A DNA stretch of 64,000 nucleotides from Mesorhizobium sp. SARCC-RB16n (GTDB taxonomy: Bacteria; Pseudomonadota; Alphaproteobacteria; Rhizobiales; Rhizobiaceae), in assembly GCF_008520305.1 (NCBI RefSeq), contig NZ_ML703290.1, forward strand, positions 1 through 64,000. Reading direction: 5' to 3'. The first letter of the stretch is position 1. Each line of letters opens with the position of its first letter. The notes beneath the pieces were generated by a model, which saw nothing but the letters and a program-made list of their open reading frames with translations, ran no database searches and was not told the origin of the DNA. Shown piece after piece: positions 1 to 64,000 of the stretch. The translations under genes were made by a program, and so were the position numbers.

Positions 1-1
1 G

Positions 2-28
2 ATTCAACGCAATCGTGAGGTTGCCTGA
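2..28 (+). CDS. 3' end of the gene upstream of metW, probably metX
   Basis: Only the last eight codons and a TGA are inside the window, read in the frame that ends at 26-28. The TGA overlaps the ATG of metW as ATGA, which implies translational coupling. In alphaproteobacteria the gene immediately before metW is normally metX, homoserine O-acetyltransferase, so that identity is inferred from context only; nothing in nine codons can confirm it. Confidence 0.45.
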   Translation: MQRNREVA

Positions 29-642
29 TGAGCGTCAATGGCAGCCAGCGTGTCGACCTCGAGGTGGTCGCCAACCTCATCCCGCCGCAATCGCGCGTGC
101 TCGACGTCGGCTCCGGCGACGGCTCGCTGCTCGAATTGTTGCAGGACACCAAGCAGGTCGACGGCCGCGGGCTGGAGTTATCGCAGCGCGGCGTCAACGA
201 ATGCGTGGCGCGCGGGCTCTCGGTTATCCAGGGCGATGCCGACAAGGATCTCGAATTCTATCCCGACAAGGGTTTTGACTTCGTCGTCCTGTCGCAGACC
301 CTGCAGGCCACCCGCAACCCGAAACTGGTGCTCGACGAACTGCTCAGGATAGGCAACCGGGCGATCGTGTCCTTCCCCAATTTCGGCCATTGGCGAGTGC
401 GCCTGTCGCTGTTCGTCAAGGGCCGCATGCCGGTGACCAAGGACCTGCCCTATTCCTGGTACGACACGCCCAACATCCACTTCTGCACCATCCGCGACTT
501 CGTCAATCTGTGCGAAGAGCTTGGTGCGACGGTGGAAAAGGCGACGGCGCTCGACGCCAACGGCCAGAAGATCGGCCTGTCGATGCCTTGGTGGTTCTGG
601 AATTTCTTCGGTCAGCAGGCTGTGTTCCTGCTGAAGCGGTAG
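28..642 (+). CDS. metW: Methionine biosynthesis protein MetW
   Basis: A 204-residue protein with a class I SAM-dependent methyltransferase fold. The glycine-rich motif VLDVGSGDGSLL is near residues 24-35 and the SQTLQATRNP segment, diagnostic of MetW, is near residue 90. MetW partners with MetX, the homoserine acyltransferase of methionine biosynthesis, and is thought to support or regulate it. The start ATG overlaps the stop of the upstream gene as ATGA, so the pair is probably one operon. Length and motif order match the family throughout and I see no lesion. Confidence 0.93.
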   Translation: MSVNGSQRVDLEVVANLIPPQSRVLDVGSGDGSLLELLQDTKQVDGRGLELSQRGVNECVARGLSVIQGDADKDLEFYPDKGFDFVVLSQTLQATRNPKLVLDELLRIGNRAIVSFPNFGHWRVRLSLFVKGRMPVTKDLPYSWYDTPNIHFCTIRDFVNLCEELGATVEKATALDANGQKIGLSMPWWFWNFFGQQAVFLLKR

Positions 643-662
643 GCTTCCGCTCGGGCACGCCG

Positions 663-981
663 CTATTTCAGAACGTCGGTAGCCTTGTGCCGATGTTCGA
701 CGCCATCGGCGAACACCACATCCGATCGCGAATTGGCGGTCCGCAGTGGCAGGATCGCCCGATAAGCCGGCGAATCATACCAGTCGCGCAGATGCTCCCT
801 GTCAGGGAATTCGATGATGATCAGGTGGCCCCCAGTCGTTCTCTATCACCTCCAAATTGCCGCCGTGGACCAGGAAACGACCGCCGAAAGGTTCCAGCGT
901 GGCATCGATTTTATGCAGATACTCGACGATCTGCGGGCCCATTGTAGCCTGGCGCATATGGGCAACGGCGTAGGCGGTCAT
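663..981 (-). pseudogene. DUF1330 protein, frameshifted
   Basis: Starting at ATG 981 the frame reads MTAYAVAHMRQATMGPQIVE and continues as a normal DUF1330 small protein to about residue 50, then meets an early stop. Shifting one base at a run of five C (829-833, five G on the coding strand) restores the expected continuation HLIIIEFPDREHLRDWYDSP and runs to a TAG at 663-665, giving about 105 residues, the usual family size. The whole span is 319 bases, not a multiple of three. Either the gene is broken by one extra G, or the run length is a sequencing error. DUF1330 proteins are dimeric ferredoxin-like-fold proteins of unknown role. Confidence 0.8.
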
Positions 982-1353
982 GACGGTACTCTCTTTGATT
1001 TCGAGACCGGCGGGCCTCGTGAATGGTCTTTTTGCCCAAGCGCTCGCCAGGAAGCGATTACGCTCGAGGTAATGGAGTGGACGCATCCGCCAGAGCCTCC
1101 GCCAATCCTTGCGAGGTGACTTGCGCGTCTTTAGCGATGGCAAAGGTGTTGCAGTTAAAGCGCCAGGACCCGGAATTCATCACGCCTTGTCGGCCAAACC
1201 ACGGCTCAATGGGTGACATAACAGGTTGTTTTTTGTAGCGTCGCACCGAATCCGATGAGGGCCACCCAGGGGGAAGTCCGATCCATTCAACCATCCTGAA
1301 GACCGAAAAAAGCTATCGGAAAGTGCATTTTCGCGCTGGAAACGGCTGACGCG
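982..1353. other. Intergenic stretch with no gene seen
   Basis: About 370 bases lie between the DUF1330 start (minus strand) and the glycosyltransferase start (plus strand). No open frame here has a plausible protein or a partner. The segment must carry the two divergent promoters, but I cannot point to convincing -35 and -10 boxes. No hairpin with a T-run and no repeat stood out. Confidence 0.5.
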
Positions 1354-2277
1354 ATGGAGCATTTGCCCCTCATCACGGTCATCACACCGACCCATAACCG
1401 CCGCGAAACGGTGCTGCGCGCCGTGGAAAGCGTGCTTTCTCAGAACATGACGCGGTTTGAGCACATCGTCGTCGACGATGGCTCGACCGACGGGACGGAA
1501 GCCGCGCTTGCGCGCATTCGCGACCCTCGGCTGATCTATGTCGGCGCGAAATGGCGCGGCGCCAATGCCGCCAGGAATGCCGGCATCGAGCTGGCGAGGG
1601 CGCCCGTGGTGACTTTTCTTGATTCGGACGATCTCTTCCTGCCGCACCGGCTCGAACGGACGCTGGCATGGTTCGATGACAATCCGGCGCTCGAAGTCCT
1701 GCTCTCCTCATATGTCTCGGTGAAGGGCGGCCGTGGCACCGCCTGCGTCAACCGCGGTGCTTTCCTCAGTCCGCCAATGCTGGAGCGGGCGGTGGTTGCG
1801 CAGACGGCCTTCATCGCCGGGTCGGCGATAACGGCCAGGCGGGAGGCTTTGCTGGCTATCGGCGGCTATGACAGCGACATTCCCCGGATGCAGGACCGGG
1901 AGCTTCTGCTGCGCTTCGCACAGCGCTTCGGCGCGCAATTATCGGAAGATATCGACTGGACGAAGCACAATTCGCAGAATTCGATTTCGGGCCGCAGGGA
2001 CGGCTATGTCGAAGCCTATGCGATCCTGATGAGTAAGCACCCGCACATCGCTCGCTCTTACCCCCATGTCCCACCCTTTATGATCACGCGGCAGATCATC
2101 GCCGATATCCTCCGGGGGCGGATACCACAGGCATTTGCGGGATACATGGCCAACCGCTCGTCTGACGCGCTTGGTTATTCAGTGTCGGAATTGATCACCG
2201 GTTATCTCTACGGCCGCCGCTGGCGGCGCGACCTCTACGACGAAGTTCGCGGGAAGTTTGGAATTCCACCGGCCTGA
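1354..2277 (+). CDS. Glycosyltransferase family 2 protein
   Basis: A 307-residue protein with a GT-A nucleotide-sugar transferase domain in its first 200 residues. It opens ITVITPTHNR, has the nucleotide-binding acidic pair in VVDDGSTDGTE (about residues 39-49) and the metal-binding DSDD at about 90-93. It should transfer a sugar from an activated donor to a polysaccharide, lipid or protein acceptor in the cytoplasm or at the inner membrane; donor and acceptor cannot be read from sequence. The gene stands alone between minus-strand neighbours, so context does not help. No transmembrane helix is evident. Confidence 0.88.
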   Translation: MEHLPLITVITPTHNRRETVLRAVESVLSQNMTRFEHIVVDDGSTDGTEAALARIRDPRLIYVGAKWRGANAARNAGIELARAPVVTFLDSDDLFLPHRLERTLAWFDDNPALEVLLSSYVSVKGGRGTACVNRGAFLSPPMLERAVVAQTAFIAGSAITARREALLAIGGYDSDIPRMQDRELLLRFAQRFGAQLSEDIDWTKHNSQNSISGRRDGYVEAYAILMSKHPHIARSYPHVPPFMITRQIIADILRGRIPQAFAGYMANRSSDALGYSVSELITGYLYGRRWRRDLYDEVRGKFGIPPA

Positions 2278-2467
2278 TCTGTCGACAGCTCAGCGATCGG
2301 GTACTGCGCGTCGCAGGGCGCTCGTTCGCCGACAGCGAGATGTCGACCGCCAGAGGGGCTATCAGGAGGGCAACAAAACAGGCCGGCGCCAGGGTTGCTT
2401 CTCCTGGAGATCTTCCATCGTGACCACGGCAAAATAGGGTTTTGCGCTCGCCACCGCAGAAAACAGC

Positions 2468-4285
2468 CTATGTCTTGTGCCGGGCGGCGACTGGCGGCGG
2501 CTCGATGGCACCTGCCCTGACACGGGCGGGTTTCAGCGCGGGCGCGCCGGTATCCTTCACGATCGTCAGGGAACGCGGGAAGAACTGATTGTTGTGCAGG
2601 CCGCGCCCGATATTGATGATCGCGGCATCCTTCAGATGCTTATCCAGCAGCGACAGCACACGCCTCAGCGAGGGGCCGTCGAACGCATCCATCGCTTCAT
2701 CGATGATCACCCATTTCGGCTTCCGCAAGGCAAGCCTTGCGAAGGCGAGCGATCGCTGTTCGTCATCGCCCAACTCACGCTCCCAGCGGGCCGACCGGTC
2801 GAGCGAGGATGACAGCCGGCCGAGGCCGACTTCGGCAAGCACCGCCGAAATATCGGCATCACTTGCCGGAGCGACGCCATAGGGATGGTCAAGGACCTCG
2901 CGCAGCGTGCCGGCCGGGAAATACGGGACACGAGGCACGAAGATGGGGGCTTCTCCCGCCGGCATGCCGATCTTTCCGCTCCCCCATGGCCAAAGGCCGG
3001 CAATGGCACGGAAGAACAGCGTCTTGCCGGCGCCGGGCTCGCCGGTGATCATCACGCGCTCGCCGGCATGGATTTCGACATGCTGGTCGGAGAGCTTCGT
3101 GCAGCCCTCTGGCGAGGCCACTTGGAGTTTCTCGAACGTCAGGCTGCCATTGGCGTTTTCATCGAAGGAGATACGCTTCTCCTTGTCGTGCAGCACATCG
3201 GTTTCATCGAGCGCGATGCGGAAGTCGGCGACACGCATCAGCGTGGCACGCCAGTCGGCGATGCTGCCGATGTTGTTGATGAACCAGCGCAACGACGAAT
3301 GCACCTGGTTGAACGCGCCGACCGCCATCATCAGCCCGCCAAAGCTGATATCGCCCGAGAAATAGACCGGCGAGGCGACCAGGATCGGCGCCACGACGGT
3401 GATCCAGCCATAGGTGTCGGTTACCCAGGACAGGTTGATCTGGGCGGTGTAGATGCGCCGCATCGCACCCAGCACGGTGCCGAGGTCGAGCTCGAGCCGT
3501 CTCTTGGCATCATTCTCGCCGCGGTACAGCGCGATGGCATCGACGTTCTCGTTGACGCGCACCATTGAGGAACGCAGCTCCGCTTCGCGCGTATAGCGGT
3601 CGCTGTTGAGACGGATGAGCGGCCGGCCGACCAGCCAGCTCAGCCAGGAGGCGGTGCCGGCATAGAGGAACGCCGCCCAGACCATGTAGCCCGGTATCGC
3701 CAGCGACCAGCCGCCAATGTGAAAGACGAAGCCCGAAGACAGCTCCCACAGCACGCCGACGAAAGACACGAGCAGGATGAACGACTGCAGCAGGCCGACG
3801 CCAAGATCGGTCGACAGATCAGACAGATGCGCGGCGTCCTGCTGCATGCGCTGGTCGGGATTGACGCCGATGGCGCCGGCATTGGCCAGCCGGAAAGCAC
3901 GCGCCGGCCGCATCCACTGGTCGATCAAATCCAGCGTCAGCGCCTCGCGTAACTTCAGCCGGGTCATCTGGTTGAGCCAGGTCTGGCCGATGTTGAGCAC
4001 CAGCAGCCCGCCGGCGATCATGGCAAAGACGACAAGCTGATGCAGGAAGGCGGCCATGTCGCGGCGCGCGAGCGCGTCGTAAAAGGGTTGGTTCCAGCGA
4101 TTGAGCAGAACCTGGCCGATCGACGTCGCGACGATCACGGCCATGATGCCGGCCGACGTCCACAGCAACCATTTGCGAACAGGCGATTCTATCAGCGCCC
4201 GCTTGATCGTCGCCACCTGATCGCGCAGGCTGCTGGCCACGGCGACCGGCTGAACGGTGGCCTGAGTGTCCAGTTGATCAGCCAT
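2468..4285 (-). CDS. ABC transporter, fused permease and ATPase, SbmA/BacA-like (YddA type)
   Basis: A 605-residue half-transporter if it starts at MADQLDTQATV (4285); a longer frame reaches 4408 but its extra N-terminus is not protein-like. The first roughly 330 residues are a six-helix membrane domain of the SbmA/BacA type, containing the RWR-like motif family segment YDALARRDM. The ATPase follows: Walker A GEPGAGKT near 415-422, a degenerate signature LGDDEQ near 505-510, and Walker B WVIIDEAMDAF near 525-535. Relatives import peptides, cobalamin or other hydrophilic compounds, and BacA-type importers matter to rhizobia inside nodules. The substrate here is unknown. The last 30 residues are Pro/Ala/Arg-rich. 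Confidence 0.88.
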   Translation of the reverse strand: MADQLDTQATVQPVAVASSLRDQVATIKRALIESPVRKWLLWTSAGIMAVIVATSIGQVLLNRWNQPFYDALARRDMAAFLHQLVVFAMIAGGLLVLNIGQTWLNQMTRLKLREALTLDLIDQWMRPARAFRLANAGAIGVNPDQRMQQDAAHLSDLSTDLGVGLLQSFILLVSFVGVLWELSSGFVFHIGGWSLAIPGYMVWAAFLYAGTASWLSWLVGRPLIRLNSDRYTREAELRSSMVRVNENVDAIALYRGENDAKRRLELDLGTVLGAMRRIYTAQINLSWVTDTYGWITVVAPILVASPVYFSGDISFGGLMMAVGAFNQVHSSLRWFINNIGSIADWRATLMRVADFRIALDETDVLHDKEKRISFDENANGSLTFEKLQVASPEGCTKLSDQHVEIHAGERVMITGEPGAGKTLFFRAIAGLWPWGSGKIGMPAGEAPIFVPRVPYFPAGTLREVLDHPYGVAPASDADISAVLAEVGLGRLSSSLDRSARWERELGDDEQRSLAFARLALRKPKWVIIDEAMDAFDGPSLRRVLSLLDKHLKDAAIINIGRGLHNNQFFPRSLTIVKDTGAPALKPARVRAGAIEPPPVAARHKT

Positions 4286-4421
4286 ATCAGAGGTCCTTGC
4301 GTTCAGGTGCGAAGCTGAAACCGGATGAGGAGAGCCGACGGCGGCAGCCCTCAAGCACCGTGCGAGCCCAGCACGACAGATAGGTCGGAAAGATGCCGCG
4401 CGATGCAAGTTTCCATCGCGA

Positions 4422-5210
4422 TCACGAAGGTGTCACTTGCCGAGCCGATGATGTCGCGCTCCTTCCCTCGGCCCGCCGGCCGAGCCGCGTCGCGCCATGC
4501 GGCGACAGCACCGGCACGAAGACGCGGCGAGATGCGCGCTGGGCTACCGGCACGCCTTGGTAAAGCCGCTTCTGCGCCTCCACGACAATGACGCCGGAGA
4601 AGATCGGCCACAACCGCCGGCCGGCGCGCTCCAGCACATTGTGGAAGCGCATCATGAAGCGCCGCCGCGATGGCGGGAAAAACAGGGCATCGGACCAGGC
4701 GGCGGGCGTGAAATTCGCCTCGCGCAGCAATTCGGTGAGCTGCCCGCGCGAGAAAGGCCGCCCGTTGCCGAACGGTGTATGTTCGAAGCGTGCCCAGACA
4801 CCGCGCCGGTTGGGCACGACGATGACGACGCGCCCCGCCGGCGACAGCACCCGCCAGATCTCGTTCAGCGTCTCGCGCGGGTTCTCGACATGTTCGAGCG
4901 AGTGGACGAGCAGCATGCGGTCGATGCAGGAATCGACAAGCGGCAGTTCCTCGTCGAAGACCAGTGCCGTTGCCGTCGGCCCCGTCGCCGGCCAGACCAC
5001 GGCACCCTGGGTCGCCGGCATGAAGGCAAAGACCCGCTCGGCATCGGAGCCGAAGCGCTCCAGCCAGGGCAAGGTGTAGCCGAGGCCGACCAGCCGCTCA
5101 TTGGGCACCGCGGCCCATATCGACGACAGCGCCATGGTGATCGAGTGCTCGGCGAACCGGCCGAGCGTTGTCGAATAGAAGGAGCGAAGGTCGACGATGT
5201 CGGAATGCAT
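4422..5210 (-). CDS. Class I SAM-dependent methyltransferase domain protein
   Basis: A 262-residue protein with a methyltransferase-11-type core. The canonical GxGxG loop is weak, with only LVGLGYTLPW near residue 40, but the later motif around VHSLEHVENPRETLNEIWRV (about 103-122) and the sheet VLSPAGRVVIVVPNRRG are clear. It is divergent from gloB, with about 160 bases between the starts. The same divergent pair is common in Rhizobiales, which suggests a shared regulatory region, but I know of no established function. The C-terminal 40 residues are Arg/Ser-rich and look disordered. Confidence 0.8.
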   Translation of the reverse strand: MHSDIVDLRSFYSTTLGRFAEHSITMALSSIWAAVPNERLVGLGYTLPWLERFGSDAERVFAFMPATQGAVVWPATGPTATALVFDEELPLVDSCIDRMLLVHSLEHVENPRETLNEIWRVLSPAGRVVIVVPNRRGVWARFEHTPFGNGRPFSRGQLTELLREANFTPAAWSDALFFPPSRRRFMMRFHNVLERAGRRLWPIFSGVIVVEAQKRLYQGVPVAQRASRRVFVPVLSPHGATRLGRRAEGRSATSSARQVTPS

Positions 5211-5270
5211 GTCAGGGATGTAGCCGTGATATCGACCGGATTCAACAAAAGGCCCAAGCGGCTGGGATGG

Positions 5271-5329
5271 CGGATGTCATTTCATTATCCCGGGATGTCA
5301 TTCGCTTTGACATCCGGGATGACATTCGC
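5271..5329. repeat. Clustered direct and inverted repeats upstream of gloB
   Basis: The sequence CGGGATGTCATTCGC (5291-5305) recurs as CGGGATGACATTCGC (5315-5329) with a 24 bp period, and a weaker copy begins at 5271. Within this, GGATGTCA (5293-5300) faces TGACATCC (5308-5315) as a perfect 8 bp inverted repeat with a 7 bp spacer. The block ends 42 bases before the gloB ATG and sits in the divergent promoter region, so it may be an operator. Confidence 0.55.
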
Positions 5330-5371
5330 GCTGTCGCGCCCTATGTCTGCGGCGATAAATGGAGAGACGCG

Positions 5372-6139
5372 ATGCCGGTCGAAATCGAACAGTTCATGTG
5401 CCGCACCGACAATTTCGGCGTGCTGGTGCATGACCCCAAAAGCGGCCAGACCGCGATCATCGACGCGCCCGAGGAAGCGCCGATCCTGGCCGCGATCAAG
5501 CGCACCGGCTGGACGCCGACGATGATCCTGACCACGCATCACCATGCCGACCACGTCGAGGCCAATCTGGCGCTCAAGGAGCGCTTCAAGCTGCGCATCG
5601 TCGGCCCAGAGGCGGAGAAGGCCAAGATTCCCGGCATCGACGAAACCGTCGAAGAAGGCTCCGTCCTTCATCTCGGCAATGAGCGCATCGAGGTGATCGC
5701 CACGCCCGGGCATACCGCCGGCCATGTGTCCTACCATCTGCCAGCATCGAAAGTGGCGTTCACCGCAGATACGCTGTTCGCGCTTGGTTGCGGGCGTCTG
5801 TTCGAATGCAAGCCCCCGGTGATGTACGAATCGCTGCAGAAGCTCGCGGCACTTCCGGCCGAGACGACAATCTATTGCGGCCACGAATACACGCTCGCCA
5901 ATGCCCGTTTCGCGCTGAGCGTCGACCCCACCAATTCGGCATTGAAGGAGCGTGCCGCGCGGATCGAGGCGCTACGGCTCGACAACAAGCCGACGCTGCC
6001 GACGACGATCGGCGAGGAACTGTCGACCAATCCTTTCCTACGCTGGCACGATCCGGCGATCCGCAAGCATCTGGGCATGGAAAAGGCTGGAGATGCCGAG
6101 GTCTTCGCCGAGATCCGCAAGCGCAAGGACAATTTCTGA
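5372..6139 (+). CDS. gloB: Hydroxyacylglutathione hydrolase (glyoxalase II)
   Basis: A 255-residue metallo-beta-lactamase-fold hydrolase that releases D-lactate and glutathione from S-lactoylglutathione, the second step of methylglyoxal detoxification. The metal-binding motif TTHHHADHVEAN is at about residues 54-65. The GHTAGHVSYH histidines follow, and a C-terminal HEYT segment precedes the helical substrate-binding region. I chose ATG 5372 because the protein then begins MPVEIEQFMCRTDNF as in relatives and has GGAGAGACG just upstream. The frame is open back to 5168, but that extension is largely made of the repeat block. Confidence 0.93.
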   Translation: MPVEIEQFMCRTDNFGVLVHDPKSGQTAIIDAPEEAPILAAIKRTGWTPTMILTTHHHADHVEANLALKERFKLRIVGPEAEKAKIPGIDETVEEGSVLHLGNERIEVIATPGHTAGHVSYHLPASKVAFTADTLFALGCGRLFECKPPVMYESLQKLAALPAETTIYCGHEYTLANARFALSVDPTNSALKERAARIEALRLDNKPTLPTTIGEELSTNPFLRWHDPAIRKHLGMEKAGDAEVFAEIRKRKDNF

Positions 6140-6161
6140 GCACCATGCGAGCTTTCTGCCG

Positions 6162-6584
6162 ATGACCAGTTCCGCGGAAATCATAGCAACGCTTGCACTG
6201 AAGCCGCATCCGGAAGGCGGCTGGTACGCGGAAACCTTTCGCGACCAAGCCGGCGGTAAGCGGGGCCACTCGACCGCCATCTATTTCCTGCTGGAACGGC
6301 ACCAGCTTTCGGCTTGGCATCGGGTCAGGGATGCCGCCGAGGTTTGGCATTTCCATGCCGGCGCGCCGTTGGCATTGTCGATGTGGGAAGAAAAAAGCGG
6401 CGCCGTTATCGGGCAGGTTCTCGGTATCGACCTCGCGGCCGGCGAACGGCCGCAAATCGTCGTACCGGCAGGCTGGTGGCAATCGGCGCGCAGCCTGGGC
6501 GAGTGGACGCTGGTCGGCTGTACCGTCGCGCCGGGTTTCGATTTCGCCGCCTTCGAACTGGCCGAGCCGGGCTGGCAGCCCTAA
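6162..6584 (+). CDS. DUF985 cupin-fold protein
   Basis: A 140-residue single-domain cupin of the DUF985 type. The family features are LKPHPEGGWYAETFRD near residues 12-27, the metal-ligand-like WHRVRDAAEVWHFHAG near 47-62, and a C-terminal GCTVAPGFDFAAFE. Biochemical function is not established for the family; some members were proposed to bind sugars or act as epimerases, which cannot be judged here. The gene follows gloB after 22 bases and may be co-transcribed. Its TAA (6582-6584) shares bases with the stop of the convergent YhhN gene. Confidence 0.88.
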   Translation: MTSSAEIIATLALKPHPEGGWYAETFRDQAGGKRGHSTAIYFLLERHQLSAWHRVRDAAEVWHFHAGAPLALSMWEEKSGAVIGQVLGIDLAAGERPQIVVPAGWWQSARSLGEWTLVGCTVAPGFDFAAFELAEPGWQP

Positions 6585-7255
6585 CCCAGCAGGAAACCCA
6601 GGGTAATGGCGAGCTGGGCGGCGTAGTACAGCACCCAGACGGCGAGGCGCATCCAGGCTCGATGCGGCGAGATGGCGGCCACCAAAAATTTCTCCGTGGC
6701 GAGCAGCCCGTCCGATCCCATGAACAGCACGCTGCCGCTGATCACCCAGGTGCTGCTAGTCATCAACGCCGACATGCCCATGGCGAGGATGGCCGCGACG
6801 TAGACGGCGATCGGAATACGCAGGCCCGGCCCCACACGGCGCCAGAGCGCCGCCAGCATCACGATCGCGAACACCGCCATGGCCAGTGCAATCGCGCCCC
6901 GCCAGGATTCGGCGGCAAGCAACTCCAATCCGCCACCGCTGTGCAGGAACAGCACGACATAGACGATGTGGGCGACGAGAAAGCTCGCCAACCCGCCGAG
7001 AAATGCCTTTTCCCCGTCGCGCGACAGGAAGGCGTCGCCGATGGCGCTCAGCGCAAGGGCGGCGACCAGCAGCAGCGGGCCGCCCTGCATGCCTGCCAGC
7101 ACGGCGAGCATGGCCACGGCGAGCGTCTTTGCCGCCGAGCGGGCCAGCGTCGGCGGCATGCCAAGCGTGAAGGCATAGATCACCGCCGCCACCAGCGAAA
7201 AGATCAGCGTTGCATTGGCGTTGGCGTCGATGCCGCCGGCAAACGGCATCGTCAT
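6581..7255 (-). CDS. YhhN family membrane protein (lysoplasmalogenase-like)
   Basis: A 224-residue, very hydrophobic protein with about seven to eight membrane helices. It carries the YhhN/TMEM86 signatures ALSAIGDAFLS and GSVLFMGSDGLLA, in which acidic residues lie in the membrane. Eukaryotic TMEM86B is a lysoplasmalogenase; the bacterial role is inferred only. I chose ATG 7255 because everything upstream in this frame is the 21 bp repeat, which would add a tail of repeated RSPGIRR units. Its TAG shares CTA (6581-6583) with the TAA of the convergent cupin gene. Confidence 0.85.
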   Translation of the reverse strand: MTMPFAGGIDANANATLIFSLVAAVIYAFTLGMPPTLARSAAKTLAVAMLAVLAGMQGGPLLLVAALALSAIGDAFLSRDGEKAFLGGLASFLVAHIVYVVLFLHSGGGLELLAAESWRGAIALAMAVFAIVMLAALWRRVGPGLRIPIAVYVAAILAMGMSALMTSSTWVISGSVLFMGSDGLLATEKFLVAAISPHRAWMRLAVWVLYYAAQLAITLGFLLG

Positions 7256-7429
7256 GCCAGGGCTCCGCCTTCGGATGCCAGGGCTCCGCCTTCGGATGCC
7301 AGGGCTCCGCCTTCGGATGCCAGGGCTCCGCTTTCGGCCGCAATGGGCTTGCGCGGGAACAGCCACTTTGCCGCCAGCAACAGCCACATGGCCACCGCCG
7401 AAACCCCGATCAGTGTTGCGCGCGCCATT
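7253..7429 (-). pseudogene. Possible truncated N-terminus of an EamA-type transporter
   Basis: An ATG at 7429 opens a frame that reads MARATLIGVSAVAMWLLLAA followed by KWLFPRKP, then runs through the 21 bp repeats as GALASEG units and stops just as the YhhN gene begins. The opening closely resembles the first membrane helix of EamA/YddG-type exporters (usual form RATLIGxxAxLxWS). No further transporter sequence follows, so this is either a gene remnant cut off by the repeat or a genuine one-helix small protein with a low-complexity tail. Resemblance is judged by eye. Confidence 0.4.
7254..7337. repeat. Four tandem copies of a 21 bp unit
   Basis: The plus-strand unit ATGCCAGGGCTCCGCCTTCGG occurs at 7254-7274, 7275-7295, 7296-7316 and 7317-7337, where the last copy has one change (CTTTCGG). 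The period is a multiple of three and no frame through it has a stop within a unit. It lies exactly at the 5' end of the YhhN gene, which uses the ATG inside the first unit's edge on the minus strand. Confidence 0.95.
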
Positions 7430-7477
7430 CCCTCTCCAGTGGCGCGCCCTCCCCTGTCTTCCAGTGGCGAGCCCGGC

Positions 7478-8266
7478 CTATTGTACCGCTTCGAAACGTC
7501 CGGCGCTGATGGTCAAGGTGCCGATCTGCGTTCCGACCGTGGCGTGGATCGGCGCATATACGCCGGTTTGGCCGAGCGGTGCAAACGTGACCATCATGCG
7601 GCTTTTGTTCTTGAGATAGTTGAGCGCCTTGCGGCCCTTGCGATAGCCAGCCACCGGCTCGAAACCCATCCGGCAGGTGACGGTGTCGCCCTTGTAGCCC
7701 GGCACCGAGATCGTGCCCTTCGAGGCGTAGGTCAGTGTCAGGTCGGCGCGCATCTCGCCATCATAGAACTTGACCTTGCGGCCGCAGACCTGGTCGAGAC
7801 TATCGGCATGGATGACGGTGGCGGCCATCGGATCGAGCACCGATGCCAGGTCGCCGGCGCGGATCGGTACCCAGTTGTTGGGATCGCGCTTGCCCGGAGC
7901 GGGGATGACCTGCGTCGACGTCACGGCACCATTGGTGAAGCGGATATCGACCACGGATGCCTTCTTGCCGGAAGTGTAATCGGCACGAAACGCCTGCGGC
8001 ACCATCTTCTTGCCTGAAATCGTACCCTTGGACGAGATCGTGCCGCGCGTGTCGTCGAACAGCTTGGCCAGGCCCGCTGCGGAGACGGTGCCATTGATCG
8101 CATAAACCCCGTTCTGGTAGCTGCTGGAGAAAGTCGACCTCGCGATCGAGAGACCAAGGAACGACACCGTGTATTCGCCCTTGAACGACTGCGGCGAGGC
8201 GGCTGACGCGACGGACGGCAAGGCGATGGCAAGCGCGGCAACAAGCGCATGAGACGAACGAGGCAT
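7478..8266 (-). CDS. DUF3108 secreted protein
   Basis: A 262-residue protein beginning MPRSSHALVAALAIALPS, a Sec signal peptide with likely cleavage after ASA near residue 23. The mature part is a DUF3108 domain of predicted beta-rich fold, opening FKGEYTVSFLGLSIARSTFS. DUF3108 proteins are periplasmic and of unknown function. A longer frame extends to 8320, but the start at 8266 puts the signal peptide at the N-terminus. The gene is divergent from rpmB, with about 260 bases between them. Confidence 0.85.
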   Translation of the reverse strand: MPRSSHALVAALAIALPSVASAASPQSFKGEYTVSFLGLSIARSTFSSSYQNGVYAINGTVSAAGLAKLFDDTRGTISSKGTISGKKMVPQAFRADYTSGKKASVVDIRFTNGAVTSTQVIPAPGKRDPNNWVPIRAGDLASVLDPMAATVIHADSLDQVCGRKVKFYDGEMRADLTLTYASKGTISVPGYKGDTVTCRMGFEPVAGYRKGRKALNYLKNKSRMMVTFAPLGQTGVYAPIHATVGTQIGTLTISAGRFEAVQ

Positions 8267-8369
8267 GGCTGGATCGGATCCTTGATTTTCGACCGGAGGC
8301 GGGCGACTCCGGTCTGGCATGTCCCTATGAGACCGCTTATAGGAGGAAATCCGGCCTTAATATGAAATG

Positions 8370-8395
8370 CCGGGCGCTTCCTTAGGGAAGCCGGA
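8370..8395. other. Small hairpin between DUF3108 gene and rpmB
   Basis: GCTTCC (8376-8381) and GGAAGC (8386-8391) form a perfect 6 bp stem with a TTAG loop, flanked by CCGG on both sides. It lies about 130 bases before the rpmB start and 100 bases upstream of the DUF3108 gene. It lacks a T-run and is not an obvious terminator; it could be part of the rpmB leader. Confidence 0.35.
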
Positions 8396-8525
8396 GCTTG
8401 ACGCCCCGGTGAAATGCAACTATGGAACGCCAACTTTTTCCATAAGGCCGCCTCACCAGAACCGCGCGCCACCCGGCGTGGGCACAAAGGTTTGGCAGGT
8501 CACGAGAGAACTGAAGGTTAGAACC

Positions 8526-8822
8526 ATGTCCCGCACCTGCGAACTCACTGCCAAGGCAGTCCAGACCGGCAACAATGTGAGCCACGCCAACAACAAGACC
8601 AAGCGTCGCTTCCTGCCGAACCTCGTCAATGTGACGCTGATTTCGGAAGCGTTGAACCAGAACGTGCGCCTGCGCATCTCGGCCAACGCGCTGCGTTCGG
8701 TGGAACATCGCGGCGGCCTCGACGCCTTCCTGGCCAAGGCCGACGTCAAGGAATTGTCGCAGCGTGCGCGTCTCTTGAAGAAGCAGATTGCCAAGAAGAC
8801 CGCCGAACAGGCCGCCGCTTAA
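8526..8822 (+). CDS. rpmB: 50S ribosomal protein L28
   Basis: A 98-residue basic protein with the L28 core: [20 protein letters not shown], then [12 protein letters not shown] and [19 protein letters not shown]. It is a component of the large ribosomal subunit. Alphaproteobacterial L28 carries the C-terminal extension seen here (about 20 residues longer than the E. coli form). I chose ATG 8526 because the family begins MSR and the upstream reading in the same frame is not conserved protein. Confidence 0.97.
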
Positions 8823-8833
8823 TTCGTCTTTCA

Positions 8834-8871
8834 GGCGGGGGACGACCGCCCTGGCCAACCTCTTTTTGGCC
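8834..8871 (+). terminator. Likely rpmB terminator region
   Basis: Just after the rpmB stop there are two short stems: GGCGG (8834-8838) with CCGCC (8846-8850), and GGCCAA (8853-8858) with TTGGCC (8866-8871), the second preceded by five T within the loop and stem. Position after a single-gene unit supports a terminator, but no T-run follows the stem in the classical way. Confidence 0.4.
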
Positions 8872-8983
8872 GCTGAGCATCGGATCGGGATCACGAAGCG
8901 GTCATGGATTCGATGCTCGAACAAAGCGAGCGTGATCCGGTTTCGGCAAAAGCTCCGCTGGTTCCATTACCCAGGATAAAAAA

Positions 8984-9667
8984 ATGTCTTCCTTTTCGCG
9001 ATACTTGCCCTTTGTGGCCGCCATGGCGCTTGTCGTCGTGGCATCGAACATCCTCGTACAGTTCCCCATGCAGGGCCAGATCGGCGGCCTGTCGCTGGCT
9101 GACGTTTTGACCTGGGGCGCCTTCACCTACCCCTTCTCCTTCCTGGTCACCGACCTCGCCAACCGCCGCTACGGGCCTGCCGTGGCGCGCCGGATCGTCT
9201 TTGTCGGCTTCATGACGGCGGTGGTCTGCTCGATCCTGATCCCGCCATTCCTGTTCCGCCATGGCTTCATCGAATTCGAGACATCAGCCGACCGGCTGGT
9301 GCGCATCGCGGCCGCTTCGGGCGCGGCGTTCCTCACCGCACAATTGCTCGACGTGACCGTGTTCAACCGTTTGCGCCGGCAGAGCTGGTGGCGGGCGCCG
9401 ATCGTCGGCACGCTGGTCGGCTCGGTGTTCGACACCGTCGTGTTCTTCAGTGTGGCCTTTTCGGCCCCCTTTGCCTTCGCCGGCCCAAGCGACAGTTTTG
9501 CGCTGGAAAGCGCCCCATTGATGGGCGTATTCCATTTCGACGCCATGCGCTGGGTATCCTGGGCGCTCGGCGACCTCAGCGTGAAGCTGATCATCGCTGT
9601 CGTGGCACTGATCCCCTACCGGCTGCTCGCCGCGCACTGGAGCCAGCCGGCCGTTGCGACGGTCTAA
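8984..9667 (+). CDS. Queuosine precursor transporter (VUT/YhhQ family)
   Basis: A 227-residue membrane protein with about six helices. The family features are the N-terminal helix FVAAMALVVVASNILVQFP, the charged FLVTDLANRRYGPAVARRIV near residues 53-72, and the C-terminal HFDAMRWVSWALGDLSVKL. E. coli YhhQ imports preQ0 and preQ1 for queuosine tRNA modification. The same role is a family-based inference here, as the VUT family also includes uncharacterised members. The next gene starts three bases after its stop. Confidence 0.87.
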   Translation: MSSFSRYLPFVAAMALVVVASNILVQFPMQGQIGGLSLADVLTWGAFTYPFSFLVTDLANRRYGPAVARRIVFVGFMTAVVCSILIPPFLFRHGFIEFETSADRLVRIAAASGAAFLTAQLLDVTVFNRLRRQSWWRAPIVGTLVGSVFDTVVFFSVAFSAPFAFAGPSDSFALESAPLMGVFHFDAMRWVSWALGDLSVKLIIAVVALIPYRLLAAHWSQPAVATV

Positions 9668-9670
9668 ACG

Positions 9671-10351
9671 GTGATTCCCTGGATCCAGCTGGACTCCGCG
9701 AAAACACCTGATGGCCAGCAGGAACTGCGGCTGAAACGGCGCGGTTTTGAATTCTCGATCATGCTCGGCACCAACGAGCTGATGAACAGCCGGCTGAGCG
9801 GCTCCGAGGAAGCGCTGGCGAAACTGTCCTGCCAGAGGATTGCGGGCCAGATTCTGCCGAGAATCCTGATCGGTGGGCTTGGCATGGGTTTTACGTTGCG
9901 CGCTGCTCTCGCCGAGCTGGGCGACAATGCCGAAATCGTTGTCGCCGAACTGGTGCCGGCCGTGGTCGCCTGGGCGCGCGGCCCGATGGCCGAGATTTTC
10001 GCCGACTCGCTCGATGATTCCCGCGTCACCATCCGCGAAACGGACGTCGGCCAGTTGATACGGTCCGAGCCCGCAGCCTGGGACGCGATCCTGCTCGACG
10101 TCGACAACGGCCCCGAAGGCATCGTCCACAAGGGCAATGACGCCCTCTACAGCGTGGCTGGCCTCGCCGCCGCGCGTACCGCTCTCAAGCCGGGCGGTGT
10201 GCTGGCGGTGTGGTCGCAAGGGCCGGATGCCGGCTTCACGTGGCGGCTGAAACAGGCAGGCTTCGCGGTCGAGGAAGTCAACACGCGCGCCAACGGCAAG
10301 CGCGGCGCGCGCCATGTCATCTGGATAGCCACCAACGGCTCACAATACTGA
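9671..10351 (+). CDS. Spermidine-synthase-like SAM-fold protein
   Basis: A 226-residue protein starting at GTG 9671, three bases after the previous stop, so the two are probably one operon. The fold is that of spermidine synthase: the ILIGGLGMGFTLRAAL glycine loop near residues 65-80, then VVAELVPAVVAWAR, and AWDAILLDVDNGPEG near 135-149. It lacks the N-terminal beta domain of true SpeE and the usual polyamine-site motifs, so an aminopropyl transfer role is doubtful. It is better described as an orphan methyltransferase-fold protein. Confidence 0.82.
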   Translation: MIPWIQLDSAKTPDGQQELRLKRRGFEFSIMLGTNELMNSRLSGSEEALAKLSCQRIAGQILPRILIGGLGMGFTLRAALAELGDNAEIVVAELVPAVVAWARGPMAEIFADSLDDSRVTIRETDVGQLIRSEPAAWDAILLDVDNGPEGIVHKGNDALYSVAGLAAARTALKPGGVLAVWSQGPDAGFTWRLKQAGFAVEEVNTRANGKRGARHVIWIATNGSQY

Positions 10352-10438
10352 CCGACCCATCACCGGCAGTCGGGAACAATGTCCTGGATCGGCCGTGCAT
10401 TGGGAAATCGTTGGAACGCGTTCACCTAATGATGGCAC

Positions 10439-11467
10439 TCAATCCTGGTGCAGAATGAATTCCAGGTAGAGATTGCGCTGCAGGATCGAGTGATTGTCGT
10501 CGGAGATCAGCGACACCATCAGCGCGCCGTCATCGCGGGTCCAGACGTCGAGACCTTCCATATTGTCGATCTGGTAGCCCATGTCGGCTTGCAGCAGCAC
10601 GGGCCCGTCGGCGACCGCGCCCTTCTCGACGCTTTCGCCATGGATGCGCCGCAGCCGCATCTTGAGGCCGCCCGCCATGGTGAAACTGCGCTCCAGCAGC
10701 AACAGGTCGCCATCCGGCAGAAAGGCGCCATCGGTGATGTCGAAATCGTCGTTGCGCTTGACGGTGAAGGCGCCCTTGCGCGGCCCTTCGATGATGGCGG
10801 CGTAGATGTTGCCGGCCTTGTCGAGGCTCTTCTCCGAGACTACGACCAGGCCGCCCCAATGCTGACCGTTGGCATTTGAATGGGTGACTGTCTCGAAGCC
10901 GCGGTTCTGCCGCAGCCCCCGCGCCGGCACCAGGAAATCCAGCTGCCCGAACGGCGCCGTCATGTTGTCCGGGCCGATCCTGAACTGGGCGACGCGATGG
11001 TTGCGCTCGAACCCAACGGTGGCGATGCCGTCCTTGACCGCGAGGCCTTCGGCGTCGACTTGCCATTTTTCGTCGATCGGCTGGCCGCTCGGGTCGACCA
11101 TTTGCTGCATGCGAAAATTCTGGATACCAACGGGTCGCCTGTCGGGGTCGCGGGCCACCGAGCCGAAGAACCAGTAACCGGTGTCGGCCACACCGATGAA
11201 ATCGCTGCCGGCTTTCAGAAACCGGAATGCCGACAGCGCGCCGAAATCACGTGACGGCGAGGTCATTTTCAGCCCGCCGACGAATTCAAGCTGGCCAAAC
11301 TGCTTGTTGGCACGGCCAATATGGAATTCGGTGATGGGGCGTGCCGAGACTGTGACGGGTTCAACCGAGGCCAAACCAGCAGAACCGGCTGGCGCCGAAG
11401 CCATGCCGGCGAGCAATGCGACGGCGGCGAAAAGCGTTTGCCGAAACCCGTCTCGCGAAAAGATCAT
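10439..11467 (-). CDS. Esterase-like activity of phytase family protein, secreted
   Basis: A 342-residue protein with an N-terminal signal peptide (hydrophobic segment [18 protein letters not shown]). The phytase-like beta-propeller domain follows, recognised from [32 protein letters not shown], and the closing [21 protein letters not shown]. Family members are predicted periplasmic phosphoester or phosphodiester hydrolases; the substrate is unknown. Its start overlaps the cobT stop by four bases (ATGA), so it is the third gene of the cobS-cobT unit, although no functional link to cobalamin is obvious. Confidence 0.82.
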
Positions 11468-13362
11468 CCGGCGCGCCGCATGCCGCCGCGGCGCGTATCC
11501 TTCGCGCTTTCCTCGGCAAACAGCGAAGCCAGTTGCTCGGTCATTGCGCCAGCCAGTTCCTCGGCATCGACGATGGTGACGGCGCGCCTGTAATAGCGCG
11601 TCACGTCATGGCCGATGCCGATGGCCAGCAGTTCCACCGGCGAACGCGTCTCGATCAGCTCGATGACGGCGCGCAGATGGCGCTCGAGATAATTGCCCGG
11701 ATTGACCGACAGCGTGGAATCGTCGACGGGCGCACCGTCCGAGATCATCATCAGGATTTTGCGTTGCTCGGGCCGGGCGATCAGCCGGTTGTGCGCCCAC
11801 AGCAGCGCCTCGCCGTCGATGTTTTCCTTGAGCAGGCCTTCGCGCATCATCAGGCCGAGATTGCGCCGTGCCCGCCGCCATGGATGGTCGGCCGACTTGT
11901 AGATGATGTGGCGCAGATCGTTGAGCCGGCCGGGGTTCGGCGGCTTGCCGTCCTTCAGCCACTTCTCGCGCGCCTGCCCGCCCTTCCACGCCCGCGTGGT
12001 GAAGCCGAGGATCTCGACCGAGACACCGCAGCGCTCCAGCGTGCGCGCCAGAATGTCGGCGCAAGTGGCGGCGACCGTGATCGGCCGGCCGCGCATCGAG
12101 CCGGAATTGTCGAGCACCAGCGTCACCACGGTGTCGCGGAATTTGGTGTCGCGTTCCTGCTTGAACGACAGCGGCTGCATCGGATCGATGACGACGCGCA
12201 CCAGACGGGCCGGATCGAGGTAGCCCTCTTCCAGGTCGAAATCCCAGGACCGGTTCTGCTGCGCCATCAGGCGGCGCTGCAGCCGGTTGGCGAGCCGGCC
12301 GACGACGCCGGAGAGATTAGCAAGCTGCTTGTCGAGGAAGGCGCGCAGCCGGTCGAGCTCTTCCTCTTCGCAAAGCTCCTCCGCGCCGACTGTCTCGTCG
12401 AAAGCAGTGGTGTAGACCTTGTAGTCGATTTCCTTCGGCAGATTGGTGAAGGGATTGTCGTTGCGGCGCGCCTCGCCGGGCGTCTCGGCATCGGCATCGT
12501 CGTCATCGGACAGATCGTCGGCCGTCGCGTCGGAGGCTTCGGTCTCCGCCGATTGCTCGTCGTCGGCCGATGCCTCGGCGTCCTCGGACTGCGACTGCTC
12601 GGAGCCGGAATCGTCTTCGCCGCCCTCCTCGCTCTGTTCCTCGCCTTGCGGCTGGTTGTCGTCATTGTCCTCGGAGTCTTCGGTCTCCTGGTCGTCGCCG
12701 AGCTCCTCAGCCATTTCCATGGAGGCGAGCATCTCGCGCACGACGCGGGCAAAGGCCTGCTGGTCCTCGAGCTTTTCCGACAGGCCGTCGAGGTCGGCCT
12801 TGGCCTTCTCCTCGACCCACGGCCGCCAGAGTTCGACCAGCCGCTCGCCGCTCTTCGGCACCGGCCGGCCGGTCAGCTTCTCGCGCACCATGAGCGCGAG
12901 CGCCTCCTCGATCGGCGCGTCGGCCTTGTCCTTGACGTCGACGAGGTTGGCCTTGGCGTATTTGTCCTCCAGCATCGAGCCGATATTGTCGGCGACGCCT
13001 TGCATGGCTCGGCTGCCGATCGCCTCGACCCGGGCCTGCTCGACCGCGTCGTAGATGGCGCGGGCAGCCTTGCCTTCGGGGGCTAGCTTGCTGTGGATGC
13101 GCACGTCATGGCAGGCGCGCTTCAACGCCATGGAATCACCGAGCCCGCGGGTGATCGCGATATCGCTCTTCGATGCCTTCTTGGGCAGTTCGGGCAGCCG
13201 CGCGCGGCTGCCGGCCAGCGCCGGCCGGTCCTTGGCGAAGCCGACTTCCATCTCCTTGTCGCCGGCGATGGCGCGCATGCAGACGGTGACGGCGCGCTTG
13301 AAGCTGTCGGCTTCAGACCCCGTCTTCGACTTGTTGCGCGTATTGTCGCCCGGACCCGCCAT
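11464..13362 (-). CDS. cobT: Aerobic cobaltochelatase subunit CobT
   Basis: A 632-residue protein. With CobS and CobN it forms the ATP-dependent chelatase that inserts cobalt into hydrogenobyrinic acid a,c-diamide in aerobic B12 synthesis. The N-terminal domain begins [21 protein letters not shown] long acidic Asp/Glu/Ser region spans about residues 225-310. The C-terminal von Willebrand A domain has the MIDAS motif DNSGS at about 418-422. All are typical of CobT. It lies 11 bases after cobS and overlaps the downstream phytase-like gene by four. Confidence 0.96.
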
Positions 13363-13373
13363 CGAGGCTCTGC

Positions 13374-14360
13374 TTAGCCCAGCACCACATTCGCCGCGCT
13401 CTCCGGCAGATCCTGTCCGAAGGCGCGCTGGTAGAACTCGGCAACCACCGAACGCTCGAGCTCATCGCACTTGTTGAGGAAGGTCAGCCGGAACGCCATG
13501 CCGACATCGCCGAAGATCTCGGCATTCTCGGCCCAGGTGATGACGGTACGCGGGCTCATCACCGTCGACAGATCGCCGTTGATGAAGGCCGAGCGCGTCA
13601 TATCGGCGACGCGCACCATCTTGTTGACGATGTCCTTGCCCTTGGTGTCGCGATAATGCTTGGCCTTGGCCAGCACGATATTCACTTCATTGTCGTGCGG
13701 CAGATAGTTCAGCGTGGTGACGATCGACCAGCGGTCCATCTGCGCCTGGTTGATCTGCTGGGTGCCGTGATAAAGGCCCGTCGTGTCGCCCAGGCCGACC
13801 GTGTTGGCGGTCGAGAACAGCCGGAACGCCGGATGCGGACGGATGACCCGGCTCTGGTCGAGCAGCGTTAGCCGGCCGGACGATTCCAGCACGCGCTGGA
13901 TGACGAACATCACGTCCGGACGGCCGGCGTCATACTCGTCGAAGCACAGTGCGACATTGTGCTGGTAGGCCCAGGGCAGGATGCCGTCGCGGAATTCGGT
14001 GATCTGCAAGCCGTCCTTGACCACGATGGCGTCCTTGCCGACGAGGTCGATACGGCTGACATGGCTGTCGAGGTTCACGCGCACGCAGGGCCAGTTGAGG
14101 CGGGCGGCGACCTGCTCGATGTGGGTCGACTTGCCGGTGCCGTGATAGCCCGACACCATGACGCGGCGGTTGTAGGCGAAGCCGGCGAGGATCGCCAAGG
14201 TCGTCGCCTTGTCGAACAGATAGTCGGGATCGACATCGGGCACATGCTCTGATGTCACCGAATAGGCCGGCACCACCATCTTGGATTCGAAGCCGAATTT
14301 CTCCTTCACCGACACCGTCGTGTCGGGCAGGTTGGCGATATCGCGATCGACCTTGTTCAT
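13374..14360 (-). CDS. cobS: Aerobic cobaltochelatase subunit CobS
   Basis: A 328-residue AAA+ ATPase subunit of the cobalt chelatase. Walker A is [12 protein letters not shown] and Walker B is [13 protein letters not shown]; the sensor region [13 protein letters not shown] follows. It forms a two-ring complex with CobT. I chose ATG 14360, giving [20 protein letters not shown] as in close relatives; the open frame continues to 14468 but adds an unconserved 36 residues. CobN is not in the window, and no cobalamin riboswitch was recognised upstream. Confidence 0.94.
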
Positions 14361-14483
14361 ATCTCTCAACGTCTCCACGGGCGAACCGTCGCGTTTCGCC
14401 GGCAATCCATTTTGTTCGGGGGCGGTCTTAGAGCCTTTTCCAACCTTATGAAAGTTGGAAAACGACACAAACCGTAGGGTCGC

Positions 14484-15104
14484 TCAGCACAGGCCAGCCT
14501 GTTTGAGCACGCGATAAGCCTGAAGCACATCGCGGAACCGGTCTTCCGAACCTCTGTCGCCGCCATTCGCATCCGGATGGTGACGCTTCACCAGTTCCTT
14601 ATAGCGCGCCTTGATGTCCTTGCCAGTCGCCTTTGTATCAAGGCCAAGCGTTTCCAGCGCCTTGGCCTCAAGCGGCTTGGCCTTGCGCTCTCTCGCCTCG
14701 CGCGGATCCTTCGGCCCCTTGAACAGGTCGAACGGGTCGCGCATGCGGTTGTAATAGCCGGCGCGGCCGGAGCGCATCTGCGCCATATCGGGCGAGGAGC
14801 GCGTCGAGGCGCCGTTGACGCCCATTTTCCAGGTCGGCCGGTGGCCGGTCATGGCTTCCTTCTGGAAGCGCGCGACCTCGGTGTCCGGCACGCCGGAGAA
14901 GTAGTTGAAGCCCTTGTTGTACTCGCGCACATGGTCGAAGCAGAAGCGGAAATACTCGCCCTCCTTCATGCGCCCGACCGGCGCGCGATGCGTGCCCGCC
15001 TCCTTGCAGCCATCCCACTGGCAGATCGGCGCGTGCGACTTCACCTCCGCGTCCTTGTCGGGGCGAACGCGAATCTTCTCGAAATATTTGGGATACGGCT
15101 TCAT
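14484..15104 (-). CDS. J-domain (DnaJ-class) protein
   Basis: A 206-residue protein with its J domain at the C-terminus (about residues 145-205) instead of the N-terminus. The HPD that stimulates Hsp70 ATPase is at about 176-178 in VKRHHPDANGGD. The N-terminal two thirds contain a conserved Cys/His set (ICQWDGCKEAGTHRAP, FRFCFDHVREYNKGFNYF) that may bind metal. Next to cobS this gene is a conserved rhizobial neighbour, but no specific client is known. A role as co-chaperone for the chelatase is only a guess from position. Confidence 0.88.
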   Translation of the reverse strand: MKPYPKYFEKIRVRPDKDAEVKSHAPICQWDGCKEAGTHRAPVGRMKEGEYFRFCFDHVREYNKGFNYFSGVPDTEVARFQKEAMTGHRPTWKMGVNGASTRSSPDMAQMRSGRAGYYNRMRDPFDLFKGPKDPREARERKAKPLEAKALETLGLDTKATGKDIKARYKELVKRHHPDANGGDRGSEDRFRDVLQAYRVLKQAGLC

Positions 15105-15294
15105 CTAACCCATTTATGGGGCGTTCGCAGATGCGAAACAAGAATTGACATTTTCGCGATGATCGCCCTAACCGCTGAATCGCGGCTTAAAGCAGGCGAA
15201 TGAGCGATTTTGTTGCGCGGCAGCAGCCCCTTGTGAAACCGATTTCCGGTTTTTACGCTGGCGCGCCAGGCATATGTGGTGAACGGAGACGACG

Positions 15295-15597
15295 ATGTCC
15301 ATACAGGCAACCATCGAAGACAAGCTCAACAAGGCGCTTTCGCCGGACCGGCTGGTCATCATCAACGAAAGCCATCTCCATGCAGGCCATCACCATCACG
15401 GCTCAGACCATCACGGCACCTATGACGGCACCGGAGAGACACATTTTCGCGTTCGCGTTGTCGCTGCCAGCTTTGCCGGAATGAGCCGCATCGACCGTCA
15501 CCGCGCCGTCAACGAGCTGCTGGCCGACGAGTTGAGGGCGGGCGTGCACGCACTGGCAATCGAACCCGCGGCGCCCGGCGAACAGACGCGCTGGTAG
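15295..15597 (+). CDS. BolA family protein
   Basis: A 100-residue BolA/YrbA-type protein. It starts MSIQATIEDKLNKALSPDRL, has a His-rich loop HLHAGHHHHGSDHHGTYDG near residues 27-45, and the conserved helix region FAGMSRIDRHRAVNELLADEL. BolA proteins pair with monothiol glutaredoxins in iron-sulfur trafficking and iron sensing. The His-rich loop, longer than in E. coli BolA, is common in rhizobial versions and could hold a metal. It is divergent from the J-domain gene, about 190 bases apart. Confidence 0.93.
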   Translation: MSIQATIEDKLNKALSPDRLVIINESHLHAGHHHHGSDHHGTYDGTGETHFRVRVVAASFAGMSRIDRHRAVNELLADELRAGVHALAIEPAAPGEQTRW

Positions 15598-15641
15598 GCG
15601 AAGTCTGCGAGTCAGCCTGTAGCGCCCCTCTCGCGCTGCGA

Positions 15642-17195
15642 TCAGATCACCGCTTCGATCAGAAACGGCCCCGGGCGAGACAAGGCAGCATCGAGCAGCG
15701 CGTCGAACCGCTCGCAAGTATCCGCACGTGCCGCCTCCACGCCCATACCCTTGGCCAGCGAAACCCAGTCCAGCGCCGGATGGTCGAGATCAAGCATGCG
15801 CCTGGCATTCTCGCCGATCGCGTTCACGCCGACATTGCGCATCTCGCCATGCAGGATGGCGTAGGTGCGATTGGAAAAGACGATCGTCACCACGTCAAGA
15901 TTTTCCCGCGCCTGCGTCCACAGCCCCTGCACCGTATACATGCCGCTGCCATCGGCCTCGAGATTGATCACCTTGCGGCCGGGACAGGCGATCGCCGCCC
16001 CTGTCGCCAGCGGGATACCGCCGCCGATCGACCCGCCCGTGCCCATCATGTAGTCGTGCGGCGCGGCAAAGGCCGACAGCGCGAAGAAACGCCGCGCCGA
16101 GGTGACGGCCTCGTCGCAGACGATCGCGTCGGCCGGCAGCTTTCTCGCGACGGACAGTGCAATGGCATCTTCCGTCAGCCGGCCGTTCGGCGTTGCCTCG
16201 TCAGGAAAGGCGCTGGCAGTCACTGTCAGCTGTGACGGCTTGACGCCTAGTTTGTCGCGAAGCGCTTGCAGCGCCGCATGCAGGTCCTGCCCATGGGCGG
16301 CTAACGTCAGTACCTTGCAATCATCGCGGACAAGCCGCCCGGGCTTTCCTGGATAGGCGAAGAAGGCGACCGGCTCCTTTGCGCCGACCAGCACAAGGAC
16401 ATCGATATCCCTGAGCGTCGCCGTTGCTGCGTCGACAGGATAGGGGATGCGTGTCGGCGCGACGCGTCCGCGCCCGCGCTGCATTCGAGCGATCAGAACC
16501 TCGCTGAACAGCCTGACATCGCAGGCCGTCGAAATCTGGCCGGCGATTTCAAGAGCATCGGCCAGTGCCGCCCGCCCGCGAACGATCATGCCGACGCGGC
16601 CCGGAGCCGCGCGGACCGCCGCGGCGATCGTTCGCACGGCTTCCATGTCGACGACCGGCGGCGGCGCGAGTTCCACCTCGCTGGGCGAAACCGCGTCGGC
16701 GTCGCCCCAGGCCGCGTCCGCCGGCAGGATCAGCGTCGTGACACCAGGCGGCGTCAGCGAGGCGCGAAAGGCCGCCTCCGTGGCCGGCTGGACATCGGCT
16801 GGTCCCTCGATGCGGCGAATCCAGTTGGACATTGGCGCCGCGAGGCCTTCGATATCGCTGGTCAGCGGCGCATCGAGCGGCAGATGGTATGAGGCATGGT
16901 CGCCGACGATGTTGATCATCGGGCTCCTGGCGCGCCGGGCGTTGTGCATGTTGGCAAGACCGTTGGCCAGCCCCGGCCCGGTGTGTAGCAGCGTCGCCGC
17001 GGGACGGTCGGTCATGCGCGCATAGCCGTCGGCCGCACCCGTCACCACGCCCTCGAACAGGCCAAGCACGCAACGCATCTGCGGCTTGCGGTCGAGTGCG
17101 GCGACGAAATGCATTTCGGATGTGCCGGGATTGGCGAAGCACACCGTCACATCATTGGCCAGCAGCACGTCGCACAGGACATCGGCGCCATTCAT
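15642..17195 (-). CDS. Thiamine-diphosphate-dependent enzyme, acetolactate-synthase-like large subunit
   Basis: A 517-residue TPP enzyme with the three-domain plan of the IlvB/benzoylformate decarboxylase group. The cofactor-activating Glu is in FANPGTSEMHF near residue 27, the central domain is near 190-320, and the TPP/Mg motif near the C-terminus includes NLEADGSGMYTVQG. ATG 17195 follows a good GGGAGAA ribosome site. No small regulatory subunit is next to it, so it is unlikely to be the biosynthetic acetolactate synthase; it more probably acts on another 2-oxo acid. Substrate cannot be assigned. Confidence 0.87.
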   Translation of the reverse strand: MNGADVLCDVLLANDVTVCFANPGTSEMHFVAALDRKPQMRCVLGLFEGVVTGAADGYARMTDRPAATLLHTGPGLANGLANMHNARRARSPMINIVGDHASYHLPLDAPLTSDIEGLAAPMSNWIRRIEGPADVQPATEAAFRASLTPPGVTTLILPADAAWGDADAVSPSEVELAPPPVVDMEAVRTIAAAVRAAPGRVGMIVRGRAALADALEIAGQISTACDVRLFSEVLIARMQRGRGRVAPTRIPYPVDAATATLRDIDVLVLVGAKEPVAFFAYPGKPGRLVRDDCKVLTLAAHGQDLHAALQALRDKLGVKPSQLTVTASAFPDEATPNGRLTEDAIALSVARKLPADAIVCDEAVTSARRFFALSAFAAPHDYMMGTGGSIGGGIPLATGAAIACPGRKVINLEADGSGMYTVQGLWTQARENLDVVTIVFSNRTYAILHGEMRNVGVNAIGENARRMLDLDHPALDWVSLAKGMGVEAARADTCERFDALLDAALSRPGPFLIEAVI

Positions 17196-17313
17196 GCGAA
17201 TTTTCTCCCATTCACGAAGAGCAATTGCACCCGCGGATGTCCGCACGGCAATATCCCGCCGCCGCTTTTGGCATGATCCAGCCACAGAATGTGGCGAGCG
17301 ACAGTCTGCAGTG

Positions 17314-17403
17314 TCAGTCGACCGTCTGGCGCGGCGCGGCCCATGCTGCCAAGGGCAGCATCGCCGCCACGGAGGTCAGGATAAGGTTTCGTCGATCGAT
17401 CAT
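17314..17403 (-). pseudogene. Remnant signal-peptide start of a secreted protein (29 codons)
   Basis: ATG 17403 is preceded by a GGGAGA ribosome site and opens MIDRRNLILTSVAAMLPLAA, ending after Ala-Pro-Arg-Gln-Thr-Val-Asp at a TGA. It is a well-formed Sec/Tat-type leader with cleavage after AWA. It resembles the leader of the hydrolase starting at 23564 (MTIDRRTLLLASMAALLPAG). No mature domain follows in any frame, so it looks like the stump of a deleted paralogue. Confidence 0.5.
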
Positions 17404-17850
17404 CGTGGTCTCCCGCTGTGCGGGCCAACAGTGCTCGCAGGCGCCACTCGCGTCCAGTTAGCGATTGATAGTACCCAGAGGCCTTGCCGGACGATCAGCC
17501 ATCGATCCGAACCTCGAATGGCGATCGAGTCTTTCGGGACCATCGACTGGAGTGGAGGCCCGACCACCAGGCTTCGTCGAACTCGAACCGGGTCGCAACT
17601 CTCGCCGCACAGGCCCGCATCAACGCGCTTCAATGCCGTGCAGTTCACGAAATCAATATCTGCCCCTTGACGACCTCATCTGGCCATCACCACCTAAATA
17701 TTAGGTAAGCATTTCGGCCAGATGGCTGGCGTCTCGGGTTTCAATGCCAAATGCACGCGCTCTCCTTATAAAGGGAACCACCATGCGTTCCGGCAGTTGA
17801 ATACGTGATGAGACATTAGGCAGCCAGCACGGCTTTGAGGGCAAAGCATT
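17404..17850. other. Intergenic stretch upstream of prkA
   Basis: About 450 bases without a supportable gene. The right-hand half holds the nested dyad at 17677-17724. The left-hand part shows no repeat, no hairpin with a T-run and no protein-like frame. I looked for a sigma-54 (TGGCAC-N5-TTGCA) or EcfG-type (GGAAC-N16/17-GTT) promoter before prkA and found no convincing match. Confidence 0.5.
17677..17724. promoter_or_regulatory. Nested dyad upstream of the prkA operon
   Basis: CATCTGGCC (17677-17685) is an exact inverted match of GGCCAGATG (17716-17724). Between them, ACCTAA (17692-17697) and TTAGGT (17701-17706) form a second perfect inverted repeat with a 3-base spacer. The two dyads have almost the same centre (17700.5 and 17699). 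The block ends 126 bases before the prkA ATG. Two concentric operators or one structured leader are both possible. Confidence 0.6.
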
Positions 17851-19800
17851 ATGCGCGACAATCAGTCCGACGTCTTCGATCTTTTTTCGGAGATTTATGC
17901 CAACGCCGCCCAGGAAGAAACCAGCCTCCAGCAGTATCTCCTTGCTTGCCGAGAGGACAAGTCAATGTATGCCTCGGCGCCTGAACGGATGGTCGAGGCA
18001 ATCGGCGAACCCGATCTGGTCGACACCAGCAAGGACGAACGGCTCGGTCGCATTTTTTCGAACCGCACCGTGAAGATCTATCCCTCCTTCTCCGATTTCT
18101 ACGGAATGGAGGAAACGATCGAGCGTATCGCCGGGTATTTTCGCTATGCCTCCCAGGGACTCGAGGAGCGCAAGCAAATCCTCTACCTCCTTGGCCCTGT
18201 CGGCGGCGGCAAATCCTCACTGGCCGAACGGCTGAAGAAATTGATGGAACAGCGCCCGATCTACACGCTGAAGGTCGGCAACCAGATCAGCCCGGTTTTC
18301 GAATCGCCACTTGGCCTTTTCCACCCCGATCGCATGGGCGACCTCCTGGAGGATAAATACGGCATAGCCCGACGCCGGCTGAATGGGCTCATCTCACCAT
18401 GGGCGGCCAAGCGGCTCGACGAACTGTCTGGCGACATCTCCAAATTCAGCGTGGTCAAGTTGATGCCTTCCCGGCTGCGCCAGATCGGCATTGCCAAGAC
18501 AGAGCCCGGCGACGAAAACAATCAGGACGTCTCGGCCCTGGTCGGCAAGGTCGACATCAGGCAATTGGAAAATTTCAGCCAGTCCGATCCGGACGCCTAT
18601 TCCTACAGCGGCGGACTGAATCGGACCACGCAAGGCCTGCTCGAATTCGTCGAGATGTTCAAGGCACCCATCAAGGTCCTGCATCCGTTGCTGACGGCGA
18701 CCCAGGAAGGCAGTTACAACGGTACCGAGAATTTCGGCGCCTTTCCCTACCAGGGCATCATCGTTGCCCATTCCAACGAATCGGAATGGCAACAGTTCAA
18801 GAACAACAAGAACAACGAGGCCTTTCTCGACCGCATCCTCGTGGTCAAGGTGCCGTATTGCCTGCGGATCACCGAAGAGCGGCAGATCTATGAAAAGCTG
18901 CTGCGCGAGAGCGACCTGGCTGCCAGCCCCTGTGCGCCTGAAGTGATGGACATTCTCAGCCGATTCACGGTCTCGACCCGCCTTGCCGAGCACGACAATT
19001 CGCCGCTCTACACCAAGATGCGCGCCTATGATGGCGAGAACCTCAAGGAGGTCGATCCCAAGGCGAAGTCGGTTCAGGAATATCGCGATGCCGCCGGCGT
19101 CGACGAAGGCATGACCGGCGTAAGCACACGCTTCGCCTTCAAGATCTTGTCCCAGACATTCAACTACGACACCAAGGAGGTGGCTGCCGATCCCGTGCAC
19201 CTGATGTACATCCTGGAAGAGGCGATCAAGCGCGAGCAGTTTCCGAAGGAGACGGAAGCCGCCTATCTCGACTTCATCAAGTCGGAATTGGCAACGCGCT
19301 ATGCCGAGTTCATCGGCCACGAGATTCAGAAGGCCTATCTGGAATCATACAGCGAATATGGCCAGAACCTCTTCGACCGCTACATCGCCTATGCCGATGC
19401 CTGGATTGAGGACCAGGACTACAAGGATCCAGACACCGGCCAGATCCTCAACCGCGAGGTATTGGACAAGGAATTGTCGCAGGTCGAGAAACCGGCCGGC
19501 ATCGCCAATCCCAAGGACTTCCGCAATGAAGTGGTCAAATTCACGCTGCGTGCCCGGGCGCGAAACCACGGCCGCAACCCGTCCTGGACAGGTTATGAGA
19601 AACTTCGCGAGGTGATCGAGAAGCGGATGTTCGGCCAAGTCGAAGACCTCTTGCCGGTGATCAGTTTCGGCTCCAAGCAGGACAACGTCACGGAAAAGCG
19701 GCACAATGAATTCGTGCAGCGAATGGTGGAACGCGGCTACACCGAGCGGCAGGTGCGCCGGCTTGTCGACTGGTACATGCGGGTGAACAAGGCGGGTTAA
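17851..19800 (+). CDS. prkA: PrkA family serine protein kinase / AAA+ protein
   Basis: A 649-residue protein of the PrkA (YeaG) family. The N-terminal AAA domain has Walker A LGPVGGGKSS with Lys at about 121. The C-terminal PrkA domain, distantly like eukaryotic kinases, covers roughly residues 390-649. E. coli YeaG acts with YeaH under nitrogen starvation and sustained stress; relatives have been reported to have kinase or AAA-linked protease activity. It is first in a three-gene unit with yeaH and spoVR. All expected regions are intact. Confidence 0.95.
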   Translation: MRDNQSDVFDLFSEIYANAAQEETSLQQYLLACREDKSMYASAPERMVEAIGEPDLVDTSKDERLGRIFSNRTVKIYPSFSDFYGMEETIERIAGYFRYASQGLEERKQILYLLGPVGGGKSSLAERLKKLMEQRPIYTLKVGNQISPVFESPLGLFHPDRMGDLLEDKYGIARRRLNGLISPWAAKRLDELSGDISKFSVVKLMPSRLRQIGIAKTEPGDENNQDVSALVGKVDIRQLENFSQSDPDAYSYSGGLNRTTQGLLEFVEMFKAPIKVLHPLLTATQEGSYNGTENFGAFPYQGIIVAHSNESEWQQFKNNKNNEAFLDRILVVKVPYCLRITEERQIYEKLLRESDLAASPCAPEVMDILSRFTVSTRLAEHDNSPLYTKMRAYDGENLKEVDPKAKSVQEYRDAAGVDEGMTGVSTRFAFKILSQTFNYDTKEVAADPVHLMYILEEAIKREQFPKETEAAYLDFIKSELATRYAEFIGHEIQKAYLESYSEYGQNLFDRYIAYADAWIEDQDYKDPDTGQILNREVLDKELSQVEKPAGIANPKDFRNEVVKFTLRARARNHGRNPSWTGYEKLREVIEKRMFGQVEDLLPVISFGSKQDNVTEKRHNEFVQRMVERGYTERQVRRLVDWYMRVNKAG

Positions 19801-19819
19801 GAAAAGCCCGAATGGTTCC

Positions 19820-21133
19820 ATGCCTATTTTCATCGACCGCCGCCTGAATCCGAAGGACAAGAGCCTGGGCAATCGCCAGCGATTCCTCAGGCGCGCTCGG
19901 GAGGAACTCAAGCGGAGCATACGCGATCGGATCCGCACCGGCAGGATCGCCGACGTGGATGGCGAGCACGCAGTGCCCATGCCCGACAGAGGCACGGGCG
20001 AACCGACCTTCAACAACGCCAGGAACAGCGGCAGCCGACAGCACATCCTGCCGGGCAACAGGCATTTCTCCCCTGGAGATCTGATCCCCAAGCCCGGCCA
20101 AGGCGGCGGCGCCGGGGCGTCGTCCCCTGGAAACACCGTGTCTGAAGACGACTTTCGTTTTGTGCTGTCACGCGAAGAGGTGCTCGATCTTTTTTTCGAG
20201 GATCTCGAACTCCCGGATATGGTCAAGCTCAACCTCAAGGAAATCCTTGCCTTCAAGCCGCGCCGGGCTGGCTTCGCCGCTACCGGCTCACCCACCAACA
20301 TCAACGTTGGGCGCACGATGCGTAACAGCCACGGTCGCCGCATTGCGCTCAGGCGCCCCAAGCAAGCGGCGGTCGACGCGATCATGCAGGACCTCGCCTC
20401 GCTGGAGACCGCACGGCCCAATGCTCAGACGCGCGAGCGCGTCGCGGCCCTTAAGGAGGAGATCGAGCGGCTGGAGCGCCGGCGCCGGCGGATTGCCTTC
20501 GTCGACCCGGTCGACATCCGGTTCAACCGCTTCGACCCGTGCCCGGTGCCGAACGCGAAAGCGGTCATGTTCTGCCTGATGGACGTGTCGGGCTCGATGG
20601 GCGAGCGTGAGAAGGACCTGGCCAAGCGCTTCTTCGTGCTGCTGCACCTGTTCCTGAAGCGACGTTATGAGCGCACCGAAATCGTCTTCATCCGCCATAC
20701 CCACGAGGCGCAGGAGGTTGACGAGGAGACGTTCTTCAATTGCACGCAAAGCGGCGGTACCGTCGTTTCCACTGCGCTCGAGGAAATGCATCGCATCATC
20801 AGGCAGCGATATCCGGCCAGCGAATGGAACATCTATGCCGCCCAGGCCTCGGACGGAGACAATTCCCTCTCCGATTCCGAGCGCTGCATCGCCCTGCTGA
20901 ACGGCAAGCTCATGCGCTTGTGCCAGTATTTCGCCTATGTCGAGATCATCGACGAACGCGAGAGCCACATCTTCGGAGCGACCGAAAACGGGACGTCGCT
21001 CTGGCGAGCCTACAGCGCCATTGAGTCAAACTGGCCGAACTTCCAGATGAGCCGCATAGCCACGGCCGCCGATATCTATCCTGTCTTTCGTCGGCTCTTC
21101 GCCAAACAGCCCGCGCTCCGCAAGAACGCCTGA
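19820..21133 (+). CDS. YeaH/YhbH family protein (DUF444)
   Basis: A 437-residue DUF444 protein. The C-terminal half carries a von Willebrand A-like domain with MIDAS MDVSGSMGE. The N-terminus FIDRRLNPKDKSLGNRQRFLRR is typical, and a Gly-rich linker lies near residues 90-110. It is the standard partner of PrkA/YeaG, encoded 19 bases after prkA and 8 bases before spoVR. The AAA plus VWA pairing resembles MoxR-type systems that remodel targets; the target is unknown. In Bacillus the relative YhbH is needed for sporulation. Confidence 0.93.
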   Translation: MPIFIDRRLNPKDKSLGNRQRFLRRAREELKRSIRDRIRTGRIADVDGEHAVPMPDRGTGEPTFNNARNSGSRQHILPGNRHFSPGDLIPKPGQGGGAGASSPGNTVSEDDFRFVLSREEVLDLFFEDLELPDMVKLNLKEILAFKPRRAGFAATGSPTNINVGRTMRNSHGRRIALRRPKQAAVDAIMQDLASLETARPNAQTRERVAALKEEIERLERRRRRIAFVDPVDIRFNRFDPCPVPNAKAVMFCLMDVSGSMGEREKDLAKRFFVLLHLFLKRRYERTEIVFIRHTHEAQEVDEETFFNCTQSGGTVVSTALEEMHRIIRQRYPASEWNIYAAQASDGDNSLSDSERCIALLNGKLMRLCQYFAYVEIIDERESHIFGATENGTSLWRAYSAIESNWPNFQMSRIATAADIYPVFRRLFAKQPALRKNA

Positions 21134-21141
21134 GGGGAACC

Positions 21142-22686
21142 ATGGCCAGGACAGCCAGCAAACCGGGTTTGCTCTTTTCCGGATCCGACTGGGATTTCCA
21201 GAAATTGTCGCAGGCCTACGAGGCGATCGCGGCACTCGGCATCGAGGAGCTTAAGCTGGACACCTATCCGGTGCAGATGGAAATCATTTCCTCGCAGCAG
21301 ATGCTCGACGCCTATTCATCGGTCGGCATGCCGCTGATGTACCGTCATTGGTCGTTCGGCAAGCATTTCCTGTACCAGGACTTTCTCTACCGCAAGGGCG
21401 GACGGGGGCTGGCTTATGAACTCGTCATCAATTCCAATCCCTGCATCGTCTACCTGATGGAGGAAAACACCATGGCCCTGCAGGCCCTGGTGACGGCGCA
21501 TGCGGCGCTCGGACACAATCATTTCTTCAAGAACAATCATCTTTTCCGGCAATGGACCGATGCCGGAGGGATCCTGAGCTACATGGAGTTCGCCAAGAGC
21601 TATATCGCCCGGTGCGAGGAGCGGCACGGACTGTCAGCCGTGGAAGGCATTCTCGACTGCGCTCACGCGCTGATGGAGCAAGGCGTATTCAGATACCACA
21701 GGCCGCCAAAGCTGTCGTCGGAGCGGCAGCGTGAAGGGCTGCGCGAACGCCTAGAATACGAAGAACGCTCCTACAACGACTTGTGGCGCACGCTGCCTCC
21801 TTCACAGGACACCAGCAAGACCGAGAACAAGGATGAGGGCTTGGCGGAGCGGAAGAAATCGCTCAACCTGCCCGAGGAGAATCTGCTCTATTTTCTTGAG
21901 AAGAACAGCCTTGTCCTGGAGCCCTGGCAGCGCGAGATCATCCGCATCGTGCGTGTCGTTGCGCAGTATTTCTATCCGCAGCGGCAAACGCAGGTGATGA
22001 ATGAAGGCTGCGCCACCTTCGTGCACTACACCCTCATGAACGCGTTGTTCGACCGCGGCCAGATCAGCGAGGGCGCCATGCTCGAGGTCCTGCGCAACCA
22101 CTCCAATGTGATCTTCCAGCCGGCCTTCGACGACCCCCGGTTCTCCGGTATCAATCCATACGCGCTCGGTCTCGACATGATGCAGGACATACAGCGCATT
22201 TCGACCGAGCCGACGGCGGAGGACCGCGACTGGTTTCCCGACATTGCGGGCCGCGGTGACTGGCGCGATGTGCTCCTGGACGCATGGGCCAATCACCGCG
22301 ACGAATCCTTCGTCCGCCAGCACCTCAGCCCAGCCCTGATACGGAAGTGGCGGATGTTTGTCCTGGCCGATCAGGCCGAAGACGCGCATTACGAGGTTGC
22401 CTCGATCCATAATGAGCGCGGCTACCAAAAGATACGTGCCGCGCTGGCCCACAGCTACGATGTGGGGGCGAGCCTGCCGGATATCCAGGTGGTGGATGTC
22501 GACCTGCTCGGTAACCGGCATTTGCGGCTACAGCACAAGGTGAAGGAGGGCGTACTGCTCGACAGTGGCAGCCGCGACGCGACCCTGCGCCATATCCGAA
22601 GCCTCTGGGGTTATGAGGTCAGCCTGGCCGCGGTCGACGCCGAAACCGGTACGACGCTCAACGAGCGCTCGAGCAATGACTGTTGA
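21142..22686 (+). CDS. SpoVR family protein (YcgB-like)
   Basis: A 514-residue SpoVR protein with family segments SGSDWDFQKLSQAYEAIAA near the N-terminus and the central NEGCATFVHYTLMN, whose His residues suggest a metal site. SpoVR contributes to spore cortex formation in Bacillus; in non-sporulating bacteria the gene is almost always linked to prkA and yeaH. The role here is therefore part of a starvation or stationary-phase response, with molecular activity unknown. It ends the operon. Confidence 0.93.
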   Translation: MARTASKPGLLFSGSDWDFQKLSQAYEAIAALGIEELKLDTYPVQMEIISSQQMLDAYSSVGMPLMYRHWSFGKHFLYQDFLYRKGGRGLAYELVINSNPCIVYLMEENTMALQALVTAHAALGHNHFFKNNHLFRQWTDAGGILSYMEFAKSYIARCEERHGLSAVEGILDCAHALMEQGVFRYHRPPKLSSERQREGLRERLEYEERSYNDLWRTLPPSQDTSKTENKDEGLAERKKSLNLPEENLLYFLEKNSLVLEPWQREIIRIVRVVAQYFYPQRQTQVMNEGCATFVHYTLMNALFDRGQISEGAMLEVLRNHSNVIFQPAFDDPRFSGINPYALGLDMMQDIQRISTEPTAEDRDWFPDIAGRGDWRDVLLDAWANHRDESFVRQHLSPALIRKWRMFVLADQAEDAHYEVASIHNERGYQKIRAALAHSYDVGASLPDIQVVDVDLLGNRHLRLQHKVKEGVLLDSGSRDATLRHIRSLWGYEVSLAAVDAETGTTLNERSSNDC

Positions 22687-22760
22687 GTTTCGGCCTTGGG
22701 CCGCACCGGAGGCGATCGCGCGGAACGAGTGGAACACGCTCCGCGGACATGCTGGTGCGC

Positions 22761-23564
22761 TCAGCCGACCGTCGATCTCAGGAACGCCAGCGCCGCGATG
22801 GTCAGCGCGTCGCCCTCCTCGCCGAAATCGCGGTTGATCGACAGGTGCGTATAGGCGCTGCCGTCGAACAGCGTCACATCAGTGCCGCTGGCGCGCAGGC
22901 GCTCGGCAAAGGCCGTGGACTGCTCGCCGCGACCCTCGGCGCGCGAATAGGCGATGAAGGTCGGCGGATGCTTGCGGCCGTCCACATAGCTCGCCGGCGA
23001 AAGTGCCGCCCATTGCGAAGGATCGGAAAACACGCGCGCATAAGCCCGCACCATGCCGCCATTTTTGGCGAGCGCGGCGAGATCATAGGCTCGGGTATCG
23101 TCGAGAAGCAGCCCGGCGACGCCGGGTAATCCGCCGCGCATGCCCGTCAACGCAATCAGATGGCAGCCGGCCGAATGGCCCATGCCGACGATACGGTTGG
23201 GGTCGCCACCATGTCGGGCGATGTTGGCCCTGATATAGGCATAGGCCTTTTCGACGTCGCCCGCCTGTGTGGCGACATCAGCCTGCGGCAGCATGCGGTA
23301 ATCGATGGAAACGAAGCAGAAGCCGTTGGCCAGCAGGAAGGCCGGCTTGGCGTTGACCTGGCTGCGTTTGCCGAACCGCCAGGCGCCGCCATGGACGAAG
23401 AACCCGACCGGGAGGTTTCTCGCGCCATCGGGCGCGTAGATGTCGAGCTTGGCCGGCCCATAGTCGAAGGTTTCGGGCGACGGCTTGTCTCGCGCCGCCA
23501 GCGTGCCGGCAGGCAACAAGGCAGCCATCGAGGCCAGGAGCAAGGTTCGCCGATCGATCGTCAT
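22761..23564 (-). CDS. Secreted alpha/beta hydrolase (carboxylesterase-like)
   Basis: A 267-residue protein with a leader, MTIDRRTLLLASMAALLPAG, and likely cleavage after LAA near residue 24. The alpha/beta-hydrolase domain has an oxyanion loop VGFFVHGGAWRFGKR and the nucleophile elbow GMGHSAG. The catalytic Asp and His are expected near DGSAYTHL at the C-terminus. It belongs to the HSL/BD-FAE-like esterases acting on small esters; the substrate is unknown. ATG 23564 is preferred to 23579 because it places the Arg pair correctly in the leader. Confidence 0.86.
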   Translation of the reverse strand: MTIDRRTLLLASMAALLPAGTLAARDKPSPETFDYGPAKLDIYAPDGARNLPVGFFVHGGAWRFGKRSQVNAKPAFLLANGFCFVSIDYRMLPQADVATQAGDVEKAYAYIRANIARHGGDPNRIVGMGHSAGCHLIALTGMRGGLPGVAGLLLDDTRAYDLAALAKNGGMVRAYARVFSDPSQWAALSPASYVDGRKHPPTFIAYSRAEGRGEQSTAFAERLRASGTDVTLFDGSAYTHLSINRDFGEEGDALTIAALAFLRSTVG

Positions 23565-23624
23565 CGGCGGAGAATGCATCCCGGCGGACGAGAGTTCCAG
23601 TGAAGGATTGGTAAGGCGACGACT

Positions 23625-24515
23625 TTAGCTGCCACCGGCCGGCCGGATCCTGACCCTGGCAATCCGGTTCTTGTCGCGTTTCATGACGACGAAGCGCTTG
23701 CCATGGAACGTAAAAGCCTGCTTCTCCTCGGGGATCGATTGCGCCTCGTGGATGACGAGGCCGGCGATGGTGGTCGCCTCTTCGTCCGGCAGGTTCCAGT
23801 CGAGTGCCCGGTTGAGGTCGCGGATCGGCACCGTGCCTTCGACCACGACGGAACCATCCGCCTCCTGCTTGACACCCTGGATGTCGACATCGTGCTCGTC
23901 GGCGATCTCGCCGACGATCTCCTCGATGATGTCCTCCAGCGTCACCAGCCCCTCGACCTCGCCATATTCGTCGACGACGACGGCGAAATGCGCCTTGCGG
24001 CGCAGGAAGGCATTGAGCTGTTCCTGCAAGGTCGTGGTGTCGGGCACGAACCAGGGTTTCGACGCGATCTTCATCACGTCGATTTGCGAAAAATCGTTGC
24101 CGACTTCGTTCAGCGCGCGCAGCAGATCCTTGGCGTGCAGCACGCCGACGATATTGTCGAGCGAGCCTTTCCAGAGCGGCATGCGGGTGTGCGGGCTCTG
24201 CAGGATTTCGCGCACCACCGCTTCCGGCGCATTGTCGGCGTTGACCGAGCGCATGTTGGTGCGGTGGACCATGACGTCGGAGACTTCGAGTTCTTCGAGG
24301 TCGAACAGGCCGCCGATGCGGTCGCGGTCTTCGCGCACCACCTGGCCATCGCGGCGGAAATCGTCGACCGCGCCGCGCAATTCGTCCTGGCTCGATCGCT
24401 GCGGTTCGATGCGCGACAGTTCATAGCCGAACATGGCAAGCAGGCGTGTCCGCACGGCAACGACCAGCACGACGATGATGGCAAGGACGGAGACGACGAT
24501 CCAGCCGGTGTCCAT
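23625..24515 (-). CDS. CorC/HlyC-type protein lacking the CNNM membrane domain
   Basis: A 296-residue protein. From residue 30 onward it matches CNNM/CorC proteins: the ELRGAVDDFRRDGQVVREDRDR linker, a CBS pair from LEVSDVMVHRTNMRSV to about residue 205, and a C-terminal CorC_HlyC domain (about 213-290). Full-length relatives are about 430 residues and start with a DUF21/CNNM domain of three to four helices. Here the normal start MDTGWIVVSVLAIIVVLV is joined directly to LLAMFGYELSR, so roughly 135-140 residues are missing in frame. One helix remains. It follows aroB by one base. Confidence 0.85.
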   Translation of the reverse strand: MDTGWIVVSVLAIIVVLVVAVRTRLLAMFGYELSRIEPQRSSQDELRGAVDDFRRDGQVVREDRDRIGGLFDLEELEVSDVMVHRTNMRSVNADNAPEAVVREILQSPHTRMPLWKGSLDNIVGVLHAKDLLRALNEVGNDFSQIDVMKIASKPWFVPDTTTLQEQLNAFLRRKAHFAVVVDEYGEVEGLVTLEDIIEEIVGEIADEHDVDIQGVKQEADGSVVVEGTVPIRDLNRALDWNLPDEEATTIAGLVIHEAQSIPEEKQAFTFHGKRFVVMKRDKNRIARVRIRPAGGS

Positions 24516-24516
24516 C

Positions 24517-25653
24517 TCAGCCGGCTTTCCGGCTGGCTGGATGGTTTTCCCTGAGGAACGACAGCACTTCCGAGGCCGGTACATCCTTGGCGATGAAGGC
24601 CTGGCCGATGCCGCGCGTCAGGATGAAGGTCAGCGCGCCGCGCGAGACCTTCTTGTCTTGCGTGATGAATGAAAGCAGGGCTTCGGCATCCGGCAGTTCG
24701 CCCGGAATATCGGCCATCCGCCACGGCAGGCCGACGGCACGCAGATGCGCCTCGACGCGGGCTGCGTCGTCTGGGCTGGCGAGATTGAGCCGCGACGAGA
24801 ACCGGTGCGCCAGCGCCATGCCGATGGCGACCCCTTCGCCATGGACGAGGCGAGCGCCGTCATACTGCGTAGCGGCTTCCAGTGCATGGCCGAATGTGTG
24901 CCCGAGATTGAGCAAGGCGCGGTCACCGGTCTCGAACTCGTCGCGGGCAACCACATCGGCCTTGGCGCGGCAGGCCTCGGCAATGGCCTCGACCCGCTCC
25001 GGCCCGCCGGCGAACACCTTCTCCCAGTTCGCTTCCAGCCAGGCGAAGAATTCCGGCCGGTCGATCAGCCCGTATTTGGCAAGTTCGGCATAGCCGGCGC
25101 GGAATTCGCGGATCGGCAGCGTGTCGAGCACTTCGGCATCGGCCAGCACCAGCTTGGGCTGGAGGAAGACACCGACAAGGTTCTTGCCGCGCGGACTGTT
25201 GATGCCGGTCTTGCCGCCGACCGAGGAATCGACCTGTGCCAGCAGCGAGGTCGGAACCTGCACGAAATTCATGCCACGCCGCACGATACCGGCGGCAAAG
25301 CCGGTGAGATCGCCGATGACGCCGCCGCCAAGCGCGATGACGACGTCGCCCCGCTCCAGCCTGGCTGCCAGAACCCCATCGACCACCGCTTCGAGATGGG
25401 CAAAGTTCTTGGTCTTCTCGCCGGGCGGCATTGTGATCACGGTGTGCTGGATGCCACCCTTCTCGAGCCCGGCCTTCAGCGTATCGAGATGCGCGGCGGC
25501 GACATTTTCGTCGGTCACGACAGCGGCGCGCGTGCCGGGCAGCCGGCGCGAAATTTCCGTGCCGGCGCGCGACAAAAGGCCGGAACCGATCAATATGTCA
25601 TAGGCCCGGTCGCCCAAACCGACTTCGACGGTGACAGGTTGATCCGTGCTCAT
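24517..25653 (-). CDS. aroB: 3-dehydroquinate synthase
   Basis: A 378-residue enzyme converting DAHP to 3-dehydroquinate, step two of the shikimate pathway, using NAD and a divalent metal. Motifs: [12 protein letters not shown] near the N-terminus, the NAD loop [17 protein letters not shown], the [21 protein letters not shown] stretch, and the metal ligands in [15 protein letters not shown] 25653 overlaps the end of aroK (stop at 25650-25652), giving ATGA-type coupling in the operon aroK-aroB-corC, a standard rhizobial order. Confidence 0.97.
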
Positions 25654-26261
25654 GATTCGACCCCGCCCGTCGCGGCTATCGCATCGATGCCGAAATGCCG
25701 GCACAGCGCCTCGAGCACCTCGGCGGCAATGACTTCCTTGCGATCGTCGCGGGTCGGCACGGTGATATCTGATGTGGCATAGACCGGATAGCGCTCCCCC
25801 ATCAGCCGCTCCAGCACGGCGCGCGGGTCGGCGCTTTTCAAAAGCGGCCGGTTCTGCTTCTTGGAAACGCGGTCCATCAGAAGGTCGAGCTCGGCCTTCA
25901 GCCACACCGAGACGCCGTGCGCGGCGATGGCCTCGCGCGTCTGCGCGTTCATGAAGGCACCGCCGCCGGTCGACAGAACCTGCGGGCCGTTTTCAAGCAC
26001 GCGCAGGATGACACGCTGCTCCAGGGCCCGGAACTCGGTCTCGCCATAGCGCTCGAACAGCTCTGGAACGGTCATCCGCGACACGCTCTCGATCTCCTGG
26101 TCGCTGTCGATGAAGGGCAGCGAAAGCATCGTCGCCACCTTGCGACCGATCGCGGTCTTGCCGGCACCCATCAGCCCGACGAAGACAATGGACCGGCCGC
26201 CCAGCGCGCCAAGCAGCGCGGCATGGGTCTCGCCTGGAGGATTTGCCTGTAGCGCGTTCAT
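25650..26261 (-). CDS. aroK: Shikimate kinase
   Basis: A 203-residue P-loop kinase phosphorylating shikimate with ATP. Walker A is [11 protein letters not shown], the shikimate-binding DSDQEIE follows, then STGGGAFMN and the lid arginine region [12 protein letters not shown]. Two starts are possible: ATG 26261 and ATG 26300. The first gives a length closer to the family; neither has a strong ribosome site. It heads the aroK-aroB-corC unit and is divergent from the small membrane protein at 26474. Confidence 0.95.
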
Positions 26262-26473
26262 CAGCTGTTTCTTGGGCCCTCTTTGCCGGCGTATCGACAT
26301 GAAAAGCCGGTTTGCGTCAAGCGTGCCGAGTGCCTTGGGCTCGATATGGACTGAGGGAGGCTTGCATCGGAAGTTGCTAACAGCCCCCCGCTTCTTCCTT
26401 GAATTGGCCGGATTGGCGTCCCATAAGGGCACAGGGTTTGGAAACGCAGAACAAGAAGACGGGCGAGAACTGA

Positions 26474-26626
26474 ATGCCGACACTGTTTCGCTTTGTCGTG
26501 ACCCTCGCGATTCTGGCCGGCATTGCCTATGGTACGATGTTCGCGCTGGTGATGTTCGTCGAGCCGAAGAAAGCGGAAATGAGCGTTCGTATTCCGCCGG
26601 AAAAGCTCAATCCCAAGAAAAACTGA
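26474..26626 (+). CDS. Small one-helix membrane protein (50 residues)
   Basis: ATG 26474 opens a 50-codon frame: one transmembrane helix (residues about 5-29, [20 protein letters not shown]) and then a charged tail with [20 protein letters not shown]. Similar 50-residue proteins sit upstream of xerD in many rhizobia and are often mislabelled as histidine kinase. No kinase motif is present. It lies 37 bases before xerD and probably shares its transcript. Function unknown; conservation of position makes a real gene likely. Confidence 0.75.
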
Positions 26627-26663
26627 ACCACAACAAAACCTGACTCGCAACCGCCTCAAGGAA

Positions 26664-27581
26664 ATGAACAGCGCCGCCCGCATCGAGGCCTTCCTGGAAA
26701 TGATGAGCGCCGAGCGGGGAGCGGCCGAGAACACGCTTTCCTCCTATCGCCGTGATCTGGAGGATGCTTCCGACGGGATCGATGGCGGACTTGCCCGCGC
26801 CGGCGCAGCCGACATCAGGGCTTATCTCGACGACATCGCCGCGCGCGGCTTCGCGCCGACCTCGCAAGCGCGCAAACTGTCGGCGATCCGCCAGTTCTTC
26901 AAGTTCCTCTATGCCGAGGGCCTGCGCGGCGACGACCCGACCGGCACGCTTGACAGCCCAAAAAAAGGCCGGCCGCTGCCCAAGACGATGAGCGAGGCCG
27001 AAACCGGCCGGCTGATCGACCGCGCCGCGCACGAAGCCGGCGATGCCGGGCTCGGCCACGCCGACAGGCTGGCGGCGCTGCGCCTGCATGCGCTGGTCGA
27101 AGTGCTCTACGCCACGGGTCTGCGCGTTTCCGAGCTGGTCGGCCTGCCGGTAACGGTGGCGCAGCGCGACGACCGTTTCTTCATGGTGCGCGGCAAGGGC
27201 GACAAGGAACGTATGGTGCCGCTATCGGCCAAGGCGCGCACGGCGATGCGCAGCTGGCTTGACGCCCGAGCCAAGGTGCCTGCCTTCGCCGACAGCCCGT
27301 TCCTGTTTCCGGCGGCATCCGACAGCGGCTATCTCTCGCGCCAGGTCTTTGCGCGTGACCTGAAAGGCTTGGCGGCGCGCGCCGGCATTGCCTCGACGAA
27401 AATATCGCCGCACGTGCTGCGTCATGCTTTCGCCAGCCACCTCCTGCAGAACGGCGCCGATCTCAGGGCCGTGCAGCAACTGCTCGGTCATGCCGACATA
27501 TCGACGACGCAGATTTACACCCACGTGCTGGAGGAGCGGCTGGTGCGGCTGGTCAACGATCATCATCCGCTTGCCGACTAG
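26664..27581 (+). CDS. xerD: Site-specific tyrosine recombinase XerD
   Basis: A 305-residue tyrosine recombinase that, with XerC, resolves chromosome dimers at dif. The N-terminal SAM-like core-binding domain spans residues 5-90. The catalytic set is complete: Arg154 in [10 protein letters not shown], Lys178 in RGKGDKER, His250 and Arg253 in [12 protein letters not shown], His276 in LLGHADIS, and nucleophile Tyr285 in TQIYTHV. It sits in the standard place before accA and not next to any phage or island genes, so it is the housekeeping recombinase and not a mobile integrase. Confidence 0.96.
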
Positions 27582-27582
27582 G

Positions 27583-27602
27583 CCTCATATCGCTATGTGA
27601 GG
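27583..27602 (+). terminator. Hairpin between xerD and accA
   Basis: CCTCATAT (27583-27590) pairs with ATGTGAGG (27595-27602) in an 8 bp stem with one G-T pair and a CGCT loop, two bases after the xerD stop. No T-run follows, so it may be an attenuator or mRNA-stability hairpin instead of a strong terminator. Confidence 0.4.
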
Positions 27603-27679
27603 ACGACATTTCACCGCCCGGAGCCTTGGTTTCAACGGTTCCGCAGTCATTGCCTTCCGACGCATCGGTCCGCCCAAGC

Positions 27680-28630
27680 ATGTACAATTACCTCGATTTC
27701 GAAAAGCCGGTGCAGGATCTTGAGCTCAAGATCCTCGAGCTCAAGAAGCTTGCAGAGAACGGCGAGGCGGTCGATGTCGCCGATGAGATCACCAGGCTGG
27801 AGAAGCGCTCGCGCGATGCGCTGCGCGAACTCTACAAGGCACTGACGCCGTGGCAGAAGGTGCAGGTGGCGCGCCATTCCGACCGGCCGCACTGCGTCGA
27901 CTACATCAAGAGCCTTTTCAGCGACTTCACGCCGCTCGCCGGCGACCGCAATTTCGGCGAGGACCAGGCGATCGTCGGCGGTTTTGCACGTTTCCGCGGC
28001 GAACCTGTCGCGATCCTCGGCCAGGAAAAGGGCTCGGACACGGCGAGCCGCCTGAAGCACAATTTCGGCTCGGTGCGCCCCGAAGGCTATCGCAAGGCGG
28101 TGCGGCTGATGGAGCTTGCCGATCGCTTCAAGATCCCGCTGCTGACGCTGGTCGACACGGCCGGCGCCTATCCCGGCGTCGGCGCCGAGGAGCGCGGCCA
28201 GGCCGAAGCCATTGCCCGCTCGACCTCGGCCTGCCTTGGCCTGAAAGTGCCGTCAATCTCGGTGGTCATCGGCGAAGGCGGTTCGGGCGGCGCCATCGCG
28301 ATCGCCACCGCCAACCGCGTCTACATGCTCGAACACGCCATCTATTCGGTGATTTCGCCCGAAGGTGCCGCCTCCATCCTGTGGCGCGACACGACCCGCT
28401 CCAAGGACGCGGCGACCAACATGAAGATCACCGCCCAGGATCTGCTGGAACTGAAGATCATCGATGCCATCATCCCCGAGCCGATGGGCGGCGCCCAGCG
28501 CGCGCCCGAAACGGTGATTGCCGCGACCGGCGACCTCATCGCCAAGACGATGAAGGAGTTCGCCGGCGCCAACACCGATTTCCGCGAACAACGCCGCGAG
28601 AAATACCTGGCGATGGGCCGCAGCCTCTGA
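27680..28630 (+). CDS. accA: Acetyl-CoA carboxylase carboxyltransferase subunit alpha
   Basis: A 316-residue subunit that with AccD transfers carboxyl from carboxybiotin to acetyl-CoA, the committing step of fatty acid synthesis. It begins MYNYLDFEKPVQDLELKILE and carries the oxyanion-forming crotonase-fold loops, LLTLVDTAGAYPGVGAEERG and VIGEGGSGGAIAIATANRV, then EGAASILWRD. I chose ATG 27680, the conserved start; an upstream ATG at 27626 adds an unconserved 18 residues. Length matches the family. Confidence 0.97.
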   Translation: MYNYLDFEKPVQDLELKILELKKLAENGEAVDVADEITRLEKRSRDALRELYKALTPWQKVQVARHSDRPHCVDYIKSLFSDFTPLAGDRNFGEDQAIVGGFARFRGEPVAILGQEKGSDTASRLKHNFGSVRPEGYRKAVRLMELADRFKIPLLTLVDTAGAYPGVGAEERGQAEAIARSTSACLGLKVPSISVVIGEGGSGGAIAIATANRVYMLEHAIYSVISPEGAASILWRDTTRSKDAATNMKITAQDLLELKIIDAIIPEPMGGAQRAPETVIAATGDLIAKTMKEFAGANTDFREQRREKYLAMGRSL

Positions 28631-28874
28631 CGCCCCCTTTTGGGCGGCGGAACAAGGCTGTCGGAAGCGCTCTGCCCGCAGCAATGTGGCGGCGATGAGC
28701 AATTTCGCCACAAAAATGCCGCCCCATTCGGTTCAATGAAATCACCGTGAGGGATTGGCCGAGCCTTGCGGTAAGGAATTTTCAAGGTTAACGGGCTTAC
28801 GGTCATCGGTGTTCAGCATGCGGGTCTGGCCGTTTCGAAGCCATTGGCCCGAAAGAAAAGACATAGCCTTATCC

Positions 28875-30191
28875 ATGTTTGCCAAGCTTGCCCGTACTGG
28901 AGTCCTTGCCGCCTCGATAGCCGTCGCGGGCTGCAATGATTCGTCGATGAAGGACTTTGCCCCGGAAGCCAACAAGCCGCTGCCCGACAAGATCCTTGCC
29001 GACATGAGAGCCAAGGGTATGGTCCGCACCTCCTCGGTGATGGCGCGCATCTTCAAGGAAGAAGGCAAGCTCGAGATCTGGAAGGCCAAGACCAACGGCC
29101 GCTATGACATGGTGGCGAGCTACGACATCTGCAAATGGTCGGGCAAGCTCGGCCCGAAATACACCGAAGGCGACCGCCAGGCGCCGGAAGGTTTCTACAC
29201 CGTGCGCCCGGCGCAGATGAATCCGCGCTCGAACTACCATCTGTCCTTCAACATCGGCTTTCCCAACGCCTATGACCGTGCCAATGGCCGCACCGGCCAG
29301 AATCTGATGGTCCATGGTGCCTGCTCGTCATCGGGCTGCTATTCGATGACCGACGCACAGATCGAGCAGATCTACGCCTTCGGCCGTGACGCTTTCCAGG
29401 GCGGCCAGACCGAGTTCCAGGTCGAGGCCTTTCCGTTCCGAATGACCGCCGCCAACATGGCGCGCTACCGCAACGACCCGAATTACGAATTCTGGAAGAT
29501 GCTCAAGGTCGGCTACGATAATTTCGAGGTCACCAAGGTGCCGCCGAAGGTCGACGTCTGCGAGAAGCGCTACGTCTTCAACCAGGTCGCGGCCGACGGC
29601 CAGGCGTTCGATCCGACCGGCCCCTGCCCGGCGACGACGCAGCCGGATTCGCTGAAGAGCGCCTACAACGCCTATCAAGGCACGTATGATGCGGCCTTCA
29701 ACAGCGCGCTCAAGGCCAGTGTGCCGCCACCCAAGCCGACGATTGCCGGCATCAAGGAAGCCAGCATCGTCTCCGACTGGTCCAAGCGCCGGGCCCGTGG
29801 CGAGCGCGTGCCGATCGATCCGCCGTCGCTCAACACCGACGGTTCGGTGACCGAGACGGCGCGCATGGGCCGCATCGATTCGCCCGCCGGCCGCAAGATG
29901 GCCGCGCTCGACGCCGAAAAGGCCGCCAAGAAGAAGGCCGAGGAGCAGAGGCTGGCTGCCATCGAAGCCGCCAAACAGGCCAAGGAAGCCGCCAAGGCGC
30001 AGGCTCTTGCTGAAAAGGAAGCGGCCAAGCAAGCCAAGATTGCGGCCAAGGCCGCCAAGGAAGCTCCCGTCGCCACCGCGACCATCGCTGCTCCGACGGA
30101 AGCGCAGCCGGCCGAAACGCAGGCCGCCAGCGCGGACGAAAGCCGGGTGACGAAGCTGAAGAACAAGTTGCTCGGCATGTTCGGCGGCTGA
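28875..30191 (+). CDS. L,D-transpeptidase family lipoprotein (YafK-like)
   Basis: A 438-residue protein. The leader ends in a lipobox, AVAGC with Cys20, so it should be lipidated. The YkuD-like L,D-transpeptidase domain spans about residues 45-230 with catalytic HGACSSSGCYSM (His148, Cys155). These enzymes cross-link or trim peptidoglycan or attach proteins to it. The last 90 residues are Ala/Lys/Glu-rich (about 355-425), predicted coiled coil, which is unusual for YafK. ATG 28875 is chosen for the lipoprotein leader. tusA follows after five bases. Confidence 0.88.
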   Translation: MFAKLARTGVLAASIAVAGCNDSSMKDFAPEANKPLPDKILADMRAKGMVRTSSVMARIFKEEGKLEIWKAKTNGRYDMVASYDICKWSGKLGPKYTEGDRQAPEGFYTVRPAQMNPRSNYHLSFNIGFPNAYDRANGRTGQNLMVHGACSSSGCYSMTDAQIEQIYAFGRDAFQGGQTEFQVEAFPFRMTAANMARYRNDPNYEFWKMLKVGYDNFEVTKVPPKVDVCEKRYVFNQVAADGQAFDPTGPCPATTQPDSLKSAYNAYQGTYDAAFNSALKASVPPPKPTIAGIKEASIVSDWSKRRARGERVPIDPPSLNTDGSVTETARMGRIDSPAGRKMAALDAEKAAKKKAEEQRLAAIEAAKQAKEAAKAQALAEKEAAKQAKIAAKAAKEAPVATATIAAPTEAQPAETQAASADESRVTKLKNKLLGMFGG

Positions 30192-30196
30192 TCGCC

Positions 30197-30430
30197 GTGG
30201 CCAGCGACACCGTCTATGATCTGAAGGGGCTGAACTGCCCTTTGCCCGTGCTGAAGGCGAAGAAGCGGCTGGCAGGCATGCAGCCAGGCAGCCGCCTCTG
30301 GCTGGAAACCACCGACCCGCTGGCCGTCATCGACATCCCCGCCTTCTGCTCGGATGCCGGCCACCAGCTGATTGAAACAGCGTCGGTTTCAGGCGGCCAT
30401 CGCTTTCTGGTCGAGCGCGGCGAGCAATAA
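30197..30430 (+). CDS. TusA-family sulfurtransferase
   Basis: A 77-residue protein of the TusA/SirA fold, starting at GTG 30197. The sulfur-carrying Cys14 is in the family motif LKGLNCPLPVLKAKK. TusA relatives pass persulfide sulfur in tRNA thiolation, molybdenum cofactor synthesis or sulfur oxidation; which of these applies cannot be told. It is only five bases after the L,D-transpeptidase gene and convergent with the CobW-like gene. Confidence 0.9.
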   Translation: MASDTVYDLKGLNCPLPVLKAKKRLAGMQPGSRLWLETTDPLAVIDIPAFCSDAGHQLIETASVSGGHRFLVERGEQ

Positions 30431-30439
30431 TCGAAAAAT

Positions 30440-31561
30440 TTACAGCCCTGCGATCGCCAACGGATTGTTTTCCAGAGCCGCGCGGTCGGGCATGTCGACC
30501 GACGGCCGGTTGGTGAAGGCGGCGAAAAGCCGGCGCACATAGTCTTCCGGCATGTCGAGCGTGATCAGCACCAGCCGCGTGCCGCGCTGGCCGTCCGGCC
30601 AGGACGGCAACCGCACCGGCGGATGCAGGATTTTCTGCACGCCATGCACGACCAGCGGCCGCGACGGATCCTCCTGCAGTTCGATGACCCCCTTCATCCG
30701 CAGCAGGCGCTCGCCATGTGTGGAACGCAGGAGATCGAGGAACATCTCGATGGCTGAAAACGGGACCGGCCCGTCATGCACCAGCGAATGGGTTTTAACG
30801 CGCTGATCGTGGCGATGGGCATGGCCATGCTCGTGCCCCCCGTGGTCATGCCCGTGCCCCTCATGGTCATGATGGTCGTGGTCATGCGCAGCCTCCTCGC
30901 CGAGCCAGCGCTGCACGTCGGCGGACTTGGTCGCCGGATTGTAGAGGCCGCAGTCGAACAGTGCCGCCACCCCGGTTTTCGTCTCCCCGACATCGAGCAA
31001 CTGAGCTCCGGGATTGATCTGCCGCAAGCGCGCCCGCAGCGTTTCGAGGTCGTCGCGATCGGTGACCAGGTCGGCCTTGGAGAGCACGATGCGGTCGGCG
31101 ACCGCGACCTGCTTGACCGCCTCGACATGGGCATCGAGTGTGGCATCGCCGTTGACGGCATCGACCAGGGTGATGACGCCGTCGAGCCGAAAAGCCTGGA
31201 CCAGCGCCGGATGGGCCATGATCGACTGCAGCACAGGCGCCGGGTCGGCCAGTCCCGTGGTCTCGAGGATGACGCGGGCAAGCCGCGCGATACGGCCGGT
31301 CTGCAGTCGGTCGACCAGGTCCGCCAGCGTGTCGACAAGTTCGCCGCGCACCGTGCAGCACAGGCAACCGTCGGAAAGCTGGATGATGCCGTCGGAGGCC
31401 TGTTCGACCAGCAGATGATCGATCGCCACCTCGCCAAACTCGTTGATGATGACCGCCGTGTCGGCCAGCGCCGGATCCTTCAGGAGTCGGTTGAGCAATG
31501 TCGTCTTGCCGGCCCCGAGGAAGCCGGTCAGCACCGAGACAGGAATCGGGAAACCATTCAT
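30440..31561 (-). CDS. CobW/COG0523 family GTPase
   Basis: A 373-residue G3E GTPase. Walker A GFLGAGKT is at residues 13-20, the metal-binding GCLCC is at about 65-69, and the NKAD-like base-recognition motif is VLSKADL. A long His-rich loop (DHDHHDHEGHGHDHGGHEHG and more) occupies about residues 228-255 and should bind zinc or cobalt. The CobW C-terminal domain completes it. COG0523 proteins are metal chaperones, most often for zinc in bacteria without a B12 context. It starts four bases after the D,D-carboxypeptidase stop. Confidence 0.92.
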   Translation of the reverse strand: MNGFPIPVSVLTGFLGAGKTTLLNRLLKDPALADTAVIINEFGEVAIDHLLVEQASDGIIQLSDGCLCCTVRGELVDTLADLVDRLQTGRIARLARVILETTGLADPAPVLQSIMAHPALVQAFRLDGVITLVDAVNGDATLDAHVEAVKQVAVADRIVLSKADLVTDRDDLETLRARLRQINPGAQLLDVGETKTGVAALFDCGLYNPATKSADVQRWLGEEAAHDHDHHDHEGHGHDHGGHEHGHAHRHDQRVKTHSLVHDGPVPFSAIEMFLDLLRSTHGERLLRMKGVIELQEDPSRPLVVHGVQKILHPPVRLPSWPDGQRGTRLVLITLDMPEDYVRRLFAAFTNRPSVDMPDRAALENNPLAIAGL

Positions 31562-31565
31562 TGGA

Positions 31566-32732
31566 TTAGTTCGCGACCTTGGCCGGCTGGTCGCCTTGTG
31601 CGGCCGCACCCGCGACTTTCGGGCCTGTGCCGGCGGGTACGGGCTTGTCGGGCCGCCAGGTCGGGATCGGCACGTCGGCATATTCCTGCGCGCCCTCCTC
31701 GAGGATCGCTTTCGGCGCCGGACCAGTGGCCCCGCCGAGGCCGACGGCAACCAGCGTCGGCACATGGTCGAGCTTCTCCCGATAAGGGGATTTCGGCGCG
31801 TCCTTGGCGGCGGCGGCCGGCGGCGCCTCGGACTGCTCCGCCTTCGTCTTCTTCTTGCAGACCTCGTCATGCATGTCGTTGGGCGAGACCAGATCGCCGT
31901 AGGGAGCGAGCGTGGTGACGGTGGTCGACCCGGCGGCGGGCGCGTCAAAGCCCTCATCGAGCAGTTTAGCCGTGGCTTCGGCACGGCTGACCGCCGACTT
32001 CTCGCCGAGCACGACCGCCACCAGCGTGCGCCCATTGCGTGTCGCCGAACCGATCATGTTGAAGCCGGACGGGCAGACAAAGCCGGTCTTCATGCCGTCG
32101 GCGCCGGGATAGCGGCCGATCAACAGATTGTAGTTCGGAATGGCCTTCTTGCCGACCGCAAGCCCCTCGATCGAGAACCACGGCGCATATTGCGGGAACT
32201 CGCGGCGGATCGCCATCACCAGGATCGAAAGGTCGCGCGCCGTCGTGTACTGGTCGGGCGAGTAAAGGCCGTTCGGGTTGACGAAATGGGTGCCGTTCAT
32301 GCCGAGTCGGGCCGCCTCGGCATTCATCCTTTCGGCGAAGGCTGCCTGCGATCCGCCGACATTCTCGCCGACCGCCATGGCGATGTCGTTGGCCGATTTG
32401 ACCAGCATCATCTTCAGCGCATTGTCGAGCCGCATCACCGAGCCCGGCTTGAAGCCCATCTTGCTCGGCGGTTCGCCGGCGGAGTGTTTTGTCACCTTGA
32501 TCGGCGAATCGAGCTGGACTTCTCCGGCCGCGATCGCCCGGAAGGTCACATAGGCGGTCATCAGCTTGCTGAGCGAGGCCGGGTACCAGCGCTTGAACGC
32601 ATCCTGATGCTGCAGGATCTGGCCGCTCTTGAGGTCGAAGACCACCACCGGATTGGCCAGCGCCGGCCCAGCCAGGGCCGACAGCATGATTGCGCCAGCC
32701 GGGAATAGTTTGAGGAAATGCCTATGCCGCAT
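31566..32732 (-). CDS. D-alanyl-D-alanine carboxypeptidase (DacA/DacF type, S11)
   Basis: A 388-residue penicillin-binding protein that removes the terminal D-Ala from peptidoglycan stem peptides. The signal peptide is LKLFPAGAIMLSALAGPALA. The SxxK motif is SLSK at 53-56, SxN is SAN at about 113-115, and KTG lies in GMKTGFVCPSG. The C-terminal 100 residues are Pro/Ala-rich with no clear PBP5 dimer domain. ATG 32732 gives the proper signal peptide. It leads a unit with the CobW-like gene. Confidence 0.92.
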   Translation of the reverse strand: MRHRHFLKLFPAGAIMLSALAGPALANPVVVFDLKSGQILQHQDAFKRWYPASLSKLMTAYVTFRAIAAGEVQLDSPIKVTKHSAGEPPSKMGFKPGSVMRLDNALKMMLVKSANDIAMAVGENVGGSQAAFAERMNAEAARLGMNGTHFVNPNGLYSPDQYTTARDLSILVMAIRREFPQYAPWFSIEGLAVGKKAIPNYNLLIGRYPGADGMKTGFVCPSGFNMIGSATRNGRTLVAVVLGEKSAVSRAEATAKLLDEGFDAPAAGSTTVTTLAPYGDLVSPNDMHDEVCKKKTKAEQSEAPPAAAAKDAPKSPYREKLDHVPTLVAVGLGGATGPAPKAILEEGAQEYADVPIPTWRPDKPVPAGTGPKVAGAAAQGDQPAKVAN

Positions 32733-32775
32733 GATCGAATCCGAAATCGCCTCTTGCCCTGATTGCCCCTGGCTC

Positions 32776-32792
32776 CGTAAGATTTCGTTACG
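32776..32792. promoter_or_regulatory. Palindrome upstream of the D,D-carboxypeptidase gene
   Basis: CGTAA (32776-32780) and TTACG (32788-32792) form a perfect 5 bp inverted repeat with a 7-base spacer, 44 bases upstream of the carboxypeptidase ATG. Position suits an operator, but arms this short can occur by chance. It differs in arm order and spacing from the CTTAC-N6-GTAAG sites further along. Confidence 0.3.
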
Positions 32793-32890
32793 TGACCGCC
32801 AAAATAAGGATCCGACCCTCAAAACCGGACCGCATTATTGCGGTGCTATTTACCCTATGTGACGCCAACATGGCAAAGCGCCTGACAATC

Positions 32891-32950
32891 ACAATTGCGA
32901 AGCACCGGGCACAATTGCAAAGCACCGGGCATAATTGCAAAATACCAGGC
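32891..32950. repeat. Three direct 20 bp repeats upstream of the M20 amidohydrolase
   Basis: ACAATTGCGAAGCACCGGGC (32891-32910) is followed without gap by ACAATTGCAAAGCACCGGGC (32911-32930) and a more diverged ATAATTGCAAAATACCAGGC (32931-32950). The 20 bp period keeps copies on roughly the same face of the helix. The array ends 36 bases before the hydrolase ATG, so it would overlap or adjoin the promoter and could be a cooperative operator. Confidence 0.9.
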
Positions 32951-32985
32951 TGAAGCCGGCTGCACCAACAACGAATGGAACCATC

Positions 32986-34149
32986 ATGCCAATCCTGAAC
33001 CGCGCCGCCGAAATGCAGGACGAAGTCGCCGGCTGGCGTCAGCATCTGCACCAGACGCCAGAACTGAACTTCGATGTCTTCAAGACGGCGGCCTTCGTCA
33101 CCGAAAAGCTGGAAGAGTTTGGCTGCGACGATGTGGTGACCGGCCTCGGCAAGACAGGCGTCGTCGGCATCATCCGAGGCCGTCAGGGGGAAGGCCCCAC
33201 AATCGGGTTGCGCGCCGACATGGATGCACTGCCGCTCAAGGAGATCACCGGCAAGCCCTACGCGTCGACCGTTCCGGGTAAGATGCATGCCTGCGGCCAT
33301 GACGGCCACACCGCGATGCTGCTCGGCGCGGCGAAATATCTCGCCGAAACGCGCAATTTCGCGGGCTCCGTTGCGGTGATCTTCCAACCGGCGGAAGAAG
33401 GCGGCGGCGGCGGCAACGAGATGGTCAAGGACGGCATGATGGACCGCTTCGATATCGCGAAAGTGTTCGGCATGCACAACATGCCGGGCCTGCCGGTCGG
33501 CCAGTTCGCGATCCGTTCGGGTCCGATCATGGCGGCGACGGCCGAATTCACCATCACCGTGAGAGGCAAAGGCGGCCATGCGGCGATGCCGCACGGCACG
33601 ATCGACCCGATCGTCATCGCCAGCCAGTTGGTCGGCGCCCTGCAGACGATCGCCTCGCGCAGCACCGATCCGGTCGAGGCCGTGGTGGTGTCGGTCACCA
33701 AGTTCCACGCGGGCGACGCTTACAACATCATCCCGGAATCGGCCGAGATCGCCGGCACCGTGCGCACGCTGAAGAAGGAAGTGGCCAAGAAATCGGAAGA
33801 GCGGATCCGCGCGATCTGCGCGGGGCTGGGCACCGCCTATGGCGCGACGATCGAGGTCGACTACGACGCGAACTACCCGGTGACGTTCAACCATGCGGAT
33901 GAGACGGTGTTCGCCAGCGATGTGGCCGCCGACGTGGCGGGCGATGCCCAGGTGCACCGCGCGATCCAGCCGGTGATGGGCGGCGAGGATTTCTCCTATA
34001 TGCTGGAAGCCCGCCCCGGCGCCTTCATCTTCATCGGCAATGGCGAGACCGCCGGTCTTCACAACCCGGCCTACGACTTCAACGACGAAGCCATCCCGCA
34101 CGGCATGAGCTATTGGGTGAAGCTGGCGGAGACGGCGCTAGCCGCGTGA
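32986..34149 (+). CDS. M20D family amidohydrolase (hippurate hydrolase / IAA-amino acid hydrolase type)
   Basis: A 387-residue peptidase M20 family protein. Metal ligands are in MHACGHDGHTAM (Cys103, His105), the catalytic Glu pair in FQPAEEGGGG (about 137-138), and the C-terminal GGEDFSYM supplies another ligand. The dimerisation domain is about 180-290. Family members cleave N-acyl amino acids such as hippurate, N-acetyl amino acids or IAA conjugates; the last would be relevant to a plant-associated bacterium but is not shown. ATG 32986 starts MPILNRAAEMQDEV, as relatives do. Confidence 0.92.
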   Translation: MPILNRAAEMQDEVAGWRQHLHQTPELNFDVFKTAAFVTEKLEEFGCDDVVTGLGKTGVVGIIRGRQGEGPTIGLRADMDALPLKEITGKPYASTVPGKMHACGHDGHTAMLLGAAKYLAETRNFAGSVAVIFQPAEEGGGGGNEMVKDGMMDRFDIAKVFGMHNMPGLPVGQFAIRSGPIMAATAEFTITVRGKGGHAAMPHGTIDPIVIASQLVGALQTIASRSTDPVEAVVVSVTKFHAGDAYNIIPESAEIAGTVRTLKKEVAKKSEERIRAICAGLGTAYGATIEVDYDANYPVTFNHADETVFASDVAADVAGDAQVHRAIQPVMGGEDFSYMLEARPGAFIFIGNGETAGLHNPAYDFNDEAIPHGMSYWVKLAETALAA

Positions 34150-34158
34150 CATTCCCAA

Positions 34159-34197
34159 CCAAGAGGCCGGCCCAATTGCGTTCGGCCGGCCTCTTGG
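34159..34197 (+). terminator. Strong hairpin after the M20 amidohydrolase
   Basis: CCAAGAGGCCGGCC (34159-34172) and GGCCGGCCTCTTGG (34184-34197) make a perfect 14 bp stem with an 11-base loop, ten bases after the hydrolase stop and before tRNA-Arg. No T-run follows. It may be a terminator assisted by Rho, or a processing signal. Confidence 0.7.
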
Positions 34198-34233
34198 CGA
34201 AACGATCGGAAGCGGCTATGTGTCGGGCCGCGT

Positions 34234-34310
34234 GGTCCCGTAGCTCAGTAGGATAGAGCGGCAGATTCCTAATCTGTAGGTCACAGGTTCGATTCCTGTC
34301 GGGATCACCA
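34234..34310 (+). tRNA. tRNA-Arg (anticodon CCU)
   Basis: A 77-base cloverleaf with encoded CCA. The acceptor GGTCCCG pairs with CGGGATC (one G-T). The D arm contains AGCTCAGTAGGATAGAGC. The anticodon stem GCAGA/TCTGT holds the loop TTCCTAA with anticodon CCT, reading AGG. The T arm contains GGTTCGATTCC. A T5 run follows just after the CCA. tRNA-Arg(CCU) genes are frequent island insertion points, and the gene content changes character just after this one. Confidence 0.97.
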
Positions 34311-34344
34311 CGTTTTTCAAACAGCGGCGCAACCATGATCCGTC

Positions 34345-34833
34345 TCACACAGGCCTGTGCTGTCGCACGACCTTCCATTCGTGCCAGATCAGCACCATGA
34401 CGACCGCGTCGAAGACGGTCAGCACGAGCAGCCCGGCCGAATGGGTGTAGGAGTAGCGGTAGACTTGATAGATCATGAATGCGCCCAGCGCCATGAGAGA
34501 CGCTGGATACGACCATAGCTTGCCCCTGAGAAGTCCGACAACCAAGAACAGCTTTATCAGGCCGTGGCTGAGCAGGTAAAAGGCATAGAACTCCTTGCTG
34601 GCGACCGAGAAATGGCCTGCCACCTGCGATAGATAACCAGCTATGAAATCGTTGGGGTCTTCGATCAACTCGTCCTGGGTAAAGGCATTGACCCAGGAGG
34701 CAATGGTGGCGGTGGTGACGACGTAGAGCAGTGCCCCGCCAATGCACTCGATCAGGGCATGAGCACCCTTGAGCCAGACACCGACCTCGAAGATTTGATG
34801 GATGCGGTGTTCATCGACGGCTCTCAAAGTCAT
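34345..34833 (-). CDS. DUF2127 membrane protein
   Basis: A 162-residue inner membrane protein with four predicted helices. It matches DUF2127: an N-terminal IHQIFEVGVWLKGAHALIE, a central SHGLIKLFLVVGLLRGKLWSYP, and a closing VLTVFDAVVMVLIWHEW. The family has no known function. It is alone on the minus strand between the tRNA and the PLP cluster, separated from the latter by about 360 bases. Confidence 0.85.
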   Translation of the reverse strand: MTLRAVDEHRIHQIFEVGVWLKGAHALIECIGGALLYVVTTATIASWVNAFTQDELIEDPNDFIAGYLSQVAGHFSVASKEFYAFYLLSHGLIKLFLVVGLLRGKLWSYPASLMALGAFMIYQVYRYSYTHSAGLLVLTVFDAVVMVLIWHEWKVVRQHRPV

Positions 34834-34878
34834 ACCTCGCAGCCGAGTAACGAAACGGACAACAAATGGATGCAGCTC

Positions 34879-35190
34879 TCACCCATTGGAGGCTGCTCTC
34901 AGACCTGTCCTTGATAGCGGAATGATCAGCGCCTCACAATTTCGCCCGCTGGGGTGCTGGCCGTTGTCCTGCAATGGGGGCCAAGACCGACCGCTCCCAT
35001 CTTCGTCACCGGGCCCTTTCGGCCGGTCTGGAGTTTCTCCTGTCGAGCCGCCGACTTCGAAGAAAATTCTGCTGACGGCAGCTGCTTTGGTGTCCCCGAG
35101 CCAGGGGTTGTTACCCGGGTGAATGAAAATCCCATACGTGCCATGCATGACGGCCAGCGCGATGAGTGTTATAAGCGATCGCGATGGCAC
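34879..35190 (-). CDS. Possible small hydrophobic protein after the PLP decarboxylase
   Basis: A 103-codon frame from GTG 35190, two bases past the decarboxylase stop, to TGA at 34879. It begins with a hydrophobic stretch, PSRSLITLIALAVMHGTYGI, that could be a helix, and then becomes polar. I recognise no family and see no ribosome site, so translational coupling would be needed. It may equally be chance. If it is not real, the 360 bases between 34834 and 35192 hold nothing that I can identify. Confidence 0.25.
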   Translation of the reverse strand: MPSRSLITLIALAVMHGTYGIFIHPGNNPWLGDTKAAAVSRIFFEVGGSTGETPDRPKGPGDEDGSGRSWPPLQDNGQHPSGRNCEALIIPLSRTGLRAASNG

Positions 35191-35192
35191 AA

Positions 35193-36656
35193 TCAGGCAC
35201 AGTATTTGGCGAGAAATCCCACGAAATCGTCGATGTCGGCTATAGTCGTTCGATGATTGACAATAGCACAACGCACCACGAGCTCGCCGTTTATGGATGT
35301 CCATGAGGGCGAAGCCAATCCGGATTCTTGCAGGTTCATGACCAAACTCCGGACAAACTCGGCGTTGCCCCCGCGAATGCCGAAGCAGACGATGTTGAGG
35401 GTCACTGGCGCCTTCAGCTCGAAAGCAGGGCAACTCGTCAGGCGCTCCGCGAGGTAATGTGCGAGCACGCAGGTGTGCGCTATCGACGCTCCTATGCGAA
35501 CCGTTCCAAGCGCCTCGATTGTCATCCATGTTTTCAATGCGCGGAACCCGCGCGACAAGTCCGGACCTAGATCGCAAGGCCAGGTTTCGCCAGCGGCAAG
35601 CCCGCGTTCGCCCCGCTGTAGATAGGCGGTAGGCTGCACGAACGTACGCTTCTGGGCGTCGCCATCCCGCACCAGCAGGAATCCGGCATCGTAAGGAACC
35701 TGGCCCCATTTGTGAAAGTCGAGGGCCACCGATGCCGACTTTTCGATGCCCTTGAACAATCCGCGCAGGGAATCTGACAACACGGCGAGTGCGCCAATAG
35801 CTCCATCGACATGAAACCAGAGCTTTTCCGCGGACGCGATATCGGCGATTTCCGCGAGTGGGTCGATAGCCCCGGTGTTTACAGTACCCGCGGTCCCTAC
35901 GACCAAAAATGGCAAAAGTCCCTTCGCCCGGTCTTCCCTGATGCCTGCGTACAGTGCGTCAGGCAGCATCCTTCCGGCATCGTCAACCGCGACGTTCCTC
36001 AGATTTGCCGATCCGATACCGGACAGCTGCATTGCCTGCGCGATGCAGGAATGAGCCTCTCTGGACGCATACGCGACGAGCTGGCGGTCGCAGTTCCCCA
36101 GGCCGGTCTCCCGAACGGACTGACCCAACGCTTCATTCCTGGCGATCGTGACCGCGACGAAGTTTGCCATCGAAGAGCCGGTGAGAAACAATCCGCTCGC
36201 GCCGGTGGGGTAGCCGAGGGCTTCGCTCATCCAGCGCACGATCTGTTGTTCAACCGCCAGGCCAGCATGGTCGCGGCCGCCGCAGTTCATGTTCAGCCCG
36301 CCCGCGACGATTTCCGCCAACATTCCGATCGGCGTACCAGCACCATGAACCCATCCCATGAACAACGGATGCAGGTTGCCGGTCGCGAATGGCATGATGT
36401 GCTTGCGCACATCGTCCAGGACATCGCCCAATTCGCGAGAACCGTTCGGTAGCGGGCGGGCAAACCTCTCACGCGTTTCATCGGTCGGTCGCTGCCATAC
36501 CGGCTTCTGCCTGATCGTTTCGATGTGGGCGATCATGTCGTCCAGCAAGCCGTGCGCTACCTCGCGAAACTGATCCCAGTTCGATGGATCAAGGCTGGTG
36601 GAGGTCTCCGCCACACTTTGTCCTGCTGGGCGTTTCTGCTCGATGGACAGCGACAT
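35193..36656 (-). CDS. PLP-dependent group II decarboxylase (aromatic/glutamate decarboxylase fold)
   Basis: A 487-residue fold-type I PLP enzyme of the DDC/GAD group. The cofactor Lys316 is in DFHKWGQVPYD, Asp284 and the stacking region lie in WFHVDGAIGAL, and the phosphate-binding TGSSMANF is near 159-166. The N-terminus LLDDMIAHIETIRQKPVWQ is typical of aromatic amino acid decarboxylases. The substrate is probably an amino acid or aminoacyl compound, decarboxylated or oxidatively deaminated. Its ATG overlaps the stop of the preceding PLP gene in TGATG, so translation is coupled. It is the last firm gene of an ATP-grasp/PLP/PLP cluster. Confidence 0.87.
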   Translation of the reverse strand: MSLSIEQKRPAGQSVAETSTSLDPSNWDQFREVAHGLLDDMIAHIETIRQKPVWQRPTDETRERFARPLPNGSRELGDVLDDVRKHIMPFATGNLHPLFMGWVHGAGTPIGMLAEIVAGGLNMNCGGRDHAGLAVEQQIVRWMSEALGYPTGASGLFLTGSSMANFVAVTIARNEALGQSVRETGLGNCDRQLVAYASREAHSCIAQAMQLSGIGSANLRNVAVDDAGRMLPDALYAGIREDRAKGLLPFLVVGTAGTVNTGAIDPLAEIADIASAEKLWFHVDGAIGALAVLSDSLRGLFKGIEKSASVALDFHKWGQVPYDAGFLLVRDGDAQKRTFVQPTAYLQRGERGLAAGETWPCDLGPDLSRGFRALKTWMTIEALGTVRIGASIAHTCVLAHYLAERLTSCPAFELKAPVTLNIVCFGIRGGNAEFVRSLVMNLQESGLASPSWTSINGELVVRCAIVNHRTTIADIDDFVGFLAKYCA

Positions 36657-38200
36657 CAAGCATCCAGCGGATGTCGGAGGACAGCAGATAGTTTCTCGAA
36701 GAATACATCGAGCCTTGATTCGATCGGACCGAACGCCTGATGCAACGACTGGCCCGCCGACATCCTCTTCGAGACGCTGATCACATCGGGGGCGGAGGCC
36801 GCAACGCGCAACACCGTGCGTGGACCGACACGCACGGCTTGCCCGACGTGGCAGATCGGGCCCTCGTTGAGACCGCGCATCAGCACCTGAATGGTTTGGC
36901 ACTCCTCGACCGAAGCGAAAGAGCCCGCGCTGTTTGTGACGGTCAGCGGGACCATTGCCCGTGAGCCGAGATGGTCGCCGTCATCATCGTGATGCAGGGA
37001 GATGCCCTTGACTGCGCCAGTTCGTGAGCGAACCAGGCGAACAAACTGTTCCTTGACGAGGTTTTGCCGGAGTTCATCGATCTCGGCATAGGGGTCAAGA
37101 TGAGCCAACGCAGCGACCCACCGCAAACCCAGGCCCAGATTCAATTCCGACTTGAACGCGAAGGTCATCCGTTGGCGAAGGGTCGCCGGCCAATCTTGAG
37201 CCGCGGTATATTCCGCCAGGCCTGCCGGAATATCGGAACTTGCCGCAATATCTCCGGCCAATCCCGCCGGGATGAGAAGTGCGCCGGAAAAAGGCGGCCC
37301 GGCGATGAACTTGGATCCCGTCACAGCCACCACGAAACCGTCTTCCAGATCCTGCCTGAGTTGGGAAATTGAGCCGCGGAACTGGCAGGCATCGACGATA
37401 ACCCGCACCCGACCTGGGGCAAGAGCCGCAGCGTGGCGCGCGGCTTGTCGGGTCACCGCCGGCAAGGCGGTTTTCGATGTGTCGAGCACATGGACGAGGA
37501 CATCTCGATCTAGCTTGAGCTCCAGCTCGACGGTGGCGATGATGTCGGCATCGATTTCATGTTGATGTCGAGGCTTGCCTTTCTCGTCGCGGATGGCAAT
37601 CGTGCGCACTTCGATGCGGCCTGGCGACAGCCCTTCAAGGGGAGCACCAGCCTCGACCGCGCTACCGAGTGCCGTCAAATCCGAGTAATGCCGCCCTGCC
37701 GCCGCCCGTGGAACCCCATTTCCTGTTTCGTCAGGTGCAACAAGCAAATTGGTCAAGGGGCGCCTGGAGAGGCCTGCAATCGTGCAGAGCGCGAGAAGCT
37801 CCGCATCCGTCCCGGAAGCGGCGAGAATGACTTGCGCTCCCGTACAGCCAAGATCGGAAACAATTCGCTCTCGAATGTCGCTGAACCATCGATCGGATGC
37901 GACAGGCGAAGGTGACTCGATATCAATGAGGCGTCGCAGCTCGACCCCGGCCGCCATCAACCCCTCCCGAGAGGCGTTGCTGGCCGTTGTCGACGAGAAT
38001 GAGATCTCATCGTCCGCCGAAGTCGTGCGTGTTCCATAGCGATTGCGCCGCGTGATTGCATCCAGCCAGATGCGCCTGTCGCCACCTGTCCCGAGCAGGA
38101 ATGAAAGGGAGGCCGGCGAATGGAGCTCGCGATCCCACCCACCCATTTCCGAGGTTGGATTCGCCGGCACCTGCGGGATACCAAGCTGAATTGCAGGCAT
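36656..38200 (-). CDS. PLP-dependent aminotransferase-fold enzyme of unknown specificity
   Basis: A 514-residue fold-type I PLP protein, different from the decarboxylase beside it. The likely cofactor contacts are ASGTDAELLAL (about 128-138, phosphate cup), VIVDACQ with Asp270 and Gln273, and Lys297 in VTGSKFIAGPPFSGAL, an arrangement like class V aminotransferases and desulfurases. It is longer than most class V enzymes, with an N-terminal RNRYGTRT segment near residue 53. I recognise no characterised subfamily. ATG 38200 is preferred; the frame is open to 38296 but would overlap the ATP-grasp gene. Its stop is coupled to the next gene. Confidence 0.78.
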   Translation of the reverse strand: MPAIQLGIPQVPANPTSEMGGWDRELHSPASLSFLLGTGGDRRIWLDAITRRNRYGTRTTSADDEISFSSTTASNASREGLMAAGVELRRLIDIESPSPVASDRWFSDIRERIVSDLGCTGAQVILAASGTDAELLALCTIAGLSRRPLTNLLVAPDETGNGVPRAAAGRHYSDLTALGSAVEAGAPLEGLSPGRIEVRTIAIRDEKGKPRHQHEIDADIIATVELELKLDRDVLVHVLDTSKTALPAVTRQAARHAAALAPGRVRVIVDACQFRGSISQLRQDLEDGFVVAVTGSKFIAGPPFSGALLIPAGLAGDIAASSDIPAGLAEYTAAQDWPATLRQRMTFAFKSELNLGLGLRWVAALAHLDPYAEIDELRQNLVKEQFVRLVRSRTGAVKGISLHHDDDGDHLGSRAMVPLTVTNSAGSFASVEECQTIQVLMRGLNEGPICHVGQAVRVGPRTVLRVAASAPDVISVSKRMSAGQSLHQAFGPIESRLDVFFEKLSAVLRHPLDA

Positions 38201-38240
38201 GACGTTCTCCGTTGTCGGGGCGATAGCGAATTGGTTTCGG

Positions 38241-40058
38241 TTAAAGCGGTTCACTGGCCGCCACGGCACCCGCCAGATAAGAGATCTCGGCGTCATGACT
38301 GATCAACGGTTCGAGATCGCTCGCCCGCTGAGTGAATTCCAATCCGCATCGGTCGACATAGGATCGATCGACGCGTTCGCAGAAACCCGGGTCGATGATC
38401 TTCTCGCCGTCCCAAAGAACGGCATGACCGGTGTTTGGAACGGTCGGTGAAACCACGCCTATGATCGCGGGTTTGGCCCAGAGCATGTAGATACTGCTCA
38501 GAAGAACGAAACCGCACTTGTTGGCCACGCCCCGCATGATGGAATGGCTCATCGGTCCGCCGAGCGGGTATGCGGGATCGCAGCTTCGTGCGATTTCCTC
38601 GACTTGTTCGTAGGTTCGGCCCGTGAGCATCGCCAGGACACAGACAAGGCAGTCGTCATCAGTTCTCTGGTAGACTGCAGGTTTTCCGGTATGGGCGCAT
38701 TCGATCGCTGGCGTGGACGTCGTCCGCGCCACGCGCCGTGCCAGCGCGCCTTCGAATGCCGCGAAGAGCTTGCGCATGGCGCTTTTCTTGTAGGGGAAGA
38801 TGCTTTCCCAATCCATGGAATGAACGATCATCGCGACATCCGCCTCGAACACCAGCAGGCGGCCATCTGCGAGTTCGGCGCAATCGATGGCGAAGTAGTC
38901 CAGCCCGAGACGTCGATGAAGAGCATCGAATGCAGGGGCGTGACGCACCGCGAAGTCGTTTTCGAAGTTTGCCATCCACAACGCTTCCTCGGCGCGCCTG
39001 TCTTCGTGCTGGGTCATGCCGGCGTTGAGGTAGTGAACCATCCAATGCTCGGAGACCGCGAGATGGCTGGCATAGGGCCGCCCGTTGATGAACGCGACGC
39101 GCTGCTTGCGGAATTTGCGATCAGTCCCGCTGTAGTCGATGAACGGCGTGATGTAGAATTCGCTCTCGTCCTGCGAATTCAGATAAGCGGCAAGCTCCGG
39201 TCGCGTGGAGATCTTCTCCATTCCCTTGCCGGCATGGGTGCCGACCGGGCGGACAATCACAGGAAACGCGGCCGCCGCGAGGATTGCGTCGACCTCGATT
39301 TCCCCGGAAGCCAGCCTCTTGATCACCGCTCGATCGGCGCGCGCGGCTGGCGGGGCAAGGATCGAAGGCTCGTCCTTCAACGCCTCCGCGACCCCGTCCC
39401 TGGACAGGGCCATGATGAGACGTGGCGCGTTGTTCATTATGGGGCCGGACCAGCCGCGCAGCAGCCGGTGAAGATTTTCCAGTACTGGAAGATTTACCGC
39501 GGACTCTCCGACGGCCACGAAGGCGACATCGTGCTCGGGAACATCGTTCAGGTCCGCGGTGTCGGCGTCGACGTAATGGAGCAGCAGGTTCGCGTCGGAG
39601 CCCTCCAGCAGAAATTCGATCGGCGTGTTCGCCATGAAGTCGCCGGCAGTCACGAAAACAAGAACGTTCGGTCCTGTGCCTTGTCCGTTGCGTATCCGGT
39701 ATTTTCGACTGATCTCGAGCGCGGCCTTCTGGCTGATGGCAGCCTTGTCTTCCTCTCCGATTGCGTGGAGGAGGATCGATACATCCAGGAACGCGGCGGC
39801 ATCGTCGAGATCAGCGGAAACGCGCGCGAACAGCTCGTCCCATATTGGGGAAATATCCCTTCCTTCAAAGACGGCGCGGACTATGGGGGCCTTACCCAAG
39901 ATGAGGTTCGAATTTTCCGACACGTGTGCCTTGGCTGCCGCGCTTTTCAACGTCTCAAGCCCTTCCGTCACGCGGTGGTGCGGCCGTCCCGGCCTCGACT
40001 TCGTTGCCCAACACGATGGGCGATTGTTGCTCTCAGCGCTTGTGCGAGCCTTGTGCAT
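38241..40058 (-). CDS. Three-domain protein: TPR-like region, ATP-grasp ligase, C39-like cysteine peptidase
   Basis: A 605-residue protein. Residues about 60-125 look like a helical repeat (LDVSILLHAIGEEDKAAISQ). Residues 130-215 are a pre-ATP-grasp domain with GDFMANTPIEFLL. The ATP-grasp part (about 240-435) has the Gly-rich loop RPVGTHAGKG and the acidic metal ligands in LLVFEADVAM. The C-terminal 150 residues read as a papain/C39 fold: Gln464 and Cys470 in QRTDDDC, His545 in GHAVLWDG, Asp556 in IIDPG. ATP-grasp enzymes join a carboxylate to an amine. Fusion to a peptidase is unusual. ATG 40058 is the only upstream Met; GTG 39971 is an alternative start. Confidence 0.8.
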   Translation of the reverse strand: MHKARTSAESNNRPSCWATKSRPGRPHHRVTEGLETLKSAAAKAHVSENSNLILGKAPIVRAVFEGRDISPIWDELFARVSADLDDAAAFLDVSILLHAIGEEDKAAISQKAALEISRKYRIRNGQGTGPNVLVFVTAGDFMANTPIEFLLEGSDANLLLHYVDADTADLNDVPEHDVAFVAVGESAVNLPVLENLHRLLRGWSGPIMNNAPRLIMALSRDGVAEALKDEPSILAPPAARADRAVIKRLASGEIEVDAILAAAAFPVIVRPVGTHAGKGMEKISTRPELAAYLNSQDESEFYITPFIDYSGTDRKFRKQRVAFINGRPYASHLAVSEHWMVHYLNAGMTQHEDRRAEEALWMANFENDFAVRHAPAFDALHRRLGLDYFAIDCAELADGRLLVFEADVAMIVHSMDWESIFPYKKSAMRKLFAAFEGALARRVARTTSTPAIECAHTGKPAVYQRTDDDCLVCVLAMLTGRTYEQVEEIARSCDPAYPLGGPMSHSIMRGVANKCGFVLLSSIYMLWAKPAIIGVVSPTVPNTGHAVLWDGEKIIDPGFCERVDRSYVDRCGLEFTQRASDLEPLISHDAEISYLAGAVAASEPL

Positions 40059-40072
40059 GCAGGCAAACGGGC

Positions 40073-40088
40073 CTTACGGATTTGTAAT
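40073..40088. promoter_or_regulatory. Regulatory site CWTAC-N6-GTAWK, copy 1
   Basis: CTTACGGATTTGTAAT fits the near-palindrome CTTAC-N6-GTAAG with one mismatch in the last base. It lies in the divergent region between the ATP-grasp gene (start 40058) and the envelope glycosyltransferase operon, about 100 bases before the small protein at 40190. The core CTTACGGAT is identical to that of copy 5. Confidence 0.6.
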
Positions 40089-40189
40089 ACCCCGGCAACG
40101 CTCCCGTATGCTTGATCGGACATAGTCGCCGACGAACCGCAGCGGCTACCTGTCCATAAGCTGGCGAGTTCGAGGGGTGACTTCCAAAG

Positions 40190-40339
40190 ATGCTGGACCG
40201 CGGTTACTCCACCCTATCGGGCAAGTGGATCCGGATCGCCACGACCGTGGCGCTTCTCGCCATTGTCTGCCTGCTGATCGTCATGCCCGGCCTTGGGCCG
40301 CTCGCGGACGAACGCTCTTACGTGCTTTGGGTCTGGTAA
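40190..40339 (+). CDS. Possible small one-helix membrane protein (49 residues)
   Basis: ATG 40190 opens 49 codons with a hydrophobic helix, IATTVALLAIVCLLIVMPGL, and a short tail ending LADERSYVLWVW before TAA. A GAGGGG lies upstream, although rather far (about 13-18 bases). The gene ends 27 bases before the best start of the family 39 glycosyltransferase. I know no family for it; the helix and position make it plausible as a leader gene of that operon. Confidence 0.4.
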   Translation: MLDRGYSTLSGKWIRIATTVALLAIVCLLIVMPGLGPLADERSYVLWVW

Positions 40340-40365
40340 CCCAATGCTGCTGGATCAGTTCAGGG

Positions 40366-41973
40366 ATGATGCCGGTGCTGCCAGGCCGCGCGTTGCAAGC
40401 CTGGCCAAAAGGCACTCCTGCTTCCCCTGTTTTCCAACTGATTGTCGTGGTCGTCGCATTTCTGGTGCTCCGGATTGGACTTGCCTCGGTCATTCCGCTG
40501 TCGATCGACGAGGCTTATGCGGTTGTGGTGTCGCGCAGCCATTCGCTTTCATATTTCGACCACCCGCCACTGGGTTTCGCGCTGGCCCGTCTGATGGCGG
40601 ATGTTTTCGGCTGTGAATGCCGGCTTGCCGTCCGGCTGCCTTATGTGGTGCTCGGCTCGCTCTCGACGCTGCTGCTTTTCGAACTGACCCGCCATGCCTA
40701 CGGCAAGGTTGCCGCATTCTGGACCGCGGCCTGGTTCACCGTTGCGCCCTTCTTCCTTATTTCGGCAGGGCATTTCGTCGTGCCCGACGGGCCACTCGAT
40801 TTCTTTCTTCTGGCCAGCGCCTGTGCCGCCGTGCCCATGGTTCTGGGCGAACGGCCACGCTTCGCTTTGCTCCGCTGGATCATCGTCGGCGTCGCTTTCG
40901 GCCTGGCGCTGATGTCGAAGTACCAGGCCGGGCTGTTTGGCATCTCGGCCCTGCTTGTCTTGGTGTCGACGCAGTCCGGCCGGGCCGAACTGCGAACGCC
41001 AGGCCCCTGGATTGCCGGCGCCATCGCAACGCTTGGCCTGCTGCCCGTCATCATCTGGAATATGGACCATGGCTGGATCTCGTTTGCCTTCCAGACCGGC
41101 CGCGGCCTTGCCGAGGATGGCCATGCCCTCCACCCTGGAAATCTTGCCATCACGTTGCTGGGCCAGGCTGGCTATTTGTGGCCGCCGACCTGGCTTCTGG
41201 CCATGGCGTGCATGTGGGACGCAGCCCGCAGCGATTCGGTGGCCGATCGGTTCTTCGTGACGATCGCGGCGCTGCCGGTGGTGTTCTTCGACTTGGTCGC
41301 CCTGTTCAGCGCCCATTCCCTGCCGCACTGGTCGATGAGCGGCTTCCTGTTCGCCTTTCCGCTTTTCGGTCAATGGTGCAGCCGTCTTGCCGAACGCCGA
41401 CCTGGATTGCTGCGGCTGTCCTTTATCATAGCCGCCATCGTCGTTCCGCTCCTGGCGATGGGGTTTGCGGTGCAGGTCCGGGCCGGCGCCTTCACGCGGG
41501 CGTTCTATGAACGAGCGCCGAAATTCGACGTCAATTGGCAACTCGTCGATTGGTCTGCGCTGACCAGTGAGCCGCAGGGCAGCGATCTCAGCGGCGCCAA
41601 CGCCTATGTGGTCGCATCGAACTGGATGCAGGCGGCGCGGGCCGCCGACGCTCTTGGACCGGACGTACCGATAGAGGTGCTGCCGGGCGACCCGCGCCAT
41701 TTCCAGTTCATGAACGACGGGCGCTTGAAGACGCGAAGCGCTGGCTTCTTCGTCGGCGCCCTGGATTTCGGCAAGGAAGCGGCTCGCGAGAAGGAGTATC
41801 GCGACGGCCTTGACGGACGATACGTCGTCGATGGCCCGCCCCGGCGCCTCATACAGCGCATCGCCGGGTTTCCAGTCTTCGAAATCCTGATCCTGCCGGT
41901 CAACCGCATTGTGGCATCGCAAGCGCTCTTGCCAGGCGACGACCAAGCAAACGATGGCGGGCCGCGTCCTTGA
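40366..41973 (+). CDS. Family 39 glycosyltransferase (ArnT/PMT-like)
   Basis: A 535-residue inner membrane protein with about a dozen helices. The GT39 signatures are present: SIDEAYAVVVSRSHSLSYFDHPPLG near residues 43-67, where the acidic residue is catalytic, and a Tyr/His-rich periplasmic loop. Such enzymes transfer a sugar from undecaprenyl phosphate to lipid A, proteins or other acceptors on the periplasmic side. ATG 40366 is chosen since the frame upstream is not protein-like and overlaps the small protein. The stop overlaps the start of the GtrB-GtrA gene, which should make the lipid-linked donor. Confidence 0.87.
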   Translation: MMPVLPGRALQAWPKGTPASPVFQLIVVVVAFLVLRIGLASVIPLSIDEAYAVVVSRSHSLSYFDHPPLGFALARLMADVFGCECRLAVRLPYVVLGSLSTLLLFELTRHAYGKVAAFWTAAWFTVAPFFLISAGHFVVPDGPLDFFLLASACAAVPMVLGERPRFALLRWIIVGVAFGLALMSKYQAGLFGISALLVLVSTQSGRAELRTPGPWIAGAIATLGLLPVIIWNMDHGWISFAFQTGRGLAEDGHALHPGNLAITLLGQAGYLWPPTWLLAMACMWDAARSDSVADRFFVTIAALPVVFFDLVALFSAHSLPHWSMSGFLFAFPLFGQWCSRLAERRPGLLRLSFIIAAIVVPLLAMGFAVQVRAGAFTRAFYERAPKFDVNWQLVDWSALTSEPQGSDLSGANAYVVASNWMQAARAADALGPDVPIEVLPGDPRHFQFMNDGRLKTRSAGFFVGALDFGKEAAREKEYRDGLDGRYVVDGPPRRLIQRIAGFPVFEILILPVNRIVASQALLPGDDQANDGGPRP

Positions 41974-43130
41974 ACCAGGTGACATACCCAGTGCCAGACG
42001 TCGAACTGGCGACGGACACAAGCGGCGGTGCATCGCTGCAACGCCGCGGGGCGGAACTCACGGTCGTCGTCCCAACGCTGAACGAGCGCGCGAACATCGA
42101 TCTGCTGGTTGCGCGGCTGCACAAGTCGCTGCTCGGGATCAACTGGGAAGTGGTCTTTGTCGATGACGATTCAAAAGACGGGACGATTGCGGCTGTCCGC
42201 GACATTGCCAGCCATGATTATCAGGTTCGCGGCATAAGGCGCATCGCCCGCCGCGGCCTCGCCGGCGCATGCCTCGAGGGCGTCCTGTCCAGCTCGGCGC
42301 CCATCGTTGCAGTCATGGACGGCGATCTCCAGCACGACGAAACATGTCTTGCCGCGATGTTCGAGACGATGCGAGGCGGCGGCGCCGATCTGGTGGTGGC
42401 CAGCCGTTATGGAGACGATGGCGATGCTAACAGCGGATTGAGCCGGCTGCGTTCGGGTGGCAGCCGGCTGGCGACGCATCTCGCGCGGCTATTGCTGAAG
42501 GTTCCGCTCAGCGATCCAATGAGCGGCTTCTTCATGGTGCGGCGTGACATAGTCGATGCGGTGGCGCCGCGCCTGTCGCGGCAAGGCTTCAAGATCCTGC
42601 TGGACATTGTCGCATCGTCGCCGACACCACTTCGCATCCGGGAAATCCCCTATGTGTTCGGTCCGCGCCTGCATGGACAAAGCAAGCTCGATTCCCTGAT
42701 TGTGCTTGAATATCTGGGATTGCTGGTCGCCAAGGCGTCGGGCGATCTGATCTCGACGCGCTTTCTTGCCTTCGGCCTCGTCGGCTCGGCCGGTGTCGTG
42801 GTCCACCTCAGCGTCCTGCATGTGCTGCTGCCGCATGGCTTGCCTTTCACGGTGGCTCAGACCGCCGCCATGTTCACGGCCATGGCGTTCAACTATACGC
42901 TGAACAACACATTCACCTATCGCGACCAGCGCCGGCACGGCTGGCGCTTCGTCACCGGCTTCGCGATGTTCGCGGCGTTGTGCAGTTTTGGTGTCGTGGC
43001 GGGCGTCGGCGTGTCGACGCTTCTTTACACCAGTCCGTCGCGCTGGTGGGCGGCCGGGCTTGCCGCCGCCGCCGTCGGCTCCGCTTGGAACTATATCACC
43101 AACTCCGCCATCACCTGGCGCGTGCGTTGA
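41970..43130 (+). CDS. GtrB-GtrA fusion: polyprenyl-phosphate glycosyltransferase with flippase-like domain
   Basis: A 386-residue protein starting at TTG 41970, inside the stop of the GT39 gene (GTG 41979 is an alternative). Residues about 30-250 are a DPM1/GtrB-type GT2 domain with VVVPTLNER, FVDDDSKDG and MDGDLQHDE. Residues about 260-386 are a GtrA domain of four helices (FNYTLNNTFTYR is characteristic). The first half should attach a sugar to undecaprenyl phosphate at the cytoplasmic face. GtrA is proposed to help flip it. This supplies a donor to the neighbouring GT39 enzyme. Confidence 0.9.
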   Translation: MNQVTYPVPDVELATDTSGGASLQRRGAELTVVVPTLNERANIDLLVARLHKSLLGINWEVVFVDDDSKDGTIAAVRDIASHDYQVRGIRRIARRGLAGACLEGVLSSSAPIVAVMDGDLQHDETCLAAMFETMRGGGADLVVASRYGDDGDANSGLSRLRSGGSRLATHLARLLLKVPLSDPMSGFFMVRRDIVDAVAPRLSRQGFKILLDIVASSPTPLRIREIPYVFGPRLHGQSKLDSLIVLEYLGLLVAKASGDLISTRFLAFGLVGSAGVVVHLSVLHVLLPHGLPFTVAQTAAMFTAMAFNYTLNNTFTYRDQRRHGWRFVTGFAMFAALCSFGVVAGVGVSTLLYTSPSRWWAAGLAAAAVGSAWNYITNSAITWRVR

Positions 43131-43169
43131 TCGCCCGAAACGAGCCCGAAAACAGACGGAAATCCCCAA

Positions 43170-43721
43170 ATGTACCCAATCGATGCCGCAGTGACCGCCT
43201 GGATCAACAATTGGGCGGGACACGCTCCCGCAGTCGATTTCATCATGATCTGGATATCGACGCTCGGCGTTCCGCTCATGGTGCTGGCAGTCGCCTTGCA
43301 ATGGTGGCTGCCCCAGTCGGACCGGACCACCCGCCATGTGGTGGTGGCAACAGGCCTGTCGTTCTTGCTTGGTCTCGGAATCAACCAGCTGGTGTTGCTG
43401 TTCATACAGCGGGTGCGTCCCTACGACGCTCATGTCACGCATCTGATTATCGGGCGGACCGTAGATTTCTCATTCCCGTCCGACCATGCCACAGCGAGCT
43501 TTGCCATCGCGGCGGCGTTTCTGTTGCACGGCTTGCATCGCCGCGGGCTCGCATTTCTGGCGGCCGCATTGCTGGTCATGCTGTCACGCGTTTATTTGGG
43601 GACGCACTATGTCAGCGACATTCTCGGCGGGGCCGTCACGGCAATCATGGCGGCTATGCTGGTGCGCGCAGCCTACAGGCAGAACACGCGAGCCGATCGT
43701 CTGATCACCGGGATATTGTAA
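43170..43721 (+). CDS. PAP2 superfamily membrane phosphatase
   Basis: A 183-residue protein with about five to six helices and the PAP2 active-site motifs: IQRVRPYDAH, FPSDHATASF with the catalytic His, and SRVYLGTHYVSDILGG. Relatives dephosphorylate undecaprenyl diphosphate, phosphatidylglycerol phosphate or lipid A. In this operon, recycling of polyprenyl phosphate or lipid A dephosphorylation are the likeliest roles. The usual Lys of the first motif is replaced. It starts 39 bases after the GtrB-GtrA gene. Confidence 0.9.
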   Translation: MYPIDAAVTAWINNWAGHAPAVDFIMIWISTLGVPLMVLAVALQWWLPQSDRTTRHVVVATGLSFLLGLGINQLVLLFIQRVRPYDAHVTHLIIGRTVDFSFPSDHATASFAIAAAFLLHGLHRRGLAFLAAALLVMLSRVYLGTHYVSDILGGAVTAIMAAMLVRAAYRQNTRADRLITGIL

Positions 43722-43742
43722 AGAGGCATCAGTCGAATGGCG

Positions 43743-43780
43743 ACCGGCAGGGATCGGATGAACGCCCAGTCCCTGCCGGT
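43743..43780. terminator. Bidirectional terminator hairpin between PAP2 and DUF1344 genes
   Basis: ACCGGCAGGGA (43743-43753) and TCCCTGCCGGT (43770-43780) form a perfect 11 bp stem with a 16-base loop, just between the two convergent stops. There is no strong T-run on either side, but position and stem strength support termination for both transcripts. Confidence 0.65.
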
Positions 43781-43788
43781 GCGGCCAG

Positions 43789-44046
43789 TTACTTTGCCTG
43801 ATGGATATCGGAAACTTTCAGCTTGCCCGCTGCTGTCGTGGAATATGTGACCACGACCTTCTCGCCGGCCTTGAGCGTTTCGGCTTCGATCCCTTCAGGC
43901 AGCTTAAATGTCGTTCCGTCCGACAGCGTGATCGAGTCACCCTTCTTGTCGACGCTCTTGATCGTCCCGGTAACAGCCTTGGCAAAGGCACCGCTCGAGG
44001 ACGCCAGCGCGATTATCATTGCAGTAGCGACAACTGACTTGTTCAT
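43789..44046 (-). CDS. DUF1344 small secreted protein
   Basis: An 85-residue protein with a signal peptide (VVATAMIIALASSSGAFA, cleavage near residue 23) and a compact DUF1344 domain: VTGTIKSVDKKGDSITLSDG, then TFKLPEGIEAETLKAGEKVVV. The fold should be an OB-like small barrel in the periplasm. Function is unknown, but such genes are common in rhizobia. The regulatory site at 44199-44214 lies about 150 bases upstream. ATG 44046 is chosen because it places the leader correctly. Confidence 0.88.
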   Translation of the reverse strand: MNKSVVATAMIIALASSSGAFAKAVTGTIKSVDKKGDSITLSDGTTFKLPEGIEAETLKAGEKVVVTYSTTAAGKLKVSDIHQAK

Positions 44047-44198
44047 GTGCGTTTTCCTCTTTGGTTTCATTGTGGTGCCGCAGGGCCGATGGCCGCAGGG
44101 CACGGTGACGAGCCGGAGCGCCTGGCTGCCGGGTCGTGTCTCCGAGAGACAGTGAGGTCGATCCTAGGCGGCCAAGTTTTCAACGAGATGGCCGGCAC

Positions 44199-44214
44199 CA
44201 TACAAATAGGTAAG
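44199..44214. promoter_or_regulatory. Regulatory site CWTAC-N6-GTAWK, copy 2
   Basis: CATACAAATAGGTAAG matches CTTAC-N6-GTAAG with one change in the left arm. It sits between the end of the giant permease gene and the DUF1344 gene, about 150 bases upstream of the latter. The flanks CC before and C after match copies 3 and 5. Confidence 0.6.
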
Positions 44215-44227
44215 CTGAAGCCGGCCG

Positions 44228-46882
44228 TCAGAGATCCCGCAAGTGCTCGCCATCCTTCTCCAACGGTGGCCTTGCGAACAAGACGGCTGCGATGACGGAG
44301 GCGGCTACGAGGCACAGCACGGTGCCCAGATAGATCCAGGGCACCGAAAGCGTTTCGGGCGGCGGGTCGAACACCCCCGTCAACAGCTTCACCAGCATCC
44401 AAGCCGTGGCAACGCCGGACAGCAAACCGAAGGCGAAACCGCCGACGATGATGACGGCGCCTTCGCCCCACAGGAAGGCCGACAACTGTCGTGGCTTGGC
44501 GCCGATAGCGCTCAGGATGGCGAAGCTTCTGCGGCGCTCGATGAAACCGAGTGCCAGCATCAGCCCGGCCGCGGCGGCGGCCATGACGACGGAAAACCCA
44601 AGCTCGATCGCCGTCAGTCCGCCGAGGTCGACCGCCGTCAAGCTCGAGCCGATGAGGTGGGCAGCTTGGCCGATGTCGGTGACCTTCAACGACGGATCGA
44701 ACGTCAGCATCGACGACACCTGGCGTGCGAGTGCCGTTGGATCTCCCTTGGCTCGCATCAACACATATTCCGATGCGTCGGAACCCGTCATGCGCGCCAC
44801 GTAGGCGGCATTGGCGACAAGGAAGGAATCCTTCGGCGCGGTCGGGAATTCGCGCGCCACCCCGACGAATTTGAAGGCGATGGGATGATACTGATGGTCC
44901 TTGGCATCGATCAGCCGCAGATTGAGGGTGTCGCCCTGCTGAAGCTGGAAATCCTGCACGGTTTCCTCGGACACAAGCACCCCGTCCGGCGTGGATGCGA
45001 GCCGGCCAAGTGTGTCGGTGGCATTGCCGCCACTGAAATAGGCGTCCGACAGGCTGGTGGCCCGTTCGATGCGCCTGGGGTCGATGCCATAGAGGTCCTG
45101 CAGGTCGGCGCCGACATAGGCGAAGCGATGCTGCATGGGTTCCGCCGCCGCGGCGTTGGCGAGCGAGGCCAGCGCCGTCAGATGCGCTCCAGCCGGCCTG
45201 TCCGATGTTCCCAGAACGGTGACATCGGAGCCATTCGTCAATTCGGCGTCGATGCGCGCCTGCGCATTATAGGTGGCGTTGAAGATGGCGGTCGAGGTTG
45301 CGAACGAGATCGCCAGCGCGGTCATTGCGATCGCGATGGTCAGACGGCCGGATTGCCGCGACAGCGCGGCCGACACGACCGGCGCGAGACGCCCGCAGAC
45401 TGGCGCGATGATCGCCCGAAGCATCGCACCGTTTCGGGAGATGATCTCGCCCGACAGCCGTATCGCCAATAGCGCCATGCCCAGCCAGAACAGCGCGGGC
45501 GCGATGAAGGCCTTGTAGTCCACCGAGGTTGCGGCAACGCCTTCGGGCGCTAGCACGATCTGGTAGCCGGTGCTCGCCGATAGCCAGAAGAAGAGGCCGG
45601 CGGCGGCAAGCAGCAACAGGTCGAGCCACAGCTTCTGCCATAGCGGTGACACGGTCCTGGTGACCGTGCGGCGGGCAAAGTTGACCGTGGTCCAGCGAGC
45701 GTCGCGCCAAGCCGGAAACAGGAAGGCGACGAACCCGACGAGCAAGCCGACGAGTGCAATAAAAAGCAGTGTCGGGACACTGTCTGCCGTTGTTGCGCGC
45801 GGGCCTGTGGCCATGAGACCGGGCAGAAGCGCTCCTGCGAGGCCCAAAGCGGTACCACCGATTGCCGCGATCGCGGCCTCGGTCGCGGACAAGGCAAGCA
45901 CCGTTCGCGTCGTCGCGCCGCGAACGCGAAGCAGCGCCTGCTCGACGCGCCGGCGCGCGGCACCCGACAAGGTGACTGCAAAGGTGAGCGCCACGGCGAG
46001 CGCAATGCCGGGCACCCCCAGGAACAGGAACAGGACCGAGGCGTAGAGAGCGTCTTCGCGGACGGCACCGAGACGGGAGCCGAGATTGTCGGCAACCAGC
46101 GCCTGGCCGGCTACCTTCGCCTCGAGGTTCCGCCTCGCACCGGTGACGAAAGTATAGGCCGAGACCGGATCGCGCGGCAGCGCGGCGTGGACGAGCCGGA
46201 CGTGCAGTTGCAGCCGGGTGGTGTCGGGCCGTGCCTTTTCCTGTGAGGAAAACAGTTGCAGCCAGTCTTGCGAAGGCAGGATCAGCACATTGTCGGGCGG
46301 CGCCTGTGGCGCGACCTGAGGCGGCAAGCCGACCGCCTGAAAAAGCGAATCGGCATCGGGAAGATCGATCACGCCAGCCACTTTCACATCCGCCGGCGGC
46401 AGACCTATCCGTGTGATCGACACCGTGTCGCCCGGGCCGACATGGAGATTGGCCGCCGTCTGCTGGGCAATGAGAACGCCGTCGACCTTGCCGGAAAGCA
46501 ATCTGGTCTCCGCCGGAAAATCCTTGGGGTAGCCGTTGTCGAAGGCAACCACCTGCCCCGGTCCGGTTGTCTGTGTCGTGCCGCCGGTCTTGGCCTCCAG
46601 GCCGGCAATGTCGGCATATCGAACCTGATGGGCAACGTCGACCTGCGCGGCATCAGCCAAGGCCTTGCTGATCAGCGCCGGGTCTACCCCAGGGATCACC
46701 TGGACCTGCCAGTCGATCGGAACCGCCGATATGGCGCGGCTGGTCATGGAATTGCCAGCATTGACGAGAAACACGGTCATCGCCGTGAGCAGTGCCACCG
46801 TCAATGCCACGCCCGCGGTGGCGCCGGCGACGCGAGGGAGGCGGTGGGCGAGAACGCCGCGAATCCACAACAGCAGCATCAT
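44228..46882 (-). CDS. ABC transporter permease with duplicated FtsX domains
   Basis: An 884-residue membrane protein. It has an N-terminal helix (WIRGVLAHRLPRVAGATAGV), a large periplasmic MacB-PCD-like domain, a first FtsX region around residues 270-410, further helices and a second periplasmic region, then a last FtsX region (about 745-875, VMAAAAAGLMLALGFIERRR). Such permeases extract lipoproteins or lipids or drive envelope processes by mechanotransmission. ATG 46882 overlaps the ATPase stop in ATGA. It is served by two ATPases encoded just upstream. Confidence 0.85.
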   Translation of the reverse strand: MMLLLWIRGVLAHRLPRVAGATAGVALTVALLTAMTVFLVNAGNSMTSRAISAVPIDWQVQVIPGVDPALISKALADAAQVDVAHQVRYADIAGLEAKTGGTTQTTGPGQVVAFDNGYPKDFPAETRLLSGKVDGVLIAQQTAANLHVGPGDTVSITRIGLPPADVKVAGVIDLPDADSLFQAVGLPPQVAPQAPPDNVLILPSQDWLQLFSSQEKARPDTTRLQLHVRLVHAALPRDPVSAYTFVTGARRNLEAKVAGQALVADNLGSRLGAVREDALYASVLFLFLGVPGIALAVALTFAVTLSGAARRRVEQALLRVRGATTRTVLALSATEAAIAAIGGTALGLAGALLPGLMATGPRATTADSVPTLLFIALVGLLVGFVAFLFPAWRDARWTTVNFARRTVTRTVSPLWQKLWLDLLLLAAAGLFFWLSASTGYQIVLAPEGVAATSVDYKAFIAPALFWLGMALLAIRLSGEIISRNGAMLRAIIAPVCGRLAPVVSAALSRQSGRLTIAIAMTALAISFATSTAIFNATYNAQARIDAELTNGSDVTVLGTSDRPAGAHLTALASLANAAAAEPMQHRFAYVGADLQDLYGIDPRRIERATSLSDAYFSGGNATDTLGRLASTPDGVLVSEETVQDFQLQQGDTLNLRLIDAKDHQYHPIAFKFVGVAREFPTAPKDSFLVANAAYVARMTGSDASEYVLMRAKGDPTALARQVSSMLTFDPSLKVTDIGQAAHLIGSSLTAVDLGGLTAIELGFSVVMAAAAAGLMLALGFIERRRSFAILSAIGAKPRQLSAFLWGEGAVIIVGGFAFGLLSGVATAWMLVKLLTGVFDPPPETLSVPWIYLGTVLCLVAASVIAAVLFARPPLEKDGEHLRDL

Positions 46883-47553
46883 GCCACCCGGTTTCTCGGC
46901 CAGCCAGGGATCAGCTGGCCATGGTCCATCGTCCACCGTGTCGCCATCCGCGCGGCCACGGCGTTGTCATGCGTTGCGAGGACCAGCGCAATGTCGGTGC
47001 CGTCCAGGTGATGCAGCACGGCGTCGAAGAACAGTTGCGCGGTTACGCTATCGAGCTGCCCCGTCGGTTCGTCGGCCAGAATCAGCTTCGGCCCGATGAC
47101 AAGGGCACGTGCCATCGCCACCCGCTGTGCCTGTCCGCCGGACAATTCCTCCGGCAGCTTGTCGGCAAGACCGGCAAGACCGAACGATGCCAGAAGCGAA
47201 ATGCCGGCGTCCTTGCCGGCGTCCTCGCCTGCCAGGATCATCGGCAGGTCGACATTCTGAGACGCGGTAAGAGCCGGAAAGAGGCTGGGGGACTGGAATA
47301 CCATTCCGACCCGGCGCGGCCTGAGGTCGTCGAATGCGCCGAGTCCGGGCCATTCGATATTGCCGCTTGTCGGCCTGTCCAGCCCGCCAAGAATATGCAA
47401 CAGCGTCGTCTTGCCGCTACCCGACGGGCCAACCACGGCAATGCGTGCCCCCGACACGATCTCGCAGTTGATATCGCGCAAAACGGTGCTGCGGCCGGCT
47501 CCGTCGTGGAAAGCGCGACCGAGATTTTTCGCCACGACCAGCGTCTCAGTCAC
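46879..47553 (-). CDS. ABC transporter ATP-binding protein, LolD/MacB type (second copy)
   Basis: A 224-residue ATPase. Walker A is [12 protein letters not shown], the signature is [15 protein letters not shown], and Walker B is [12 protein letters not shown]. It belongs to the LolD/MacB group that works with FtsX-type permeases. It overlaps the upstream ATPase gene by eight bases and the permease by four. With its sister it may form a heterodimeric motor, or each may serve one half of the permease. Confidence 0.92.
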
Positions 47554-48208
47554 TCTCGATCCTCCCGTCCTGCAGCCGTATGATCCGGTCGGCTCGTTGT
47601 GCCAGCGCCGTGCTGTGGGTTGCCAGCAATGTCGCCAGCCCCGCTTCGCGCCTGGTCTCGAAATGCCCGATCAGTCGGGATTCGGTTTCCTGGTCGACCT
47701 CGGCGGTCGGTTCGTCGGCAACGAGAACGGGCGGATTCGCAGCGAGCGCCACAGCGAGGCCGGCGCGCGCGGTCTCGCCACCGGACAGCGTCGACGGGAA
47801 TGCCGGTGCACGATGCGAAAGGCCGACATTCTCCAGCAGAAATCCGATTCGCTGTTCGTCCTGCTTTCCGGCCAGACGCATCTGGAAGCGTATGTTCTGC
47901 TCAACGGTCAGATGCGGAAAAAGATTGCCCCACTGAAGCAGGATGCCGAAATTCGCCGCGCGCAGGCGTGCCCGCTCGGCCTCCGATCGCCGGGAGAGCC
48001 TGCGGCCGGTCACATCGACATGGCCGCCGTCCGGCTCGTCCAGGCCGGTCAGACAGGCCAGCAAGGTGGATTTGCCGCTGCCGGACGGTCCGGTGACGGC
48101 GACGATCTCACCAGGCGACAGATGCAGGCTCACTCCCCGCAGCGCGGCGGTCTCGTCGTCTCCGATATGAAAGAACCGATAGATCTCGTGCGCGCTCAGC
48201 GCATACAT
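47546..48208 (-). CDS. ABC transporter ATP-binding protein, LolD/MacB type (first copy)
   Basis: A 220-residue ATPase with Walker A GPSGSGKSTLLA, signature TLSGGETARAGLAVAL and Walker B VLVADEPTAEVD. The signature differs from LSGGQ (SGGET), and the motif after Walker B is DQETE, so this copy is more divergent than its neighbour. It begins one base after the secreted-protein stop, so all four genes form one tight operon. Confidence 0.91.
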   Translation of the reverse strand: MYALSAHEIYRFFHIGDDETAALRGVSLHLSPGEIVAVTGPSGSGKSTLLACLTGLDEPDGGHVDVTGRRLSRRSEAERARLRAANFGILLQWGNLFPHLTVEQNIRFQMRLAGKQDEQRIGFLLENVGLSHRAPAFPSTLSGGETARAGLAVALAANPPVLVADEPTAEVDQETESRLIGHFETRREAGLATLLATHSTALAQRADRIIRLQDGRIESD

Positions 48209-48209
48209 T

Positions 48210-48812
48210 TCATTTCCACCGGAACGAGTTCGACATCAGCTGCCACTGGTCGACATTGTCCGCCCCTTTCGGTGCATAGAGTTCCAGCGTGACGAGCTTG
48301 CCATCCTTGAAGAAGAGATAGCGTTCATTCTCCAGCCGGACCTGCTTGTTGGTGACCGCGTTCGGCTCCGAATTGGAGGTGTAGACGATGCGTATCGCCG
48401 GGCCTGCCGGAAGTGTTACCGGCTTGACCGCGCTCACCTTCACGGCGCGCTCGGTTTTCTCGAGGTCGGGCACATAGTTTGCCTTGGCGCTCTCGGCTGT
48501 TGGGGCGGCGTCGGCTTTCGACACAGAAACAACGACGCCGTCGAGCTTGTCGACGAAACTCGCGCCATCGGCACGATCCGACCGCGCCCAGCCCTCGGGA
48601 ACCTTCATCGCGAACCCCTGCGGCGATGCGTAGTCGATGAAAACCTGGGAGTCTGGAATGTCGCCAGGTGGGTTTTTCTCCGGCTGAACGGCCTTTTCCG
48701 CGAACGCAGGCGTGCTGCCCGCGATCGGGACAAGCGCGCCGGCTGTGCTCAGAGATGCCGTGACAGCGAGGACCGGCAGAATTCGGCAGATTTTCTCAAA
48801 TATGCTCTTCAT
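48210..48812 (-). CDS. Secreted protein of unknown family preceding the ABC operon
   Basis: A 200-residue protein with a signal peptide (LPVLAVTASLSTAGALVPIA, cleavage after AFA near residue 38). The mature part reads like a PsbP/photosystem-type or DUF1795-like alpha/beta sandwich: YASPQGFAMKVPEGWARSDR and a closing KLVTLELYAPKGADNVDQW. The exact family is not recognised with certainty. Being one base before the first ATPase gene suggests it is the periplasmic partner of the transporter. The copy 3 regulatory site ends about 77 bases upstream of its start. Confidence 0.8.
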   Translation of the reverse strand: MKSIFEKICRILPVLAVTASLSTAGALVPIAGSTPAFAEKAVQPEKNPPGDIPDSQVFIDYASPQGFAMKVPEGWARSDRADGASFVDKLDGVVVSVSKADAAPTAESAKANYVPDLEKTERAVKVSAVKPVTLPAGPAIRIVYTSNSEPNAVTNKQVRLENERYLFFKDGKLVTLELYAPKGADNVDQWQLMSNSFRWK

Positions 48813-48888
48813 ATCATGCAGCCTTTCGAACGAAATGGCGATTGCGTTCAGTATGCCGCTTCAAACTTACAGACAGGTCGCCTCGTCC

Positions 48889-48904
48889 ATACGGATTGGT
48901 AAGC
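48889..48904. promoter_or_regulatory. Regulatory site CWTAC-N6-GTAWK, copy 3
   Basis: CATACGGATTGGTAAG matches CTTAC-N6-GTAAG with one change. It is 77 bases upstream of the secreted protein that leads the ABC operon. A weaker half-match, CTTAC-AGACAG-GTCGC, lies 23 bases further upstream of the operon in the reading sense (48866-48881). Confidence 0.65.
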
Positions 48905-48933
48905 TTTGATGCTCGCCGTCGCTTCCATACGGC

Positions 48934-50304
48934 CTACGATTTCGCTGCGTGGAAACTTATGCCGACCACCAGTCCAGGATGATTATCCTTAAGGCTGATG
49001 GACGCACCGTGCAGATCGGCTATGGCCCGCACGAGGCTCAATCCAAGTCCGTTGCCGGGCGTCGAGCGGCTGTGGTCCAGCCTGTAGAGCCGCTGGAAGA
49101 CTTTCTCGCGCTCTTGTGCCGGAATTCCAGGGCCATCGTCGCTGACTTCTACCAGGATGCTATCATCCTGCCTGGCCACCGATAATTCGATGCCTGTGCC
49201 TCGCGGAGAGTGCCGCAGGGCATTCTCCACGAGATTGGCGAACATCTGCGTCAGCAGTTCCCAATCCCCGTGGATTGGGCATTGCTGGCCCGTGAAAACC
49301 TTTGCCGACAGTATTTTTCCGTCGTCTTCGGCGACGTCCGCGTAGATTTCAGCGATGGTTTCGACGACGCCATTGATATCCAGATCGATGAATCGCGCCT
49401 TGCGCGCGCCAGCCTCGATCTGGGCGATGCGCAGCAAAGCCTCGAAGGTTTCGTTTATCTGGTGGCCCGCGGCGAGGGCGTCCGCCAGGTCCTCGGCATC
49501 ACCTTGCCCGGATACGGCTTTCTCCGATGCAGCCTCGAGGCTGATCTGCAGGCGGTTCAACGGCGTCTTCAGATCATGCGCAATGTTGGTGCTGACCTGC
49601 TTCACTCCTTCGACAAGCGCCGAAAGACGGTCGAGAGCAGCGTTGACCTGCGCTGAAACGCCGTCGATGTCGTCGCCGTTGCCAATCAAGGGGATGCGAG
49701 CACCAAGACGCCCGTGCGACACGTCGACCATCGTGGCAGCGATGCCGTCGAGTCGGCGCTGGACACGCGCGGCCAGCAACGCGCCGCCGGCCACGGCCAG
49801 CCCGGTAATGATCAGCGTAGCCCAGCCGAAACTCATCAGCACGATCGTTTCCAGTTCCTCGGTTTCGGAGAGCGTGAAGGCGACCGCCAGGCTGTTTGCA
49901 CCAACCGAACCGGAATAGACCCGGTATGCGGTGTCCGGTGGCACGTCTGGCAGCGCAGCTTCAAATATTGAGAACCCGTCCGGAAGATGTGCCGCGATAA
50001 GGGTCCCTGCCAGACGGTTGCCGTCCGGGCCGGTCAACGAAAAAAGCTGTTCCTTCTTCGGGCTGAGCCTGGAATGGCTGTCGACCGTCGAAATCAGATC
50101 CTCCAGATCGCTGTCGGTGTAGGTGGCAGCCACGACCGAATAGGTTTCCTTGATGGACTCGTCGAGCCGCTCCGCCAGGTCAGCACTCATCAGCTGGTAG
50201 ACGATGGCGCCCGACAGGACGAAGGCCAGCACGAACAGGAATGCGAAGGTCAGCGCCAGCCGGAAAGGTGTGCTGCGCAGCAGGCTAGACCGTATTTCTG
50301 TCAT
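48934..50304 (-). CDS. Sensor histidine kinase
   Basis: A 456-residue membrane sensor. The first helix is about residues 17-38, a periplasmic sensing domain spans about 39-152, and the second helix is about 153-178. HAMP follows, then HisKA with phospho-acceptor His243 in STNIAHDLKTPLNRL. HATPase has the N box FANLVENALRHSP, G1 DDGPGIP and G2 GNGLGLSLV. The signal is unknown. It overlaps the response regulator by four bases. The two-gene system sits in the middle of envelope genes that share a palindromic site. Confidence 0.93.
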   Translation of the reverse strand: MTEIRSSLLRSTPFRLALTFAFLFVLAFVLSGAIVYQLMSADLAERLDESIKETYSVVAATYTDSDLEDLISTVDSHSRLSPKKEQLFSLTGPDGNRLAGTLIAAHLPDGFSIFEAALPDVPPDTAYRVYSGSVGANSLAVAFTLSETEELETIVLMSFGWATLIITGLAVAGGALLAARVQRRLDGIAATMVDVSHGRLGARIPLIGNGDDIDGVSAQVNAALDRLSALVEGVKQVSTNIAHDLKTPLNRLQISLEAASEKAVSGQGDAEDLADALAAGHQINETFEALLRIAQIEAGARKARFIDLDINGVVETIAEIYADVAEDDGKILSAKVFTGQQCPIHGDWELLTQMFANLVENALRHSPRGTGIELSVARQDDSILVEVSDDGPGIPAQEREKVFQRLYRLDHSRSTPGNGLGLSLVRAIADLHGASISLKDNHPGLVVGISFHAAKS

Positions 50305-50984
50305 GTTGAAAGCGGCGCATGCAGGCTGTAGCCAGTATTGCGGATCGTGTGGATTAGCTGGATTTCGAACGGCTTGTCGATCTTGGTCCGCAGCCGGCTG
50401 ATATGGGTCTCGACCACGCTGGTCCTGGGATCGAAATGAAAATCCCAGACACGCTCGAGCAGCATAGTCCGGGTAATTACCCGCCCTTCGCCGCGCATCA
50501 GCACTTCCAGCAGGCTGAACTCCCGCGGCTGCAGATCGATCGGCTGGCCCCGCCGCGTAACGCGCCGCATGATCAGGTCCATTTCGAGATCGGCGACCCG
50601 CAATGTGGTTTTCTGCTCCTGCGCCGCCGGCCTTCGCCCCAGGGCATTGACCCGGGCCAGCAGCTCGGAAAAAGCGAAGGGCTTGACCAGATAATCGTCG
50701 CCACCCGCCTCGAGCCCTTCGACCCGATCGTCGATGCCGCCGATGGAGGTGAGGAAGATAGCGGGCGTCAGCACGCCGGCAGCGCGAACCGCCTTGATCA
50801 TCGACAGGCCGTCGAGGCCCGGGATCATGCGATCCGCCACGATCACGTCATAGCTGCCGCTGGTCGCCGCGAAAAGCGCGTCGTGGCCGTCTCTTATGAG
50901 ATCGCAGACGTGGCCGGCCTCGGTCAGCCCTCTGACGATGTAATCGGCCGTCCTTTGGTCATCCTCGACAACGAGAAGTCGCAT
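50301..50984 (-). CDS. OmpR-family response regulator
   Basis: A 227-residue regulator. The receiver has acidic pocket VVEDD and phospho-acceptor Asp51 in VIVADRMIPGLDGL, with Lys in YLVKPF. The winged-helix domain ends VVETHISRLRTKIDKPFEIQ followed by LIHTIRNTGYSL, closest by eye to the CusR/CzcR/IrlR branch. Members of that branch often bind palindromic sites near metal or envelope stress genes. It is encoded before its kinase and overlaps it. No copy of the local site was seen in front of this gene itself. Confidence 0.94.
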   Translation of the reverse strand: MRLLVVEDDQRTADYIVRGLTEAGHVCDLIRDGHDALFAATSGSYDVIVADRMIPGLDGLSMIKAVRAAGVLTPAIFLTSIGGIDDRVEGLEAGGDDYLVKPFAFSELLARVNALGRRPAAQEQKTTLRVADLEMDLIMRRVTRRGQPIDLQPREFSLLEVLMRGEGRVITRTMLLERVWDFHFDPRTSVVETHISRLRTKIDKPFEIQLIHTIRNTGYSLHAPLST

Positions 50985-51042
50985 GGTTGTCCTGGTCCAT
51001 TTGCCGACAGCGATAGGCTAGCACGAACCCATTCCTGGGATA

Positions 51043-51618
51043 TCACGAGCCCGGGAATCCCAATAACGGTTCCATGGCCTCGAAAGACTGATCCATTTCA
51101 TAGGTGCCGAGGATCGGGATCGCGATATGGCCGAAGCGGATCGACAGCTGGGCTTCGGATCGCTCCTCGCCCGCCTTTGCCAGCGCCGCAAGATAAAGAG
51201 CGGATGCCAGGCCGGTCCTGTCGGAGCCGGCCTGGCAATGGATGAGGACGGGTTTGGGGACCCGCCTCATCAAGGCGATCAGCGCCAGAGACTGCCGCGG
51301 GAGCAGTTTCATACGAGCCGACAGGCCGAAGTCGACATGACGGATTCCGAGATCTTTCGCGGTCTTGATTTCCGCATCGTACCAGGCGCGACCGGGGGAT
51401 TCGCCGCGTAGATTGATAATCGTAGCGATGTGGTATTCGTCCCGGTAAGCCCTGATCTCGTCCGCCGAAGGCTGTGCGGACCGATAGGCTTCACCCGCGA
51501 CGATCACGTGGAAATTGTTGTTCAGATGGGTCGCCGCCAGCGCGCAGCCGGCAAAGGCGACAACGCCGACCAGCGATGCCGCCCACGCCCTGATCGAAAC
51601 GCACCGGAAGCTTCTCAT
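51043..51618 (-). CDS. Exported dual-specificity/tyrosine phosphatase
   Basis: A 191-residue protein with an N-terminal hydrophobic leader (AWAASLVGVVAFAGCALA). The protein tyrosine phosphatase loop is HCQAGSDRTG, with Cys128 and Arg134 completing CX5R. Related rhizobial exported phosphatases act on lipid A or phosphatidylglycerol phosphate, so a lipid substrate is as likely as a protein. It lies 39 bases after the COG4705 gene on the same strand and may be co-transcribed with it. Confidence 0.86.
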   Translation of the reverse strand: MRSFRCVSIRAWAASLVGVVAFAGCALAATHLNNNFHVIVAGEAYRSAQPSADEIRAYRDEYHIATIINLRGESPGRAWYDAEIKTAKDLGIRHVDFGLSARMKLLPRQSLALIALMRRVPKPVLIHCQAGSDRTGLASALYLAALAKAGEERSEAQLSIRFGHIAIPILGTYEMDQSFEAMEPLLGFPGS

Positions 51619-51657
51619 CTGCGGTCTCTTCGCCGGGCGGGCAACCCGGCCCTGGCC

Positions 51658-52452
51658 CTAGTCCGAATCAAGCAGCATCTCGTCCAACTCATCGGCGTTC
51701 TTTCTAAGCGTCATGTAGAGGACTAGGGCAACGATGCAGCCGAGGAAGGCGAGGCTGGTGAAGGTGGTGCCGAAGCCCAGGCCGCCATATTCGACCGGCT
51801 GCGACAGCAGGTCGCCGAATGAGGCGCCGAGCGGCCGCGTCAGGATGTAGGCGAGCCAGAAGGCCAGGATGCCGTCAAGATTGATGAGGTAGTAGGCCAG
51901 CGCGATGAGCCCGATCACACCGCCGAACAGCAGGCCGGTGGTGAGGTAGCCCAGGTCAAAGCGTTCGGCGACCAGATCTCCGGCGGCGGTACCAAGCGAA
52001 AAGGTGAAGAGGATCGCCAGCCAATAGAAGATCTCGCGCCTGGTGGTGAAGATGGTGTGGATCGACAAGGTTCTTTCGCTGGCGTACCAGACCGCGAAGG
52101 TCGCAGCCAGCACGACACTGAAAGCAATCGTCGTCGTCTCGAGACGGACGCCGAAATTGTCGACGAGGTTGTCGGTAACCAGGGTGCCGACAACGCTTAT
52201 CAGCACCACCGCCAGCCAATAGGCCCAGGGCACGTAACGCTTCTGCGCGAACTGTAGGACAAGCGCGACGACCAGGACACCGGTCATGATCAGCGACGTC
52301 ACCGTCAGCCCGAGACCGAGGTTGACGGCAAGATAGTCGGCAGCCGTTTCGCCCATCGTCACCGCCATCAGTTTGATCAGCCAGAAATCGAGGGTGACGT
52401 CGGGAACCCTGTTGAGAGCCGGCTCGATGCGGTTGGTTTTCGGCGCGAGCAT
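51658..52452 (-). CDS. COG4705 membrane protein with fourfold internal repeat
   Basis: A 264-residue inner membrane protein with about eight helices. A short pattern recurs four times at regular distance: VTMGETAADYLAVNLGLG, SVVGTLVTDNLVDNFGV, FSLGTAAGDLVAERFDLGY and RPLGASFGDLLSQPVEYGG. Each has Gly, Glu/Thr/Ala, Asp placed in or near a helix, suggesting duplication of a two-helix unit with acidic residues lining a path. Function unknown; relatives are sometimes induced by metals. It precedes the phosphatase gene. Confidence 0.85.
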   Translation of the reverse strand: MLAPKTNRIEPALNRVPDVTLDFWLIKLMAVTMGETAADYLAVNLGLGLTVTSLIMTGVLVVALVLQFAQKRYVPWAYWLAVVLISVVGTLVTDNLVDNFGVRLETTTIAFSVVLAATFAVWYASERTLSIHTIFTTRREIFYWLAILFTFSLGTAAGDLVAERFDLGYLTTGLLFGGVIGLIALAYYLINLDGILAFWLAYILTRPLGASFGDLLSQPVEYGGLGFGTTFTSLAFLGCIVALVLYMTLRKNADELDEMLLDSD

Positions 52453-52551
52453 GATGGCGTCCTGTCGTTGCGGTTAGAGGAATAGTTCTTGTCAATGCAT
52501 GGCGTCCAAACCGCTGGGCGCTTTTGGGCGACATGCATCAGGCGACATGCA

Positions 52552-52809
52552 TTACTTGCCCAGGATCTTCATCCCCTGGGCGAAGAAGTCGTCGGCGCGC
52601 TTGTCATCGTCGGCATTGCAGCGTTCGACGCCCTTGGCCTCCAACTCCGAGACCTTCGCCTTGTCGGTCGCGCTGGGCTTGGCGGTGGCTTCAGCCGCGC
52701 GCAAGGCCTTCAGTGCGTCCTCGCAGGGCGTGGCAGCAGCGAAAACGGAGGAAACTGGATTGGCGACAGCGAAAAGTCCGACTGCCATGGCGAGCGCAAA
52801 TTTCTTCAT
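52552..52809 (-). CDS. Small secreted protein (PsiF-like)
   Basis: An 85-residue protein with a clear signal peptide (FALAMAVGLFAVANPVSSVF, cleavage after AAA near residue 26). The short Ala/Lys/Asp-rich mature part has two Cys (PCEDALKALR, ERCNADDDK) that may form a disulfide. It resembles small PsiF-like proteins of unknown role. ATG 52809 is chosen for the leader. Two copies of the regulatory site lie 107 and 183 bases upstream. Confidence 0.75.
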   Translation of the reverse strand: MKKFALAMAVGLFAVANPVSSVFAAATPCEDALKALRAAEATAKPSATDKAKVSELEAKGVERCNADDDKRADDFFAQGMKILGK

Positions 52810-52915
52810 GAGATGTTTCCCTGGCTGGAGCCGGTTGGCCTGGCTCAAAAATCCGGCGATATGGCGCCGGCAACCTGACCTTAGGGATGTGACCTCACGC
52901 CAGCCTGTCCTGCGG

Positions 52916-52931
52916 CTTACAATTTCGTAAG
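52916..52931. promoter_or_regulatory. Regulatory site CWTAC-N6-GTAWK, copy 4
   Basis: CTTACAATTTCGTAAG has perfect 5 bp inverted arms with a 6-base spacer. It is 107 bases upstream of the small secreted protein gene. Confidence 0.65.
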
Positions 52932-52991
52932 AACATTCGAAGGCCAGGAAATTACTCGCCAGACGCTTTTCGTCATCTGGCGATCGCAAAC

Positions 52992-53007
52992 CTTACGGAT
53001 CGGTAAG
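52992..53007. promoter_or_regulatory. Regulatory site CWTAC-N6-GTAWK, copy 5
   Basis: CTTACGGATCGGTAAG has perfect 5 bp arms and a 6-base spacer. It is about 120-150 bases upstream of the RND adaptor start, facing the plus-strand operon. Confidence 0.7.
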
Positions 53008-53129
53008 CCGGCCGCGATGCGCCTGTAAGGTTGGCCACGCATCATACCCGCCACGGACCCGTGGGTCGCCAGGAACTCGCCGCACGTCTATTGTGGACGC
53101 AAGAATGGGACGGACGAGAGACTGCGTGA

Positions 53130-54248
53130 ATGATCGCCGACCGGTGTGGATCAATGCTAATCCTTCAGGCTCTTGCTCTGGGCGTGCTGAGCCTCACCTC
53201 GGCTGGCGTCGAGGCTTTTGCAGCCGACGCCGCTATTCCGGTGGTTGCGGATGTGGCGCGTCGGTCCGATGTCCCGATTTTTCTCATTGGCCTCGGCTCC
53301 GTCGCCCCGCTCCGCACGGTCAACGTGACCAGCCGGATAGACGGCGAACTGATCAAGCTCGACTTCGCTGACGGACAAGACGTGCATGCCGGCGATCTGC
53401 TCGCCGAAATCGATCCGCAACCCTTGCAGGCGGCGCTGGCACAGGCCGAGGCCACCAAGGCGCGAGACGACGTGTCGTTGGCGAATGCCAGGCTGGACCT
53501 CGCCCGGGCCCAGACCCTAACCACCAAGGGCGTTGGCTCGACCCAGGTGCTGGATACGGCGAAGGCGACCGTGGCGCAGCTAGAGGCGACCGACAAGGTC
53601 GACCAGGCCGCCATCGACATACAGCAGATCCAGCTTCGCTTTACGCAGATACGTTCGCCGCTGGATGGTCGCGTCGGCATCCACACGGTCGATGCCGGTA
53701 CCATCGTCCGCGCCAGCGATACGGCTGGCATCGTCAGGATCAACCAGATCCACCCCATCGCCGCCGACTTCTCGCTGCCGTCGGACGATCTCCCCCGCAT
53801 CCAGCAGATGATGAAGGCCGGCAACGCGCCTGTTGTTGCGCAGGACGATGGCGGCCAGCAACTGGCCACCGGCCGCCTGAGCGTCGTCGACAACCAGATC
53901 AACAATGCCACCGCGACAATCAGGATACGCGCCGTCTTCGACAATGCCGACGACCGCCTGTGGCCGGGGCAGTTCGTCAATGTCCGCGTCCAGGTCGAAT
54001 TGCAGCGAGGCGTTGTCACCGTCCCGGTGACCGCCATCGTGCGCGGCCCTGACGGAACCTATGCCTTCATCGTCGGCAAGGACCGGCACATCGTCAAACG
54101 GCCGGTGACGGTGGCGTATTCAAATGCCGAACTCGCCGTTGTCGGGACAGGCATCGAGCCCGGCGACACCATCGTCACCGATGGCCAATATCGCATCCAG
54201 GAGGGAGATCTGGTCGATGTCACCGGCCCGGCTCAAGCGGCGAACTAG
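53130..54248 (+). CDS. RND efflux periplasmic adaptor (membrane fusion protein)
   Basis: A 372-residue HlyD/AcrA-type adaptor. An alternative ATG at 53154 gives a cleaner leader, LQALALGVLSLTSAGVEAFA. The barrel-sandwich hybrid starts at VTSRIDGELIKLDF and ends near LDGRVGIHTVDAGTIVRA; an alpha hairpin and the C-terminal beta-barrel and proximal domains follow, ending EGDLVDVTGP. It should link the inner membrane pump to an outer membrane channel, which is not encoded nearby. The RND pump follows after three bases. Confidence 0.92.
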   Translation: MIADRCGSMLILQALALGVLSLTSAGVEAFAADAAIPVVADVARRSDVPIFLIGLGSVAPLRTVNVTSRIDGELIKLDFADGQDVHAGDLLAEIDPQPLQAALAQAEATKARDDVSLANARLDLARAQTLTTKGVGSTQVLDTAKATVAQLEATDKVDQAAIDIQQIQLRFTQIRSPLDGRVGIHTVDAGTIVRASDTAGIVRINQIHPIAADFSLPSDDLPRIQQMMKAGNAPVVAQDDGGQQLATGRLSVVDNQINNATATIRIRAVFDNADDRLWPGQFVNVRVQVELQRGVVTVPVTAIVRGPDGTYAFIVGKDRHIVKRPVTVAYSNAELAVVGTGIEPGDTIVTDGQYRIQEGDLVDVTGPAQAAN

Positions 54249-54251
54249 CGC

Positions 54252-57200
54252 ATGAACATTTCCGCGCCCTTCATCGTCCGTCCGATCGCCACCACGCTGC
54301 TGGCTATCGGTGTGACACTGGTGGGTCTTGTCGCTTATTTCCTGTTGCCGATCGCCGGCGTGCCGCAGGTCGAAATCCCGACGCTGCAGATATCGGCCAG
54401 TCTGCCGGGTTCGAACGCCGAGACGATGGCGACGACGGTCGCGGCGCCGCTGGAAAGGCAGCTCGCGCTGATTTCCGGCGTGACATCCATCAGTTCGAGC
54501 AGCTCGCTCGGGCGCACCTCGATCCAGGTCGAATTCGGGCTCGACCGCACTCTCGACGGCGCCGCCCAGGACGTGCAGACCGCGATCAGCGCCGCCAGCG
54601 GCGACCTGCCGAAGGACCTACCCAGCCCGCCGACCTACGAGAAGGCCAACCCGGCCGACGCGCAGCTGATGTCGATCGCCGTCACCTCTACCGATCTGCC
54701 GATCGACAAGGTCGACGACTATGTCGAGAACTACCTGGCGCTGCAGCTATCACGGGTCACCGGGGTCGGACTGGTCGATTTCCACGGGGAGCAGAAATCG
54801 GCGGTCCGTATTCAGATCAACCCATCGGCGGCCGCCGCGCTCGGCCTCAGCCTCGAAGACATCCGCGCCGCGATATCGAGCGCCAGCGTCAACGCGCCGA
54901 AGGGCACGCTGAACGGTCCGAAGCAATCGCTGACGCTGGCCGCCACCGACCAGCTGTCCAACGCCGCGGCCTTCAACTCGGTGATCATCGCCTATCGCAA
55001 TGGCGCGCCGGTTCGCGTCAGCGACATCGGCACGGCGATAGACGGCGTCGAGGATATCAGGCAGGCGGCGTGGCTCGGCAGTCAGCGCGCCGTCATCATC
55101 GACGTCCACAAGCAGCCGGGCTTCAACATCAACCAGACGGTGCAGCTCATCAAGGACGTGCTGCCGGAGCTTCAGCGCACGCTGCCGCCCTCGGTCAAGA
55201 TGCAGATCCTGGGCGACCGCACCCAGACGATCCGAGCTTCCGTTTCCGAAGTGCAGTTCACCATGGCGATCAGCATCGGCCTGGTCGTTCTGGTCATCTT
55301 CCTGTTCCTGCGCCATGTGCGCGCCACGCTCATTCCAAGCATCACCATCCCGGTGTCGCTACTGTGCACCTGCGCGGCGATGTATCTGCTCGGCTACACG
55401 ATCGACAACGTGTCGTTGATGGCGCTGACGATTGCCGTCGGCTTCATCATCGACGACGCTATCGTCATGGTGGAAAATATCATCCGCCATATCGAGAATG
55501 GTGACACGCCGCTCGAAGCAGCGCTTACGGGCGCGCGCGAGATCGGCTTCACCATCATCTCGATGACGTTGTCGCTGGTCGCCGTGTTCATCCCGCTGCT
55601 CTTGATGGGCGGACTGATTGGCCGGCTGTTCCGGGAATTCGCGGTCGCGGTCAGCATCGCCATCATCATGTCCGGGCTGATATCGCTGACGCTGACGCCG
55701 ATGATGTGCGGCTGGCTGCTGAAACCGATCAACCGCGATGCGCGCGAGAACATCGCGTCGCGGGCGCTCGAAGCCGTCTTCACCGGCATGCTCCATGTCT
55801 ACGAGGTCGGCCTGCGCTGGGTGTTGCAGCACAAGCCGGTGATGCTGCTGTTCATGGCGGCCATGCTTGGCGCTACCGGCTACCTCTACCAGGTCATCCC
55901 CAAGGGATTTTTCCCGCAGCAGGACAACGGCACCATTTCGGGATCTTCCGAAGCCGCGCAGGATATCTCCTACGACGCCATGGTTCAGCGCCAGCACGAA
56001 CTGGCCAAGGTGGTCACCGCCGACCCGGACGTGCAGACGGTCTATTACTGGGTTGGCGCCAATCCGACCGTCAACAGCGGCCGGCTGATGATCGACCTGA
56101 AGCCGCTGAGCGAGCGCCATGCGACGGCGACGCAGGTAATCAATCGCCTGCGCAAGGCGGCGGCGAAAGTCGAGGGCATCGCGCTGTTCGGCCAGGCTCG
56201 GCAGGACGTGCAGATCGGCGCGCGGGTCAGCAAGACCCAGTACCAGTACACGCTGCAGGACCCTGACGTGAACGAGCTGTTCAAATGGGCGCCAATCATG
56301 CTGGCCAAGCTCCAGACCTTGCCGGAGCTGCAGGACGTGACAGGGGACCTTCAGGCAAGCGCGCCGCGGATGACGCTGAAGATCGACCGCGACCTGATCG
56401 GCCAGCTCGGCATCACGCCGCAAGCCGTCGACGATACGCTGTATGATGCCTTCGGCCAGCGTCAGGTGGCGACGATCTTCACCCAACTCGACCAGCATCA
56501 TGTGGTGCTGGAGCTGCAGCCACGCTTCCAAGAGGATGCATCGGCGCTGGCGCGTCTGTTCGTGCGCTCCGGCACCAGCGGGCAGATGGTGCCGCTGTCG
56601 GCTCTGGCGCATTACGAAACTTCGGTGTCGCCGCTGACGATCAACCACCAGGACCAGTTTCCGGCGGTGACGCTGTCGTTCAATCTGGCGGCCGGGCATT
56701 CGCTCGGCGACGCGATCACCGCGATCCAGAAGCTCGAACAATCGATGATCCTGCCGCCGACACTGACGACGCGCTACCAGGGCTCGGCAAAGGTCTTCCA
56801 GTCGTCGCTGGCCAACCAGCCGTACCTGATCCTGGCCGCGATCATCGCCGTCTATATCGTGCTCGGTATCCTTTATGAGAGCTTCGTGCACCCGATCACG
56901 ATCCTGTCGACGCTGCCGTCGGCGGGCGTCGGCGCCTTCCTGGCACTGATGGCGCTAGGCTATGATTTTTCGCTCATCGCGCTCATTGGCGTCATCCTGC
57001 TCGTCGGCATCGTCAAGAAGAACGCGATCATGATGATCGACTTCGCGCTCGAAGGAGAGCGACGACGAAACCTGTCCGCGGAAGATGCCATATACCAGGC
57101 CTGCATGATGCGCTTCCGCCCGATCATGATGACGACGATGGCGGCGCTGCTCGGCGGCCTGCCGCTGGCGCTTGGCAGTGGTGCCGGCTCCGAACTTCGC

Positions 57201-57461
57201 CGGCCACTCGGCATCGCCATTGTCGGTGGCTTGCTGCTGTCGCAGTTCCTGACGCTCTACACGACGCCCGTGATCTATATCTATCTCAGCCGGTTCAGCC
57301 ATCTCAGATGGTTCTGGCGCCGCAAGGCCGATCAGGAAATCGTGGCACCAGTCCAGGCGCCGACGTGGGGTGTTCCGCAACCCGACGGCGGGTTTCCAGT
57401 AAGAAGCCTCCATCCGAAGCAGCGAAGAGGTGAGTCTCTATCGAACGCAAAACCGGGCTGA
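54252..57461 (+). CDS. RND family efflux permease (MdtB/MdtC-like)
   Basis: A 1069-residue inner membrane pump with the usual twelve helices and two large periplasmic loops. Start: FIVRPIATTLLAIGVTLVGL. The proton relay region has AVGFIIDDAIVMVENIIRH with its Asp pair, and the duplicated half has VGIVKKNAIMMIDFALEGER near the C-terminus. It is a hydrophobe/amphiphile exporter of the HAE1 type, probably for drugs, detergents or plant compounds; substrate unknown. About 40 C-terminal residues beyond the last helix are Pro/Gln/Arg-rich. Intact by length and motif. Confidence 0.94.
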   Translation: MNISAPFIVRPIATTLLAIGVTLVGLVAYFLLPIAGVPQVEIPTLQISASLPGSNAETMATTVAAPLERQLALISGVTSISSSSSLGRTSIQVEFGLDRTLDGAAQDVQTAISAASGDLPKDLPSPPTYEKANPADAQLMSIAVTSTDLPIDKVDDYVENYLALQLSRVTGVGLVDFHGEQKSAVRIQINPSAAAALGLSLEDIRAAISSASVNAPKGTLNGPKQSLTLAATDQLSNAAAFNSVIIAYRNGAPVRVSDIGTAIDGVEDIRQAAWLGSQRAVIIDVHKQPGFNINQTVQLIKDVLPELQRTLPPSVKMQILGDRTQTIRASVSEVQFTMAISIGLVVLVIFLFLRHVRATLIPSITIPVSLLCTCAAMYLLGYTIDNVSLMALTIAVGFIIDDAIVMVENIIRHIENGDTPLEAALTGAREIGFTIISMTLSLVAVFIPLLLMGGLIGRLFREFAVAVSIAIIMSGLISLTLTPMMCGWLLKPINRDARENIASRALEAVFTGMLHVYEVGLRWVLQHKPVMLLFMAAMLGATGYLYQVIPKGFFPQQDNGTISGSSEAAQDISYDAMVQRQHELAKVVTADPDVQTVYYWVGANPTVNSGRLMIDLKPLSERHATATQVINRLRKAAAKVEGIALFGQARQDVQIGARVSKTQYQYTLQDPDVNELFKWAPIMLAKLQTLPELQDVTGDLQASAPRMTLKIDRDLIGQLGITPQAVDDTLYDAFGQRQVATIFTQLDQHHVVLELQPRFQEDASALARLFVRSGTSGQMVPLSALAHYETSVSPLTINHQDQFPAVTLSFNLAAGHSLGDAITAIQKLEQSMILPPTLTTRYQGSAKVFQSSLANQPYLILAAIIAVYIVLGILYESFVHPITILSTLPSAGVGAFLALMALGYDFSLIALIGVILLVGIVKKNAIMMIDFALEGERRRNLSAEDAIYQACMMRFRPIMMTTMAALLGGLPLALGSGAGSELRRPLGIAIVGGLLLSQFLTLYTTPVIYIYLSRFSHLRWFWRRKADQEIVAPVQAPTWGVPQPDGGFPVRSLHPKQRRGESLSNAKPG

Positions 57462-57558
57462 GGGGTCGGCCCATCGTGAACCGAGCCGCCAACGACGTTC
57501 CCAGGCCGAGCGCAGGGCGGTGTTGATGCACATGGTCCGCGACGGCGTTGCCCCAAAC

Positions 57559-57574
57559 CTTACGCTTTTGTATG
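57559..57574. promoter_or_regulatory. Regulatory site CWTAC-N6-GTAWK, copy 6
   Basis: CTTACGCTTTTGTATG matches CTTAC-N6-GTAAG with one change in the right arm. It is in the 290-base gap between the RND pump and the Pcm-like gene, 178 bases before the latter's start. Least certain of the six, since it stands alone and is far from the gene. Confidence 0.45.
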
Positions 57575-57751
57575 GGGCCAGCAATGTGGCCTTATACGAT
57601 CCTATGTATGTTTGTATCGTCGGAGCTGTCGCGAGATGTCCACGCCGGCCTAGACACGGCATCGGATCCAAAGGTGGAGTCCTGCGGCAGCAACTGGAGA
57701 ATGGGGTGCGGCATTGTCCGACGGACCGGCGCTCCGGAAAGGTCAAACGCC

Positions 57752-58624
57752 ATGGCACTCAGCCGACGCGAATTGATGTTTTATGGCGCCACAGGGCTGG
57801 TCTCCGCTGTCTTCCCGACCGGCGGCGTCGCCAAGATCCAGCCGGCACTGGACGGCGGCCCTCCGCTGACGAGCAAGGCCGACTACATCCAGTGGATGCA
57901 GAAGAATCGCGGTGAGGCTGCCAATTTCCTGGGGCAGCGCTGGGACCGTTTCGAACAATTGATTGTCCACAAGGACGTCTGGGACGACCGCAACAAGCGC
58001 GCCTATCTGCTGACCCCGCGCGAGCGCTTCGTCACCAAGGCGAACATCGCGCGCGCGTATGAATGGCACTATCTCGACATCGGCTATGGTGTGACCATCA
58101 CCGGACCGCACACCGTTGCCCGCATGACCAACTCCATTGATGTGCGCCCAGGTGACAAGGTGCTGGAGATCGGCACCGGCTCCGGATACCAGTCCGCTTG
58201 TCTCTCCTACCTCACCGACAAGGTGTATTCGATCGAGATCATCAAGCCACTGGCCGCTCGCACGCGCGGCATCTATGACGGGCTCATCGCCGACGGCTAC
58301 GCCGAATACCAGCATATCTCAACCCACACCGGTGACGGCTATTACGGTCTTAAGGAAGAGGCGCCGTTCGACAGGATCATTGTCACCTGCGGCATCGACC
58401 ACATCCCGCCGCCCTTGCTGCAACAGTTGCGGCCGAACGGCATCATGGTCATCCCTGTCGGGCCGCCTGGCGTCCAGCATGTGCTGAAGGTCACCAAGAA
58501 ACCAGCCGCCGATGGCAGCTTTACCGTCGCCCGCTCGGACATCTATCAAGGCGGGACCTTGTCCTTCGTGCCATTCACCAAACTTGGCCAGTCCGGCATC
58601 GTCGGGACCCACAATGGCGACTGA
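57752..58624 (+). CDS. Tat-exported Pcm-like (protein-L-isoaspartate O-methyltransferase family) protein
   Basis: A 290-residue protein. The N-terminus MALSRRELMFYGATGLVSAV has the twin-arginine pattern and a hydrophobic core, so it should be exported folded. The rest is a PCMT-type methyltransferase with SAM motif VLEIGTGSGYQSACLSY (about 137-153), then VYSIEI and FDRIIVTCGIDHIPPPLL. PCMT repairs isoaspartyl residues using cytoplasmic SAM; an exported one is hard to explain unless SAM is carried along. ATG 57752 follows GGAAAGG. Preceded by a possible regulatory site. Confidence 0.85.
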   Translation: MALSRRELMFYGATGLVSAVFPTGGVAKIQPALDGGPPLTSKADYIQWMQKNRGEAANFLGQRWDRFEQLIVHKDVWDDRNKRAYLLTPRERFVTKANIARAYEWHYLDIGYGVTITGPHTVARMTNSIDVRPGDKVLEIGTGSGYQSACLSYLTDKVYSIEIIKPLAARTRGIYDGLIADGYAEYQHISTHTGDGYYGLKEEAPFDRIIVTCGIDHIPPPLLQQLRPNGIMVIPVGPPGVQHVLKVTKKPAADGSFTVARSDIYQGGTLSFVPFTKLGQSGIVGTHNGD

Positions 58625-58714
58625 TCATGCATGTCTGCTGGCGAAGAGGGCCTAAAAGCATGTCGCCCGGAAGTGTCCTCGGTTCCGGGACAACGACATG
58701 CATAAAATCAGAAG

Positions 58715-58760
58715 CTTACGGCAGGTCGGGCGAATCCTATTCGCCGCGACGTGCTGTAAG
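58715..58760. other. Long near-perfect hairpin between Pcm-like gene and phosphodiesterase gene
   Basis: The outer arms CTTACGGCA (58715-58723) and TGCTGTAAG (58752-58760) pair over 9 bp (one G-T). After one G-G mismatch, GTCG (58725-58728) pairs with CGAC (58747-58750). Past a bulged G, GGCGAAT (58729-58735) pairs with ATTCGCC (58739-58745) around a CCT loop. About 20 paired bases in a 46-base element. It has no T-run and is about 90 bases after the stop; it could be a mobile palindromic repeat or RNA structure. Confidence 0.75.
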
Positions 58761-58849
58761 GCTCTCCGCGAAGCGGAGACTGGCGCTCTCAGGATTGCCC
58801 TGCAATTGGCGCGCACCAACTCAATCGCAGCCGGCTTGGCTGGCCTATT

Positions 58850-58871
58850 GCAGCCGCCCAGTGGCGGCTGC
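58850..58871. terminator. Terminator-like hairpin before the phosphodiesterase stop
   Basis: GCAGCCGCC (58850-58858) and GGCGGCTGC (58863-58871) are a perfect 9 bp stem with a CAGT loop, lying in the 270-base gap between convergent genes, 25 bases beyond the phosphodiesterase stop on the minus strand. No T-run. Confidence 0.6.
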
Positions 58872-58895
58872 CGACGACAAGAGAAGACCCAGGTT

Positions 58896-60428
58896 TCAGA
58901 ACGGGGTGGCGGGCAGCGACTGCGTGCCTTCGATCTTCACAGCCTGGAGCTCGTTCGGATCATAGCCAAGAGCACGCAGGATGGTCGGCGCAACTTGCGA
59001 TGTCTCAACCAGCGCCGGGACAGATTTCTGCGCCATAGAAGGGCTGCTGATCACTAGAGCGACGTTGCGATCGTTCACGTTGGCGCCGCCATGCTCGGCG
59101 ATCTTGGATCCGGATGTGTAGACGACACCCGGATTGACCGTGGCGATGAAATCGGGCGTACGGCTGTCAGTGGCTGGATCCTGGTAAGCCAGCGCCAGCA
59201 CGTTCGGCGGCTGTAACTGTGCGATGCCTTCCGCCTTGCTCGACTTCTCAAGATAGTCCTGCGCAGCGCCGAGGTTCTTGGCCCGATCCTCGGGCTTCAG
59301 CCAGATCAGCGCGGCATCGTCGGCGATGTGGAAGGCGTAGCCAGGCGTCTTCGTGTACGGATCGTCATCGAGCGCCTGGAAGGTCGCCGGATCGATCGGA
59401 GACTGGCCATGCTTCGAGGCGAGAATGATCAGGGTCGAATCGGCGAGGTGGTTGTCCTTAAGCGCGGTAACCAATTCACCGAGAGCGCCGTCGACATAAG
59501 CGAGTTGTTTGGCGAGGCCGCTGTTGGGCATGCCGCTCGCATCCTTGTAGCCGCCGACAAGGCCGGCCTCGTCGCCAGGACCGGCCTTGGGCAATTTTTG
59601 GCCGACGCTGACGGCCTGGAAATTCATACCAAAGAGTGCGGGCACGGGCGCCGGCTGCGAACCCGTGCTGTCCAGGCCTTTGATTTCGTTGATCACGGCC
59701 TTGAGACGGGCTTCGTCGAAGTCGCGCTCCGCCTTGAAACTGCCGGTCGTCTTTACTTTGGTGCCGGGTATCAGGCTGTCCTGCTCGAGAGCATAGAGGT
59801 CATCGACGCCTTTGCCCGAAGGTCCATTGAGCCATTCATAGGCAGGATGCTTGTCGGACCAGGCGGTGCGGCCACCGTGAGCCTTGACGATCTCGAAGAC
59901 GTTGTTCACGCGCACGAAATCGTGCGGGTAGACGACTGAACATTTGCCTCCAATCAGTGTCATCGGCAGTTTGGCCGGATCGATTTGGCTGCGGAAATCG
60001 CCCGGCTTGCCGCCTGCGTCGAGACGCGTGGAATCCACATCGATGTTTTCGGCGAATGCCACCTCGGCGCCCGGCGCTCCCTTGCAGTCCGAACCCGGCG
60101 CGAAATAAGTGCGGTCGTAGCTGTCGTCGTAGAACACACCGGTCGATTTCGGCGTACCGCCTGTCACTTGCGCCACGAGGCCAGGAAAGGAATCCGACGG
60201 AGCGCTGGTCAGGGCGTTGGGATAGAATATCCCGGAATGGGCAAGCGCTGCGAGCGAGCTGGCCGGATTTGCGGCCATGTAGTTCGCCAGGTCCAAGGCA
60301 TGAAGCCCGTCGACGCTCACTAGCAGCACATGCTTGTAAGGCGCTGCGACCGCACTGGACGTAAACAATGCGCCTAACGAGGCCGCGCCAATCGCGCCGG
60401 CAGCCAATGCAGACCTAAACCTTCTCAT
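58896..60428 (-). CDS. Secreted alkaline-phosphatase-superfamily phosphodiesterase
   Basis: A 510-residue protein with a leader (AAGAIGAASLGALFTSSAVAA). It belongs to the type I phosphodiesterase/nucleotide pyrophosphatase group. A metal Asp is in VLLVSVDGLHALDL, the nucleophile region is SAPSDSFPGLVAQVTGG, and further ligands lie in LIILASKHGQSPIDP and IAEHGGANVNDRNVAL. The likely role is phosphoester or nucleotide scavenging in the periplasm. ATG 60428 is selected to place the leader first. It is convergent to the Pcm-like gene. Confidence 0.87.
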   Translation of the reverse strand: MRRFRSALAAGAIGAASLGALFTSSAVAAPYKHVLLVSVDGLHALDLANYMAANPASSLAALAHSGIFYPNALTSAPSDSFPGLVAQVTGGTPKSTGVFYDDSYDRTYFAPGSDCKGAPGAEVAFAENIDVDSTRLDAGGKPGDFRSQIDPAKLPMTLIGGKCSVVYPHDFVRVNNVFEIVKAHGGRTAWSDKHPAYEWLNGPSGKGVDDLYALEQDSLIPGTKVKTTGSFKAERDFDEARLKAVINEIKGLDSTGSQPAPVPALFGMNFQAVSVGQKLPKAGPGDEAGLVGGYKDASGMPNSGLAKQLAYVDGALGELVTALKDNHLADSTLIILASKHGQSPIDPATFQALDDDPYTKTPGYAFHIADDAALIWLKPEDRAKNLGAAQDYLEKSSKAEGIAQLQPPNVLALAYQDPATDSRTPDFIATVNPGVVYTSGSKIAEHGGANVNDRNVALVISSPSMAQKSVPALVETSQVAPTILRALGYDPNELQAVKIEGTQSLPATPF

Positions 60429-60675
60429 CGCATATCCCTCATCTCGCAGCCCCACGATCGAAAAGAATAGGCACCGGCACGTGACGTGCTGATGAAGCCG
60501 CTGGCGGAGAGGATAGACTAGGATTGACGGCAGGGAGCGCTGTATCGCTTGCTGGTGATGCGTGCGTGGTTAAGGCCCCTGCTCGATCTATCCATCGGCG
60601 CCAGGAGGGATACGCATGGGGTTTTCGGGACATCCTTCCTGTCGTCCGTCGGTTGGTGCGGCCACTTCCGACACG

Positions 60676-61575
60676 TCATTTGCCGATATAGGCGGCCAAT
60701 TCGTCAGGCGTCCCCGTAGGGAATGCCTGCTTGAGATAGTCGAGAAACGCGGACACCCGAGCGCTTAGCAGCCGCCTGGACGGGTAGAGCGTCCATAAGG
60801 CAATGTCGCCTCCCTCGGCATCACCCCAATGTGCCAGCGAGCCGTCGGCTAAATCATGGCTGACGAGCGACACCGGGAGGAGGCCTGCGCCGACGCCCGC
60901 CCGCACAGCGTCCCGCGCCATGATCAGCGAGGACAGGGCGAGGACCGGCTCGATCGTTATTGTTGCCTGACCGGAGGGCGTCTTCACGGCCCAGGTCAGT
61001 CGATCGCCGGCCGAGCGCACGACCGCGGGAGCGGGGCGGTGTCCGGGCGGCCGGGCAAGGTCAGGGCTTGCCACGACCACCAGCCGATCGCGCAGGAAGA
61101 CTCGTCCGACCAGGCTATCATCTGGATCCGGGTTGACCCTGATCACCAGATCAAATCCCTCCTCGATCATGTCGACGGAACGGTCTTCCGTCGAGACCTC
61201 GAGCCTCACTTCCGGATATTTCAGGGCGAACCCGGCGGCGATCTTTCCCATCGCGGTCTGCGAAAAAACCAGCGGTGCACTGATCCGCAACCTGCCTCTC
61301 GGCCTTTCACCTCCCGAAGCGATCGCCGCGGCTGTCTCGTCGAGCTCGGTAAGTAACCGGCCCGCACGCTCGTAGAGTGCGCGCCCTTCCTCAGTCAGCT
61401 TGAGCATTCGCGCCCCGCGTTCGAACAGGCGCAGGCCGAGGCTGGCCTCAAGCTCCGCGACCCGACGCGACAGCGTCGCCTTCGGGCGCGCAGCAGCGCG
61501 TGCGGCACGCCCGAAGCCACCGTGGCGCGCCACGACGACGAAATCGGCCAGGGCAAGCAAATCCAAGTGTTCCAC
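60676..61575 (-). CDS. LysR-type transcriptional regulator
   Basis: A 299-residue LysR regulator starting at GTG 61575. The winged helix-turn-helix is in residues 1-60, with FGRAARAAARPKATLSRRVAELE as the recognition region, and the co-inducer-binding domain covers about 90-295. It belongs by eye to the CrgA/AaeR-like branch. It is divergent from the NmrA-like dehydrogenase, 95 bases apart, which is the classical arrangement for a LysR regulator and its target. Confidence 0.93.
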   Translation of the reverse strand: MEHLDLLALADFVVVARHGGFGRAARAAARPKATLSRRVAELEASLGLRLFERGARMLKLTEEGRALYERAGRLLTELDETAAAIASGGERPRGRLRISAPLVFSQTAMGKIAAGFALKYPEVRLEVSTEDRSVDMIEEGFDLVIRVNPDPDDSLVGRVFLRDRLVVVASPDLARPPGHRPAPAVVRSAGDRLTWAVKTPSGQATITIEPVLALSSLIMARDAVRAGVGAGLLPVSLVSHDLADGSLAHWGDAEGGDIALWTLYPSRRLLSARVSAFLDYLKQAFPTGTPDELAAYIGK

Positions 61576-61635
61576 CAGCGATACGTTGTGTCCAAATATC
61601 GCATCTATTGGTCCATGTGTGAACCACTCATATTC

Positions 61636-61652
61636 GGGTTGTCAAGCAACCC
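61636..61652. promoter_or_regulatory. Dyad in the LysR/NmrA divergent promoter
   Basis: GGGTTG (61636-61641) and CAACCC (61647-61652) form a perfect 6 bp inverted repeat with a TCAAG spacer. It is close to the NmrA-like start (18 bases before its ATG) and could be an operator or a leader hairpin. A clear T-N11-A LysR box was not pinned down. Confidence 0.35.
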
Positions 61653-61670
61653 AATTCGGAGAAAACGATC

Positions 61671-62552
61671 ATGACTATCCTCGTTACCGGCGCCACTGGC
61701 AGGGTCGGCCGCCAAGTCGTCCAGCAACTCGTCAAGCGCGGCGCCGATGTGCGCGCCCTCGTTCGCGACGCCTCGAAGGCCGACTTTCCGGCCGTCGTAG
61801 AGGTCGTGGAAGGCGAACTGCTCGATATCGACTCCCTGCGCAAAGCGTTTGCCGGCGTCGGCACGCTGTTCCTGCTCAACGCGGTCTCAGGGGACGAATT
61901 CACCCAGGCGCTCATCACCCTGAACATTGCCCGCGAGTCAGGCGTCGAGCGGGTCGTCTATCTGTCGGCGATCCATAGCGACCACTTCGTCAACGTGCCG
62001 CATTTCGCGGTGAAGTCCGGCGCCGAGCGGATGATCGAACAGATGGGGTTCAGCGCCACCATCCTGCGTCCGGCCTACTTCATCGACAATGAACTCATGA
62101 TCAAGGATGTCATCTTCAACTATGGGGTCTATCCGATGCCGATCGGAGCCAAGGGCATCGCCATGGTCGACGCCCGCGACATAGCCGAGGTCGCAGCCGT
62201 CGAGCTGGTCCGTCGTGACCAGGCCCCCGGCAAGCTGCCGATCGAAACCATTAATCTGGTCGGCCCCGATACGCTGACCGGTTCGGATGTAGCCGCGATC
62301 TGGTCAGACGTCCTGGGTCGCCCGGTTGCCTATGGCGGCGATGATCCTGCCGGATTCGAGCAGAATCTGGCCAACATCATGCCCAAGTGGATGGCCTACG
62401 AGATGCGCCTGATGGCCGAGCGCTATGTCACCGACGGCATGCTTCCGGAGGCCGGCGACGTCGAGCGCCTGACAGAGATTCTGGGCCGCCCGCTGCACTC
62501 CTATCGCACCTTCGCGGTTGAGCTTGCCGCATCGCAGCCACCGTACCGGTGA
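61671..62552 (+). CDS. NmrA/SDR-a type NAD(P)-binding protein
   Basis: A 293-residue atypical short-chain dehydrogenase. The nucleotide-binding loop is VTGATGRVGRQVVQQL at residues 4-19, followed by VRALVRDASKA and a VFLLNAVSGDEFTQ region. The Tyr-xxx-Lys pair is absent or altered, as in NmrA and quinone reductase QOR2-like proteins, which sense redox or reduce quinones. Probably the target of the divergent LysR regulator. The C-terminus RPLHSYRTFAVELA is normal for the family. Confidence 0.88.
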   Translation: MTILVTGATGRVGRQVVQQLVKRGADVRALVRDASKADFPAVVEVVEGELLDIDSLRKAFAGVGTLFLLNAVSGDEFTQALITLNIARESGVERVVYLSAIHSDHFVNVPHFAVKSGAERMIEQMGFSATILRPAYFIDNELMIKDVIFNYGVYPMPIGAKGIAMVDARDIAEVAAVELVRRDQAPGKLPIETINLVGPDTLTGSDVAAIWSDVLGRPVAYGGDDPAGFEQNLANIMPKWMAYEMRLMAERYVTDGMLPEAGDVERLTEILGRPLHSYRTFAVELAASQPPYR

Positions 62553-62653
62553 ATCCGGAAGGCGAAAGCAAGCTGACCCATGCGCAAGCCTGGTCCGGCC
62601 TGGGATTCACGGCCCGCGACATCAGCGAGTTGTTCGCGCAAGGCAGGCTCTGA
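62549..62653 (+). pseudogene. Possible orphan C-terminal fragment between the two NAD(P)-binding genes
   Basis: Starting in the NmrA stop region, another frame reads VNPEGESKLTHAQAWSGLGF then TARDISELFAQGRL and stops at 62651-62653. The wording looks like a real C-terminal end, not random sequence, and could be what is left of a deleted gene or an alternative frame-shifted tail of the NmrA-like gene. No start of its own is convincing. Confidence 0.3.
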
Positions 62654-62717
62654 CCACTACCATGAACATCAACCTGGGATTGCCTCTTGGGAGGCGTCCC
62701 CTTCCGAGGTAGCTATC

Positions 62718-63386
62718 ATGCAAAATTCCGAAACCGATAACATCCGAAATGTCCCGCCCAAGATATTGGTCCTTGGAGCGACCGGCGGCACCGGGCGCCT
62801 GATCGTTAGCCAGGCGGTGGAACGAGGGTACGATGTCACCGTGCTCGTGCGCTCTCCCGAAAAGGCGAGCGACCTTAAGGGGGCAAAGCTCGTCGTGGGA
62901 GACGCCCGCGACCAGGAGGTCCTACGGCAAGCGCTCAAAGGCCGGAGCGCCGTCATCAGCGCACTTGGTACTCCCGCTAGCCCAGTCCGCGAGGTGGCCC
63001 TTCTCTCATCCGCAACGCGGACGCTCGTGAATGCAATGAAGGCCGAACAAGTCTCTCGCCTTGTCGCCATCACGGGCCTCGGTGCCGGGGACAGCGCGGG
63101 CCATGGCGGCTTTCTGTTCGACAACGTGGTTTTCCCGCTCCTTTTGCGCAAGGTCTACGCCGACAAGAACCGTCAGGAAGCCATTATCAGGGACAGCGGT
63201 CTCGACTGGGTTCTCGTCCGCCCCTCCGTGCTCAACGACAAGCCCAGCCGCGAGACGATCCGCGCGCTCACTGATCTCTCGGGCTTCCATGGCGGAACCA
63301 TATCGCGCGCAAACGTTGCCAGCTTTGTCTTGGACCAGCTGCGCGACGACACATGGGTGCATCGTTCCCCGTTGATTACCTGGTGA
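62718..63386 (+). CDS. NAD(P)-binding oxidoreductase (SDR-a5 / NmrA-like)
   Basis: A 222-residue protein with nucleotide-binding ILVLGATGGTGRLIVSQAV near residues 16-34 and the family segment LVAITGLGAGDSAGHGGFLF, then VRPSVLNDKPSR. It is similar to BVR-B/YwnB-like single-domain reductases acting on flavin or quinone-type substrates. ATG 62718 is picked by comparison with relatives. It may share the LysR-controlled transcript with the NmrA-like gene. Confidence 0.86.
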   Translation: MQNSETDNIRNVPPKILVLGATGGTGRLIVSQAVERGYDVTVLVRSPEKASDLKGAKLVVGDARDQEVLRQALKGRSAVISALGTPASPVREVALLSSATRTLVNAMKAEQVSRLVAITGLGAGDSAGHGGFLFDNVVFPLLLRKVYADKNRQEAIIRDSGLDWVLVRPSVLNDKPSRETIRALTDLSGFHGGTISRANVASFVLDQLRDDTWVHRSPLITW

Positions 63387-63447
63387 AAGCCAGCGCGCGA
63401 TCGGCCGTGGTCCTTCTGACTGAGATAACCACGGCCGTCAGGCCGGC

Positions 63448-63801
63448 TCAGCCGACCCTGACGACAAAATGCTTGGTCACCGGCTCGATGATCTTCCAGG
63501 TGCCCTTGAAATCGGCTTCCACCACGAAGGCGTCGCCGGGGCCAACCTCGACCGGCGTGCCACCGTCGGGCGTGATGATGATGCGGCCGGCGATCATGTG
63601 CACGAACTCATAGTCGGTGTAGGTGGCATGATAGGTGCCGGGCGACGCCCGCCAGGTTCCCGACATCACCTTGCCGTCTTCCGTCGTGTGCTGGACGGCG
63701 GTCTGCATGGTCGGATGGCCCTCGACCACGACCCAGCCGGGCAGATCGCCGGCCTCCGCGTGCTCGACTGCGCCGAATTTGAAGATGCACTTGTTCGTCA
63801 T
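63448..63801 (-). CDS. Cupin domain protein (DUF861-like)
   Basis: A 117-residue single cupin. Motif 1 includes GTYHATYTDYEFVHMIAG and motif 2 has DGGTPVEVGPGDAFVV, though the metal-binding His set is reduced (only one of two His in motif 1), so it may bind ligand without metal. DUF861 cupins are related to ureidoglycine aminohydrolase and to N-terminal parts of sensor proteins. ATG 63801 is chosen for the conserved MTNKCIFKFGAVEH start. Confidence 0.82.
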   Translation of the reverse strand: MTNKCIFKFGAVEHAEAGDLPGWVVVEGHPTMQTAVQHTTEDGKVMSGTWRASPGTYHATYTDYEFVHMIAGRIIITPDGGTPVEVGPGDAFVVEADFKGTWKIIEPVTKHFVVRVG

Positions 63802-63935
63802 GCCGGGCTCCGTTGCTTGATATGTTCGAGGTCGGATAACCGATGCACATGACGGGAGCAATGCCGTGCAATGCGAAACTGGCGCGGCCGCGCATGAGGG
63901 AAGGACCCGCCCGCTGCCTGCGCCGACTTGGAGTG

Positions 63936-64000
63936 CTACGGCTTGTGCGGCGCCGAGACGAGTTCAGCCTTGCGGTGCGCCGTCTCCAGCCCGAGGCCGA
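63936..64000 (-). CDS. 3' end of a gene running off the window
   Basis: On the minus strand a frame enters from beyond 64000 and reads GLGLETAHRKAELVSAPHKP before a TAG at 63936-63938. It has protein-like composition and there is no stop up to the window end, but with about 20 codons I cannot identify the product. The gap from 63802 to 63935 shows nothing else. Confidence 0.4.
   Translation of the reverse strand, partial: GLGLETAHRKAELVSAPHKP

Follow-up and report, generated by a model that had tools for sequence, protein, structure and literature searches.

The three consecutive minus-strand genes at 35193..40058 of the window (the whole stretch of 64,000 nucleotides from Mesorhizobium sp. 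SARCC-RB16n analyzed here) belong to a conserved and widespread cassette, which probably places a small decoration on a cell-surface filament, most likely flagellin or its glycan. In the scheme that we favor, with a probability of about one half, genes C and B would supply an amine or amino acid, and the product of gene A would link it through an amide bond to flagellin or a flagellin glycan. Gene A (38241..40058) is separated by 40 bases from gene B (36656..38200), which in turn overlaps gene C (35193..36656) at TGATG. These coordinates, the enzyme types and the overlap had been reported in the original prediction, and all of them were confirmed. In the closest of the genomes searched (G001), the A protein is 97% identical, and the trio is also carried by named Mesorhizobium loci.

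Gene A has a predicted architecture of TPR, pre-ATP-grasp and RimK/LysX-type ATP-grasp ligase (approximately residues 53–450), followed by a fused C39-like domain (residues 452–605). Its structure model shows an ATP-grasp fold, and in the structure comparison the nearest solved structures are RimK, LysX, and ArgX. Enzymes of this kind ligate amino acids to protein carboxylates. We predict A to be an ATP-grasp carboxylate-amine ligase of the RimK/LysX type, although it differs from the RimK and LysX/ArgX ligases by the TPR N-terminus and by its score of 14.4 bits against the curated RimK model TIGR00768, below the cut-off of 143.4. No Pfam or NCBIfam model matched A above its cut-off. The alignment of A covered the window and 57 of the 80 named loci, with 14 excluded because stops or reading-frame problems interrupted the matched region and nine by choice.

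Both other genes encode predicted pyridoxal phosphate (PLP) enzymes. Gene B did not match any Pfam or NCBIfam model, and no Pfam family, Aminotran_5 (PF00266) included, was hit at E-values up to 1. Still, its structure model (pLDDT 90) has the fold of class V aminotransferases and desulfurases, and Asp270 and Lys297, the expected PLP holders, are invariant in 35 aligned sequences covering 34 of the 42 loci with B. Judging by the model, B is a fold-type I, class V-like PLP enzyme of no named family, with an Asp and a Schiff-base Lys. On plasmids of Sinorhizobium and Rhizobium, paralogues of B directly adjoin non-ribosomal peptide synthetase (NRPS) genes; they share 30–33% identity with B, and we found no A next to them. 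Because these remote paralogues come after NRPS genes, B may be an enzyme that provides building blocks. Gene C matches the group II PLP decarboxylases (PF00282, E = 1.2e-56), and the catalytic Lys316 and the loop Tyr345 are invariant in 34 aligned sequences (33 of the 52 loci with C). Aromatic amino acid decarboxylases are its nearest relatives both in sequence and among solved structures.

Mesorhizobium, Rhizobium, and Hyphomicrobium carry the trio, as do other Proteobacteria, there arranged as C-A-B. Within the window's clade the genes are arranged A-B-C; outside it, the arrangement is C-A-B or B-A-C. C accompanies A in 52 of the 80 named A loci retrieved, B does so in 42, and both do in 40. 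Nine further loci have a class V aminotransferase gene within ∼2.5 kb of A that we take to be serC-like, partly from a serC motif and partly from the serC annotation of the gene following A in L017; one such gene was assigned to class V aminotransferases by Pfam. In three more, a class III aminotransferase gene lies within ∼2.5 kb of A, as identified by Pfam in L077 and by clustering in L078 and L090. Altogether, some PLP partner accompanies A in 66 of the 80 loci, and none is in view in 14. The recurrence of the trio with intact catalytic residues upholds the original proposal that the three genes constitute one system, and the idea that this system brings together PLP chemistry and a predicted amide ligase is likewise supported. 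Our search of the open-access literature found no description of the cassette; Iyer et al. (2009) on ATP-grasp amidoligases, which is outside that literature, may mention related systems.

By contrast, the C39-like part of A (38244..38705) is an add-on. It is fused to A in 10 of the 80 named loci, is a reading frame of its own in L072 (unless a frameshift in this bin is responsible), and is missing from the remaining 69, as well as from two genomes of the window's own genus. An essential trimming step by the C39-like part is thus unsupported. In peptidase C39, the motif order is Gln...Asp-Cys, then His/Asp. The C39-like part of A shares this order, with Gln, Cys, His, and Asp invariant in 10 of 10 sequences, Cys470, His545, and Asp556 among them; it differs from peptidase C39 in its score below the Pfam cut-off and in the lack of an ABC transporter, as no ABC domain was matched in A by the Pfam scan. 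Of the three C39-like domains scanned, only that of L072 matched Pfam C39, at E = 0.054 and 13.8 bits (cut-off 22). The structure model of A has low confidence across this part, so that the listing of no fold besides ATP-grasp for the C-terminus is uninformative. There were no matches to the C39-like part in the phage collection. A leader-peptide (RiPP/C39) reading is unsupported, as A lacks an exporter domain and the C39-like domain is optional.

Of the locations shared by several lineages, the flagellar operon is the most specific: the cassette, A with C, or A with a serC-like gene lies inside such operons in seven or eight lineages. In genus g36, which belongs to the window's order, the cassette is situated between flgE-flgK-flgL and flbT-fliC in all seven genomes read, as B-A-C in five (L162, L163, L194, L195, and L196) and as A-C only in two (L164 and L165); a gene for a 277-residue glycosyltransferase-like protein adjoins it in all of them except L164. 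Two Rhizobium-group genomes, L066 and L071, have the arrangement fla-fla-C-A-fla-fla; a GT41 gene is also present in L066. Other arrangements are fliC-C-A-flbT-flaF-flgL-flgK-flgE in L092, C-A-B beside flgE-I in L093 and L098 (where cheB and flgA were also recognized in L093), fliC-fliD-fliS-C-A-B in L169, and B, fliC, flbT, flaF, A, C in L183. L101 and L108 have fliC together with A and a serC-like gene.

Mapping the flagellar label on the A tree required seven changes; this is a quick tree with long branches for L092/L183 and L101, and eight short or unexamined loci were left without a label. The tree excluded matches covering fewer than 250 profile positions and 17 identical rows; five of the excluded rows (L162, L163, L194, L195, and L196) were flagellar, and their copies were given the flagellar label. 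Flagellum-linked loci comprise 7 of the 80 named loci, 2 of the 12 A genomes of the class sample, and 8 of the 26 loci read in the phylum sample of 398 genomes, seven of these eight being from g36. The phylum sample had 28 A genomes, and the best loci of 26 were read (G619 and G656 were left out). The flagellar reference set was built from loci already seen as flagellar and hence is sensitive to those types only; in particular, it missed L060 from the window's clade, where Pfam identified rod-like and DUF1217 genes no more than 5 kb away from A, and this locus was not counted as linked. Seven of the 36 named groups were linked, or five lineages after merging close pairs; the Poisson probability of five is ∼9e-4 at a 2% chance per group and 0.016 at 4%, the per-group rate of chance neighborhood (1–4%) being our own estimate. 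Set against a flagellar reading are the low share of linked named loci, the 14 loci with no PLP partner in view, and the two-component regulators that also recur near A.

Of 77 genomes with A that were checked, 76 encode flagellin, compared to 303 of 370 without A (Fisher's test, P = 1.4e-5, one shared genome removed), but the test ignores kinship, as related genomes are not independent. The former include all 50 named A genomes checked, which we picked from the 80 and for which completeness is not stated. In the phylum sample alone, 27 of the 28 A genomes have flagellin, the exception being 68% complete, and P is 0.03; there, flagellin is common regardless of A (330 of 398 genomes). That the A and flagellin counts refer to the same 398 genomes is deduced from matching settings, count, and listed handles. 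The association of A with flagellin is thus weaker than the P-value suggests, through both relatedness and our choice of named genomes. Two g36 genomes that are not among the A matches, G205 and G228, have a matching locus that retains flgE-flgK-flgL and flbT or pieces of it but none of the three cassette genes, and flagellin is represented there by short fragments only; two Flagellin_N matches remain in each genome at unlisted positions. This paired loss could be one deletion of adjacent genes. As the matching locus of genome G269, from a related genus, holds long flagellin frames but no cassette, the cassette is optional.

The window's own clade (42 tree rows) lies outside flagellar clusters in the loci read, apart from the L060 genes mentioned above. 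The cassette of this clade is no longer at the flagellar locus, and its target may be flagellin, reached in trans, or the envelope. In the latter case, lipid A or a related glycan would be decorated with an amine or amino acid conjugate made by the cassette, or the cassette would serve an envelope stress response, with a CusRS/PmrAB-like two-component system controlling it. In the window, ArnT-like GT39, GT2-GtrA, and PAP2 genes diverge from A, and MacB-type ABC, two-component, tyrosine-phosphatase-like, DUF347, and HlyD/RND genes lie farther out. Some of these genes have homologues close to A in L033, L037, L031, L060, L061, L068, and L081 and in a Rhizobium subclade with EptA-type transferases, making an envelope target a real rival for the window copy; in addition, an annotated Cupriavidus plasmid has GT39-GtrA-GT2 beside A (a tblastn match in two pieces). 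However, the arrangement varies. Among the 129 loci searched, genes near A included those for response regulators in 10, histidine kinases in seven, phosphatases in eight, all from one tree subclade, RND pumps in six, and GT39 in two. Moreover, two-component and RND genes are common anyway, and an envelope target leaves the flagellar loci unexplained; we consider it rather unlikely. As candidate conserved members of the cassette, GT39 and GT2-GtrA were rejected, GT39 being found only in L018 and L033 among the 129 loci, and so were the EptA-type, tyrosine-phosphatase, and outer membrane protein genes beside A, which come mainly from one Rhizobium subclade. In R. tumorigenes, a phosphoethanolamine transferase is annotated ∼8 kb from A.

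A free product, such as a small metabolite, a signal, or an antibiotic-like dipeptide or amide, would be in line with the original prediction. ATP-grasp and PLP enzymes do make dipeptide- or amide-type compounds in known pathways, and the B paralogues beside NRPS genes point the same way, but the latter are distant and have no A next to them. Neither does a single transporter family recur, mixed ABC ATPases being seen in the fetched stretch of 14 of the 80 loci. Above all, the family sits inside flagellar operons in several lineages, and therefore we prefer modification of flagellin or a surface structure over a free small molecule, which is unlikely. Another alternative has a methylofuran/methanofuran-type cofactor as the product, with C acting as an MfnA-like tyrosine decarboxylase and A as an MfnD-like tyramine-glutamate ligase. 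According to the part of the source available to us, archaeal methanofuran synthesis uses this enzyme pair, MfnA, a PLP decarboxylase, making the amine and MfnD coupling it to glutamate, and MyfA, a bacterial protein that resembles MfnD, belongs to the ATP-grasp group (PMC8141765). C does match the MfnA model, though at E = 9e-19 and 67.5 bits it falls far below the cut-off of 299.4. The known pair serves a soluble cofactor. The formyltransferase family using it (PF01913) was found in only 2 of the 30 A genomes that we picked for this comparison and not in the other 28, and we rejected the cofactor pathway as a general role on these grounds; the flagellar location also speaks against it. Hence this role is largely refuted and very improbable, while the chemistry could still be alike.

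In the favored reading, decoration of flagellin or its glycan, what we observe are enzyme classes, conserved residues, and location; from these we infer substrates, product, and target as follows. C, with its decarboxylase family and catalytic residues in place, would convert an amino acid to an amine. B would make or transform a second amino acid building block, as suggested by its fold and by the swapping of partners, a serC-like or class III aminotransferase taking its place elsewhere. Given its RimK/LysX/ArgX fold, A would use ATP to activate a carboxylate and join the amine or amino acid to it by an amide bond, and its N-terminal TPR pair may hold the protein substrate. In the window's branch, the added C39-like cysteine hydrolase or transferase domain might, speculatively, edit or remove the conjugate. 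In a stronger version, which we regard as quite unlikely, A would found a new class of protein-level flagellin modifiers, with a TPR-guided RimK-type ligase coupling a biogenic amine, made in place by the decarboxylase, to flagellin side chains without a sugar, and the fused C39-like domain reversing this in one branch.

ATP-grasp genes have been linked to flagellin modification before. In Clostridioides difficile with type B flagellin, the passages available to us describe the ATP-grasp gene CDR20291_0245 as required for the taurine, alanine, and glycine cap, and 0245 together with the amino acid enzyme gene 0246, both downstream of fliC, as needed for the glycan cap (PMC5207246; PMC5207245). 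Locus CDR20291_0244–0247 thus resembles the cassette in having ATP-grasp and amino acid enzyme genes near fliC; it is set apart, by description only, by a carbamoyl-phosphate synthetase-like ATP-grasp (Pfam 13535) and other partner genes, and those passages, unlike the cassette, feature no PLP decarboxylase (PMC5207246; PMC5207245). In Shewanella, the excerpted account of sfmABCDE reports that loss of the terminal ATP-grasp gene sfmE shifts the flagellin mass (PMC3765264). The likeness is again flagellin modification with an ATP-grasp gene; the glycan, however, is of the nonulosonic acid type, and neither "decarboxylase" nor "pyridoxal" occurs in the text available (PMC3765264). At about even odds, we read the cassette as a further variant on this theme, in which an ATP-grasp amidoligase would modify flagellin or the surface.

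The cassette offers a testable gene set for flagellar or surface modification in many Proteobacteria, including soil and plant-associated ones, and its A and B genes represent two families with no above-cut-off match in Pfam or NCBIfam. Decorations of flagellin can alter adhesion and flagellin recognition. In C. difficile, groups on flagellin can alter motility, as stated in the part of the report available (PMC5207246). The subpolar flagellum of Bradyrhizobium diazoefficiens has been suggested to be possibly glycosylated in the accessible part of a review of rhizobial motility (PMC8429497); if genus g36 is Bradyrhizobium, as seems probable in part from its large repeated flagellins, the cassette genes would be candidates. 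If our reading is true, ATP-grasp/PLP chemistry would reach from metabolites to a secreted protein filament.

Next to the cassette in the window, and divergent from it, is a gene group (40177-43718) encoding proteins of the ArnT-like GT39, GT2-GtrA fusion and PAP2 types. The same group adjoins the cassette in G001 (locus L018), the nearest of the genomes compared, and GT39 and GT2-GtrA genes adjoin it at locus L033. Genes for a MacB-type ABC transporter, a two-component system, a tyrosine-phosphatase-like protein, DUF347 and HlyD/RND proteins form one block at 44231-57458, parts of which have homologues close to A, the ATP-grasp ligase gene, in several other genomes. Elsewhere in the window, consecutive PrkA, DUF444 and SpoVR genes occupy 17851-22686 on the plus strand.

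Both in the flagellar loci of g36, a genus of the same order, and in Phenylobacterium, A is adjoined by a gene for a glycosyltransferase-like protein of 263-277 aa (L165:6976-7806; L068:9205-9993). The protein has a DxD-type motif; a Pfam scan of two such g36 proteins gave no match. At the matching loci of two g36 genomes without the cassette (L204 and L205), flagellin is present only as fragments, and in L205 flbT is split over two frames. Frame-split copies of A itself were found on a Cupriavidus plasmid (L016:9899-11157) and in genome G037 (L024:8001-9729), where B, the class V-like PLP enzyme gene, is split as well.

ALTTAQ-type repeat proteins, assigned by Pfam for L063 and by clustering for L062 and L065, adjoin A or are encoded close to it at these three loci, and a DUF2026 gene lies beside or close to A in L062 and L065. 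Distant B-family proteins (30-33% identity to B) are encoded ∼9 kb into loci L026, L027 and L028 on Sinorhizobium and Rhizobium plasmids, in each case immediately preceded by NRPS-type genes; two of these loci also carry PPTase genes, and one a SagB-type gene.
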